Shown piece by piece: positions 1-64,000 of a stretch of 64,000 bases of DNA. The position numbers and the translations under genes are program-made. The DNA lies in NCBI GenBank assembly GCA_028641055.1, contig CM054062.1, positions 142,642,682-142,706,681 of the forward strand, in the 5' to 3' direction. The first letter of the stretch is position 1. Every line of letters starts with the position of its first letter. Source of the stretch: Alopecurus myosuroides. Taxonomy: Eukaryota > Streptophyta > Magnoliopsida > Poales > Poaceae. A model generated the notes under the pieces. The model was not told the DNA's origin. It ran no database searches and saw only the letters and a program-made list of their open reading frames with translations.

Positions 1-470
1 TGTGGTTTCCGCAGACTACGTTTCCGAGGATCCCCATGGTGGCTACTACGTGGAGTATGACGAGGCTGCTGACAAGTAGATAGCGGACCCGGGCAGGATC
101 CGAGACATCCTGGATGGGCTCCGTCTTTTCGTTTCCGGCCTCTTAGGCCTATTTGGATCTTGTCTGTACTCAGACACTTTGGATGCTTCCGCTGTGATGT
201 AATGATGAATTGTTGGGACATGTGTCCTCTAGATGATTGTATTTGCTATCTCTGCTCTAGTGAGAGCTATTTGCAACTTATTTCAATATTTTGTGTCTTA
301 GAGATATGTTGTGATATCACTTGTTCAAATGCCCTTGACGTACCATGTGTGTATGTTATGAAGTACGTCAACGGAAGTAGTCGGATTTCTATGGGATGGT
401 TTACGCAGACGATGGATAGTAGAGAATGGTTGTCACACATTTACGTGTTGGCCTGCTCATATTGAGATGC
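1..470 (+). mobile_element. LTR-tail-like fragment (element Y), right boundary unresolved
   Basis: This stretch begins with a short open frame ending in TAG at 77-79 and continues as T-rich non-coding sequence containing the phrase TCTTGTCTGTACTCAGAC. I associate that phrase, from memory, with the last few hundred bases of long grass Gypsy LTRs. The layout (acidic, Tyr-rich terminal peptide, stop, then about 350 bases of T-rich tail) matches the last kilobase of the LTRs of element E. It is probably the end of another long LTR inserted in the last exon of the antisense gene of element Z. No clean CA end or target-site duplication can be fixed because the other side lies outside the window; a CA at 459-460 is one candidate end. 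Confidence 0.4.
15..79 (+). other. Candidate terminal micro-exon inside an LTR tail
   Basis: A pyrimidine-rich stretch followed by CAG at 12-14 looks like a 3' splice site. After two bases completing a split codon, the frame reads DYVSEDPHGGYYVEYDEAAD, then one Lys and TAG. The same design (acceptor, AC finishing an Asp codon, acidic Tyr-rich peptide, stop) is seen in both LTRs of element E at 46477-46544 and 57083-57150. This is a candidate only: the upstream exons lie outside the window and no transcript is available. Confidence 0.35.
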
Positions 471-3400
471 GGGTGCCGGTATGCCCCGTAAGCCATTTGT
501 TCTACTGTTTAGCGGACTGTGAGTATCCTCTAGAAGTCCGGGTGCGACAGTAGACGTTAAGTCCGTGCCCAAGCCCTTAAGGCGCTGAAGCTGACCCTGC
601 ATGTTCGTAAAGCTGTCCTCAATCGAGGCCTTGGTATCCGTGGGCAGCCCTTTCTCTACTCGGACGTCTTGGGCCTTTGACAGGGCAGGTTTGCAAGCCG
701 AGCAGAGATCGGGGAAAATTTCTAAAAATGCTATCAAAAAAGATTAGAAAAGAAAGCAGCAAAGAGATGCAAATCGGTCAACAGAGAAGAAGAAGGAAAC
801 AGGAAGGCACAAAGATGCGAGAACTTACTGTTCAGGTCTCAGAGTAGCGATTGCAGCTTCCTCTTCCATGACTCCTCATCAGCAGCGTGGCGTTCTTCGA
901 CCCTCCAGAACTGGGCCAATTGGAGCATGAGATCCGAGTTGCTTTTCTTCAGCGTCTCACACTCCATCTCAAGGGCCCTTTGCTTAGCCTTGGCGGCTGC
1001 CTCCAACTTGTCCTTCTCGGCGGCTATGTCTATGACGTCAAGAAGGGCAGCCCTTAACTGGACCTGCAGCGACTCCATCTCGGTGGTGTATTGGCTCTTG
1101 AGCTCCACGGCTTGGCTTTCCAATTGCTGCTGCAACTCGGCGGGTTTCACGCAGTCAAGATGCTCTTCACGAAATTTCTTGTAATCTTCTGCGGAAGAGA
1201 AGGGCATGGTCAACAAATAGCAGAGAAGAAGGAGGAGAACAAGCCGAGAAGACGGCAACTTACCTTCCAACTTCTTAATGGTGGTCTCGGCATTTTCAAC
1301 AAAGATGTGACAATGCTTGTGCTCATGTGTCAGCGCCGCGATCTTGCCTGCAGAGTACAAGGAGTTAGAGCAGAAAGCAAAAACGGGCGTAAACACAAAA
1401 CGCATGAACCAAATAGCTAGAAGCTTACTCTCGAGCTTGGAAAGTTGAAGGGTACGAGCTAGGGCCTCCTTCTCGGTCACAGCATCACTTTTGCGTTCCA
1501 CTTCGTAGGCCTCAAGGCGTCGCTTCGCGATGCTATGATTCCAGAGCAGATGCCGATAAAGGGTCGTTCTCTTCAAAAGGCTATTGTGAGAAGCAGAAAG
1601 AAAAGGAGTTAGACAACGTTTTGAAGATTTGACCCGAGAAGACGGCAACTCGGTCGAGTACCCGCCTACTCGGCCCGAATCTCAGGGACTGGGTGATGGA
1701 TAAGAAGAAGAAGAAGAATAGAAGCAAAGAAAAGTGCAACTCGGAACAAGCAAGCAAAACTTACAGCATAGGTTTGCTCGAGGTCCTCTGCAGCTTTGCG
1801 GTGGACGAACAGCTTTGCGGCAAGAGTGCTGGTGGCGGACGAGATGGTCATAGGATTGTAGCCCATGTACGCCTTGTTCCAGTCGGTGCGCCAGTGGTCC
1901 AGCTTGCCCAAGGCCAGGCCATTTCAGGACTCGTTGCCAAGGAACGCGCTATTCCACTCAGCGTCAATAAAGCCTACCCGGTCGATGATCTGCTCGAGCC
2001 CCTTGGACACCACCTCGGTCTCCTGGATCTCGTGCGGGAAAATTGAAAGGGCCTTGTCCTTGGCCGGCAGCTTGGAATCCACAACCTGGGTCTGTTTGCC
2101 TTTTGTGTGAGCGAGCTGCTTCTCGGTCTTGTTCAGACCAATGCCATACTGTTTGCTCATCTGCACCATGTAAGGCGGGAAGATAGGCGGATCTTGAACG
2201 CTTGATCCCGCGGCTGCGCCTGCAGCGCTGCCGGAAGCACCAATGGTGAGCTGCCCACTCTTCGCGGCAGGCTTGGCAGTTGGTTTAGGTGGCGGCATCA
2301 CGACAGAATCTTGAGCAGCGCCACGCGAGGGATTCCTGCGGACGGGGGCGTCTGGCTGGGCAGCTTGCTTCTCGACGGCCTTCTTCTCGGCAGCTTGCTT
2401 CTCGATAGTTTTCTTCTCAGCAGCCTTCTTCTCAGCTGCATCTTTCTTGCCAGTAGCATTGGAAGCAGTTTTCTTTGTGGTCTGCTTGGCTGGAGGGCTG
2501 GCTGTGGTCTTGGTCTTCTTCACGGGCGGGGAGCTTGGCACAGTAGGAGGAGCAGCCTGTTGGGTAGGCGCCGCAGAGGGCTGGCTACCCGGCGTCGCGT
2601 CCGGCTGCGCGTGGCCTTGCAGGTTCTCATCCACCGCAGTTGTCTCAACCCGCTGCTCGGCAGCGGGATCTGGTTGTACGTCTCCTTGTTCGTCTACCCG
2701 CGGCTGGGCCGCGGGGTCGTCTCGGGCAGCAGCATCAGTGTCCTGCTGCTCCTGGCTCTCTTCCTGCCGCTCAAGGGCGGCACGATCTTGATGCTCGGTG
2801 GCTGGTTCTGTGTTCTCCCCAGTTGTGGCAGCTGGGGGAGAAGGGGGTCTCTCGTCGTGAGCAGCATCCTGCGCTTGTTGTTCCGCGCGGGCCTGCTGCT
2901 CCTACTCGGCGTCCTGGGTACCAGTGTCCATGCCCTGGACGTTGGTATCATCATCGTCTTCACCCTTCACGGGAGAGGGCGCACGCGCCCCGTCCCGCGC
3001 CGCGGTCTCGTCCTCATCAGAAAGGTTGATGAGCTCGTCGATGTCAATGGCGGATCGCTTCTTGGATTTGGAGGGAGCGGCAGCGGCATCAGCGTCCAAG
3101 GGGGCGCTGAAGAGAAAAAGGGATTCAGGAAAAGAAGAGAGAAAGAAGAAACCGAGAAGCAACGGTGGAATAAGGGATTCAAGAAAAGCAGCAACATCAG
3201 ATTACTACTTGGAAGAAAATAACTTACCCTGCACGAGAAGGGGGTGGCCGTCTCCCAGAGACCTTCTTGGTCTTCTTCTCGCCTTTCTTGGCCTTCTTGG
3301 CGGTGGGCTCCTGGGCACCACTGCCCGCCCTCTTCCGAGTGGTGGGTGCAGCAACCGCAAGCGGATCGATGTCGAGGGCGTCCTCGTCCTCTTCCTCAGC

Positions 3401-5021
3401 ATCAATATCATCTGTAGAGTTGAGGAGAAGAAAACAATTGAGAAACATAAAGAAACTAAGTTGCGCTACTCGCGACCAAAAAGGTGAACTCGGTCACCTT
3501 CCTCGTCGTCTTCGGACCAGTCCCGAATGGACGCATCGACATGATGCTTACCCGGCTGGACGGCATGAGGGATGCAGAGGGTGTCCGCGGTGTCGTAGGA
3601 GACCTCGTCGTCCTCCTTTCGATATTCGTGCCAGTTGGCCTTGAAGCGCTCCTCGCTCTCAGCGAGCTGGCGAGCAATGCGCTGGAGATATAAGCAAGCA
3701 ACACGAATCAGTTGAGCAGCGTAAGGGATTCTACCCGGGACGGGATGCAAGCACAAAGCATAACAGAGTAAGCGTCCTACTCAACGAGGCGTGCAAACAC
3801 AAAGCACATGAAGCCTAACAGATAGTAGCAAGTGTTCTACTCGGCCTGTAGTGCAAACATAAAGCACATGAAGCCTAAAGAGATACGGCTAAGCGTCCTA
3901 CTCAACGAGGCGTGCAAGCACAAAGCACATGAAGCCTAACAGATAGTAGCAAGTGTTCTACTCGGCATGTAGTGCAAACATAAAGCACATGAAGCCTAAA
4001 CAGATACAGCTAAGTGTCCTACTCGGAACAGAGTGCGGATGCTAAGCACACCAAGCTAAGAAGGCTATCTACTCGGAATCAATATGCAGGAAACAGGAGG
4101 AGAAGTATTAACCTGCTTGATTGGCTTCATGCCGCTGTACGGCACAAAGCCGTACTGCCAGTGGTCGGTGAGGCCGGTGCTCATGATGGAGCGCGCCCAG
4201 ACGGCCACATCCGCATTGCTGAGCTTGAACATGGTCGTCCGGGTGCAATCTCTATTGCCGCCCATGTAGCACATGAGGTGTGCGCAGCGCTGCAGCGGGA
4301 GCACTCGCCTGGAAATCCAGCAGGCGATGGGGTCGTCGTTCTTGAGCCCCTTCTCCTTTAGCTGGGCGAGGCGCGTGTTGATCTTCTTGATGTCACCTTC
4401 TAGCGCCGGCTTGAACCCCCAATTCTGCCCCGTAGGAGTCGAATTGGTCCACCGGGGGAGATTGATCTGGTCCACCGGGGGCTCGCCTTCCTTGACAGAG
4501 ATGTTCTTCACGTAGAAGAAGGTTCTCTGCCATTTGCGCACAGAGTCAAGGCCCTTGACCCGCGGATGGCTGGTCCCGCTGCGCTGCACCATCATGGCGC
4601 TGCCGGTCTCGGTCATGCCGCGGCTGCTATCTGTGCTACCCGGCTTGGCCTTGCTTTGCTTCCTGAAGAAGAAGTAGCGCGCCCAGGTCATCGGCGTGGG
4701 GCGCACGCCCAGGAACGCCTCGCACACCACGGCGTGGTATGCGAGCATCACCATTGCATTCGGCGGCAGGTGATGCGGCTGGATTCCGAAATGGTTGAGG
4801 AAGGAGCGGAAGAAATCTGATACTGGTAGCCCGAATCCCCGCGCGAAGTGTGCGAGGAACACCACGTGCTCGTCCGCCTCCGGAGTAGGGACGAGCTCGC
4901 CATCGGGATGCCGACAGCGGACGCCGGGAGGAACTCGCCGGGTGTTCACCAGCCACCGGCACTCGTATGTCGTGACGTTGGATCCAGCCCACCCGGCGCG
5001 GGCGTCATCGTCGCGATCCAT
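441..5021 (-). pseudogene. Z antisense gene: spliced Transposase_28-like / coiled-coil protein, three stops
   Basis: I read this as one minus-strand gene of eight exons: 5021-4113, 3681-3498, 3411-3228, 3106-1765, 1570-1429, 1347-1264, 1188-829 and 721-441. Every intron starts GT and ends AG on the minus strand, and the phases stay in register across all seven junctions. The start is the first ATG after a TATAAATA box. Exon 1 encodes the domain of the putative gypsy-type transposon family (Transposase_28-like; FARGFGLP, HFGIQPHHLPPN motifs). Exons 2-4 are acidic then Lys/Ala/Pro-rich, and exons 5-7 form a long coiled coil. In-frame stops lie at 2902-2904, 1924-1926 and 839-841, so it is a pseudogene. 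The last exon may run into foreign sequence near 441-470. Function is unknown; homologues lie in A and B. Confidence 0.7.
3740..4060. repeat. Minisatellite, about 60-bp units in a 121-bp dimer
   Basis: The phrase GCGTCCTACTCAACGAGGCG recurs with a 121-bp period (3772 and 3893). Each period holds two related half-units carrying CACAAAGCACATGAAGCCTAA or CATAAAGCACATGAAGCCTAA forms. Degenerate half-units flank the array on both sides. The array lies inside the first intron (3682-4112) of the Z antisense gene. Tandem arrays between pol and 3' LTR are known for Tat/Ogre-type elements. Confidence 0.85.
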
Positions 5022-5186
5022 CGAGCAGGAGAGGAAATTTGATGGTGATTTGGTGGAATTTGGCGGAAAGGACTGGCCTTTCGGCGCTGTGAGATGCACG
5101 GCGGCGAAGAGCTCGGTGGCGGCGGAGAAACAAAGGGGCAAAGGGAGAATGAAGGCAGGAAGGGGAAGAAGGAGTTACCGAGGGGG

Positions 5187-5194
5187 TATTTATA
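5187..5194 (-). promoter_or_regulatory. TATA box of Z antisense gene
   Basis: The minus strand reads TATAAATA, followed by a GC-rich leader that has no ATG until the gene's start codon at 5021 (166 bases downstream). The same octamer precedes the antisense genes of A and B. Confidence 0.65.
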
Positions 5195-5712
5195 TTTCCC
5201 CTCGGGTTGCCGTTACAATAGGAGATAGTGGGATCAGTTACGCACGGAGATCGTGCGGCGTGGGGTGTGTGGGCCGGTTAGAAACGCACACAGCGCAGGA
5301 CGCGCGCGTAACGGCCGCAATTGCTCCCACGACGTGATCGTGGGTAATTACTGCGCTTGATGGGACCTAACGGGCTAGTGGGCCCAGGCCGTGAAAACTG
5401 GGCGCGTGGCCTGTCAGATCCCGGGCACCGAGGCGTCGGGGGTGTGGTAGCGTGACACGTGCCCAGTTGCAGTACGAAAAGCCAGATTTTGCTCTGCCAC
5501 GCAGAGATTCTGATTGGAAATTTCGCTAAGTCTTTCTACTCGGCGACAGAGAAGAGAAATAGTCCTATTCGGGAGAGAAGAGACCTGAGCCAGAATTAGG
5601 GGGCTACTCGGAGGTTCTACTCAGCAACCTAAAGCTCAAAGGCAAGATTGGTTTTTAAGCTGGCAGAGCCCAGTGAACAAGTTCGCAGGACTCTACCAGC
5701 TTCGGGGACTAA

Positions 5713-6540
5713 TGTCGGGGGGTTACCCCCGAGTAGGGTAAAGGCAAGTGCTAAGGGCAAGATCTGAAGAGACGTTTGGCAGAGTAGCGGCTACCCGGTA
5801 CTCGCTACCCGGTCGTCCGCTATTCGGCCGTACACACTGATGGCCAGGAGGAAGAATCAAGGAAGTTATTCTCCTCCGAGTAGAGGAAGTGGTCCGAGTA
5901 GAAAAGGCGGTCTCCTACTCGGGCCAGAAGTCAAAAGGAGCCGTTCTGACACAGGATCCCGCGTATCCTGGGTCCGTACTAGGGCACTGTTCATCTACAG
6001 AGCGCGTGCTTATCCGCGCCAGGGTGTCAGCAGGGCGTCGCAGGTTAGGGGGGGCCTACCCCGTGACAGTGTCAGTGATAACAGATCAGTTTCTCGGTTC
6101 TGCGGAACGACTTTCCACACCGGACAAACTAGGAAGCCAAAGCTGTCAGCGAGAAGCTGGAAGTGTACAGTGTGCACACAATGTCGACATCTTGGCTGTA
6201 TCCGGTTGGGCACCAGTATATAAGGTGCCCTGCCTCCTCCTGCGCGAGGGACGACACGACTAAGGGCTACAGTCACCTAGAGAGGAGAGTGGCTACTCGG
6301 TTGTAAGAAACACTTGTACTGTGGCTACTCGGTGAGACACGAATATAAAGAGAGAAAGGCATGAGTAGGGGTTTTACCTCCACACGAGGGCCCTGAACCT
6401 GGGTAGATCCTGTTGTTTGCAGTGCTAGCTTCATACTCACGCGGCCACTCGCTGCGTGATCCCTCCCCGAGCTCCTCCAGCGTCCATCGTCCCCACATCT
6501 TTAGCCATCCTATGGCATCTGCCGTGACACCACCACGACA
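5713..6540 (+). repeat. 3' LTR of element Z (828 bp)
   Basis: It starts TGTCGGGGGGTTACCCCCGA right after a purine-rich CGGGGACTAA (polypurine tract) and ends GCCGTGACACCACCACGACA. The promoter is visible as TATATAAGG at 6217-6225, so U3 is about 500 bases. The start contains a short inverted repeat (GGGGGGTTACCCCC). Sequence after 6540 is gag coding of element A, which fixes the right edge. Confidence 0.85.
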
Positions 6541-6542
6541 CC

Positions 6543-7445
6543 CTACATGATGGCTTTGCCAAAGTTGGTCCAACATACCAAAAATATACCGGTAGTACAA
6601 ACCCGGATACCTAGCTCTCAGACTACTATACAGCCGTCCAGATCAACAGTGGGACAGACTTGGGAGCTGTAAAGTTTCTTCCCCTAATGTTACTGGATGG
6701 AGCCAGAGATTGGATCAATGGATTACCCTCCAGAACTGTCGACAGCTGGGATGATATGGCTCGAGTATTTACTCAGCATTTCCGGGGAACCTACAAATGC
6801 CCGAATAGCATCAACCAGCTAAATCGTTGCACCCAATTTGAGGACGAACCATACGTGGATTTCATCTCAAGATGGACGGCAATAAAGAATAGTTGCTCTG
6901 GAGTAACTGACGTTCAAGCAATGCATGCTTTCGTCAATGGCCTAAAACCCGGACTTGTACCGTTCATGATTGGTTCCAAAAAGCACAAAGATCTCGGATC
7001 TATGCTTACAACTGCCAATGAACACGCTGCAGCCGAGGACGACATCAGGGCAAGAGGAGGCAATATCGATACACTGATACAGGCCAAAAAGAACCCTCGC
7101 CCTGAGAAAAAAGGACCTCCAGATGCAGCACAAAAGCCCAAAGAGGTCAACATAGCCTTTGGAAGGGAAAATGGGAATAGGTGGAAAGGACGCAGTACCG
7201 AACCGATAAAATACACCAAAGAAAAGTGGGAGAAAATAAAGTCGGAAAACTATGTCCACCACTCGCAATTTGGGAAGCCCACCCATACTAACGCACAATG
7301 CCGCTTGAACAAGCATATGAAAGGCAGTGCAGGATCCGGAAACAAAAGGAAGAATTCCAAGAGGAAGTTTTCCAAGCAAAAGCCAGAAGCTGAGAAAGAA
7401 GACAGTGAATCGGACACTGACGAAAAAATCCAGGAACAACAGTGA
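6543..7445 (+). pseudogene. gag: gag of element A, 5'-truncated
   Basis: The open frame begins directly at the end of Z's LTR and encodes a Retrotrans_gag-type core with GAVKFLPLMLLDGARDWING, QHFRGTYKCPNSINQLN and FEDEPYVDFISRW, followed by a Lys/Glu-rich basic tail. Gag forms the particle that packages element RNA. A TAG at 6612-6614 and the TGA at 7443-7445 break the frame. Past the TGA the same frame stays gag/pol-like until about 7491, where a one-base loss shifts it. Together with the single gag-protease frame in B, this suggests gag and pol were once one frame. The N-terminal part was separated from the rest by insertion of Z. Confidence 0.8.
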
Positions 7446-7480
7446 AAAGGCGAGCCTAAGTTTCCGAGAGTTGATGCAGA

Positions 7481-8227
7481 ATGCTTCGAGAAATAAACGC
7501 GGTTGCCCCTACAACCCCGAAATTCTTGAAGTACTCAAACACACCAATTACCTGGGATCAGTCCGATCATCCCGGAAATATCCCTAAACCCGGCGCACAA
7601 GCTCTAATCGTAAGTCCTATTGTTCAAAACATTAGGCTAAAAAGAGTGCTGATGGATGGAGGATCCAGCATTAACATAATGTACCTGGATACACTGAAGC
7701 ATCTGCGAATCTCGGAGACCCAGCTCAACCACAGCAACATACGTTTTCACGGCATCGTCCCTGGCGGACAAGCACGATCCCTAGGAGAAATTTCCCTAGA
7801 TGTAACCTTTGGAGACAAAGATCACTTCCGGCAAGAAAAAGTATCCTTCGAGGTTGTGTCGTTCGAAAGCGTGTATCACGCGATACTCGGACGTCCAGCT
7901 TTTGCCAAATTCATGGCAAGATCATGTTATATTTATAACAAGCTGAAGATGCCAGGGCCCAAAGGAGGAGTAATCACCATATCTGGAGACTTCAAGTTGG
8001 CAAACGAGCTGGAAAAAGAAAACGCCCTTTGCGCTGAGAAAGTCATAGCAAAGGAAGAGTTGAAAGAGTTGGCCAAAGAGGTATCGCCGACAGAAATGCC
8101 GGCAGGCAAAGAAAGTCGGAAGCCTGCAGATAGCTTCAAGGCTTCCGAGTACACAAGACAGGTAATCCTAGATCCCAAAGATCCGACAAAATTTGTCGTT
8201 GTGGGAACTGGGATGACCGACAAATAG
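7481..8227 (+). pseudogene. Protease region of element A pol
   Basis: The frame carries the linker signature TPITWDQSDHPGNIPKPGA and the aspartic protease active site LMDGGSSINIM (about residues 56-66 of this segment), then FHGIVPG and YHAILGRPAFAKFMA, both typical of Tat-type polyproteins. The enzyme would cut the Gag-Pol polyprotein in the particle. A TAG at 8225-8227 interrupts the frame just before reverse transcriptase; the frame itself continues unchanged after it. B has a homologous, open protease domain. Confidence 0.8.
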
Positions 8228-9523
8228 GAAAGCGACCTCATCAAGTTCCTCCGTGAGAACTGGGATATTTTTGCTTGGTGTCCAGCGGACATGCCAGGCG
8301 TACCCAGGGAACTTGCTGACCATCAACTTAAGGTGATTCCAGGATCCAAACCCGTCAAGCAAGGTCTCCGGCGATTTGATGGAAGAAGACGGAAGGCTAT
8401 TGGCAAGGAGATTATCCGGCTTTTGGCAGCAGATTTTATTCGGGAAGTTATACATACTGAATGGTCAGCAAATCCAGTATTAGTCCCGAAGAAAGATACT
8501 ACTACCCTTAGGATGTGTATAGATTACACCGGCCTGAACAAACTGTGTCCAAAAGATAGGTTTGCATTACCGCAAATCGATCAAATAATAGATGCCACTG
8601 CAGTCTCTGAGCTTTTATGCTTTTTGGATGCATATTCCGGATATCATCAAATACGCATGAAAAAGGAAGATCAAATCAAAACTTCGTTCATAACCGCCTA
8701 TGGGACGTACTATTACATAACCATGCCATTTGGCCTGAAGAACGCAGGTGCAACCTACCAGCGTTGCATGCAACGGTGTTTGCATAGTCAGATTGGCAAA
8801 AATGTCCATGTTTACGTGGACGACATTGCTGTCGTAACCAAGGAAAAAGAAACACTCCTTGAGGGTTTGCGAGAAACCTTCGAAAATTTGCGTGCTTATA
8901 AAATGAAGTTAAATCCATTAAAGTGCGTATTCGGGGTTCCCTCGGGAAAACTTCTAGGTTTCATCGTTTCTCATAGAGGAATAGAAGTAAACCCGGAAAA
9001 GATCAAAGCAATCTTAAACATCTCCAAGCCTAAGTGTGTCAAAGATGTGCAAAGGTTGACGGGTTCCGCTGCAGCCGTTAGCAGGTTTATCAGCCGGTTA
9101 GGGGACAAAGCTCTGCCACTATACAAATTGTTGAAGAAATCCGACAAATTTGAGTGGACAGAGGAGGCAGATGCAGCGCTAACCTAGTTGAAGGAAACTT
9201 TGATGAAAGCTCCGATTTTGGCATCCCCAAAAGACGAAGAACCTATGTCATTGTACCTTACGGCTACAAACCGGGTTATTAGTGCAGTAATTGTTGTGGA
9301 AAGGAAGAAAGACGAACAAAGCATACCAGATCAGCATCTGGTATATTACGTAAGTGAAGTTTTCTTCGAGTCCAAACAAAGGTATCCACACTATAAAAAA
9401 CTGGCATATAGCGTATTTTTCGCATCTAGAAAACTTCGCCATTACTTCCAAGGACATTCCATAACAGTGGTATGCAAAGCGCCACTAGGGGATATAATAA
9501 ACAATGCGGAAGCGACTGGTTGA
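8228..9523 (+). pseudogene. Reverse transcriptase and first RNase H of element A
   Basis: Motifs in order are WSANPVLVPKKDTTTLRMCI, DRFALPQIDQIID, FLDAYSGYHQI, MPFGLKNAGATYQRCM and the catalytic VYVDDIAV near 8811-8834, then LGFIVSHRGIEVNPEKI. This is a complete Ty3/Gypsy reverse transcriptase, which copies element RNA into cDNA. Downstream is the connection/RNase H region (SKQRYPHYKKLAYSV, RKLRHYF). Stop codons at 9185-9187 (TAG) and 9521-9523 (TGA) break an otherwise continuous frame; each is one transition from a sense codon. Confidence 0.85.
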
Positions 9524-9631
9524 GTAGCCAAATGGGGCATCGAGCTAGCAACATTCGACATTAAGTACCAGCCTAGGAAGACAATAAAATCCCAGGTTCT
9601 GGCAGATTTTGTTGCCGACTGGACGGAAGCA

Positions 9632-11437
9632 ATGGAAAAAACACCGATGCCAGAGTCCGAGTACTGGATCATGCACTTTGACGGATCCAAGATGAAGGAG
9701 GGCGCTGGAGCTGGTGTAGTCCTAAAATCCCCTAAAGGAGATACAATGGAGTATGTATTACAAATACACTTCAACGCCAGTAATAATGTGGCAGAATACG
9801 AAGCTCTGCTTCACGGCTTGCATATCGCAAAGGAAATAGGTGTCAAGCACATCCTATGCTATGGCGACTCAGATTTGGTACAGCACCAGCTCAACCAAAC
9901 TTGGGACGCCAAAAGCCCTACAATGGCCGAATACCGGAGAACGGTGGACAAGTTTGCCATCTGTTTCTTTGGATTCGAAGTGCTCCATGTTAAAAGGGAG
10001 GAAAATTGTAATGCGGATGCCTTAGCCCGCATGGGATCAGAAAGGGTAAAAACCCTACCACCAGGTGTATTCGTCCAACATTTGTACGAACCATCGATAA
10101 AAGGAGGAGATGTTGATTATCCTCTGGCTTCCGAGTCAATTGAAGTCATGCTCGTTAACCCGGATTGGACAATCCCATATTTAAACTTCTTAGTTGATCA
10201 GAAGTACCCGGATGGAGCAGACGAAGTCTTGCAAAGACAGATTCAGCGTCGATGCAAAGGATACATGGTAATTAATAATTACCTGTATAAACGCAGCACT
10301 GCCGGAATTTTTCTGCGATGTATTTCACCAGAAGAAGGACGAGAAATCCTGCAAGAAATCCATGCCGGAGATTGCGGACACCATGCTCAATCAAAAATCA
10401 TAGTCAAAAAAGCATTCCGTGCAGGGTTTTTCTGGCTAACAGCCAAGACAGACGCTGAGCACATAGTAAACACATGTGCAGGGTGTCAATATTACGCCAA
10501 GCAGACAAATATGCCAGCCCAAGCACTCAAAACTATCCCCATTACATGGCCGTTTACGGTCTGGGGGCTAGATATGATGGGACCATTCAAAACTGCAAGA
10601 GGCGGACTTACACATCTACTCGTTGCAGTGGATAAATATACCAAGTGGGTGGAAGCCAAACCCATAAAAAAACTTGTAGGTGTAACTGCCAGAAATTTCA
10701 TCATTGACATAGTCATGAGATATGGCGTTCCACACAGCATAATAACCGACAACGGGACAAATTTCTCCATTGGACAGTTGGCAAAATATTGCCGACAAAC
10801 GGGAATTCGCCTAGATCTCGCATCTGTGGCACACCCGCAATCCAATGGTCAGGTTGAAAGAATGAATAGCTCAATCTTACAAGGAATACGCCCAAGACTC
10901 GAATCTCCTCTTCATAGAGCAGCTGGGGCATGGGTAGAGGAGCTACCTTCCGTGCTTTGGAGCATTCGAACAACACCAAATAGGTCAACTGGGCAAACCC
11001 CGTTTTTCCTAGTTTATGGTGCAGAAGCAATTCTTCCATCGGACATGATCCATGATAGCCCAAGAGTGCAGTATTTCGATGAATCAGATGCCGAAAGCGC
11101 ACGACAGGATGCCGTCGATCTCTTAGAAGAGGAACGAGAACTTGTGCTTCAAAGATCCGCCATCTATCAGCAAGGTTTACGACGCTATCATAGTCGGAAA
11201 ATCAGGCATCGTTCTTTTAAAGAAGGTGACCTAGTGCTAAGATTGGTGCAGCAAAGAAAGCACAAACTGGCCCCAGTATGGGAAGGACCATTCGTCATAA
11301 GTAAAGCCATGAAGAATGGATCATATTATCTTGTAGACATTCGAGATACGGAAGATGATCCCGAGAAGCCGAATCGCAAAAGAAAGAGAAAGATATATGA
11401 TGAACTAGGAGAGACAAAGAGGCCCTGGAGTATCTAG
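9632..11437 (+). pseudogene. Second RNase H and integrase of element A
   Basis: This 601-codon open segment is in the same frame as the upstream pol pieces. It starts with a second RNase H of the archaeal-like type (MHFDGSKMKEGAGAGVVL, NNVAEYEALLHGL, GDSDLVQHQL, NCNADALARM). The integrase follows: zinc-binding HAGDCGHH...CAGCQYY near 10361-10495, catalytic Asp in GLDMMGPF near 10566, Asp in ITDNGTNF near 10741 and Glu in GQVERMN near 10846. A C-terminal KEGDLVLRL / LAPVWEGPFVI region follows. The D,D,E triad is present. Two RNase H domains are a known hallmark of the Tat lineage. It ends TAG at 11435-11437. This piece is open, but the polyprotein upstream is not. Confidence 0.88.
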
Positions 11438-12088
11438 CAGTTACGTCCCTTCTATACTTAGTTCAATTTCTATGTAAACATCTTTGAGATCATGAAATAA
11501 AGTTGTCGGAATTCTCATATCCATGTTTTTACAAGTTTATTATAGTACAAAGCATGATTCCGTCTTATTTATTTCCCAATGATCTTGCAAAATACTCAAT
11601 GTTAACCCGAATTGTGCCTGTGTGCTCGGCGTTTAAAAACTAAATTATTTCATCCTACTAAAGGTTAAAGGAAACTCGGATTGTGCCTGCGTGCCCGAGC
11701 TTCATTCAAAAAGTTCCTTACTTTTCTCTAAGCATTATCTTATTGTTTATGTGCTGGTTCACTGGAGCTAGTAAGTAAAAATGCCTTTAGTATGATCCAT
11801 GTTTCCAAGTTTAAACTGATCGGTTTTACCCAGTAACTTGGCGTGAAGATTAAAGTACTACTGAGCCATTTCAAACACTAAGGACAGTTAAAGCATACAA
11901 ACCAGAGAACTTAGAAGATAAAGGAATATAAAACCTGAAAAACTTGCAAAGGATTTCATAAAAGGTAAATGCAAAAGGCGGAGTACTTGTTCATACAAAA
12001 GAATAGAAGCATTACAATAAAAATTACATTGTAAAGTGCAGTAATGCTCCTATTTCCTATTTCTCCTATCCAGGGCAGGGAGAATTCT
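11438..12088. other. Non-coding spacer of A between pol and antisense gene
   Basis: There is no coding frame on either strand. It holds an AATAAAG-type polyadenylation-like signal near 11496, and a diverged repeat pair with CGAATTGTGCCTGTGTGCTCGG near 11609 and CGGATTGTGCCTGCGTGCCCGA near 11676. Both the sense gag-pol RNA and the antisense mRNA would need to end around here, so the two transcripts are convergent. Confidence 0.6.
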
Positions 12089-14576
12089 TCAAGCATCCGA
12101 GTCTTCTTCACTGCTGTCATCCTCGGGGGCTTCTGGAATCTCTTCTTCCGGATAGGTGATGGAGATATTCACCATAGAGGCAATCTTGGTGGCGTGACCC
12201 TTGATTTCTTCAAAAATGGTGGTCTGCTGGGGGTCCGGATATCCAAGAGGGATACCGGACGCCACGCGCCAAGATTTGGCACTGGGGTAATGCATACGCA
12301 TAAGGCCTAAAGCCATGCGTGCACCACCCCGTGCTGCGGAGCGCAAGGTGGATTCCTTGGATTCCGCCACCTCCAGGATAGCTTCCGGAAGTTTCTCAAC
12401 TTCCGAGAATTCCCCAGTTCTTGCGGGAAGGTACTTGTTGATCAGATGCATGCCTGCAGCTCTGATCGCGGTGAATACCTTCCCGAAAGCTCGGATTTTC
12501 TCAATCCGAGTAAGAACCGGGTTATCTACTGTTTTTTCAAGACAGACTAACCAAAGGGTTAGCGAAAAAGCAGAGAAAAAAAGTTAAGACGTGGAGAACC
12601 CGGGAAAAGTTGATAACTTACCGAGGATCTTGTCCATTTTGGAGCCTTCCTCCAGGCGCAGGGTCAAGGCGTTTTCCAAATCTTGGATAGTAGCCTTGTC
12701 CTTATCAGCTTGTTGGGAGGCCTTGGATTGAGCAATACCAAGAGCCAGATTGATGGCCTCCAGATCCTTCTGAGCCTCCATAAGTTCCTTATGAAGGTCC
12801 AAGTTCTCCCGGCGGAGATTCTCTGCATTGCCGGCATCTTCAGCTATTTTTTTGGCTTTCGCCAAAGCAGCTGGAAAGCAAGGAAAAAATTCTGGGTTAA
12901 GAAAACTTGGAAAAGTACTTGTAAAAAATTATGGACAAGGAACTTCAGAGAATTAAAAGTTACCTGTTGTTTCCTCCAGCCGTAGCTGAGACGATGCCAT
13001 CTATGTTTCCTTAACTTCAAGAATAGAGAGAAGGCTTCTAACCTCCTTATTATTGACAGTTAGCTTGTTGAAAACTTCCATATTTATGGTTTCGGTGGTT
13101 TGCTGAAACAAGGAAATGAACCAGAACGCTTAAGTTAGAAACAAGCATGACAAAGATGAAAGCATTAAGTTAAAAGCATACATTTTAACTTATTGCTTGG
13201 GGGCTAGAGATAATACCTGGCTCATTCGCTGTAAACCTGAAAAGTTTTCAGTGAACTCCTTTGCGTACTCAGCAAAAAGAGTCCCAACCGCGCTAAGGCC
13301 CTCGTTGATATTCTTGAATTCTTTATCAAAGGTGGGAATTTCCTCCTCAGTTATCCGAGAAGGACCTCCCACCTCAGGGACCGCCCTTTCCCTCGTGTCC
13401 GTTTCCGGCACAATGGGCTGGCTGGTCTGCTGGGTTTCGACGTCGGGGGACTCTTCTGTTGTAACTACCGGTGTATCCGGAGCAGTAGCAGGAGAAGGAT
13501 GTGGGCCTCTGCTGGCCACAGCTTTGTGCCTATTTTGCTTTTTCGGCTTCAGAGTAGAGGGAGGCATGCTAAAAAAGAGAAAAGCCGGAAAGTTAAAACT
13601 CCGAGAAAAAGGGAGAAATTCCAACAAAATAAAACAACCCAGATGTTTGAACCTGGAGGTGACGACGGGAACCCCGTCAAGATCAATGACTTCATGGGAA
13701 GTGGAAATCTTCTTGCGCTTACGTCCACCCGCAAAGGTGGCACGTAATACCTCTAGCTCGGCATCGGAAGCAAGTTCCGACTCAGGAAGTTCGGCAATCT
13801 GTTAAGGAGGCGAAAGCTGAGATAAAACCATGAAAACCAAGAAAACTAAAAGGATTTAAACTCAAAAGGCAAAGAATTGTACCTTGGGAGCCGGATTCGC
13901 GACCGTGTACATTGGCCAGCTTTCTTCATATTGGTCGCGGGATGCGACCAATTGATTTGCGCGTTTTCGCAAATCTTTTGCCGACCAAACCTTGTTGGTT
14001 GTCCGCATAGCATCGCCATCTCCCGAGTACTCGCAGAGAAGGCGAGCGCCGTGATTAGCCAAAGGCTGAATCCGCCTTTCTAGCCAGCAAAGGACTGTGT
14101 CCATGCCAGTTAGAGGCGGATCGGAAGCGACGAGCTGTGCGATGTGCCGCTTGATCCTGAGAAGATCCGGCGGCAGGGTCTGAACTGCTTCAGTTCCCAA
14201 GTTTTCTTGGGGAACAGCGGCGGTGTTCGAGAAAGGTGGAACCCCGGTGGTTTTCCCAGGGAAGGGAACATCGGGATGATAAAAGAAGGAACCCGTCCAG
14301 AATTTGACGGATTCCGATGTTTTAATCTTGGGGAACCAATCCTCCCTGAATCTGCCCAGGGTAAAGGATATGGTCCCACAAGTTGGGAGTGCGCCCTCCG
14401 AAGAGTTCCGCTTAACCCCAAAGCAATAAAGCCAGAAATCTAACCTAGGAGCTATACCTAGATATCCCTCGAAAAGGTCCTGAAATCCGGCTAGATAGAG
14501 GATGGAGTTGGGTGGCAGATTGTGGGGTTGGATGTTGTAGTGGGCTAAGATCTGGAGAAAAAAGGCAGATGGTGGA

Positions 14577-14581
14577 AGACC
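14577..14581. repeat. Target-site duplication of B, left copy
   Basis: AGACC precedes the TG of the 5' LTR of B and is repeated at 24534-24538. Removing B and one copy restores the reading frame of the A antisense gene, which confirms the insertion. Confidence 0.95.
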
Positions 14582-15038
14582 TGATGAGGGGATAGTAACC
14601 CGGTATACCAATTCAAAGGTGTGATTCGGCCCAAAACGGCGGCTGGACCGGATCCGGCTAAGGACAAAGAAACTTCTGGAAGGCCCAAAGCTTGTAATGT
14701 TTGTAACCCGGATTGTGGGTTACGGTAAGGAAAGTTAGAGTTTGTATGCAGAGTTCGAGTAGGGCTCAGGATGTGCCTTGTAGGGCAAGCCAAGGGGGGT
14801 ACGGGTGCTATATAAACCGACCCCTGGGCTCAGCCTGAGAGAGATTCAAGTCATAGTTGTAACACCTGTTATCGAGTATCCAGCATAATTCATATTGAGA
14901 TCCGGCGAGTTATTTTCCGGTTCTTAGATTGCTTTCCGCCATGTCTTCCTTCGAGCTAAACCCTCTCCCGAATACCTGTGTCGACTTGCCCCAAGATCAG
15001 TTACCCCCGGTAACATCTGCCGTGATTATCCCACGACA
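14582..15038 (+). repeat. 5' LTR of element B (457 bp)
   Basis: It starts TGATGAGGGGATAG and ends TTATCCCACGACA, so TG...CA. The core promoter is CTATATAAA at 14808-14816. An ATG at 14941, inside the transcribed part, opens a frame that continues through the primer-binding site. It is identical to 24077-24533. Confidence 0.95.
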
Positions 15039-18000
15039 GTTGGCGCCCACCGTGGGGCCTGCGTCCAAAGGTGTTTGCATCACGGGAGAAGCTCGGAAAA
15101 GCATGGAGAACCTCGTCGTCGGTGAGATCTACGACGACCACGAAGGAAAGAAGATGGTGGACGATTCCGGCTGGGGGCCTGAGTCGGATCGCCTCGAATC
15201 TGGATCGGTCGTGACGATCGGCCGAATCAACGTCTTCATCGGCATGGTATGTACCTCTGGTTCGATTCCTGACAATTTTTCTGATCCTGTATCAGGGGAG
15301 GCTGCGTACGCCCAACCCGATAGAGAAGAGTCAGTCGGAACAACATACCAGGCAGAGGAGCCTATTACACGTTGGGAACAGCCGGAGAAGCCGGCATGGA
15401 CTCCGCGCGACCCAAGCAATGGAAAGGATGACACTGCATCGATTAAGGACTTGCTGGAAGATCGGTACAGGGAGGAAAACGGCGAGGAAGAACAGCACGA
15501 GTCTACCCCGGGTATCATGCGCCGGGTTGCAGTTTATGCGGCTCCCGCGACCAACCTCAGTCAAGAAAATACAGCCGCGGCGCCAGTCGGGGCGGCCCAG
15601 GCAGTGGCCCAGCAGCAAGGAACGGTTAACCCGGTCCTGGTCCAGGTCGATGGAGAGTCGGCGTCAGTCACCAGTCGCCCAACAGACGAGGAGCAACACG
15701 CAAATATGTTCGGATTCCAAGCAAACCGGACACCGGGGGCGGGCCCCCCGAATCCGCGCCACCCGGCTCTGTTCGATAATAATTTGATCTTGGACCCCAC
15801 AGTCCTGGCCACAGTTATTACCCCAGAAAACGCGGCAGAGCGCGTAAGAGACCTGGACGTGGCTCGTCGTGCATTGGAGCAGTAAAGAAGGCAAGTAGAA
15901 GCAGAAAGGCAGGGGATGGCCGCGCGGCAGCGCGAATTGGATGATCGAGAGACCCGGCTCCGGGAGGAAACGACAAGGATGCACCAAAGGCACCGAACTA
16001 TGCTGCCGGCAACAGGAGGGGTTATTAACCCGACTGCCCTGGTGTTCACGCCTCAAGATCAGCCGATTCCACCGGTGAACCAAGGGACCATACCGCGACC
16101 GTCAACAGGAGCACAGCCGGTAAACGCGCCAGCCGGGTTACCTTTGCCACAGACGGGGGTGACAGCCGGCAATACCATGCCACCACCACCATCACGATTC
16201 CATACACCAGCAGGCCATTACAACAATCCCATGGACAACGTGTACGCAGCAACGCTCGCATTAAACCAGATTCCTGTAGGAGATTCGCCTCTTGCAGAAG
16301 GAACCCGACGAGCGATCGATCTGCTGCACACCGCGGTAGCACAGCAAGCCAATTATCCGGATCATAGAAGCGGAATGCATGGGACGCCGTACGTCAGTCA
16401 GCAACAGGGCAATGTCCAAGCAAGCGCGGCACGACGAAGGGAAGAGCAACAGCAAATGCCGCCTCCACCGCGTATCCAGACAGTACCAGTAGCATCAGCA
16501 GCGCAGGCGGTGGTGGACAGTTCCAGGGCCAGAAGAGCCGGAGCCGGGTCTGCAGGGCACGAGTTGCCGGTGGCGCCACGCCTCGTGGCACCCCCAGCCG
16601 GGTCACGTGTTTCCCGAGTAAGACCAGCCCCAACCACCCTGGCGGGACCCAGGTGCCTCTCGGACGATATCAGAGCAGAACCTTACCCGGAGAAGTTCAA
16701 AGAACCGGGGAAAGTAGTAAATTATGAGCCAACAATGGATCCAGAAACGTGGCTGAGCAGCTACGAGATGGCAATGTCAATTCGCAACGCATCCGAGAAT
16801 CTCCAAGCCAAATTCATGTACTTAATGATCTCAGAGGGAGCAGCAAAGTTATGGTTCACCAATTTACCGGAAAAGTCGATCAAATCGTGGGAGGAGCTAA
16901 AGACCGCATTTATCAAGCACTTTCATGGGACATGCAGAAAGTTATTTACTATTGATGATTTAGAAAGATGCGTTCAGAAGAAAGGAGAGTCAGCACGCAG
17001 CTGGGTACGCCGGGTTATGGAGATACTCCACTCGTCTACGGATATCCAGCCTAAGGACGCGCTACAAGCTATGGCAAAAACATGTAAGTATGTTCCTTTA
17101 GTGCAAAACCTAACTCGCATGAAATCTAGTAGGAATGCAGCGGAGGTTACGATGGGAGAGTTAATGGATGCGTGCAACAAACACGCTGCAACGGATACCA
17201 CAGAGGAGGAAGTTGATGACAAGAAAGCAAAAGCAAACACAAGTAGCAGTGGGAAAACCGGCAATGGATCGGCGCCAAACAATAATGGAAGTAGCCAAAA
17301 CAAGCGCCCGTTTGAAGGGAATTCCGAGTTTGTAGCCAACACGGAGGCCGGGTCTTCAAGACCTAGATCCGAAGGAAATTTTAATACTGGAAATCACAAT
17401 GGGGGGCACTACCAAGGACCTCCAAGACCAAGCAACAGTTGGGACATATTTAGGATGGCATGCCCGAAGCATAGCAGGAACGGCAAGCCGGCCAATCATT
17501 CATTGGAGCAATGTGCCGACTTACAAAGGTGGAAGAACGAGGAAGTGAACAGAGCCATGCGAGGTGCAGGCCGAGGAGGAGGCCCGGGCCTAGGTGGAAA
17601 TTTGGGCAACGGACCGCCCCCAGCCGGCAACCCGCCAGCTGGAAATCAAGGTGACAATCAAGGGGGAGCGGGAGGTTTTCAAGCTAACCCCAAACAGCTG
17701 GGTCAATATCATGTGCACACTACGGGAGGCTCTAACAAGGATAAGAAGATACTGAAACAAGCAGTTAATTCGGTCTCTTCCGCTGTTCCAAGATATTTGA
17801 GGTGGTCAGAACAAGAGGTAACATGGAGCAGGAAGGATCACCCGGACAGAGTTGATCACCCGGGAGTCTTAGCTTTGGTAGTGGCACCACAGGTCAACGG
17901 CTACGAGCTGAAAAAAGTCTTGATGGATGGAGGAAGTAGTATCAATATCCTGTACTGGGAAACTTTTCTGCGTATGGGCTTAAAGGAATCGCAGCTGCAA

Positions 18001-18636
18001 AAGAGTACAACAGTTTTTCACGGGATAGTGCCGGGTCATTCGGCATGCCCCGAAGGAAAGGTGGCACTGGAAGTAGCTTTTGGAGAGTCAAAGGACAATT
18101 ACCGAGTCGAGTGGCTTACCTTTGAGGTAGTAAAGTTGCGCAGTCCTTATCATGCATTGTTTGGAAGGCCGGCTTATGCCAAGTTCATGGCAAGACCGTG
18201 TTATGTGTACCTACAGCTGAAAATCCCGGGTCCTAAGAAGACCATTACAATACACGGAAATCGAGATATAGCAGCTGAATGTGATGAGGGAGATGCGGCA
18301 ATGGCCGAGCAAGCCTGCAGGAAGGAAGAGCTCAAACATTACCGTTCTCAGGTGGACCTAGAAGAGAGGACAACGTCAAAAAAGCCAACTCCTGAGGGGG
18401 ACAAAGCAAAAGTTAGGGCAGAACAAAACCCTAAGATGGTAGGCTTCATCAGGAGCGATCCTTTCAAAACTCCTAGCAGGGAGGAAGAAGACGTACCGCC
18501 ATCCGCAGCTGGTCAAGCTTCAAGGACGATATACCCGGATTGGCTAGCAAATCCGGTACTCATTATGAAAGGGCCTAGCAAATGGAGAATGTGCATCGGC
18601 CGTACCAACGCAAGGCCGATTCTCGAGAATAACTAA
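14941..18636 (+). pseudogene. gag: gag-protease of element B with reverse transcriptase deleted
   Basis: One frame runs from an ATG inside the 5' LTR (14941) to 18636 with a single TAA at 15883-15885. The part after an internal ATG at 15916 is open for 906 codons. Its N-terminal third is Pro/Gln/Ala-rich. The gag core (DPETWLSSYEMAMSIRNAS, LWFTNLPEKSIKSWEELKT, HFHGTCRKLFTIDDLERC) lies near residues 275-410. A Gly/Asn-rich linker follows, and the protease has LMDGGSSINILYW near residue 673. Then come YHALFGRPAYAKFMA and a remnant of reverse transcriptase, WLANPVLIMKGPSKWRMCI, after which the frame runs out. RT, RNase H and integrase are absent. Gag and protease could be supplied by this copy only if the internal ATG at 15916 or stop readthrough is used. 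Confidence 0.85.
15041..15057 (+). other. Primer-binding site of element B
   Basis: TGGCGCCCACCGTGGGG starts two bases after the LTR. It begins with TGG, the complement of a tRNA CCA end, as expected for minus-strand priming. The identity of the tRNA was not worked out. Confidence 0.8.
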
Positions 18637-19681
18637 AGCAGTGTAATGGACGGCAGGTTTCATACGCACTCTTTTCCTACCCAGGGTACCTAAGGGGACT
18701 GGAAGGTTTTTAATGAGGCGGCCTGCTGATTCAAAAAAGAAATTTTTATCGATAAAAGAAGATGGTCTCGAGTCTTATCATGGTCTTTGCTTCAGTTACA
18801 AGTAAGTAATGCTTGTTATTATCAATACGTCAATATCATCGAAATACGTCACGTGCATATAGGTCTTCGGGGATTGGTGTGCTTAAATAAGTAATCACAA
18901 ACCCGAAGACCCGGCCTTGATGCCTATGAGTTATGAGGGCTGATTACTCGAAAAAACGGGTACGGCTGCAATCTTATAACCGGACAAAGGAGCCAAATTT
19001 CTTGATTATTCTTACTTAAGCTCGATGTGACTCGCGCTAAAGTGGCATGATCTGTTCACTTACGATTACAATCAAACTATGCAGCCCAATGGGACTTGCT
19101 TGACCCTGTTTTTCGTATAGATGTAACAGCATGGTATCCACGCGAAAGCCGGCTTACAGTACAAGATAATCAAAAGGGTCATCTAAACCACAAGTCCATG
19201 CAGAGTATAAGGCTCAAATAGCCGGAAACTCAACAAGTATTAAGCATGACTTCAGTATTTATGTGAATAGCTATTGGTCTTCAGCTTGGTAAAGAGCAGT
19301 TTGTCATCTGAGAAAGGCCACGCCCCCTTAGCTCGTACTTTGGGTCATGGGGACTGGGGACTTCGAGACAGAAACAAACTGCTTAACTACTAAAGCTCGT
19401 AAACCTTAGTTTCCGAGTCTTGGGGACTTAAAGAAAAGTCCGTCTATCAAAACCTACGATACTCGGTTAGCCGAGTCTCAAAAGGGAATCAAAAGCAAGA
19501 GTTCAAAGTATCGAGAATAAGCTTACATGTAACACAAGGATCGAGATTATCAAAAGCCGGGAGAGGCAAAGAGTTATCATAAATTAACAAGCGCAAAGTC
19601 ATAATATCAGTATCAATGTTGCACAGGCGCACCGCTAAAAATCATATCAGTCTCGAGAAACGCAAAGCACTAGGTATCATC
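18637..19681. other. Non-coding spacer of B between gag-protease and antisense gene
   Basis: No convincing frame occurs on either strand. It contains CCCAGGGTACCTAAGGGGACTGG shortly after the stop, and several copies of a TGGGGACTTGGG-like purine motif (near 19347-19360 and 19421-19430). It is the 3' flank of both the sense frame and the antisense gene. Confidence 0.55.
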
Positions 19682-22600
19682 CTACTCAGCATCCTGGGAG
19701 TGGTCCCCCGGGTCTTCGTCTTGGACTTGCTCCTTGGCTTTGCCAGCAGTTTTACCCGGACTCTTCACGTCAGGACGGACAGGAGGAGGAACGGCTGGTG
19801 TTGAGGTAGACGGCTTTACGCCTAGTTCGGTTTCTCTCTTCGCAGCCTCTTCTTTCCTCCTGGCCAGGCCAGTCGACCACTTTTCCAGCATATCAAAAGG
19901 AGGGGGTGCCTCCACCAGAATAACCTTGCCCTCAGAGTCATATGAGCTCATAATTGTGTTTAGATCCATTTTATCTGCCAAAGTTGTGGCCGAGTGACGT
20001 ACCGAAGATTGTATAGCTTTGAAGTCCTGGGGTTTAAACTTAGACCCGTCAGCCTTGAATTCTGGGAACCCGGATACTACCTTGGCCGGGTCAAGCTTAG
20101 GAAAATAAGCCTTAGCCAGCGTCAAAGCCCGGGTCATCCCAATCCGGCAAGATGAACGCTTCAATATTTCAATCCATCCAGGCGCTGTGGACAAGGCCTG
20201 CATGAGATTTTCTTCGCCCGGGTATACCTCCGAAGGCCACTTTATAGCATCCAGCAAAAGTTTCGTGCCGGCAAAAAATGTCCGGAGCACAGTCTTCAGA
20301 GTTTTAGCCTGAGTAACGGTATTCTCCTCCGGAACAGCAAGGTTAGCACCTGCAATCGAAACACACAAAAGCATATCAGTAATCTTGATTATTACAACGG
20401 CAAGATAGAGATACGCAAGTTAATTGCAAATAACAAACTTACTTAGCAAGATACGGTAAGTGTCCGTAATTTGAGTCGACAGGTTATTCAGCGAGGATTG
20501 GGCAGCATTGTATTTGTTCTTGTATTTGGAGACATCTTTTTTCAAAGTCTTTATCTCCGCTTCAAGGGTTTCCCTACGTTTTGTTTCCGCAAGCAAGAGC
20601 TGCTCAGTTTTAAGTAATGTTTCATCCGACTGAGTTATCTCCGCCTGCAAAGAACGAGTGCAACTGTAAGCCGGATATCACGAGAATATTTCCTTCTGAG
20701 AAAATAATTACAGAAAATTATTATGCGAAGTACCGAGAATAATTACAGAAAATTATGCTCGGAACTTGGGGACTGGATGTATAGTAAGAAGTATCAAGTA
20801 AGATTACCTGATGTGCTGCAGCCATACGCTCTAGGATATTTCCTTCTGAAGCTTTCATGGCGAGAAGAGCGCTCATCAGCTGGTTAAAATCAGCGTTATC
20901 CGAGTTAGATGACTCGGGTACCTGGAAAGAGGGAAAAGGAGCTTTTCTTGTAACAGGAGGTGGCACCCGGGTCATCCGAATGTCGGAGTCTGGTCCCCCT
21001 CCCGCGCTCGAAGCTGCTCCCTTCTCCTTCTCGCCTGCGTGTGAAGCGATTGGATACCCGGTATCATGCCTAGCCAGCTCCGGTGGCGACGCTTGCTCGT
21101 CGCCAGTTGCGGTGAATGCGCCATCAGCCGGCTCATTCTCGACTTGGACCTCAGCCTCCGTGCCCTCTTCATCGCTAATAACAACCGTGGCTCTGTAGAA
21201 GGTATAAGGGTGCAGTTAATCTTTGGTTATGAAAAAGGTGATAAAAGTTCGGTATAACGTCAAGGAAAAGAGTTTACCCGGTGTTCACCGGGAAGTCCGA
21301 AGGGAAGTCGCCGCTAGACCCGGAAGAGACTGAAAAATGGCAAGCAAGGTTTGGGATTACGTCGCAAAGGAATGTCCGGAAAGAGTTTCTATGTACGATA
21401 AATACCAGAGCGTCGAGCCGGGGGCGACGAAGTGTCCGGGTTAAGGGCCTCGTCGCCCGGATGGTTCCGGGTTACTCGGCGCCTAGTCGCGGGCGGCTCC
21501 TTCATTTATGATCAAAAGGGATGAAGATGAGGTTAACCCCGGAGTGACGTTATGAGAGCAAAAATTAAAGGGCAAGGAAATGAAATGAAAACCTGGAGGG
21601 CGATTCTTTGGGATTTCCTTTTTGATCCGGCTTTGGTGGCCGGCTCCGGCTCGTCCTCTTCGCTGGTGGACTCCACGCTGCCGTATGTTTCTTCTTCTTC
21701 CTCGTCTTGATCCTCTCGTTCTGAAAGATATCAAAGTTATAGCATAAGGAAAAAGAGGAGGCAGGATATAATGCGTGCGAGGGGATTGAGTATGCACCTT
21801 CATCCGAGTTAGCGGCATCGTCTTCCTCCTCCGCGTCTTCGGAACTAGGAGGAGTGTTGACCGTCCAAAAGTCATTATCGGCCTGAGGTGAAAATGCCAG
21901 GGCAATGGTTAATATTGAGTCAAGAAAAGCGGATAAAGGTAAGCTTGTTAAAATCCAAAATCAAGAGGTAGAAAGCTTACCGCGGGGGCGGGGTTCTCGA
22001 GTGTAAAAGGTTCTAACCCGGCTATGTTCCGGATTACCTCGAGCTTCTCTGTTAAAAAACCCTTGATCGTTTTGTTCATGTCATTAGGGGCGAAGGTGCT
22101 GGTAGAGTATCGGATCGGGTCCGTGGTTTGACCCGAATATTCACACATCAGCTTCTCACGAATGGAGTTTGGCTGGATGCGGAAGTTGACCCAGGTCTTC
22201 ACCAGGTTTAGGCCGACGAGGCCTCGAGCCGATAAGATAGAGATCTTAGCCAGCAAAGGCAAGATAGCCTCCCTGTCCGAGTCAGGGGCGAAGGCATTGA
22301 AAGTCTCGGAAATGTCAAGCTGACCCTCCGAGTAACCCGGCAACTTCTTTTCGCCGGGAGGGGAGGTATCCTGGCAGTAGAAGTACGAGAGCTGCCAGTG
22401 CTTCACATGAGAATTGAGAGTGATAGGAGGCATCAAGGAGTTCTTGCGGCGCTGGATAGAAACCCCGCCGCAAGTAAGAGGTGCGCCGTCGCCGCTTTCG
22501 CGGCACGGCTTGCACTGAAAGAGTTCAACGAAGAGAGCCAAACTTGGCGGAGTGCACAAGTAAGACTCGGAAAGAACGATAAAGTGGGAGATGTTTAGAA

Positions 22601-22910
22601 CGGAGTTTGGGCCTATGTCGAAAATACGGAGGTTGTAGTGATCTAGGACGTCACGAAAGAAAGGGTGACCCGGAGGCCTGAAGCCCCGGGTCACATGTTC
22701 GACGAAACATATTACCTCGTCCGTTGCTGGAGAAGGCCGGGTTTCGTTGCCCGGTACTCTCCAACGGATAGATTCCTGCGGAGGAAGAATTCCAAGCTCG
22801 ACCAACTCCTCCAGTTTAGCCTTGGTAACTGAGGACTTCCCCCAATTGGCTGATATGGAGTTCGTGGATTTAGCCTTAGCCGGCTGTTTCCCTTGCCTCT
22901 TGGGTGCCAT
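19682..22910 (-). CDS. B antisense gene: intact spliced Transposase_28-like / coiled-coil protein
   Basis: Coding exons on the minus strand are 22910-21981, 21882-21798, 21720-21593, 21329-21289, 21192-20808, 20644-20443 and 20349-19682. All introns are GT-AG, lengths add to 2439 bases (812 codons plus stop) and no junction breaks the frame. A 5' UTR exon ends at 23420 and joins an acceptor before 22919. The start, CCCATGGCA, is the first ATG of the spliced RNA. Exon 2 starts basic (MAPKRQGKQPAKAK) and carries the Transposase_28-like domain (VTRGFRPPGHPFF, CEYSGQTTDPIRY). Acidic exons 3-4 follow, then a low-complexity exon, a coiled coil (20443-20644) and a C-terminal exon with RIGMTRALTLAKAYFP...VVSGFP. 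Localisation may be nuclear (basic N-terminus; inferred). Function is unknown. It is the only fully open copy of the three in the window. Confidence 0.75.
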
Positions 22911-23419
22911 GGGATTGACCTGGTGAAACATCAAAGGGAAGGACGTAAGAAACGAAAACTTGGAAGTTAGCAGATGAGCAATTACCGACTATTTAAATAC
23001 GATCCGGGTATTGCCTTGCTGGGTCAAGTACGATTTGTCCGGGTATTGTATATCATTACAAAACCTGTAGGGTTTTCCATAAGGTAAGTGTTTGGGGAAG
23101 TTAGAAGGATACCCATATGCCTACCATCAGCAAGTGAGCCGGAGAAGTGAGATTTTCGGAGGGATAAGAGCAAAGGCGGAAATTTTGGACGGCCCGAGCC
23201 CAGATGGGGGACCCTATTTCTAGATTTGTGACCAAGTTAATGCGTACTGACGTTAGGGGAGTAATATAAGCAATGTATCCTATCTAGGGGAATGGTTATG
23301 GTAAGCGCTAGTGAGTTAAATCGGCAGGGCCCGAGAAATTGCGGACAGCTTGATTCAGATCTAATCTAAGGAGAAGCTGAGAAATTGCAAGGATGGGCTG
23401 GAGGATAGGAGGAACTTAC

Positions 23420-23650
23420 TGAGGGAGGTTGAAGTAGGGACTTGCGGAGACAGATGGCGCAAGATTGATGTCCTTTCGCGATTGTTGGCCGGCAAATCGG
23501 GGGCTTGGCGGCGGATTTGGGAGCTGGAGTGAGTCGCGTGGTGGCGGAGCGCAAGCGACGGCGGATGGGCTTCGGCGATGTGCGTAGGGCTTCCGTGGCG
23601 GCACTCCGCGAACTCGAGCTTGAGAAGAAGAGGAGTGGGGGAAATGAGCC
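23420..23650 (-). other. 5' UTR exon of the B antisense gene
   Basis: On the minus strand this GC-rich exon follows a TATA box at 23679-23686 and ends at a consensus donor, CTCCCTCA then GTAAGT (23414-23419). It contains no ATG. The acceptor TTTCACCAG (22920-22928) leads into GTCAATCCCATGG. The 5' end is estimated at about 30 bases from the TATA box. Confidence 0.55.
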
Positions 23651-23678
23651 GTTAGGGTTGAGTTTGCTCCTTGGGGTC

Positions 23679-23686
23679 TATTTATA
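23679..23686 (-). promoter_or_regulatory. TATA box of B antisense gene
   Basis: The minus strand reads ATTATAAATAGACC. It has the same TATAAATA octamer as in Z and A and is followed by an ATG-free exon. A second weaker AT-rich site (TATTTAAATAG near 22990-23002) lies inside the 5' UTR intron and could be an alternative promoter. Confidence 0.65.
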
Positions 23687-23689
23687 ATA

Positions 23690-24076
23690 GCCCGGGTGGA
23701 AAAGCTTATCCTAACGGGCGAAACCCGGGAGGTGCGGAGTAATAGTTGGCTATTTTGAAATTTGAAAAACACGCTTTATGCGTAGTCAGATATGATCCAG
23801 AGAGAAAGGAAGGGGAAATCTCCTTCCTGATATCATCGATAATTATCAAGAAAGATGTGAAATTATGGAGTTTTCTATTAAGACTCAAATCTGGAAGATT
23901 AAGGGAGAACCTTTAATGGAGAGCCGGGTCATTACCTGACCCCCTTGGTACCAATCTCAGCCATTCGTCAACGTATTGTGTCTTGACCTTCATGTGTTTG
24001 TGTCTAACATTTCTGTAGGGAATAGCCAGCGCTTCGAAGAGTAAATCTTGGAAGCCCCAGCTATTCTGGGGACTAC
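23690..24076. other. Non-coding 3' end of B internal region with polypurine tract
   Basis: I see no coding signal. It ends CTATTCTGGGGACTAC before the LTR, the plus-strand primer tract, which resembles those of Z (CGGGGACTAA) and A (CGGGGCTAC). Upstream promoter elements for the antisense gene would be here. Confidence 0.6.
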
Positions 24077-24533
24077 TGATGAGGGGATAGTAACCCGGTA
24101 TACCAATTCAAAGGTGTGATTCGGCCCAAAACGGCGGCTGGACCGGATCCGGCTAAGGACAAAGAAACTTCTGGAAGGCCCAAAGCTTGTAATGTTTGTA
24201 ACCCGGATTGTGGGTTACGGTAAGGAAAGTTAGAGTTTGTATGCAGAGTTCGAGTAGGGCTCAGGATGTGCCTTGTAGGGCAAGCCAAGGGGGGTACGGG
24301 TGCTATATAAACCGACCCCTGGGCTCAGCCTGAGAGAGATTCAAGTCATAGTTGTAACACCTGTTATCGAGTATCCAGCATAATTCATATTGAGATCCGG
24401 CGAGTTATTTTCCGGTTCTTAGATTGCTTTCCGCCATGTCTTCCTTCGAGCTAAACCCTCTCCCGAATACCTGTGTCGACTTGCCCCAAGATCAGTTACC
24501 CCCGGTAACATCTGCCGTGATTATCCCACGACA
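24077..24533 (+). repeat. 3' LTR of element B (457 bp)
   Basis: It is identical, base for base in my reading, to 14582-15038, including the TATA box (24303-24311) and the ATG (24436). It is followed by the AGACC duplication. Confidence 0.95.
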
Positions 24534-24538
24534 AGACC
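24534..24538. repeat. Target-site duplication of B, right copy
   Basis: AGACC directly follows the CA end of the 3' LTR of B and matches the left copy at 14577-14581 exactly. Five bases is the usual duplication size for LTR elements. Confidence 0.95.
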
Positions 24539-25148
24539 CATACCTCTCAGTATATGGGAGGTGAGGAGGACGCGTTCCTCGTCCTTTGGCGCGGGCTCGG
24601 ATTCGTCCTCCGGGATACGCCATTTGCCTTTCAGCACAAGCCCCTCCTTCTCCATTGTCGGAAGGAGGGATGGCGGAATACTGCTGGCACTCCAGTTGCC
24701 GGCAGTTTCCGCCTCGTCATCTACTCCGGCAGCGGCGGACGCTGCTGCCTCCGCAGCCGCAAGCTTGTCTCCGACGGGCGTAAGTTTCTCTTCCGCCGTC
24801 TCGGGCGCGAACGGCGGAGGAGGCGCGGAAGAAGACCCCGCAAGATCTGCGGCGACGGGACGGATTTCCTCGCCCGCCGTACTGCCAGTGGCCTTCGCCA
24901 GCTCGTCGACGGAGGCGTGCACCGGTGAATCCAACTGTGGATCCATCGTGTCGATGATCTCTTCGATGTCCTTTGCGACGGTGCGGGCTGGGGAAGAGCT
25001 TGGGTATGCCATCGATGGGCGGCGCGCGGTTGCTCCGGTGAGGTCTCGGGTGCGTTCGTGCACTCGGGAGGTGCTCTGCGAGAACTTGGGCGCTGGGAAT
25101 GGTGCTGCGAAGTGAGAGCGGAAGGTTTCCACGGAGGACGGAGGCGGC

Positions 25149-25156
25149 TATTTATA
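25149..25156 (-). promoter_or_regulatory. TATA box of A antisense gene
   Basis: The minus strand reads GGCTATAAATAGCC. The next ATG downstream on that strand is the gene's start at 25012, 137 bases away, so the leader has no upstream ATG. The octamer TATAAATA is identical in Z and B. Confidence 0.7.
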
Positions 25157-25159
25157 GCC

Positions 25160-25528
25160 GGAATCCCGTCACGATGCGTGCTAACGGCTCTTTTGACCGT
25201 TGGATGATCAACGCGTGTCACTCGCGGAAATTCCGGGAAATGAAACGACGGGTGATTATTGCTATCGCCTCGTTTCCCACGAGAATCTATCAGAGATATG
25301 TTTCTGGGTTTCCCGCCTGTAACCCAAACGTCCCTTACGTCAGCAAGATTAAAGCGCTGAAGTAGGAAGTTCCTTCTCCGCGAATATTCGTGGAAGAAAA
25401 GCCAGATTTTCTGGATTCCGAGTTTTGAGGAGAAAAAGAAGAATCAAGACTGCAGGCCGATATTTCTTGGAAAATATGCATTTGGCGAAAGACGGCGAAT
25501 CCGAGTCTTAATCCTTCTTCGGGGCTAC
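25160..25528. other. Non-coding end of A internal region with polypurine tract
   Basis: This stretch lies between the antisense TATA box and the 3' LTR. I see no coding signal. It ends CTTCTTCGGGGCTAC immediately before the LTR, the polypurine tract for plus-strand priming. The upstream promoter elements of the antisense gene would lie here. Confidence 0.6.
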
Positions 25529-26071
25529 TGTCGGATATATACCAACTAGGGGTATATTAGATGGTAGTCTAAAGTGCCGGATTACCAGGGTGGCCTAAAT
25601 GGTAATGGGCTATGGTCCATTAGGCGGCCCAGTAAGCTGATGCACAGAAGCCGGATTCTAGAAGAACCCGGATCGCGGCCCACGTGATCTGGCTTGGAGT
25701 AGAAGGCAGATTCCTTACTTTCCAAGTTTATAGTTACCGTAGTCTTCTAGGTTTCCTATTCTGTATGCCCTAATCCGGCTATTATATAAAGCCGGACGGG
25801 AGATATGATGGATAGCCAAGAAGCTAAAAGCTAACTCGCCGAGAGGTTGATCCTTGACGAGAAGCTAATAGAACCTCACGTTGTACTCTGTATTTACAGG
25901 CTTTAGTCCTGAATAGTGAGATTGCAGGAGTAGGAACGTCGCATTACTGCGTCGTACCGAACCTGGGTAAAAACCATGTGTCATTGTCCTTCGCACAATC
26001 ACGTCCCCCCACGTCTCTATCAGTAGTCTCATGGAACCCCCGTCTATGAATTCTACTACGATGTCTCGACA
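25529..26071 (+). repeat. 3' LTR of element A (543 bp)
   Basis: It starts TGTCGGATATATACCAACTA after CGGGGCTAC and ends ATGTCTCGACA. TATATAAA lies at 25784-25790. The right edge is set by the resumption of Athila-like LTR sequence CATCATGTCATG, which matches 42063 onward. The paired 5' LTR is outside the window, so age cannot be read. Confidence 0.8.
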
Positions 26072-26583
26072 CATCATGTCATGTATATGCATTATGGTGC
26101 AATCTCTATTTTGTCAATTTCCCAGATGTAGTTTGTTCACCCAGCATGTTATTTATCTGTTATGGAGAGACACCACTAGTGAACTACGGACCTCGGACCA
26201 TTCTTTTACACTGATAATACAACCTACTGCAAACACTATTCTTGTTCACTGGAAACATTGTTCTCATTTGATTCACTCCAAACAAACATCCTTTTCCATA
26301 CTATACGTCTAATCCTTTATTTTCAGCAAGACCGGTGAGATTGACAATCTCACTGTTTCATTGGGGCAAAGTATCTTGGTTGTGTTGTGTGAAGATTACA
26401 CGTTGCTGCTGAGCCTGGTAGTGCGACCTGCCAACATCAGCTGTCAACAACCTTCAGAAGTGATTTCTTTCTCCTACTGGTCCGATTAAACATTGGTTTA
26501 TTTCTTAGGGAAAATCTTGCTGATGTACTCATCATACCTTCCTCTTGGGATCTCCCAACAAACGTGCGTTCACACGCCATAAA
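26072..26583 (+). repeat. Element C: 3' part of an Athila-like LTR
   Basis: This aligns with D's LTR (42063-42159 continued at 57432-57812): CATCATGTCATG..GCAT, GGAGAGACACCACTAGTGA, CTATACGTCTAATC, GACAATCTCACTGT and CTCATCATACCTTCCTCTTGG. It stops about where that LTR ends, and Copia LTR sequence follows, so C is the right-hand LTR (or a solo LTR) inserted in F. A interrupts it on the left. The exact end is blurred by divergence (26580-26590). Confidence 0.75.
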
Positions 26584-28439
26584 TGATACCTGTAATCCCT
26601 CTGATGGTGTGCACACATACGCTCGGTCAACCCGTCAGCGCTCCGTCGTCCAGGACTCGGCACCGACGAAGAGATGTGGTCTTCTGGCGTAGCTAACTGG
26701 TAGCTTTAATCAACTGTGATTAGAGATATTATGAATCTGTAAGTTCTCAACACATGCGGGATAAGAGCTAATTGGATCTAGGTGTAATCGGGAGATTATA
26801 ACTCAAAACCCGATTAGAAGAGGCTCTAGTTCAATTAGAGGATCTCTAATGAGAAACTCTAATTGGATCATATAATTCTACTAGAGAGAGAGAGGCTTGA
26901 GAGCCAATTGTGTGTTTTTCTATCAGCCTTGGGGTGATTTATATAGTGGGAGGGAGGAGAGACTTTCCATAGATAGGGAGGAGTCCTAGTTGCACTAAGG
27001 GGTGGTGGCCGTACCAGGCCTCCTACCCCAACTCGGATTGGGAGGTGGAGTCCTCCTCCACCTCGTCTCTCCCTTCCTTGTTCTTTTTCCCTCTATTTCT
27101 ATTATCTATTTATCTCCAATAAAACACATACAAAAAACTAGGACAATGAGTACCAACTTGTAGAGCCCACCTAGCATCCTCCTAAAATAGGGTTCGGCCA
27201 TGAGGGGGACGCTTGCCCCCTCCCAACACTTCTTCCTTATTTGGAAAGTCCCTGAAACTCCTCTGGAACCACTTGACCCTATAGATAAAATGATTGATAT
27301 TATCCAACAATGTTAGAAACATATTTATAACACCCCGGGACATCTCATGTCCTCCGTTACCTCTCATATAAATTATGCCCAACACTGGCATAATTTCTCT
27401 GTTATAGTAACTTCCCTGAAACCACTCCAATCGACATAGGACTTGTTTCTATGATATCGTAACGACATCGAACATTCATAAACCAATAATAACATAATAT
27501 TTTTCTCAATAAAAGGTCGGCATGGCTTAAGCTGGTGACCTGTAAAGGCTCGATAACACACATACATGTTCAGGAACTTACCAAACAATGACCAATAACG
27601 GGATCGTGGACGTCCATGCTGGCTCCTGTGTGTTCCCGAAGAACAAGGGAACCTTATAAGATAATCATTGAATTTATTCCCTTAATAACTTCACGAAACC
27701 AATGATATCACGAGGTGAGACTATGTGATCTGTTCTGATCAAACTCTTTGATCATAACACATAAAACTCATTTACCGATATCGTTCTTTTTTCTCATCCA
27801 TATCCCCGATGACCCTATGATAAATAAGACTGTGTCCGGCTAGACGATACGTCATCGGTGATACTGAGAAGGCCAGTGAATGTATCTCTATATCGTATAG
27901 AGGAGTGAAGTACTAGTCTTGAATGATCTCAGTGAATACATCTCTATATCGTTTAGAGGAGTGAAGTACTAGATATCACAGTTGTAATCCCCAGTTACAA
28001 CAAGACGGTTGATGATATCCAAAGTATAATTGTGAATTGTGAGGTAACTAGATATTCTCATAGTATAGGAATTATAGTCAATGTTAACTTTATATGTATT
28101 TGCAAAAATACATTATGATTGTTTAGTCTGTTTTAGCAACAAGATACACTTGGGTCGTTCAGTACTATTGTTACCCTAACAGCAAACACTTATGTTTTGC
28201 TAGACTTTCATCCAAGTTCATGATCAAGAAAATTTGATCATCTCAAAAACCATTAGCTAAGCTTAGAGACAAGATTAGGAAATCTGTTTGTTTATGTCTT
28301 CACACTCATACAAAGATTTTATTTTAAAACTCACTTTTCAAGGGCTATAGCGGTTCTAGTATGATGACATAAACCTAATTCTGAACTTGGAGATAGAATA
28401 ATAACTGAATATTATTGTATCTAGGCCATACCTCCAATA
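26584..28439 (-). repeat. 3' LTR of F, its distal about 220 bases cut off by C
   Basis: This matches 33435-35206 in order: AATCCCTCTGATGGTGTGC, CAACCCGTCAGCGCTCC, TCAACTGTGATTAGAG and CTTCTTCCTTATTTGGAAA. It ends on the plus strand at CCTCCAATA, where the expected CCTCCAACA has one change. The adjoining GTCACTCACTTGCGCTAG is a degenerate polypurine tract on the minus strand. Confidence 0.75.
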
Positions 28440-31083
28440 GTCACTCACTTGCGCTAGAGGCAATTAATACTCTAGTTAGTATGATGACATAACACCTATG
28501 GAATTCTAGTGTTACTCACACTATGCATGTTGTACCTTAGACTTCTGTCTTTCATATTTTGATCTCATCAACTTGTTTTTGGATTTATTTGGAATTGGAT
28601 TTGTGCGAACCTGGTTCCATGACAATATTAATAATTCAAGCGTATCCGAATTAATTATTATACAATCATTTGAAATCTCACTAAGTCAAATGACCTTTAT
28701 CCAATAACTTCCAATCAACAATGTCTAACATTGAGTTGCAACTATCAATAGCAAAATATTGTAGAGTCAACTCATAATACTCTAATGTTGATTATTACAA
28801 AACATACGTTATTATCAATTGAAGAATCCTAATTTGAGTTAAAATCAATGAAGATTAGATTTTGTAATTCCACCACAAATACATATGTGAATACTTCTCA
28901 CAATATTATTTGTAGCTATACAGAATTCCACTAAGTTGTTTATAGCTTGTAATATCACCGTTGAATATTTATGTGAGATATTTCTCAACACAATATTACT
29001 TGGTTTTATTTACAAACAATTAACTACATAAGAAACACTTTTTATCAAGTCTTTCTCCTTTATACCGGATTGACTAAAACAACGTAGTCAACAGAAATTT
29101 ACCGGTTCTTGTGTGCTTCTACTTTTATGACTATAGATCGTTCAAATCACAAAATATTATGATTTGATCTTTTTTATATTTTTCTCACCAATGACTGCGA
29201 AGGTCATGTTTATAGAAAAATATCATGTCATTTTTTGTTTTGAGACAAAATAATTTTATCTCAATGTAATTTGAAATTTCTACCAAAATTACTTTTAGAA
29301 CACCCATCATATTCATGTTTATTATATTCCTCAATCTATCTCATAGATCCTGAAATTAATAAGAAATTTTCTGATATTGCGTTTAAATCTTTTTAAAATC
29401 TTTTCCATGAGGTATCTTTCTTTTAATTAGGCTCAGCCAAATTAAAAGATCATAATCAGCTCCCACTAGCTTTTAAGTCCGTTCACTTTATATAATCAAA
29501 AATAAATTCCTTCTTGTTTCATTAATACGATTGAACTAATACTCATACTTGTCATATTTCCGATTACTCTAGTGATAAAAAATTTAATTACACTTAGCAA
29601 AATAGTTTGCTAATTGATCCAATAACATCACCAAGCAATTGATATGATCAGTTTTCAACTCATCATTATAATTTATTTATACTTTATAAAACAATTTTAT
29701 CAATACTAGCTTTATGAATATAAAATATTCATATATGTTTTTCTTGTGAAAATATTCATTTTGTTTGTGATTTTAAAATACTCCAACTTACTCTCAAGAT
29801 AAAATTTTGGATTCAAAATAAATATCTTCGTTTAACATGGATCTCTATGATAATCCAATATCATATATTTATGATTACTATTATCGTGTTTTTTTTCACA
29901 TTGTGGTCATTATCTTGGAATTTTGATGACTACATCACAAAGTGAATATTACATCAAATTTCTCATATGACCTTCATTCAAATATCAAGTTTGAAATTTA
30001 TGTATCTCATACATAAATTCCTGGATAAGGTGATGAATTGGAAATATTTGCATATTACTCATTTCATTCAATCCTTCTCAAAAGATTCACAATCTTAACA
30101 TAATATAATTTCTGCATCTCTTTCATCTGAAGACACTTTTCTCCTTGATCCAATGTGTTTAAATCACATGGAGTTAAGAGAGGAAATTTACTACCAATAT
30201 CTTATTGGTTTTATGCAAATTTTTTAATCAATTCTGCTTCATGCTTGAGAAATATTGATTACTAGTAACTTATCATTAAAATAAAACTAAGTTAATTAAT
30301 GACATAGTCCCAACTTCAACAAAAAACAAAATAATTTTTTTTAGCGGGTTGAGAATTATTTTCGTTTCACGCTATCACTTTATCACACACAGACATTTGA
30401 TAATTATAACATTTCTTAAATCCTTGTCTCACAAAGTTTTTATTATCACGATAATTTTGAATATCTGAAAATTAATCATGAGTAAGTTTTTACTATGAAC
30501 ATATTCTTTGTCAACCATGTTAATATCTATTAAGTCCTTTTCTACTTTAGTCAAATTTCTTTGATCTCGGTTTTTTATTCAAAATACTCCGACTGACTTT
30601 TATGAAACATTCAAACTTCAATTATTTCATCTATTCAACTTCATCAATATGATTATCTTATCATATTGATTCTTTAATGGAATTAAGTCAATTGAGAAAA
30701 CATCCATGACTTATGTGAATTTCGAAATTCACAAGTGCCTAGTACTTGATGGATTTTGTCCATATTAAATATTTTGGGGGCAGTCTTTCAACCTTGATAA
30801 ATCAAATAAAAGAATTATCTCCAATTTATTTAACAAGTCATAAAACTATTACTCAAACTTGAGCAATAATTTGAATCAAAATATTCAAGACTTAATAATA
30901 AAACGAATTGACGTAACATAATAAAGAAGATCGTAAACTTTGAATTCCCAAGCTTGGAATTATCAACATATTTTATAATTCGAATTCAACAAGGTATACG
31001 AACATAAAATATTCATTACATAATGATTGAACTCAAAACATAACTATTATTTCGAAGTCCTAGTGGTGATCCTCTTTACTGAC
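28440..31083. other. AT-rich interior of F with no recognisable coding
   Basis: About 2.6 kb, strongly AT-rich, with stops in all frames. I found no pol motif, no clear terminal inverted repeat and no tandem array. It occupies the place where Copia pol would be, so it is either replaced or decayed sequence of a large-derivative (LARD-like) element. Confidence 0.5.
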
Positions 31084-31600
31084 TTAGGACTTCGCGGATG
31101 ATGAAGTTGGTGTGGCACCATTATTGCGTCTTCCACTGCTCCTTCCACGCTTGCCACCTCTCTTGCCTCTTCTCCTTCTCACTCTGCAATAAACTGCAAA
31201 TTGAAAAAATTTAGTATCCAATACCAAAATATCTTTGAGATGAGAAAATATCAATAACTCGTGTGGACTTGCCACTTCTCTTTGTCTTTGGTGCAACCAT
31301 CATGGCATGAATGAAAACATCCATCTCAGATGACATGAGCATCTACAAGACTTCTTCAACTAGCTTCTCTATATCCATCAGATTATAGACGACCACAAAT
31401 CCCAAGTAATGTGATGGAAGTGACATGAGGATTGTGTCAACTGCTAGCATTTTTAGAATTGTAAAACCAATATCCTTAAGATTTTGTACTATCCCTGTGA
31501 ACTTATCCTTGTGCTCCCTCAAAGGCCTAAGGCAATTGAGTTTTCACCTTAACCGTTCAACATAAAGTTTGTGATGACCCGGACAGAGTTGCAGAGAGAA
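31084..31600 (-). pseudogene. Copia gag remnant of F
   Basis: On the minus strand, broken frames around 31600-31300 read like the end of a Copia gag (EHKDKFTGIVQNLKDIGF, MSLPSHYLGFVVVYNLMDI). They are followed by a Lys/Arg/Gly-rich tail at 31296-31084 (RRRRGKRGGKRGRSSGRRNN) comparable to the basic region before the gag zinc knuckle. Frameshifts and a stop in the LVEEVL region make it non-functional. The match to the gag-polypeptide family of Copia elements is from memory of its LPPSY and G(F/Y) motifs. Confidence 0.6.
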
Positions 31601-33204
31601 CCGAGCCTTCAAAGCTTCCATGAGAAGGAAGGGATGATAGTGTGGGTAACTATCACTCAACTGAGAACTCAATCTTTCCACCATGATCATATAAACTTGA
31701 TACTCATCATCTCGCTATGGAGAATACTCTCCATCAGGTGCCGGAACTTCAGTGTCAGCACATGCTCTACCCCAAAACTTCTGAGAGTAGCTCTCAAATC
31801 TTGATCCCAATCACAGAAGTTCATGCTTTTCCTTAGTTACAGTTTTAAACGGGATCCATCTCTACAATAAAACATTTTTATTTACACATTTGATTTCAAA
31901 ATTAATTTGCACTACTTAATTCGATAAAATTGATATCAAGATATGCTCCCACTAAAACAGATATTACTCATAATAAACTTTCAGTGAAACGATATCCTGA
32001 TAAATTATGACAGGAAGGATGGATACATCTCCACCAATCACAACCTAAAGGGTAGGCCACCATGACAATCACACAATGTGATTCGCGCTCATCTTTTGAT
32101 GATTGTGTTCCAAGCTCATAACTAGTTATGCCTGAATGTCAAGACAACCATCTAATACCGCTTGTATGAATTGATCCTTGGATATGAGTGATTAATCCAT
32201 ACCCTCCTGCAGATGATAAGAATGCATTGACCCTTGGATACAAGTGATGGACGCAAACTCAAGTCTGTTATGACTGTTGCTATAGGATGGGAGAACACGA
32301 ACAACCTTGATATTTTTATGTGAGGAATCACCCTAATAAACGAATACTTTGCAATCAAGGTGCAATCAACAAAAGATAAACATCACAGGAAACTTATAAT
32401 TCGTGCGATTCAGTATAGCCTTTGTTCTTTGGGGATTTATTGATGCATCTCCAACGAGGATCCTCCTTAGCCTTTATTCTCGCCATAGAAGAAAATCTGA
32501 GGAAATACCGTTGCGGTGAAAATTTCTTCGAGTTTTTTAATGAAGGAGAAACGAACACTTTCTCCTATCATGTACTTCCTTTGAGCTCCGCGATAAACGC
32601 ATGATTTTTGATGTCTAACAATGAAAATCCTTTGGCATTGTCCATCATGTCAAAACAAAGTAACACCATAGCTATACCAATCCACACGCACACTCTGCAA
32701 AAACAATTTAGACACCTCTAACGTTTTGTTTGCATGTTTTAGCGTCACTGTAGGTTCTACGATTAACTATCGTTGTCACCTATGCGGTTCGAGGTATGTT
32801 AATTTTCATTGCTAGATTAGCTTTGTGGGGTGATTGAAACACAAACATTACGAAAACATCTTGAGCCTCAGTCTGAACTTATTCATAACCATGACCCACG
32901 TGTGGATCCAATACATATGCCCCTTCCACCATGTCATTATATGAGACCAACTATGGTGCGACCCAAAACTATTGAAGAACTTATTCGGATCAAACGAGTT
33001 ATGCCAGGGGCAACTAGATCGTCCTAGAATTGGTAGAAGTTTGTAAAAAGCCATACCATGTCGCTGGAAACAAAACAAACATGGCTTATTGCGAAGCAAC
33101 AAAAAGAAAGTGAATATTACAACGCTTTCTAATATACTTGCACAATCTTATACAATACCCACAAAAAAATGTGCTCTAGATCCAATCGTATCTATGCATA
33201 GTAT
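31601..33204. other. 5' interior of F, decayed
   Basis: This lies between the gag remnant and the primer-binding site and is expected to hold leader and gag N-terminus. Only short, unconvincing frames are present. A diverged pair, GATCCTTGGATATGAGTGAT (32173) and GACCCTTGGATACAAGTGAT (32230), is a small local duplication. Confidence 0.45.
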
Positions 33205-33216
33205 GCTCTGATACCA
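33205..33216 (-). other. Primer-binding site of F
   Basis: The plus strand GCTCTGATACCA is the reverse complement of TGGTATCAGAGC, the classic initiator-Met tRNA primer site. It sits one base from the LTR, fixing F on the minus strand. Confidence 0.9.
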
Positions 33217-33217
33217 C

Positions 33218-35206
33218 TGCTGGTCTACGCTGCATAATTTATAAATATTGCCCTATATAGTTCTCCAAGATCACTATGCAGATAACGAGGCATGTTAATA
33301 CATGCGCGGATCAGGATCACGACTCACCGGGTAGAGGATTCGATGTAGTCGTAGAAGAGTTCTGAACAATCGTAGATCCTCACAACTAGGCCTAGTTGCA
33401 AGAATGTCGCTAAGTATTCCCTTGTCAAGGATCACACGTGTAATCCCTCTTATGGTGTGCATGCGTACGCTCGTGTCAACCCGTCAGCGCTCCGATGTAC
33501 AAGACTCGGCTCCGAGAAGAGAGACAGCCTTCTGACATTGATAATAAGTAGCTCTAATCAACTGTGATTAGAGTTATTATGAATCTGGAAATTCTCAACA
33601 CATGAGAGAGAAGAGCTAATTACAGCTAGGTCTAATCGGGAGAGTATAACTCAAAACCCGATTAGAAGAAGCTTTAATTCAATCCGAGGATCTCTACTTA
33701 TATCCTCTAATTCTACTAGAGAGAGAGAGAGAGAGAGGATTGAGAGCCAATTGTGTGTTTTTCTATGAGCCTTAGGGTGCTTTATATAGTGGGAGGAAGG
33801 AGAGACTTCCATAGGGATGGAGGAGTCCTAGTTGCACTAGGAGGTGGTGGCCGCACCAGGCCTCCTAGCCCAACTCGGATTGGAAGGTGGAGTCCTCCTC
33901 CACCTTCTCTCTCCCTTCCTTTTTTCCTTTCCCTCTTTTTATTTTCTCTTTTTCTCTCCAATAAAATCCAGAAAAATACAGAGACGATGAGTTCCAAGTT
34001 GTGAACCCAGTGGGTCCCACCTGGCATCCCCTAAAATAGGGTTCAACCATGAGGGGGAAATCTTCCCCCTCCCGGCACTTCTTCCTTATTTGGAAACACA
34101 TTTATAACACCCCGGAACATCTCATGTCCTCTGTTACCTCTCATATAAATTCTGCCTAACATTGGCATAATTTCTCTCTTATAGTAACTTCCCCGAAACC
34201 ACTCCAATTGACACTGGACTTGTTTCTGTGATATCGTAACAGCATCAGACATTCGTAAAACCAATAACAACATATTATTTCTCTCGGTAAAGGGTTGGGA
34301 CGGCTTAAGCGTGTGATCCGTATAGGCTCGATAACACACGGACATGTTCGGTAACTTACCTAACAATAACCAACAACGGGACCGTGGATGTCCATGATGC
34401 CACCTGCGTGTTCCCGAAGAACGAGGGTACCTTATAAGTTACTCATTGCACTTATTCTCTCAACTTCACGATACCAATGATATCACGAGGTGAGACTATG
34501 TGATCTGGTGTGATCAAACTCTTTGACCAGAACACATAAAACTCGTTTACCAATATCGTTCTCTTTTCTCATCCATATCCCCAATGACCTTGTAATAAAT
34601 CACATTGTGTCTGGCCAGATGATAAGTCATCAGTGATAGTGAGAGGGCCCAGAGAATGTATCTCTATATCGTCTATAGGAGTTAAGTACTAGTCTTGAAC
34701 GATCTCAATTCCATTGCACTTTCTAGGCCATACCCAGATATCACCGTTATAATCCCCAGTTACGGCAAGACGGTTGATTATATCCAAATATAACTTTCGA
34801 TCATGCGGTCACTATTTATTCTTATAGTATAGGAATTATGTTCCCTGCCAACTTCACATGTATTTGATAAAATACATCATGATTATTTAGTCTCTTTTAG
34901 CAACAACATACACTTGGGTCGGTTCAGTACTATTATTACTCTAACTATAAACTCTTATGTTTTGCTAGAGTTTCATCCAAGTCCATGAACATGAAAATAT
35001 GATCATCTTATAAACCATAAACTAATCTCAGAGACAAGATTAGGAACTCTTGTTTGTTTATATCTTCACACCCACACAAAGATTTTCCTTTGAAAACTCA
35101 CTTTTAAAGTGATATTGTTGTTGTAGCATGATGACATAAACTTAATTCTGAACTTGGAGATAGAATAATAACTGAATATTATTGTCTCTAGGGCATACCT
35201 CCAACA
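33218..35206 (-). repeat. 5' LTR of F (1989 bp)
   Basis: On the minus strand it starts TGTTGGAGGTATGCCCTAGA and ends TAGACCAGCA. It contains an (AG)10 run at 33718-33737, against (AG)6 in the other LTR (26883-26894). It is the complete partner of 26584-28439. Confidence 0.8.
33718..33737. repeat. (AG)10 microsatellite in F LTR
   Basis: A perfect dinucleotide run. The homologous site in the other LTR has only six units, so it has changed length since insertion. Confidence 0.95.
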
Positions 35207-35668
35207 AATGGGACAGGGATGCAGAACAATAGTGATAAACAGATCCACGCATGGGGATGTTTAACTACTCTAGGGTGACTCGCCTACCAACCATTTAATA
35301 TACGAGAATATGTATCACATATCCACTACCTCTATCCGGCACATTCACAAGAATCATGAACCAAAGTCTCTCCGCGCCTACTTCATCCATAAGTAGTACA
35401 ACACCACATTACATCATTTATTTCTTTCTGTTATTTATTCCTAGTAAGTTCAACCATCTTTATTTCTGTACAACTCATTGCATGTTTTCCGTGGGTTTAA
35501 GTAAGTCAATATTTTCTGTAAGTCAATTCACATAAGTCTGACACCTCGTGTGTGACAAAGGCAACCTTAAAAACCTTTTACCAAATCAGCTCTCTGTGGG
35601 AACGATATAAATTGGGAGATCACACTTCCACGAATTATGCAATAACGAACCTGTGCACTTGCAGGTAT
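35207..35668 (+). mobile_element. LTR-tail-like sequence into which F inserted
   Basis: T-rich sequence without coding that ends CTCTCTGTGGGAACGATA ... CTGTGCACTTGCAGGTATCA. This resembles the last 150 bases of grass Gypsy LTRs (CTCCCTGTGGG ... TGTACTTGCAGG-TTATCA) as I remember them. A TATCA end and loss of homology at 35668 fit an LTR terminus. The start of that LTR would lie left of F, outside the window. Confidence 0.35.
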
Positions 35669-35679
35669 CACCAAACATG

Positions 35680-36519
35680 CAACAGTCCCGTTTCTTCATC
35701 TTGCTCGACGATGCGACGCAGTCCAGTGGAATCGACTTGAACAAGGAGGCCCCCTTTGACTCACAGTCCCTGCTTCGGTCTAGAATCAGTGCCGGCGACC
35801 AGACGGCTTCCTGGGGCCTACTCTTTGGCGAACACGGCGCTAATACGATCGACCAAATCAGGGAGCCGAGCAAGGTATGTGTGTTGTTCATATTTGCATT
35901 CATCGTGACCAGTTATGCGTGTGGGCATTAAATGTGGCAGGCAATTATGTTCATGTTTGCATTGAATGCGGCCGACTGGCCAAGTGAATTTTAATTGTCA
36001 GTTGAGAGGCCTACATGCCAGTTGATGTGTTGATTGCATATAATTGATAGGCAGATGCCTTGGATGCTATGCGGGATATGATCCGCACCGGCAGCATATG
36101 CCATGATGCCAGCATGGCCGAGGACCAATTTGGGAAAGAAGACACCTCCGCCGGCAATGAGGAGCCCGGTCAGGGTGATGAGGTGGCGTGCACGATGTTG
36201 ACATCGATGAGATCATCAAGAAGCCGATTTCCAAGGCAAATCATGGACCAATTTTCAAGGATGGATTTGTCAAATCATGGATGGTGGTGTCCCTCGACGT
36301 CGGTAGACGCACTCAAAAAATGCGTGAAGCAAATTGAAGCGCATTTTAGGAGACTTCAACAAACAGAAGGCGTTCCAATATGAGTACCTCCATGATTGTA
36401 ATGCGAAAGGAATTGAGAACCGGTGGGACATTGTTCAAGGTCTTTGCAACAAGTTTCATCATGCCATGAGCAAGTCTATTTGAGGAACATGAGTGGCAAG
36501 AATGAAGCGGTTAAGGTAG
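35680..36519 (+). pseudogene. NAM-associated / Myb-SANT-like gene fragment, two exons
   Basis: A first exon-like frame (MQQSRFFILLDDATQSSGID to about IREPSK) ends at a GTATGTG donor near 35875. A second starts after TTGATAGGCAG near 36054. Around 36200-36519, across at least one frameshift and two stops, the sequence reads IFKDGFVKSWMVVSLDVG, NWKRILGDFNKQKAF, NRWDIVQGLCNKFHHAM and RNMSGKNEAVK before another GTAG donor. This order (SLDxxTGT, WxRI, F, RWxxIQ, CNKFxG, RNxSGK) is that of plant NAM-associated proteins related to PIF/Harbinger ORF1 and trihelix/SANT proteins. A LINE lies in the next intron. Probably a dead host gene piece or a transposon accessory gene. Confidence 0.5.
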
Positions 36520-36938
36520 CCTTTTAAGTTCTTTCCATGCCCTTTTGTGTACTTTCCATGCTTTTTTTTGAAACCTTAAGACTGTGAGGCAAAAGCCCCA
36601 CAGCAACCCATCTTTACTAAAACAAAAGCAACTTACAAAAACAGAACATATGTAAAAAATCACTATACAAAGACATCCAACCACCCAAGAGGGGGGAAGC
36701 CTCAAAACCTAAGGCAGAGCCTTAACCCAATCCAACAGATCCTTCTGGCTAGAAACTTTACATCCATGCCTTAAGAGAAGGAGATAATGTATAAACCCCC
36801 CTTCCACTTAACAAAAGAGGGTCTCTCATTCCTGAAAATGGCACCATTTCTTTGAGTCCAAATGTGTCAGCAAGCCAACACTAGCACCTCCATGAAGAAA
36901 GCATGACCAAAAGATCGCCTAGCATGTATGACAGCTAA

Positions 36939-38854
36939 CTAGATGTTATCACGAGTATCAAGACACTCCATTTGAAGATAATTCCAAATTCTTTGGCTAA
37001 AATTGCATGTAAAGAACAAATGATTTCTATCATCATAGAATGTTATGGGGAAGAGAACACAATCCGTGATGTCAGAAACATTCCAATGTCTCCTCTCGAG
37101 AAGATCTTGCGTATTAATACGATCCATCAGTAAGAGCCAAGCAAAGACTTTGAGCTTCATAGTGCAGGCAGACTTCCAAATCCAGTGAAAGACTGAAGGC
37201 AAAGAAATGCGAGCATGAATTTTTTCATAAAACTTAGCAAAAGTATATTTGGATCCCCAAGCATAGGACCAAACATCATTCTCATCAGATGAAGGGGAAT
37301 TCAACAGAATAGTCATCATGCTCTGCCTCTCCTCCTCTGCCTTCCTTGAGATGGGAAAATGAAATAAATCCATAATATCACTTGCTTGAAAAACAGAACA
37401 TGCAGAAAGTTCCTGGTTTTTAACATATGAAAAGAGCCGTGGAAACCTACAACAAAAGGGTAAATAAGATCCCCCAACGTCCCATTTGTCCAACCAGAAC
37501 AAAAAGGTAGCACCATCACCATGAGACACCACCGAGACAACACAAAAGTTATCCACCAACTTCAGCACGTCACGCCACCAAAAAGAACCTTGAAGGTTAT
37601 CAGCATGTGGCAGAGAATCAGAATAACATGCTGACCAAATCAAATGAACCCAAGGCACATCCCGCTTGTTATAAAATTTATCCATAGGTGCCGCATTTTT
37701 CTTGTGAAAGTCAACCACACCAATTCCATCATTTTTTTAGGAAGACAGACTATCTCCCAAGGTTCCAAAGACTTACCTTCAGAGTCATTGTTTTTTCTCC
37801 ACAGACATTGCCTCAAAATCTTATCCAGTTGCTTTGTTATACCAGGAGGAAGTTGCAAAGAACAAAGGAAGTGGAGAGGCATAGAGGACAAGGCATAATT
37901 GATGAGCTGAAGTCTAGCACCTTGATACTAGAAAGAAGAACTAGCAGCCAGTGTTCTCTCCCAATTAGAAACCAAAGGCATAAGATCCTGAATCTTAGGT
38001 ATAGTAGAACCCAAAGGCAAACCTAAATAAGAAAAAGGAAAAGAACCAATCAGGTAGCCAAAACTTTGGGAGAGATCATGCATAACAACAACATCCACAT
38101 TGATAGGCACCATGAGTGATTTATTGAAATTAATTTTAAGACCAGTGGACACACAGAAATACTCAAGTGCCTTTTTTAAATTCAGCAGTTGAATCTTATC
38201 AGTAGGCATAGCCAGCAAGGTGTCATCAGCATACTGGACAACTGGAAACTCCTGATCAGCACAATCAATTAGTCTAGCAATTAAGCATTGGGCGAACAAA
38301 TCATTAACCACAGCTTGTAAGAGTTCGGAGCCCAAAACATACAAGAGAGGGGAAAGAGGATCACCCTGCGTAACACCCCTTTTGCAGTAAAATTGATTTC
38401 CAGGAATACCATTTAACAAAATATAAGAGGTGCCAAAGGACAATATTTCCTTAACCCATTCAATCCATTTATTATTGAAACCCTTGGCCTGGCAAACCTC
38501 CAAGATAGCATGATGTTCAATAGTGTCAAAAGCATTAGCAAAATCAAGCTTAATGATGACAATGGGACTTTTAGAAGCATGACATTGGAACAAGAAATCA
38601 AAAGCCCAAGCCGGGCAATCCTGAATAGACCTGTCCCTAATAAAACCATATTGATTTTTGGAAATACACTGTAGAATCTTCCCCTGTAATCTATTAGCAG
38701 CCAACCTGGTGAGAAACTTTAGACACGCATGGACGAGGGATATAGGCCTGAAATCTTTGACCCCCACAGGCACATGAACCTTAGGAACCTGAGTAATCAA
38801 AGAACCATTGATATTTTCCAGTTTCATTCTACCATGAAAGAATTCAGAAGCCAA
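36939..38854 (-). pseudogene. LINE reverse transcriptase and C-terminal zinc-binding region
   Basis: The piece at 38854-37928 has non-LTR reverse transcriptase motifs: VKDFRPISLVHACLKFLTRL, NQYGFIRDRSIQD, IIKLDFANAFDTIEH, GVTQGDPLSPLLYVL and catalytic QYADDTLL near 38230. The piece at 37718-36939 continues as the region after RT and ends in the zf-RVT type motif (FHWIWKSACTMKLKVFAWLLL, CNFSQRIWNYL). A frameshift and stops near 37720-37930 separate the two. This enzyme would prime reverse transcription at a nicked target. It is inactive in this copy. Confidence 0.85.
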
Positions 38855-38983
38855 GTTGTAAAACTACTTAATAATACTCCAACACTTTAAAAGAAATCCC
38901 ACTAAAACCATCCGGCCCAGGAGCTCGGTCTGCAGGCATAGCCATGATAACATAGTCCATTTCCTTTTCCTAAAAAGGGGTCG

Positions 38984-40287
38984 TTAAATCATCCATCCCA
39001 TCAACTTTTTTGAACAAGTGGCCCAGAAATGAATGGGCTGAGACCGGCCCATCCTATTTTTGAAACAGGACCACAACATTCCCGCCATCTGCATGTGATC
39101 AGAAACTTCCCTGCCTTGCTCATCCTTAAGCATCTCTATGGAATTCCTTCGAAATCTTTCTGAAGCCATGGCATGGAAGAACTCTGTGTTATCTTCTCCT
39201 TGTTTAATCCAACATATGGTACACATCTTCCTTCAAAAATTACACTCTACTAACAAGATATTATTATGATGCAGTTTAAAAAATTTCTGAAGTTAAATTC
39301 TGCCCAAGTAAGGGGCATGCTTCTTCCAACGCATCCAAGACAAGAATGACTCTGTTGCATTGTTGAATGAGGCCCTTAAGAAAACTAATAGAGATATGCC
39401 ACTTTTTAAGATTGTAGCGCAACGTCTTTAGTTTATTAGACATAACAGCAGAGGCATGCTTCTTAAGGGAAGTTTTCTTCCACGACTATGAGACACAATC
39501 TTGAAACCCCGGCATCTCCACCGAAAAATTATCAAAGCAGAATAATTTAGCCTGAGGAATATGAGTCCCAATATTAACTACACAAGGTACATGATCTGAA
39601 CCCGTATTGGCTAAAGGGAGGACCATAGAATTGGGATAATCAATTATCCAATTAGCACTTGTTAAAAACCAATCCAATTACTCAATAAGGGCACCCTTTG
39701 CATGTTAGACCATGTGTAATCATGACCTTTAAGTGGAAGCTCCAACAAACCTAAATGTCCAATTATCTCATTAAAGACAAACATATCATTGAAATCCCCC
39801 CGGGCATATTCTGGTTATGCTACGACCTAATGAAGTTGAAGTCACCTAAAATGAGCCAATTTTCCTCCACTAGAATCATAAGATTATAAAGCCAAGACAC
39901 AAAAAGGTCCCTCTCCTCGCCCACACAAGGTTCATAAATTGAAATCAACTTCCAATTTGCATTATTATGTTTAGAGGTGAAGTTGATAGAAACCGAGAAT
40001 CTTTGCACTTCCACTAAGGTGCCCTCAAAAAAGGAAGAATTCCACACGACAAGGATCCCACCATAGGCCCCCAAAGAAGGTGAAAAAGAAAAGTTATCAA
40101 AACGCTTTGGCCAAAATTTCCGGATAAATTTCCAGTCAAAAGACTCACACTTGGTTTCCTGTAAGAAAATAATAGAACACTCGCTTTCTTCAGTTTTCCC
40201 TCTAACTTCTCTTTGTCTTTGATCAGAATTAAGACCTCTAACATTCCAGCATAAAACCCTCCACTTCCTGGTACTAGTGAGACACAT
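38984..40287 (-). pseudogene. LINE endonuclease and linker region
   Basis: The piece at 40287-39820 begins WRVLCWNVRGLNSDQRQREV and holds SIIFLQETKCE, YGGILVVWNSS and LILGDFNFIRS. These are the apurinic/apyrimidinic-type endonuclease motifs that nick target DNA. The piece at 39677-39486 continues with NTGSDHVPCVVNIG (the SDH catalytic motif). The piece at 39226-38984 has CWIKQGEDNTEFFHAMASER, the standard linker before the reverse transcriptase. Stops and frameshifts separate the three. Confidence 0.8.
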
Positions 40288-40585
40288 TATAAAAACATAT
40301 ATAGTTCAAGAACATAACCAAGTGCATAACACGAAGTTCAGGTCTACAACTCCCAACAGATACTGAAAGATATAAGTAATAACACCAACTAATAAAAAAA
40401 CATCCACATAGCAAAATATTTCCATAGAAATAGAACAACACCCATTCCAACTGAAAAGCCCAGCACCACCATCACAACATTGCATTTAATTATCATCAAA
40501 ACTTGAACTAGAGGCTTGATCAAGTCCTACTTCAAGCAGTTCCTTAGAGATCTTAGCGGGGGCAATACCCTGAATCTATCCCCAC

Positions 40586-40909
40586 TCATTGCAGCACATG
40601 GATAGGAGTGGGGGATCTTCCCAAGGTCCTTATTTTTATTATCTTGTGGAAAATCCTCCACACTATTAAACTCCTTAATAAGAATCTTGGCTCTTGGTCT
40701 CTTCTTGGGACGTGGGGTCTCAATCCCAACTCGCTCTGGCTTATACCTATCCGAGTCACACTGCGTTTAACTGAACCAGGTGTTCTCTTGGATATCACAC
40801 TATACCCCAACTGCAACGACAAAAACAAGAACCTGCCAGCATCATCAAAAGCCACAGACCATTTGCGATTCATAGCACCAAGGCCAGCAAAAGAATCCAA
40901 GGAGATCAC
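40586..40909 (-). pseudogene. End of LINE ORF1 (nucleic-acid-binding protein), partial
   Basis: A short frame upstream of the endonuclease includes WSVAFDDAGRFLFLSLQLGY and a basic stretch. Position fits the C-terminus of ORF1, but it has no diagnostic zinc knuckle. It is cut by element D on the 5' side. Confidence 0.4.
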
Positions 40910-40988
40910 CTTAGGGATCTAGGAAGACATCATCCGAGGCACAAAAACATTGAGGACACGCTCCCACTAAATTGAGGGAGGCAGGTGA

Positions 40989-42159
40989 TACGTCTCCAAC
41001 GTATCTATAATTTCTGATATTCCATGATGATATTATGCCAATTTCTACATGTTTTCTCCCTTCTTCATGTCATTTTTATTGATTTTCCAAACTAACCTAT
41101 TGACAAGATGCCACAGAGCCAGTTCCCTATTTTCTGCTGTTTTTGGTTTCAGAAAAGTTGTTCTAGAAATATTCTCGGAATTGGAAAATTCGAAGCCCGG
41201 AAGTCTTAGAATTCCCGAAGGTTCCACGGAGTCCCGAAGCCTCAGGGGGCCCACACCATAGGTTGGCGCCCCCTTGGCCGCCCCGAGGGGTGGTGTGGGC
41301 CCCCCAGGGATCCACCGCGTTTGCCATTTCGCCTGTTTAATCCTCTCCAAAGGAAAACCCTAAGCACCTGATCAAAAATGCCTGAAAAGTTCCGCAGCCG
41401 CTGTCATCGGCAACCCTAGATCAGGGGGTTCTGAAGCTATCTCCCGGCACCCTGCCGGAGAGGAGATCATCATCGGAGGACTCTTCATCACCATGCTTGC
41501 CTCCGGAGTGATGCGTGAGTAGTTCATAGCAGTAGCTGGATGGTTGTCTTCTCCTCCTATGCCTCAATGTTTAGATCTCGTGAGCTGCCTAACATGATCG
41601 AGATTGTTCTTATGTAATTCTATGTGTTGTGTTTGCTGGGATCCGATTAATATTGAACTTATGCCAAGTTGATTATAGTCTTTATTGCATAAGTTATTTG
41701 TGATCTTGCATGCTTTCCGTTGCTAATGGTTGTTCTGGCCAAGTTATTTCTAGTGACTCCAAGAGGGAGTATTTATGCTCGATAGTTGGGTTCATGCCTC
41801 CTTTTCGCCTGTGATCGAGTGAGAGAAACGTGACGGGGGAGGATGTGCTGTTGCCCCTAGGGAGATAACAGCAGTGTGAGTGCCCACGTGCACAATCATT
41901 GCTTACATTACACACATTTCTTAATGTGATTATCTGTTGCTTGCAACTTAATACCTAAGGGGGCTCGGATGATGACCTGAGGGTGGATTATTAGTCATAG
42001 ATGCAGTTGGATTATGGTCTATGTATATTGTTGTAATGCACACACTAAATATAATAGTAGTCATCATGTCATGAATGTGCACTACGGTGCAACCTCTATT
42101 TGTCAATTGCCTAGGTGTGATTTCTTCACCCATCATGCTCTCTTTTATGGAGAGACACC
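40989..42159 (+). repeat. 5' LTR of D, first part
   Basis: It starts TGATACGTCTCCAACGTATC and runs to the ACACC at 42155-42159, where E begins. It aligns with 62846-64000. The middle is GC-rich (CCCGAAGGTTCC, GGCGCCCCC), the likely promoter/leader part. Confidence 0.9.
42155..42159. repeat. Target-site duplication of E, left copy
   Basis: ACACC precedes the 5' LTR of E and is repeated at 57427-57431. Element C shows the uninterrupted site (GGAGAGACACCACTAGTGA near 26164-26182), which confirms the insertion point. Confidence 0.95.
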
Positions 42160-43391
42160 TGTCACACCCCAAATTTGGGACACTTGTAGCACATGAGGGA
42201 GACCATTTTTGTGAGCCAACAAAACTTTTTAATGCCCTTGTATAATCCAACATTATGTAATGAACCATGGTTATCTATGAAAATGCAAGCAATCTTTGAC
42301 TCAAAAATCATTCACCTTGTTTCCTGATATTTTCCATTTATTTCTGTGATGTTTTCCACCTGGTGATTCCAAAGTTGTTCATCAAAATTCTTCTGGAAAT
42401 ATTGTTTTAAAATTATTAATAATATTTGGTTTGTTTAGAATCAAGAAAACATTTTGGCAAAAGAGTTATCCTATGTTTTCCTTAAGGTTTTCTATAGAAA
42501 CTCTTTTCTGACAAATAAGCCAATTAGGTGTTTTTCAGTCATGTATCTATATGATAGAGAATCACATTTTGTGTTTTCTTTTCATGGATGTGATCTCTAA
42601 TATATGGACTACAAAATGGTGAACTTGGTATGAAAATTTGATTTACAGAAACAATCATTTGCTTGATGTTTTTGTGTTAAGAAATTAAGGCAGAATTAGT
42701 GTTTTCTGGAAAACAGAGAAAAACATAAACTAGCTATTGTTCCACCTTGTTTTCATTGGTCATTTGAAATTCAGATTGGTTTTCTTTTGCTGAATCTGAA
42801 AGTATAAATGTTGCTTAACACAACTACACTTGGAAAACAAATTTTGAAATTGTTTTGATCCATGAAAACAAGTGCAACTTATGACTAATCCACTCTGTTC
42901 CCCCAACACTTCTGCAGAAAACAAGTGCAACTGAATTTCTGCAACTGAATTTGGTCATTTGAAAACAAGTGCAACTGAATTTCTGCAGAAAACAGTAAAT
43001 GAAACGATTTTCAAATACTTATAACTTTAGTTTGGATGATACATTTGCTGCACCACTTGGAACTTCTAGAAGCCTAGTCAGCACACTACATTTCTATCCC
43101 TTAGCAACCAAGTCAAGTTGACCACAGAGGAGGTGAGCTCGTGGTCTTCAGAGGTGAAAACGGGAGGGGGCGGCATGGGCAAGTCTGACAGAGTGTGCAC
43201 TGTCGCATGCCGCTGTGGCCACCTCGCGATTTTTCTCCTCTCACTCGATGTTGCGACGTTGACTGACCCTAGCTAGCACCCCTGGACGCACCCAAAGGAC
43301 AAGGGCCATGGCATGGGCACGCCAGGGCGCGCACGAGTGCGTCGCACTGCCACCCGAGGGCACCCGTGCGTGCACACGACCGCTCCCGCGC

Positions 43392-43399
43392 CTATAAAG
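43392..43399 (+). promoter_or_regulatory. TATA box in the E 5' LTR
   Basis: CTATAAAG sits in a GC-rich setting after a CpG-rich block. The homologous site in the 3' LTR is at 53954. If used, U3 is about 1.25 kb and the transcribed LTR part about 3.4 kb, an unusually long leader. Confidence 0.55.
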
Positions 43400-45199
43400 C
43401 CACAGGAGAGCCACGACCTCGCCACCACACCCGCACACCACCTCTCACACACCTCGTATCCACCCACGAACACCCCGAGCTATCTGCGACCCTAGATCGC
43501 CGGAGAATGTCGCGAGCCACCACGGACTGCCAAGGTGGGTTGCGCACGCCTGAGGGGACCCCACCCCTTCCTTTCGCTCTCAAACCACTCCCTACCCTCC
43601 GTGGAGCAAGCCTGACCCGCCCTCGTGCTTCCTCGTTTGCAGGAACGCCGGTGACAACGTCGGAGCTGCCGCGGGACACCTGCATCGCGCCAGCAACAGA
43701 CACCACCCCGCGTCCTGATTCCAACGCCCCTGCACGGCCCTGAGCACCTGCGACTGCCCCAACCCCTTGCCACCAGCCTACACGCGCCCTAGGTGAGCAA
43801 TCGCTTCCAACTCTCCGTCGGCCGCGCTCGGTTTGGTTCGAGAGAGAGAAAAGAGAGAGGAGAGGAGGACGATGTCCGTGCGCCGCGAAGCGGTACGCGC
43901 GTGCAGCATGCCGTGGAAGCGGGCTGGGCCGCTGAGCCCTAGCGGGCCGCGCGCCCGTGTGATGAACAGCCCGCGAACGTTAATTCTTTTTCTTTTTTAA
44001 AACAAACTGAATCTGACACTTTACTTTAATCATGTTAAAAATAGTAAAGCCCAAAAATAAAATCAACCAAAATTACCTGAGGTAGATATACAAAATCTTG
44101 AACAAATGCAACTTATAGGTCTGTGTTTGAACCCTTTTTGAACAAATGAAAAATGATGAACTACACACTGTTTGCTAAGGCAAAATGCAATAACATTTTG
44201 TTGGAATGTTAAAATTGTGCAAACTAAAATTCTTTGAGTAGCTCTTGACTAGATCTATCAGTAGGGCTTGACCTCACATCAAGGTGAGCTACCATATGGA
44301 AATGTTATCCACTTTGGTAAATGTCCAGTAGCATATTCTAGGATTTTTAGAAGTTATTTGAAATCACTTTTTGATGTGAATCGAACTGGATCTGTTAGAT
44401 TATGTGTAGATCTATGGTCTCCTATCTTGGTGCGATTTTTAGAGCTCTAGATTAATATTGGTGACAGATCTAAGGTTTTGCACTTTTCTGTTAGAAATAA
44501 TATGTCTAGAATTAATTCTAGAATAATTGCTTGCTAGTGTTACTTTGTTTTCTAGCATGTTTAGATGTTGTGCTTAGTGTTATAATGTTGTTTTATCATA
44601 GATCTAGCATGTTAGAAAGTTTGTGCATGTTTAGGATTTGTATGGAACTAGTATGAGCATAGTGTATTCTCTAGTTTTTTTTTATTAAATCTTGTGATGC
44701 AAATGCTTAGCTAGATTTTTATCCAAGTTGTTAGGAGTATTTTTAGGTGAGTCCAGTACCATTTTAGTACTGGTTAGTACTTGTTTTCACCTCTGTTAGC
44801 GTGTGTTTTATTTTCCTTAGAGATGCATGTGTAGCTTTAGTACTTATTTTCATAGTGTTGTTTTCCACTAGAATCACTAGTTGTATTTTTACTAGGTGAA
44901 TGTTTTGTTTTCCACAAGTTGGACCAGAGGCTTAGTACCTCTTAAATGACATGGAAAAACCTAGTGGAACACCCACTGGTTCGTTCTTATTTTGTTGAGA
45001 AATGATACCTCTCAACCATAGTAGTAGTGGTAATAATATTTGAATATTGTTGTTTTGGGGGTATGCTTGTGTAGTATTGTTTTGTGAACTTGTGTGCTAT
45101 TTTGTTTGTGCATTGCTTTCTGTATGGTGTAGTTGAGAGTCTTTGTTTTCTTAGTTTGGTTCTGACTGGGTGTCCTTATTTTTATTTTACGAATGATAG

Positions 45200-45283
45200 A
45201 ACCCGAAGAAGAAGTAGTTGGAGCCGGAGGCTACTACTACCACTCTTGTTGTTATCACGAACAGGACCCTCGACTCCTCGAAG
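45200..45283 (+). other. Candidate internal micro-exon in the E 5' LTR
   Basis: It follows TTTTATTTTACGAATGATAG (acceptor) and ends GAAG before GCAAGC, a GC-type donor. It is 84 bases, phase 1 to phase 1, and reads EPEEEVVGAGGYYYHSCCYH and so on. The 3' LTR copy (55795-55878) has one stop and one Glu-to-Gln change. This is a hypothesis; no transcript was seen. Confidence 0.35.
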
Positions 45284-46476
45284 GCAAGCCATCCTTAAAG
45301 CTTTCTGTTATACTACTTATCATTATCTACCATGCATGATCTACTTTTGAAGTTTTACAAAAAACTTGATTACCAAAAACTATTTTGTCGAGTGAATATC
45401 ATTATTACTATTAATATTATATAGTTATATTATCACTTTGCGATTAGTCAACTTGGTGTTACCAAGCCTTTAGCCACTATAAGGTATATAAATACCGCCT
45501 AAGATAATAATCTTGAGTCCCTAAGTGGACACGTTTAAAATGTGCTTTTTCAAACAAAAGGAGTTATGAAAAGTCCACGGCGAAGAGGCGGGACCTTCTT
45601 CACCGGGGAGCTAAAGAGTTGTTTTCAAATGGTTTACAGAAGGCACATAACCTAGTCTTCGCTGGACAACCAAGAAGTACTGCCACTCTACCCCAACATG
45701 GGTACGGGGCCTATCTAAATACTTGTTCTTGTTAGTATGTGTTTTATCCCAAGATGCTATAGAGAGGATGACTCTCTGAACCGAAGTGTCGCCAGGAGGG
45801 AGTAACGGGACATACGATGTGAGGGATTAAGTTACCCCCCGGAAGCTACAGTTGGGCCTCCTGCCATGGAAGGGTGGGACCTGGTGCCGGGGAGAACAAC
45901 CCAACTGAAGGGATGAGCATGTACTAGCTCGATCAGAGTGGACATTTAGGATCATTCTTCTGATGCTTGCATATCGCTGTGTCGATCCATGGGTGGCTTC
46001 ATGGCAGACGTTTGGATCTAGTGGAATGTGTACACCTCTGCAGAGTAAAACTATATAGAATAGCCGAGCCCTCGGATATGGGTAGTTGAAAGGCCATGTA
46101 GCTAGCATTGTGTCAAGTTTTCAAAAAGAGTTTTTGAACAAGGACTTGTACCTAAGAGGTACCGATGAAGAAGCTGGAGATGTTTCCAAGAAGTTTTGCA
46201 AACAAAACTTTCTTTTATAAAACAAGTTTTATAAAACCTCTTGTGCATGCGATATCTACAAGAGAAAGAAAAATTATACTATTTTCTTTTGAAGTATCTT
46301 CTTCAATAAAGATATAGAGATATCAAAGCAACCATGATGTTATCTTACATACACCATGGGTAGTGAACCCTATTTATAGCCTACCTACCCACCATATAAG
46401 CATACTGCATGTTGTAAGTGTATAAAGGATGTCTTGTACTCATATTGGTTTCGCCCCTGGTTATTTACTTGGCCAG

Positions 46477-46544
46477 ACTTTGAGGAGACGCCACCGGAGG
46501 AGGAATACGAGGAAGAGTACTATTCCGACGATTATGCGAACTAG
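46477..46544 (+). other. Candidate terminal micro-exon in the E 5' LTR
   Basis: It follows TTATTTACTTGGCCAG (acceptor). Two bases complete a split Asp codon in phase with 45283, then acidic FEETPPEEEYEEEYYSDDYA, Asn and TAG. It is identical over all 68 bases to 57083-57150 although flanks differ, and is similar in plan to 15-79. Confidence 0.4.
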
Positions 46545-46824
46545 GCCCGGCTCCCGGTCAGCAGCCTGTCGGTGAAGGCGTGACACGGGCTACCTACGTG
46601 TGTTTATTTTCCGATGTGTGTGTGTTGTGAGACATTTGCCTGCCCTGTGTGGCAGTTAATAAAGACTTGGTCATGTGACCATTGGTTTGTAAGACTATTT
46701 TATTCGTGTAATGGATAATGTATATGTGTACCACTTCGTATGTTGTTCACGACTGAATTCCTGGGATCATGAATGTATGCATATGAGGGGTTCTGGACCA
46801 TCCGGTTTGGGGCCTCTACAAAGT

Positions 46825-46836
46825 TGGTATCAGAGC
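46825..46836 (+). other. Primer-binding site of E
   Basis: TGGTATCAGAGC, complementary to the 3' end of initiator-Met tRNA, four bases after the LTR. Confidence 0.95.
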
Positions 46837-47045
46837 TATCCTGACCCTAGGAGCCCTTAGTTAGCATGGACGTTAACTAGTACTCTAAATATTTATATAA
46901 TATACTTAAGTGACTAAGTTTAAAAATATTCTTATACCCATCTTCCCTATTTTCCCAAACTCTACTTACATTAAGTTATATCATGCTCGACTCTAAGATT
47001 TTGCACACTTGGGTATAACTTAAGCTTACTTAAAATTTTGTGTAG

Positions 47046-47921
47046 ATGGACGTGGTTTTCACAAAGGCTTGCCAGTTGGGACTGGCCAGATACGTTCCCT
47101 TCCACTTCGAGCAGAGGCTTGTAGCTATGACCGAGATCATAGATCGTCCGGTCCCCGAGCTGCGGGGAGGGATGATCTTCGGATCTCCCATCGAGGAAGA
47201 GTGGTTTGTGGAGTGCACCATACGCCCTCCGCTTACCACTCCTTCCGCGGAGACCTTCGTCTTCGCCACCTTCGAGCGCACCTGGCAGGAGGGCGCTGTG
47301 CGAGTGATCCAGGAGGCCATTGCGCGCCTGGCCCACTTGAGGGACTACCAGTACTTGGGGTCTAGCTTCGAGTTCCTCGGGAGGAGGGATGAGACCGGCA
47401 AACCTGTTGCCGTGTCTCAGGACTTTGAGAGTATCGGTTCTCACTCGGAGTACATGGAGGTCCTACTGTACCGCACTCAGCGTCGTCATGACGACATGAG
47501 CATCCTGCAGCACACCACTGTTGCAGAGTGCCGTATCCTTTGTACCCACCTGGGTAAGACGATGCTCGACCTCGAGACAGCGACTACACAGATCCGAATC
47601 TTGGAGAGTCAGCTGCGGACCACTCGTCTGGCCCGTACCCGTCTCACCACCAAGGTGGGATCACTTCAGGAGGCAAACGCGATTCTGCGTGAGCACCTGA
47701 AGACTGCTAGAGAGGACCTAGCCACTCGAGACTCCACGCTCGAGGAGCTAGAGGAGGAGAACTCCGATCTTCGTAGGGAGAACGAGGATCTCCTCATCGA
47801 CAACGACATCCTATCAGGTGATGATGGGATGGATATGAGCGAGCAGAGCAGGCAGGAGGACGACGACTCAGTTGAGGAGGAGGATCCCGAGGAGCTCCTT
47901 TTCGACGGAGACAGCGCATAG
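47046..47921 (+). CDS. Extra ORF of E before gag: acidic coiled-coil protein, unknown family
   Basis: It is an open 291-codon frame starting ATG 225 bases after the LTR end and closing TAG. Residues 1-120 look globular (FEQRLVAMTEIIDRPVPELR, GGMIFGSPIEEEWFVECTIR, FATFERTWQEGAVRVIQEAI). Residues about 165-255 form a coiled coil (LGKTMLDLETATTQIRILES, LEELEEENSDLRRENEDLLI), and the tail is acidic. It has no zinc knuckle and is not gag, which follows separately. GC content is higher than the surrounding LTR. It is open while gag and pol of the same element are broken. I do not recognise the family. It could be structural, or a captured host sequence. Confidence 0.7.
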   Translation: MDVVFTKACQLGLARYVPFHFEQRLVAMTEIIDRPVPELRGGMIFGSPIEEEWFVECTIRPPLTTPSAETFVFATFERTWQEGAVRVIQEAIARLAHLRDYQYLGSSFEFLGRRDETGKPVAVSQDFESIGSHSEYMEVLLYRTQRRHDDMSILQHTTVAECRILCTHLGKTMLDLETATTQIRILESQLRTTRLARTRLTTKVGSLQEANAILREHLKTAREDLATRDSTLEELEEENSDLRRENEDLLIDNDILSGDDGMDMSEQSRQEDDDSVEEEDPEELLFDGDSA

Positions 47922-48258
47922 GACTAGTAGTAGTGCCTCCTAGCTTGTGGAGTCGTGCCAGTGAGATGTACGCCGACCCTATAAGGCGAATCCCCCGATG
48001 TAGCTCTGAGAGCGTAGTTTTGGTAGATTTTTGTTGATGTGTTGTGCTATGTATGACTCTATGCTATGAGTATGATGTTTGTATGTATGATATCTATATT
48101 TGCAAATTTGTCTCAACCCTTAAAAATCGTTACCCTAAATAAATCACTTGTCTTTTTCGTTTGGTTTTTAGACACTCTTTTTGGATGTTCGAGTTTTTGG
48201 TTTCTCTAAAAACAAGGAAGTCTTGTTGCATAGTCTTACACATGTTTCAATAAACAGC

Positions 48259-49393
48259 ATGCCGCCGCGTCGGGAACCACCACCACCACCCCCGCCGTCA
48301 ATGGAGGCATTACTGGCACTCATGATGGAGGATCGCCAGGCCACTAGAGCCGAGGTGTTGCCAACATTGCTGCCCTGCAGCAGTTGGCCGCTACCAGCGC
48401 CAACAACAACAACAATAACAATAGCGATGGCAACGGTAATGGTGGACGCTCCAAGATGAAGGTGTTTCAGCAGACAAACCCTCCGGTCTTCTCCAAGATC
48501 GTGGAACCACTTGATGCTGACGATTGGCTTCGCACCATCGCCAACAATCTGCAAGTGGCATTAGTGGATGAGAATGAGAAGGTGCTATTCGCCACCCATT
48601 TTCTTGCTGGACTAGCAAGCACTTGGTGGGAGACTACCCGTGACACTATCGCCGCTGATCACGTTTTCACTTGGGCCGACTTCACTGCCCGGTTCCGCAA
48701 GTATCACAACCCTCAGGGTGTGATGAACATCATGAAGGATAAGTTTCTGAAACTGCGGCAGGGAGGTATGTATGTGTCAAAGTACTGGGAGGAGTTCACT
48801 CTGTTGTCCCGGTATGCACCTGATGAAGTCAACACAGAAGCTAAGAAGAAGGAGAGATTATTGAATGGGCTGCACGATGAGTTGCAGTGCACCCTAGTGG
48901 TCATACCATTCCAGTATTTGGAGTCACTCGCGGATGCCGTGATGATGATGGAGCACAAGAGACAAAATGTCTTTGAAAACAGGAAGAGAAAGATGTAGTT
49001 CCAAGGAGGACCAAGTGCACCCAGAAACCTCCCCACACCCTATTCTAGGCCACCACCACCACACAGGGCGCCTGCTTATGCGCCAAGGCCTAACCATAAC
49101 AACCACCACCATGGCCACAACAACCACAACAACCCCCACAACAACAACAACCGTGCATCCTAGTGGAGGTAGTGGAAATGGAAATGGGAATGGACACAAG
49201 CCCAACCATACTGCCAAGCCAAACCAGAACACCAAACCCAGTGGAGGTTGCTTTGCTTGTGCCAAGGTAGTGACTGCCCGACCAAGAATCCTGCCCCAGC
49301 TCAGAACAATGCAACCAAGATGGCACATGCACCAGAACCCAAGAAGCATACTATGGCCAAGGGGTATCCGAATCATGTCACTGCTGAGGAGGC
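48259..49393 (+). pseudogene. gag: gag of element E
   Basis: The start is MPPRREPPPPPPPSMEALLA. A one-base shift near 48355 leads to an Asn-rich stretch and the gag core (KMKVFQQTNPPVFSKIVEPL, DADDWLRTIANNL, FLAGLASTWWETTRD, FTWADFTARFRKYH, KLRQGGMYVSKYWEEFTLLS, KKKERLLNGLHDEL), typical for Tekay-type chromoviruses. TAG at 48996-48998 interrupts, followed by a His/Asn/Pro-rich region with CAA repeats (49100-49155) and a damaged CCHC knuckle near 49250-49280. Non-functional. Confidence 0.8.
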
Positions 49394-52300
49394 TTCAGGA
49401 CACGCCAGATATGGAGATGGGTACGTTTCCTGTTAACTCTGTACCTGCTGAAGTATTGTTTGATTCGGGTGCATCACATTCCTTTGTTACCATGCCATTT
49501 GTTGAAAAGAGTGGTATGAAGTCTACACTTATGTGTGACCCTATGTCAGTCCAAATACCTGGAAACAAAACCCAAGCCCACTTCATTTGCAATGAAGTAC
49601 CCCTGATCATACAAGGGAAAACTTTTCATGCCAACCTGATAGTACTGGGATCCCAAGGGATAGAATTAGTACTGGGTATGAATTGGATGACCAAGTACAA
49701 AGGTGTTATTGATTGCACCGGGAAGTCCATATCATTGACTGCCAGTGATGGGAAAGAGTTGCCTTCACCGCAACTAAGTCAAAGTCAGAGACTCACTGCC
49801 ACACAGGTATAGGCCACACCTGCACTTGAGGAAGTTCCGGTAGTGTGTGAATACCCGGATGTGTTTCCTGAGGAGTTACCCGGCATGCCGCCTGATCGGG
49901 ATATCGAGTTTGTTATTGAGTTGATACCCGGCACTGGACCCATAGCTCAGAAGCCTTACCGGATGAACCCAAAGGAATTAGATGAGTTGAAGAAGCAGCT
50001 GGATGACATGTTAAGGAAAGGTTTGATTCTCTCTAGTGCATCCCCATGGGGATCACCTGTCATTTTTGTGGACAAGCGGGACGGTTCCTCACGTCTATGT
50101 GTGGATTACCGTAAGTTGAATGATGTTACCATCAAGAACAAATACCCGCTGCCCAAAATTGAAGACCTGTTTGACCAGCTAAATGGGGCAATAATTTTCT
50201 CAAAGATCGATCTTCGTACTGGTTATCATCAGTTGAAGGTTCGTGAGACCGATATTCCAAAGACCGCTTTCACCACACGTTACGGGTTGTATGAGTACAC
50301 TGTGATGTCTTTTGGTCTAACCAATGCCCCCGCCTACTTCATGAATCTTATGAATAAGGTTTTCATGGAATGCCTCGACAAGTTTGTCATGGTTTTCATT
50401 GACGACATTCTTATTTACTCCAAGAGTGAGGAAGAACACGAAGAACATCTGAGAACTGTTCTCGGAACACTTCGACAGCATCAACTATATGCTAAGTTCA
50501 GCAAGTGTCAATTCTGGTTGAAGGAAGTTGGGTTTCTTGGACACGTAGTATCTGGCGGTGGAATTTCTGTTGACCCTGCTCTGGTTCAGTCTGTCGCTAA
50601 TCGGGCTGCCCCGACCAATCAGACTGAAGTCAGATCTTTTCTAGGATTAGCCGGATACTACCGTAAGTTTGTTCAAGGATTCTCCGGTATAGCCAGACCA
50701 CTCACTCAATTGCTCATGAAGGATAGCAAGTTCGTAGGGACGGACAAATGTGCTGAGAGTTTTCAAGAGCTGAAGAATCGACTGGTGACGGCCCCGGTAC
50801 TCATTATGCCGGATGTCACCAGAGTTTCGATGTGTATTGTGATGCTTCTAAGCTTGGTCTTGGAAGTGTTCTGATGCAAGAAGGAAAGGTCGTCTCATTT
50901 ATCTCATGCCAGTTGAGACCACATGAGTTGAATTATCCTACTCATGACCTAGAGCTTGCTGCAGTTGTGCATGCTCTCAAAGCATGGCGACATTTCCTTA
51001 TTGGGAAGAGGTGTGAAATCTATATAGATCATAAGAGTTTGAAGTATATCTTCACAAAGCGTGAACTCAATATGAGGCAACGCCGTTGGATAGAGCTCAT
51101 CAAGGACTATGATCTTAGTATCCACTATCACCCTGGAAAGGCGAATGTTGTTGCAGACGCTCTTAGTCGAGAGCCGGCCTCTCTGAATGCTATGATTCAG
51201 ATCATACAACTGGAGTTGTGGAAAGAACTTGACCAGCTTGGTATCGAGGTGGTCAGCTATGGCATGTTGGAAGCCATGGAAGTTAAACCAACTCTAGTTG
51301 ATCAGATCAAAGAAGCTCAGAAGGTCCATAAGCGTATTGAGGGAATTAAGACCCGCATGGAGAAAGAAGAAGTGGCCAGTTTTACCATTGATTCTGATTG
51401 AGTCTTATGGTATGAAGGACGCATTTGTGTTCCAACTGAATCTGAGATGAAGCAAACCATCATGACTGAGGCTCATGACACTTTATACTCTATTCAACCT
51501 AGAGGAACTAAAATGTATCAAGATTTGAAGGAGAAGTTTTGGTGGCACGGAATGAAGCGAGATATTGCCTCGTTTATAGCCAAGTGCCATATTTGTCAGC
51601 AAGTGAAGGCTGGACATCAGCGTCCCGCTGGTTTGTTACAGTCATTGCAAGTACCTGTTTGGAAATGGGATGGACTTCATTACTGGACTTCCACGGTCTA
51701 GTCGAGGAAATGATTCGATATGGGTAGTCGTTGATAGGCTCAGAAAAGTTGCACACTTTATACCTGTCAAGACCACATATCATGGAGAACAGCTTGCTGA
51801 TCTCTATATTTCTTGGATATTCAGCCTACATGGAGTTCCCAGCAGGATTGTGTCAGATCGGGGATCACAGTTCACATCTCGATTCTGGAAGAAGTTACAC
51901 GAAGCTTTGGGAACCAAGCTAGCCTTTAGCACAGCCTACCATCCGCAGACTGATGGACAGACAGAGCGTGTGAACCAAATATTGGAGGACATGCTCCGTG
52001 CGTGTGTTTTGTCCCATGGAGTTAAGTGGGAAGATTGCCTTGCCGTTTGCAGAATTTTCCTACAATAACAGCTATCAGTCAATCCTGCAGATGGCACCTT
52101 TTGAAGAGTTGTATGACGGAAGTGCCGTACACCTATGAACTGGCATGAAACAGGAGACATTCAAATCTTTGGAGTTGACACTCTAAAATCTGCAGAGGAA
52201 CAAGTGCATCTAATCCGTGACCGTCTTAAAGCTGCACAATCACGCCAGAAGAGCTATGCGGACACTAAGCATCGCGATGTCTCTTTCACTATAGGAGATT

Positions 52301-52760
52301 TTGTGTATCTGCGTGTTACGCCGCTCAAAGGGATGCAGCGTTTCCATGTCAAGGAAATCTTGCACCCCGATATATTGGCCCGTTTAAGATCCTAGCGCAT
52401 CGTGGAGAGGTATCTTATCAGCTGGAGTTGCCTGAATTGCTGTCAGCCGTTCACGATGTTTTTCACGTGTCATTGCTCTGGAAGTGTCTTCACGTACGTG
52501 AGAAGAATCTCACTTACCAAGACATTGACTTCAAGACCATTGACATAAATGATGTTTTGACCTACCGTGATCGACCCCTGCGTGTACTTGAGGAAAATGT
52601 TCGTGCTACCAGGAGAAATGCTTTCAAGTTCCTTAAGATTCAGTGGACGAATCATTCAGATGAGGAAGCAACCTGGGAGCGTGAAGATTATATATCAGGA
52701 AGGAGTTCCCTGGGTTCCTCAAAGACTAGACCCGCGAATCTCGGGGCGAGATTGTTTTAA
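49394..52760 (+). pseudogene. pol: pol of element E: protease, RT, RNase H, integrase, chromodomain
   Basis: Protease VLFDSGASHSFV is at about 49456. RT motifs include [41 protein letters not shown] and catalytic [11 protein letters not shown] near 50389-50421. RNase H has [29 protein letters not shown] and [11 protein letters not shown]. Integrase has CHICQQVKAG, MDFITGLP near 51670, IVSDRGSQFTS near 51847 and DGQTERVNQ near 51952. The C-terminal segment (RPLRVLEENVRATRRNAFKF, WTNHSDEEATWERED; 52570-52690) is a chromodomain-like tail. Breaks: TAG 49810-49812, frameshifts near 50820, 51665, 52040 and 52380, and TGA 51399-51401. Confidence 0.88.
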
Positions 52761-52771
52761 GGGGGGAGATG

Positions 52772-55700
52772 TGTCACACCCCAGATTTGGGACACTTGTA
52801 ACACATGAGGGAGACCATTTTTACTAGCCAACAAAAACTTTTTAATGCCCTTGTGTAATCCAACATTATGTAATGAACCATGGTTATCTATGCAAATGGA
52901 AGCAATATTTGACTCAAAAATCATTCACCTTGTTTCCTGATATTTTCCATTTATATCTGTGATGTTTTCCACCTGGTGTTTCCAAAGTTGTTCATGGCAA
53001 TGTTTTTTTCAAATTATTAATAATATTTGGTTTGTTTAGAATCAAGAAAACATTTTGGAAAAGAGTTATCCAATGTTTTCCTTGAGGTTTTCTATAGAAA
53101 CTCTTTTCTGAAAAATAAGCCAATTAGGTATTTTTCACTCATGTTATCTATATGATAGAGAATCACATTTTGTGTTTTCTTGGCATGGATGTGATCTCTA
53201 ATATATGGACTACAAAATGGTGAACTTGGTTTGAAAATTTGATTTACAGAAACAATCATTTGCTTGATGTTTTTGTGTTAAGAAATTAAGGCAGAATTAG
53301 TGTTTTCTGGAAAACAGAGAAAAACATAAACTAGCTGTTTCTCCAACTTGTTTTCATTGGTCATTTGAAATTCAAATTGGTTTTCTTTTGCTGTTTCTGA
53401 AAGTATAAATGTTGCTTAACACAACCACACTTGGAAAAAAAATTTGAAGTTGGTTTGATCCATGAAAACAAGTGCAACTTATGACTAATCCACTCTGTTC
53501 CCCCAACACTTAGAAGTTTTTCTAAGTTTTTAACTGAAACTGAATTTCTGCAGAAAACAGTAAATGACACGATTTTCAAATACTTATAACTTTCGTTTGA
53601 TGATCCATTTGCTGCACCATTTGGACCTTCTAGAAGCCTAGTCAGCACACTACATTTCTATCCCTTAGCAACCAAGTCAAGTTGACCACAGAGGAGGTGA
53701 GCTCGTGGTCTTCAGAGGTGAAAATGGGAGGGGGCGGCATGGGCAACTCTAACAGAGTGTGCACTGTCGCGTGCCACTGTGGCCACCTCGCGATTTTTCT
53801 CCTCTCACTCGATGTTGCGACCTTGACTGACCCTAGCTAGCACCCCTGACGCACCCAAAGGCCAAGGGCCATGGCATGGGCACGCCAGAGCGCGCACGAG
53901 CGCGTCGCACTGCCACCCGAGGGCACCCGTGCGTGCACACGGCCGCTCCCGCACCTATAAAGCCACGGGAGAGCGAGGACCTTGCCACCACACCCGCACA
54001 CCACCCCTCGCTCACCTCGTATCCACCCACGAACACCCCGAGCTCTCAGCGAGCCTAGATCGCCGGAGAACGCCACGAGCCACCGCGGACTGCCAAGGTG
54101 GGTTGCGCACGCCTGAGGCGACACCACCCCTCCCTTTCGCTCTCAAACCACTCCCTACCCTCCGTGGAGAAAGCCTGACCCGCCCTCGTGCTTCCTCGTT
54201 TGCAGGAACGCCGGTGACGACGTCGGAGCCGCCGCAGGGACACCTGCATCACGCCAGCAACAGACACCACCCCGCGCCCGTGATTCCGACGCCCATGCAC
54301 GGCCCCGAGCACCTGCGGCTGCCCCAACCCCTCGCCACAAGCCTACACGCGCCCTAGGTGAGCAATCGCTTCCAACTCGCCGTCGGCCGCGCTCGGTTTG
54401 GTTCGAGAGAGAGAAAAGAGAGAGGAGAGGACGACGATGGATGTGCGCTGTTGATCGCGAGATCAATGGCCACGTTTAAACCACGAAGCGGTATGTGTGC
54501 TCAGCGTGCCGTGGAAGCGAGCCGGGCCGCTGAGCCCTAGCGGGCAGCGCGCCCGTGTGATAAACAGCCCGCGAACGTTAATTCTTTTCTTTTTAAAAAC
54601 AAACTGAATCTGACACTCTACTTTAACCGTGTTAAAAATAGTAAAGCTAAAAAATAAAATCAACCAAAATTACCTGAGGTAGATATACAAAATCTTGAAC
54701 GAATGCAACTTATAGATCTGTGTTTGAACCCTTTTGAACAAATGAAAAATGATGAACTACACACTGTCTGTTAAGGCAAAAATGCAATAACGTTTTCTTG
54801 GAATGTTCAAATTGTGCAAACTAAAATTCTTTGAGTAGCTCTTGACTAGATCTATCAGTAGGGCTTTACCTCACATCAAGGTAAGCTACCATTTGCAAAT
54901 GCCATCCACTTTGGTAAATGACCAGTAGCATATTCTAGGATCTTTAGAAGTTATTTGAAATCACTTTTTGATGTGAATCCAACTGGATATGTTAGATTAT
55001 GTGTATATATATGGTATCCTAGCTTGGTATGATTTTTAGAGCTCTAGATTAATTTTGGTGACAGATCTAAGTTTTTGCACTTTTCTGTTAGAAATAATGT
55101 CTAGAATTAATTCTAGAATAATTGCTTGCTAGTGTTACTTTGTTTTCTAGCATGGTTAGATGTTGTGCTTAGTTTTATCATGTTGCTTTCTCACAGATCT
55201 AGCATGTTATAAAGTTTGTGCATGTTTAGGATTTGTATGGAACTAGTATGAGCATAGTGTATTCTCTAATTTTATTTTTATTAAATCTTGTGATGCAAAT
55301 GCTTAGCTAGATTTTTATCCAAGTTGTTAGGAGTATTTTTAGGTGAGTCCAGTACCATTTTGGTACTGGTTAGTACTTGTTTTCACCTCTGTTAGGGTGT
55401 TTTTTATTTTCCTTAGAGATGCATGTGTAGCTGTAGTACTTATTTTCATAGTGTTGTTTTCCACTAGAATCACTAGTTGTATTTTTACTAGGCGAATGTT
55501 TTGTTTTCCACAAGTTGGACCAGAGGCTTAGTACCTCTTAAATGACATGGAAAAACCTAGTGGAACACCCACTGGTTCAATCTCATTTTGTTGAGAAATG
55601 ATACCTCTCAACCATAGTAGTAGTGGTAATATTATTTGAATATTGTTATTTTGGGGGCATGCTTGTGTAGTATTGTTTTGTGAACTTGTGTGCTATTTCG

Positions 55701-57426
55701 TTTGTGCATTGCTTGTTGTATGGTGTAGTTGAGAGTCTTTGTTTGCTTAGTTTGGTGCTGATTGGGTGTCCTTCTTTTTATTTTACGACGATAGAACCCG
55801 AAGAAGAAGTAGTTGGAGCTGGAGGCTACTACTACCACTCTTGATGTTATCACGAACAGGACCCTCGACTCCTCCAAGGCAAGCCATCTTTAAAGCTTTC
55901 TGTTATACTACTTATCATTATCTATCATGCATGATCTACTTCTGAAGTTTTACAAAAAACTTGATTACTAAAAACTATTTTGTTGAGTGAATATCATTAT
56001 TACTATTAATATATAGTTATATTATCACTTTGCCATTAGACAACTTGGTGTTACCAAGACTTTAGCCACTATAAGGTATATCAATACCGCCTAAGATAAT
56101 AATCTTGAGTCCCTAAGTGGACACGTTTAAAATGTGCTTTTTCAAACAAAAGGAGTTATGAAAAGTCCACGATGAAGAGGGGGACCTTGTTCACCGGGGG
56201 AGCTAAAGAGTTGTTTTCAAATGGTTTACAAAAGTCACATAACCTAGTCTTCGCTGGACAACCAAGAAGTACTGCCACTCTACCCCAACATGGGTACGGG
56301 GCCTATCTAAATACTTGTTCTTGTTAGTATGTGTTTTATCCCAGGATGCTATAGAGAGGATGACTCTCTGAACCGAAGTGTCGCTAGGAGGGAGTAACTA
56401 GGACATACAAAGTGAGGGATTACGTTACCCCCCGGAAGCTACAGTTGGGCCTCCTGCCATGGCAGGGTGGGACCTGGTGCTGGGGAGAACAACCCACTTG
56501 AAGGGACGAGCATGTACTAGCTCGATCAGAGTGGACATTTAGGATCATTCTTCTGATGCTTGCATATCGCTGTGTCGATCCATGAGTGGTTTCATGGCAG
56601 ACGTTCGGATCTAGTGGAATGTGTACACCTCTGCAGAGTAAAACTATTCAGAATAGCCGAGCCCTCGGATATGGGTAGTAAGGCCATGTAGCTAGCATTG
56701 TGTCAAGTTTTCAAAAAGAGTTTTTGAACATGGAATTGTACCTGAGAGGTACCGATGAAGAAGCTGGAGATGTTTCCAAGAAGTTTTGCAAAGAAAACTT
56801 TATTTTATAAAGCAAGTTTTATAAAACCTCTTGTACATGCAATATCTACAAGAGAAAGAAAAATTATACTATTTTCTTTTGAAGTATCTTCTTCAATAAA
56901 GATACAGAGATATCAAAGCAACCATGATGTTATCTTACATAAACCATGGGTAGTGAACCCTATTTATAGCCTACCTACCCACCATATAAGCATACTGCAT
57001 GTTGTAAGTGTATAAAGGATGTCTTGCAGAGTACATTCAAATGTACTCATATTGGTTTCACCTTGGCTATTTACTTGGCCAGACTTTGAGGAGACGCCAC
57101 CGGAGGAGGAATACGAGGAAGAGTACTATTCCGACGATTATGCGAACTAGGCCCGGCTCCCGGTCAGCAGCCTGTCGGTGAAGGTGTGACACGGGCTACC
57201 TACGTGTTTTTCTTTTCCGCTGTGTGTGTGTTGCGAGACATTTGCCTTCCCTGCGTGGCAGTTAATAAAGACTTGGTCATGTGACCATTGGTTTGTAAGA
57301 CTATTTTATTCGTGTAATGGATAATGTATCTGTGTACCACTTCGTATGTTGTTCACGATTGAATTCCTGGGATCTTGAATGTATGCATATGAGGGGTTCT
57401 GGACCATCCGGTTTGGGGCCTCTACA
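52772..57426 (+). repeat. 3' LTR of E (4655 bp)
   Basis: It starts TGTCACACCCCAGATTTGGG after AAGGGGGGAGATG and ends GGGGCCTCTACA. It carries the TATA box (53954), micro-exon-like blocks (55795-55878 and 57083-57150) and the T-rich tail, in the same order as the 5' LTR. Its length differs from the 5' LTR by only six bases overall. Confidence 0.92.
57083..57150 (+). other. Candidate terminal micro-exon in the E 3' LTR
   Basis: Identical in all 68 bases to 46477-46544, including acceptor CAG and TAG stop, while the surrounding LTR has several substitutions and indels. Confidence 0.4.
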
Positions 57427-57431
57427 ACACC
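57427..57431. repeat. Target-site duplication of E, right copy
   Basis: ACACC follows the CTCTACA end of the 3' LTR of E and matches 42155-42159. Confidence 0.95.
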
Positions 57432-57812
57432 ACTAGTGAGCCTATGAACCCCGGTCCATTTTCCTACACTCTTAAACAAACCAGTACAATTTCTTGCTTT
57501 CTTTACTTACTGCAAGCATACACAATTTTTTTCCACACTATACGTCTAATCTTTGTTTTCAGCAAGACCGTTGAGATTGACAACCTCACTGTACCGTTGG
57601 GACAAAGTATTTTGGTTGTTTTGTGTGCAGGTTCCGCGTTGTTGCTGACACCGGTGAGGCGCCATCACCACCGTCAGTGGCATCAACCTTCCGAAGATCC
57701 TCTTTCTCCTACTGGATTCATAACCTTGGTTCTTAACTGAGGGAAATTCTTACCGATGCACTCATCACACCCTCCTCTTGGGGTTCCCAACGCACCATCA
57801 ACGTTTGCATCA
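57432..57812 (+). repeat. 5' LTR of D, second part
   Basis: It continues the LTR after E and one ACACC copy (57427-57431). It ends GTTTGCATCA at 57812, the TGAT...ATCA end expected for this family. It aligns with element C (26165-26583). Confidence 0.8.
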
Positions 57813-57818
57813 AAGAAT

Positions 57819-57915
57819 TCCTGTAACAATTGCCGGGGATTCAAAGCCATCAAGAAGAAACCACTCCCTCGTCAACTCTGCCAGCAACAAGAATTTATGG
57901 CGCTGTTGCTGGGGA
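57819..57915 (+). other. Two primer-binding-site-like sequences of D
   Basis: AATTCCTGTAACAATTGCCGGGGA at 57815-57838 (a degenerate TGGCGCCGTTGCCGGGGA) lies next to the LTR. TGGCGCTGTTGCTGGGGA lies at 57898-57915. The intact Athila-type site is TGGCGCCGTTGCCGGGG, so the near copy has lost its TGG start and the distal one is closer to consensus at that end. Confidence 0.6.
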
Positions 57916-58077
57916 GAAAGAAGTCTACTAGAAAGGGTAGTCTCTCACTCTCAACCTCTTTATTTTGTTTATTGTCCTGTTTTATTTTTTGTCTTGTTTT
58001 GCTTCTTTATATCAAAAACACAAAAAAATTAGTTTACTTTATAGCTGTTATTTATTTGCTTGCTTTATTTTGCTAAA

Positions 58078-59390
58078 ATGAGTTCCTCTAAGAATACTAA
58101 GTTGTGTGACTTTACTAGCACAAACAACAGTGATTTTATTTGCACACCTATTGCTCCACCTGCTCGTACTGCTACTTTCTCTGAAATTAAACCTGCTTTA
58201 TGTTGTTAGCACTGATGATGTTGCTGCTCACCTTAATAATTTTGTTGAACTATGTGAGATGCATAAATATAAATATGCGGATGGAGATATTATTAAAATG
58301 AAATTATTTCCTTTCTCTTTGAGAGGAAGAGCAAAAGAATGGTTGCTATCTTTGCCTAGAAATAGTATTAATTCATGGACTAAGTGTAAAGATGCTTTCA
58401 TTGGAAAATATTATCCTCCTGCTAGGATTATATCCCTGAGAAGTGACATAATGAATTTTAAACAATTTGATAATGAACTTGTTGCTAAAGCTTGGGAAAT
58501 AATGAAAACTATGGTGAAGAATTTTCCCACTCATGGACTGACTACTTGGATGATTATACAAACCTTTTATGCAGGACTGAATTTCTCCTCAAGGAACCTA
58601 TTGGATTCAGCTGATGGAGGTACCTTTATGTCCATCATTTTGGGCAATGCAACAAAGCGTCTTGATGATATGATGATAAATTATTCAGAGTGGCACACTG
58701 AGAGAGATCCACAAGGTAAGAAGGTAAATTCTGTTGAGGAAACCTCCTCTTTGAGTGAAAGGCTTGATGCTATTATGTCTATGCTTATTAATGTTAAAGC
58801 TCAAGTTGATCCAAATAATGTTCCTTTAGCCTCTTTGGTTGCTCAAGAAGAGCATGTTGATGTGAACTTTATTAGAAATAATAATTTTAACAACAATGCT
58901 TATAGAAAAAATTATGTGGAAACAATTATAAACCCTATACTCCTAATAATGGTTATGGTAATTCTTATGGAAATTCCTACAATAATAATAAAAGCACTAC
59001 TTCTGATCTTGAAAACATGCTTAGAGAATTTATTAGCACACAAACTGCTTTTAATAAATCTGTTGAGGAAAAGCTTGATAAAATAGATGTTCTTGCCTCC
59101 AAAGCCTAGCTACTGATGTTGATTTTCTAAAACTGAAGGTTTTGCCACATGATGTTAAAGAAATTAAAACTTTGAATTCCATCCAAGTTCGAATTGATAA
59201 TAATGTTAGGTTGATGGCTGAATTACGTGCTAGGTGGGAAAGAGAAGATCAATTGGCTAAAAATGATAATATTGCTAGAGTTTGCACTATCACCCCCACT
59301 AGTAAAACTGAAGCTCCAAGTGCTAGTAAACCTCCTACTATCAATGGTAAAGTAGTTGGTGTTAACAAAGTCTCCATCCCTTCGGTGTAA
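58078..59390 (+). pseudogene. gag: gag of element D
   Basis: The start is ATG at 58078 (MSSSKNTKLCDFTSTNNSDF). A one-base frameshift near 58195 leads into the gag core (NNFVELCEMHKYKYADGDII, KLFPFSLRGRAKEWLLSLPR, FIGKYYPPARIISLRSDIMN, FYAGLNFSSRNLLDSADGGT), an Athila-type gag. A second frameshift near 58915 is followed by an Asn/Tyr-rich stretch, and a third segment at 59142-59390 has the coiled-coil-like KEIKTLNSIQVRIDNNVRLM. A stop lies at 59388-59390. Decayed but easily recognised. Confidence 0.8.
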
Positions 59391-60128
59391 CGTGCTAAAT
59401 TGCCTCAAATTGCTGAAATTGCTTCTGATAAAAGTGCTGAAATTTTTAGAGATGTGGGAGATAATGGTCCCATTACTTTTGATGATAATAATTTTGATTT
59501 TGATGATTGCAATATCTCTGAAGTTATTATATTTATACAAAATCTTGCTAGAAGTCCCAATGCTAGTGCCATGAATATGGCCTTTACTAAACATATTACC
59601 AATGCTCTCATGAAAGTTAGAGAAGAAAAGCTGAAACTTGAAACATCTATCCCTAGGAAATTAGATGATGGTTGGGATCCCATCATTAAGATAAGAGTGA
59701 ATGATTTTGATTGCAATGCTTTGTGTGATCTTGGTGTTAGTATCTCTGTTATGCCTCAAAAGCTTTATGATATGCTTGATCTACCACCGTTGGAACACTG
59801 TTATTTGGATGTTCATCTTTCTGATAATGCTAAGAAGAAAACTTTTGGTAGAATTGATGATGTTCTTATTATGATTAACAATAACCTTGTACATGTTGAT
59901 TTTGTTGTTATGAACATTGAATGAAATGCTTCTTGTCCTATTGTTTTGGGAAGACCTTTTCTTAGAACTGTTGGTGTTGTTATTGATATGAAAGAGGTGA
60001 GTATTAAATATCAATTCCCACTCAAGAAAGGTATGGAACACTTTTCTAGAAAGAAAATGAAGCTAACTTTTGACTCTATTATTAGAGCAAGTTATGATGT
60101 TGATGCTTCTTCACTTGAAAATACTTGA
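59391..60128 (+). pseudogene. Protease-like segment of element D
   Basis: The two pieces read NALMKVREEKLKLETSIPRK, then CDLGVSISVMPQKLYDML (the Athila protease site; Asp near 59731) and, after a TGA at 59922-59924, CPIVLGRPFLRTVGVVIDM. The coding sequence ends at 60126-60128 and no reverse transcriptase follows. This is the usual end of the coding part in gag-protease-only Athila-type elements. Confidence 0.75.
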
Positions 60129-62845
60129 GTTGCTTTCTATGCCTAGCTGAAAGGCGTTAAAGAAAAGAGCTACTGGGAGACAACCCGTTTTATTTCTCCG
60201 TTTTCAACCCGTTTTCCGTCGTTTTATTATGTTTTCTTCGCACATGGGTGTTTTCTATTTCCTTAGAATCCCCGCTCTATGTTTTATTTCATGTCTTTGT
60301 TGAGCCAAGTAAAGCCTTTTGTGGAAACTTGAGACCATATTTCGGATTTCTGCGCAGGAAATAGATTTCTGCTGTCCACTGCTAAATTCGTATAAAATCA
60401 CAGAAAATTCAAAATGACCTGAGTTTTTTTGCACGTAATCCTGGGATATATACGCAACGTTTCTTAGTTGAACACTTTTTGATTTGAGCAACAGAAGATT
60501 TTCGAGAAAAAATCATCTTTACCTGTTGTCCTGTTTTGATAGATTTCTGCCAATAATTGTATTTGCATCTTAATCTCTTTCTTTTAGTGTTCTTTTGAGA
60601 AAAATGGTTTTAAAAGAAGTTGTGACAGTAGCCAATGTGTTTATGAGTGTTAGGCTTGTGTTGAAACTGAACCATGTTAATTTATTATTTCGATTGCACT
60701 AACGTTGCTAATGAAGATTGTGAGAAGTTTGGTGTGAAGGAAGTTTTCAAGGGTCAAGAGAAGAGGACGATATGACGTGATCAAGACGAGTGAAAAGCCT
60801 AAGCTTGGGGATGCCCCGGTGGTACATCCCAGAAAATTCCAAGAATACTCAAGCGTCTAAGCTTGGGGGTACCCAAGGCATCCCCTTCTTCATCGACAAA
60901 TTATCAGGTCACTTCTAGTGAAACTATATTTTTATTCGGTCACATCTTATGTGCTTTACTTGGAGCGTCTTTTATTTTTGCTTTAAGTTTGTTTTTATTT
61001 TTGCAATAAGCTTGGTTGGACCCCAGCATTCTTTTATTGGAGAGTGACACGCTCCGCTTTTTTCATGGGAATACTTTGTATTCTTAATCTTTGTCTGGCT
61101 GCTGCATTTATTTAGCTCATGTTTTGCATGCATCTCTTATCTAAGAGCTGTTAGTTTTAGTAGTGTTATGTGAGTGCTCTCATGTTTTCTTTGTGTATCA
61201 TGTAGAGTATTATTTTTGAATATATCTTGTATGGTGCTTGTTGGGAAAAGAAACTACTCCTTGAAGTAGAATTTTTAATGGAGCAAGTAGAAGCTTGTAT
61301 AGACTGTGGCTAGAACTTTTTCATATCATGCTAGATGTTATTTTAGTTTTAAAGCCTTGTGGTTATTGAGTAGCATGATTAGCCTCAAATAGATGAGAGT
61401 TTTTAAGGTGCCATTGAAAGAATCATGAGTTGTTCTTGTCATAGTGAAGCATAAATTTATGGTATTCTCTTTCGAATGTTTTATTGGGTTGACTTGGCCC
61501 ATGCTCACACCATGTTTATGACTATGAAACTGTCACTAATAGCCTCTATGATCATTTAGTTCTTGAACTTTTGATACCGCTTATGCTTTGATTAATGATG
61601 TTTATGTCGCTATGCATGATTATGGCTCTTATGCTCTCTTGATTTGTCGCTCCCAGTCTTTTGCTAGCCTCCACCTATACCGAGTATGGAATTCTACTCG
61701 TGCATCCAACTCCCTAAAACCAAGTTTTCCCATTGTTTCCACCATACCTACATACATGTGGTATTTAACTGCCACTCCAAGTAAATTGCTCATGTGTTAC
61801 CTTTAAAACCTTCAAAATTACTCCTGCTTTGTGTTCCTGTTTTTGCTCATGAGGATGTAAATAGAGAATCTTTATCTCACTTGTTGATTGGATTTCACAC
61901 CCTGGACTAGTGGCTTCATCCTCTTATGCAATTGATAGAAGAGCTGGCATTGGGGTGCCCAGCCCCAAATTAATACACACAGAATCTCTTCCCTATTTTT
62001 GCCCCTGATTTATCAGTCAAAGCATAATTGTGTAAACAAAAGAGAAAGAGGGATGACCTTCTACACCAGTTGCGTCCTTCATATGGGATCCGCTCTTGTG
62101 AAATCTAGTTGGCTTGTGATGTACTGTATTTTCTGTTTACCATTCGTTGACATTAGCATACATCTCCCAAAATATAGACACTCCTCCATGGTATGTGATT
62201 GTTGGCAGGCACCCGAGGATTCGGTTTGCCATGGTTTGTGAAAGATGGATGGGAGGAGTGTCAAACTTTTAATACCTCTGTTTAATAAAATAAAAAGCTC
62301 TAGCACATGAGTGATCCCTGCTTCCCTCTGCAAAGGGCCTTTCTTTTACTTCAATGTTGATTCTCCATCTTCTAACTTTATGCACAGTTGAGAGAACATT
62401 TTTGCCCTTCTGAGTTTTATGTGCATTTGTCCCAGAAACATTATTAATTGATTCATTATGTGTTATTGCTTGTTCTCAAATTATTTGTTCTAGTCTTTCT
62501 AATGAACTTTGAAGGTGTCCTGGCATTTATGTTTTGCCCCACTCTTAAGGACTAGCGAAATACCACTTTGCCATGCTTTCTCTATACTTGAAACAAACGT
62601 ATATCTTTTTTTGCATTGTTATTCATGACCTTTTATTTGAGATACTTCTCATGATGCAAAGTGATTGCTATGATTTATAATTAAAGTTCTATTTATCATG
62701 TTTGTGTTAAAGTTCTATGATCTCAGCTTACATATGCTTTTACAATTTTATGATCAAGATTGTGTGGGAGCATGTCACCCCAGAAATTATTTTGTTTTAT
62801 CATTTACCTACTCAAGGACGAGTAGGAACTAAGCTTGGGTATGCT
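60129..62845. other. Long non-coding tail of D
   Basis: There is no pol motif in any frame. It contains two polypurine-like copies, TAAGCTTGGGGATGCC near 60799 and TAAGCTTGGGGGTACC near 60861, and the functional-looking tract TAAGCTTGGGTATGC at 62830-62844 just before the 3' LTR. GGGGATGCC (60805-60813) and GGCATCCCC (60877-60885) can pair into a hairpin spanning both early copies. Confidence 0.6.
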
Positions 62846-64000
62846 TGATACGTCTCCAACGTATCTATAATTTCTGATGTTCCATGATGATATTATGCCA
62901 ATTGCTACTTGTTTTCTCCCTTCTTTATGTCATTTTATCGATTTTACGGACTAACCTATTGACAAGATGCCACAAAGCCAGTTCCCTGTTTTCTGCTGTT
63001 TTTGGTTTCAGAAAAGTTGTTCTAGAAAAATTCTCGGAATTGGAAAATTCTAAGCCCAGAAGTCTTAGAATTCCCGAAGGTTCCACCGAGTCCCACAGAG
63101 ACCTGGAGGGGGGCCTCAAGGGGCCCACACCATAGGGTGGCGCCCCCTAGCCGCGCCGGGGTTGGTGTGGGGCCCCCAGGGCTCTACCGCCTTTTCCCTT
63201 TCGCCTATTTATTCCTCTCTGAAGGAAAACCCTAAGCACGTGATAAAAAATCCCAGAAAAGTTCCGCAGCCGCCGTCGTCGTCAACCCTAGATCAGAGGG
63301 GTTCTGAAGCTTCTCCCGGCACCCTGCCGGAGAGGAGATCATCACCGGAGGCCTCTTCATCACCATGCCTGCCTCCGGAGTGATGTGTGAGTAGTTCATC
63401 CTTGGACTACGGGTCCATAGCAGTAGATAGATGGTTGTCTTCTCCTCCTATGCCTCAATGTTTAGATCTCGTGAGCTTCCTAACATGATCGAGATTGTTC
63501 TTATGTAATTCTATGTGCTGTGTTTGCTAGGATCCGATGAATATTGAACTTATGCCAAGTTGATTATAGTCTTCACTGCATATGTTATTTGTGATCTTGC
63601 ATGCTTTCCGTTGCTAGTGGTTGCTCTGGCCAAGTAGTTGCTAGTGACTCCAAGAGGGAGTATTTATGCTCGATAGTTGCGTTCATGCCTCCTTTTCGCC
63701 TGTGCTCGAGTGACAGAAACGTGACGGGGGAGGATGTGTTGTTGCCACTAGGGAGAAAACAGCGGCATGAGTGCCCGCGTGCATAATCATTGCTTACATT
63801 ACACACATTTCTTAATGCGATTATCTATTGCTTGGAACTTAATACCTAAGGGGTTCGGATGATAACCTAAGGGTGGATTATTAGTCATAGATGCAGTTGG
63901 ATTACGGTCTATGTATATTGTTGCAATGCCCGCACTAAATATCATAGTAGTCATCATGTCATGAATGTGCACTACGGTGCAACCTCTGTTTGTCAATTGC
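62846..64000 (+). repeat. 3' LTR of D, cut by the window end
   Basis: It starts TGATACGTCTCCAACGTATC and follows the 5' LTR in order. Differences include a small GC-rich indel near 63095-63115 (GAGACCTGGAGGGGGGCC is absent from the 5' copy). The end lies outside the window. Confidence 0.9.

Follow-up and report, generated by a model that had tools for sequence, protein, structure and literature searches.

The window analysed here, a 64,000-nucleotide stretch of Alopecurus myosuroides DNA, holds an LTR retrotransposon, element B (14582-24533, LTR to LTR), which carries a putative multi-exon gene on its minus strand. The 5' LTR (14582-15038) and the 3' LTR (24077-24533), both on the plus strand and 457 bp long, are identical, and the 5-bp target-site duplication AGACC is found on either flank (14577-14581 and 24534-24538). 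Thus element B is a young insertion, as the original prediction had held. In the sense direction it has an ORF of 906 aa (15916-18636, plus strand) that includes a gag domain (PF03732, E 5.6e-10). Residues 617-832 of this ORF, which have a 46% match to a neighboring element (element A, below), we take to be the protease stretch, and its last residues presumably mark where a Tat-type RT begins. The residue 617-832 stretch gave zero Pfam matches in B or in A, and no Pfam match for RT was obtained in the B ORF at 15916-18636. RT, RNase H and integrase domains were absent from the B ORFs scanned, namely the two long sense ORFs and the six longest of twelve listed plus-strand stop-to-stop segments of 18640-24076. 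The stretch from the end of the gag ORF to the 3' LTR (18637-24076) measures 5440 bp.

Element B was found to be inserted within the antisense gene of the related element A, interrupting that gene. The severed start of the A gene lies at 24539-24817 (minus strand, E 3.9e-09), the remaining part of its exon 1 at 13883-14575 (minus strand, profile match), with a donor after NPAPK, and its probable last exon at 12092-12528 (minus strand, E 0.002), where a weak acceptor was picked by eye. A third Transposase_28 copy, copy C, has its exon 1 at 4113-5003 (minus strand, profile match); no later exons of this copy were found in the window, and a proposed second exon was ruled out, as it sits in a tandem repeat. 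The lack of pol in B and its nesting in the antisense gene of A had both gone unmentioned in the original prediction.

In element A, gag, RT (RVT_1), RNase H, RVT_3 and integrase (rve) domains were found in this order in several separate frames. The RVT_3 domain, which we take to be a second RNase H, lies between RNase H and integrase in A, and no such domains are present in the scanned B ORFs. The succession gag-RT-RNase H-extra domain-integrase is the order reported for Ogre and Retand, and the available part of one study (PMC6317226) describes an additional RNase H, placed after the first and ahead of integrase, as a mark of Retand/Tat elements. Another such mark, an antisense TRP28 ORF ahead of the 3' LTR, is present in B, and its 5440-bp stretch falls within the range of 2,933-6,566 bp given for the distance from coding region to 3' LTR in Retand elements in the accessible text of a 2025 survey (PMC11963269). 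The Tat-type assignment first made for B can be upheld by way of the related element A and the gag of B only, as B is without the lineage-defining domains; by this route, sequence comparison supports B as a relative of the Tat/Retand-type Ty3/gypsy elements.

The seven coding exons originally placed on the minus strand of B, with GT-AG borders and an open frame of 2439 bases, were reproduced: joined, they give 2439 nt, or 812 codons and a stop, with zero internal stops and introns that are all GT-AG. The proposed exon lengths fit four placements, two of which are stop-free; the alternative stop-free placement puts exon 6 at 20629-20428 and has a GC donor. Coding exon 1 (21981-22910) holds the Transposase_28 region, and the last coding exon (19682-20349) holds a conserved C-terminal domain and the stop. 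Between them, on the same strand, exon 2 (21798-21882) was supported by the joined-frame check, protein alignment and a splice-aware search, and the acidic exon 3 (21593-21720) and the coiled-coil-like exon 6 (20443-20644) by the joined-frame check and the splice-aware search. The 41-nt exon 4 (21289-21329) was supported by the joined-frame check, and exon 5 (20808-21192) by the joined-frame check and the splice-aware search, though it was split at 20966-20880 in some runs. The domain claimed for the product was confirmed, as Transposase_28 (PF04195) matches aa 67-134 of the spliced product (E 1.1e-20), within exon 1, and a basic cluster follows the acidic stretch. A mechanical ORF list of the region contains two antisense ORFs of more than 600 nt (21948-22934 and 19682-20374), so that a survey of uninterrupted ORFs would score this gene as two ORFs.

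Upstream of the coding exons, a TATA box is predicted on the minus strand at 23681-23686, 23686 being the end of the region as first delimited. The 5' UTR would consist of a 236-nt exon (23420-23655, minus strand, start assumed at 23655) and, after a 500-nt intron (23419-22920), a short remainder ahead of the ATG (22911-22919, minus strand). The leader exon is without an ATG, as are 19% of shuffled leaders. The leader intron is compatible with the proposed 5' UTR exon, though its donor has a low score.

It was initially argued that an accidental fit of seven junctions is unlikely. This argument did not hold, and we have dropped it, since open GT-AG chains form easily in shuffled DNA. In 60 dinucleotide-preserving shuffles of the region between exon 1 and the last exon, with any GT-AG permitted, an open path was found in all 60 and one of at least 2439 nt in 50. 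When splice-site score thresholds were applied, which were set post hoc to admit every site of the seven-exon model and of the eight-exon model described below, the real stretch gave 7780 paths and only one of the 60 shuffles gave any. The splice-site weights used for these path counts, for the splice-aware searches and for the sites of element A were approximate plant frequencies. Good splice sites are thus plentiful in this part of the gene, from exon 1 to the last exon, but reading frame by itself does not determine the exon map.

We consider homology to be better evidence for a gene than the chance argument. A protein search with the spliced product yielded two relatives among 7994 scored candidates, and a two-sequence profile yielded 56 among 7992, nearly all of them annotated Triticum, Aegilops and Lolium proteins with many near-copies among them. 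When words and scoring were confined to residues 1-320 of the eight-exon product, no relatives were obtained at E 0.001 among 2684 candidates, which means either that the database is without close relatives of B or that too few words were held in common. In 24 of the 57 proteins fetched, a single alignment with B began ahead of residue 300, ended past residue 600 and crossed both the first and the last coding junction. One of the relatives, P0001 (Triticum aestivum VPH35_058006, 811 aa), is colinear with the B product nearly end to end and about a third identical to it. At the first coding junction B has NPAPA-ADNDFW (the hyphen marking the junction) and P0001 has NPAPAADDKFW, and near the last coding junction the two align around SANL. 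Another protein, P0045, has 845 aa, unbroken, and comes from a 4258-nt contig. When a profile built without B was compared with the six-frame ORFs of the window, it matched the exon 1 ORF (E 6.9e-94), the last-exon ORF (E 1.8e-23) and pieces of the two other copies; it matched no middle exon, and the best E with reversed ORFs as a control was 0.41. Grass protein annotation already holds long, apparently spliced versions of the protein, some of them labelled as isoforms.

The three copies within the window were also compared. In place of a dN/dS of close copies, A, B and C were compared for identity at each codon position, with codon-shuffled controls; since positions 1 and 2 are raised by the alignment itself, we base the claim of conservation on the alignment scores and on the randomised third positions. 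In exon 1, where A and B are 32% identical, the protein alignments among A, B and C reached global scores of 137-174, as against -40 or lower for the codon-shuffled controls, and third-position agreement was 0.28, 0.35 and 0.31, against 0.29, 0.33 and 0.30 after shuffling. These values indicate that the exon 1 protein has been conserved after its silent sites were randomised. The splice-aware search placed the donor of element A after the same NPAP motif as in B at an intron penalty of 8, and called no intron at a penalty of 14. Ahead of the last exon of A, an AG of the same phase, eye-picked and with a poor score, precedes DN (AN in B). The position of the first intron appears to be well kept in A and that of the last perhaps so. 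The last exon of A was not clearly above its codon-shuffled control, and small middle exons proposed for A were unconvincing in the splice-aware search. Related DNA was detected neither in viral contigs nor in bacterial or archaeal genomes. The claim that a very young element carries an antisense gene which has several exons and codes for protein is therefore supported, by colinear annotated proteins, by common intron positions and by a protein conserved past the randomisation of its silent sites. Of the seven-exon model, it is this outline that appears sound, with a middle part that was probably mis-mapped.

The middle part was studied with a splice-aware profile search (our own program) under varied intron penalties. 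Two profiles were used, one of six homologs, picked from the 57 as apparently having all of the middle segments, and one of twelve, picked from the same 57 for length and spread. The search scored 412, against 16-24 in ten shuffles of the region. The seven exons as first proposed were returned exactly at penalties 5-8 with the six-homolog profile and at 7-8 with the twelve-homolog profile; at a penalty of 14, exons 2 and 3 were fused and exon 4 was dropped, and when splice-site scores were omitted a different, longer chain was returned. Within intron 3 of the seven-exon model lies a 94-nt block (21499-21406) with 71% GC, flanked by stretches with 38% and 41% GC. Addition of this block as an exon (21406-21499, minus strand, with a weak acceptor and a start possibly at 21448), together with lengthening of exon 4 to the next donor (21278-21329, 52 nt, in another frame than the one first proposed), keeps the frame open and gives 847 codons. 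With these two changes the score rose from 369.8 to 384.5 bits against the six-homolog profile, and only from 410.2 to 412.8 bits against the twelve-homolog profile, and pairwise scores were better with eight exons in 12 of 13 comparisons, P0009 being the one that fitted worse. Matched against its own shuffles, the new middle segment did better with P0045 (its score was reached by 2 of 500 shuffles), and the other five of the six homologs matched it no better than shuffles.

No search run returned the exact eight-exon model. With the six-homolog profile at penalties 2-4 the extra exon began at 21448, and with the twelve-homolog profile at penalties 1-6 the chain included the extra exon as well as the lengthened exon 4, but with exon 5 split. 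Segments that differ among grass gene models have edges at B positions 310, 411, 558 and 624, which coincide with or adjoin the eight-exon junctions at 310, 412, 558 and 625. Seven of 27 edges lie no more than three residues from a B junction, which is reached by 0.3% of shuffled exon orders, and five of the seven B junctions are matched by an edge, which is reached by 1.6%; the 27 edges behind both figures were copied by hand, are non-independent and come from an alignment of which the eight-exon product forms part. The seven-exon form with its 41-nt exon 4 (812 aa) might still be the true or main form, with the 94-nt block intronic, as its exact return by the search, the weak acceptor of the extra exon and its better fit to P0009 would suggest. 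We regard this as rather unlikely, given the GC-rich block within its intron 3, its lower profile and pairwise scores, and the edge of a variable grass segment at B position 411, which adjoins the new junction at 412. The gene probably has about eight coding exons and 847 codons, a preference that we keep at probable and no higher since no run recovered that model exactly, and the 41-base exon 4 is probably better drawn as 52 nt in another frame.

Structure prediction was of no help. Exon 1 and the last exon both gave poor AlphaFold models (mean pLDDT 44.7 and 56.4), and searches of solved structures gave weak matches only (best E 0.014), mostly to the coiled-coil-like part. NCBIfam gave nothing for the pieces in the window and two weak matches, far under the cut-off, for P0001; Rfam gave no match.

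Antisense Transposase_28 ORFs are already known in Retand elements. According to the available text of the 2025 survey (PMC11963269), antisense TRP28 ORFs, counted as uninterrupted ORFs of at least 600 bp, occur in 97% of recently active Retand clusters, are predicted to be DNA-binding and gave no detected similarity outside transposable elements. The gene of B resembles these ORFs (PF04195) in its domain, in its antisense orientation and in its place between coding region and 3' LTR of a young element; unlike the uninterrupted ORFs described in the accessible part of that survey, it has the domain in exon 1 of a multi-exon gene that also encodes a conserved C-terminal domain. In the text available, the word "intron" is absent and "splic" occurs twice, among the matches listed in the reference list only. 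We recognised no account in which the TRP28 ORF is the first exon of a split gene; our search of the literature was incomplete and no priority is claimed for the split structure, which we did not find described.

Other retroelements offer partial parallels. Like gene23 of maize Grande, which lies downstream of pol, the gene of B is an antisense accessory gene with its own promoter, in B a predicted TATA; for GENE23, transcription and a nuclear location of the protein were shown experimentally, as the accessible text of a 2020 review relates (PMC7264820), whereas for the gene of B both are predicted. In its gag ORF flanked by LTRs, in the absence of pol from the listed ORFs that were scanned, and in its young age, B is like the TR-GAG non-autonomous elements, a kind characterised as multi-copy and mobilised in trans, from which, as these are described in the portion of the report at hand (PMC9784723), it differs by its extra large antisense gene. 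Spliced antisense transcription of a retroelement, as predicted in B, is known from HTLV-1, where, in the available part of that study (PMC1459196), it starts in the 3' LTR and not, as in B, at an internal TATA; this is an analogy only.

Taken together, we think it likely that B is a recent, pol-lacking relative of the Tat/Retand type that carries a complete split antisense gene of the element's own accessory family. The gene, which is antisense and lies downstream of the gag ORF and ahead of the 3' LTR, would belong to the element's own family rather than being a captured host gene, and is probably driven by a TATA promoter of its own that is situated next to the inner edge of the 3' LTR. Splicing would join a leader exon to some eight coding exons, and the resulting mRNA would encode a protein of about 850 aa with, in order, the Transposase_28 region, an acidic stretch with a basic cluster, a coiled-coil-like part and the conserved C-terminal domain. 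By the rules of splicing, the antisense GT-AG introns would read CT-AC in the full-length genomic RNA and thus be left unspliced there and retained through each transposition, so that the gene can keep its introns because its orientation hides them, and the spliced antisense mRNA, being without LTR ends, would not be copied. Transcription, splicing in vivo, nuclear action and regulation are what we infer for the gene of B. By analogy with the nuclear GENE23 of Grande and with the predicted DNA binding of TRP28, the product would most likely be a nuclear, nucleic-acid-binding regulator of the element, with which the basic cluster after the acidic stretch is compatible.

Introns and an own promoter are typical features of host genes, and the gene might for that reason be suspected of having been captured from the host by element B alone. 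We hold this to be the least probable origin, since diverged relatives are present in element A and copy C, and since the surveyed TRP28 ORFs were found in nearly all recently active clusters, with no similarity detected outside transposable elements (PMC11963269, available text). Scarcely more probable is a decayed or accidental, functionless string of ORFs, which the ease with which shuffles yield open GT-AG chains might suggest and which homology, a common intron position and the wealth of good splice sites argue against. The antisense transcript could also work as RNA, pairing with the genomic RNA and feeding or tuning silencing, with the protein incidental; a role of this kind was proposed as possible for such transcripts, also alongside a role of the protein, in the consulted part of the 2020 review (PMC7264820). 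We consider it improbable, though less so than the former two, given that the exon 1 protein was conserved while third positions were randomised and that colinear proteins exist across grasses.

The gene of B bears on the role of antisense accessory genes in plant LTR retrotransposons; the 2020 review, in the part available, called for study of possible antisense and spliced transcripts (PMC7264820). A 2019 survey, so far as its accessible text goes, sorted the extra ORFs of Ty3/gypsy elements into 314 groups on the basis of uninterrupted ORFs of at least 250 codons. Those 314 groups would need recounting if the gene is split, and studies of single ORFs would then have dealt with fragments. 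We tentatively propose, at somewhat less than even confidence, that the various antisense ORFs reported downstream of pol in Retand-type elements (TRP28, "Smc", "TolA", "DNA polymerase III gamma/tau" and unnamed ones) for the most part represent exons of a single gene, ancient and rich in introns. If this is true, surveys of uninterrupted ORFs would have broken up a single, rapidly evolving protein into many that look unrelated, and a retrotransposon lineage would carry such a gene because its introns, being antisense, go unrecognised in the genomic RNA. Element B, young and without pol yet with gag and the antisense gene both open, may reveal which functions are wanted in cis.

The young LTR retrotransposon B (14582-24533) has inserted into element A, the diverged related element in the window, and interrupts A's antisense Transposase_28 gene, parts of which lie on either side of B (13883-14581 and 24534-24817). 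This placement follows from a profile search, in which exon 1 of A was found in two halves flanking B that match adjacent stretches of one profile.

Copy C, the third Transposase_28 copy, has its exon 1 at 4113-5003 (minus strand); immediately downstream in that direction lies a tandem array (3769-4026) with units of about 60 and 121 bp, a kind of array reported for Retand elements (PMC11963269). Further direct repeats were seen at 26588-28437 and 33436-35204 (82-84% identity), a pair that may represent the LTRs of a different and older element, as well as at 42143-46821 and 52755-57427 (4.7 kb, 93% identity) and at 40986-42110 and 62846-64000 (90% identity).

Among the grass relatives of the spliced antisense product of B, two wheat-group records labeled isoform X4 (P0051 and P0053) are distinguished, by eye, by in-frame insertions both within and after the acidic region that follows the Transposase_28 part. 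These insertions look like retained introns, and thus hint that alternative splicing may occur in the antisense gene family.
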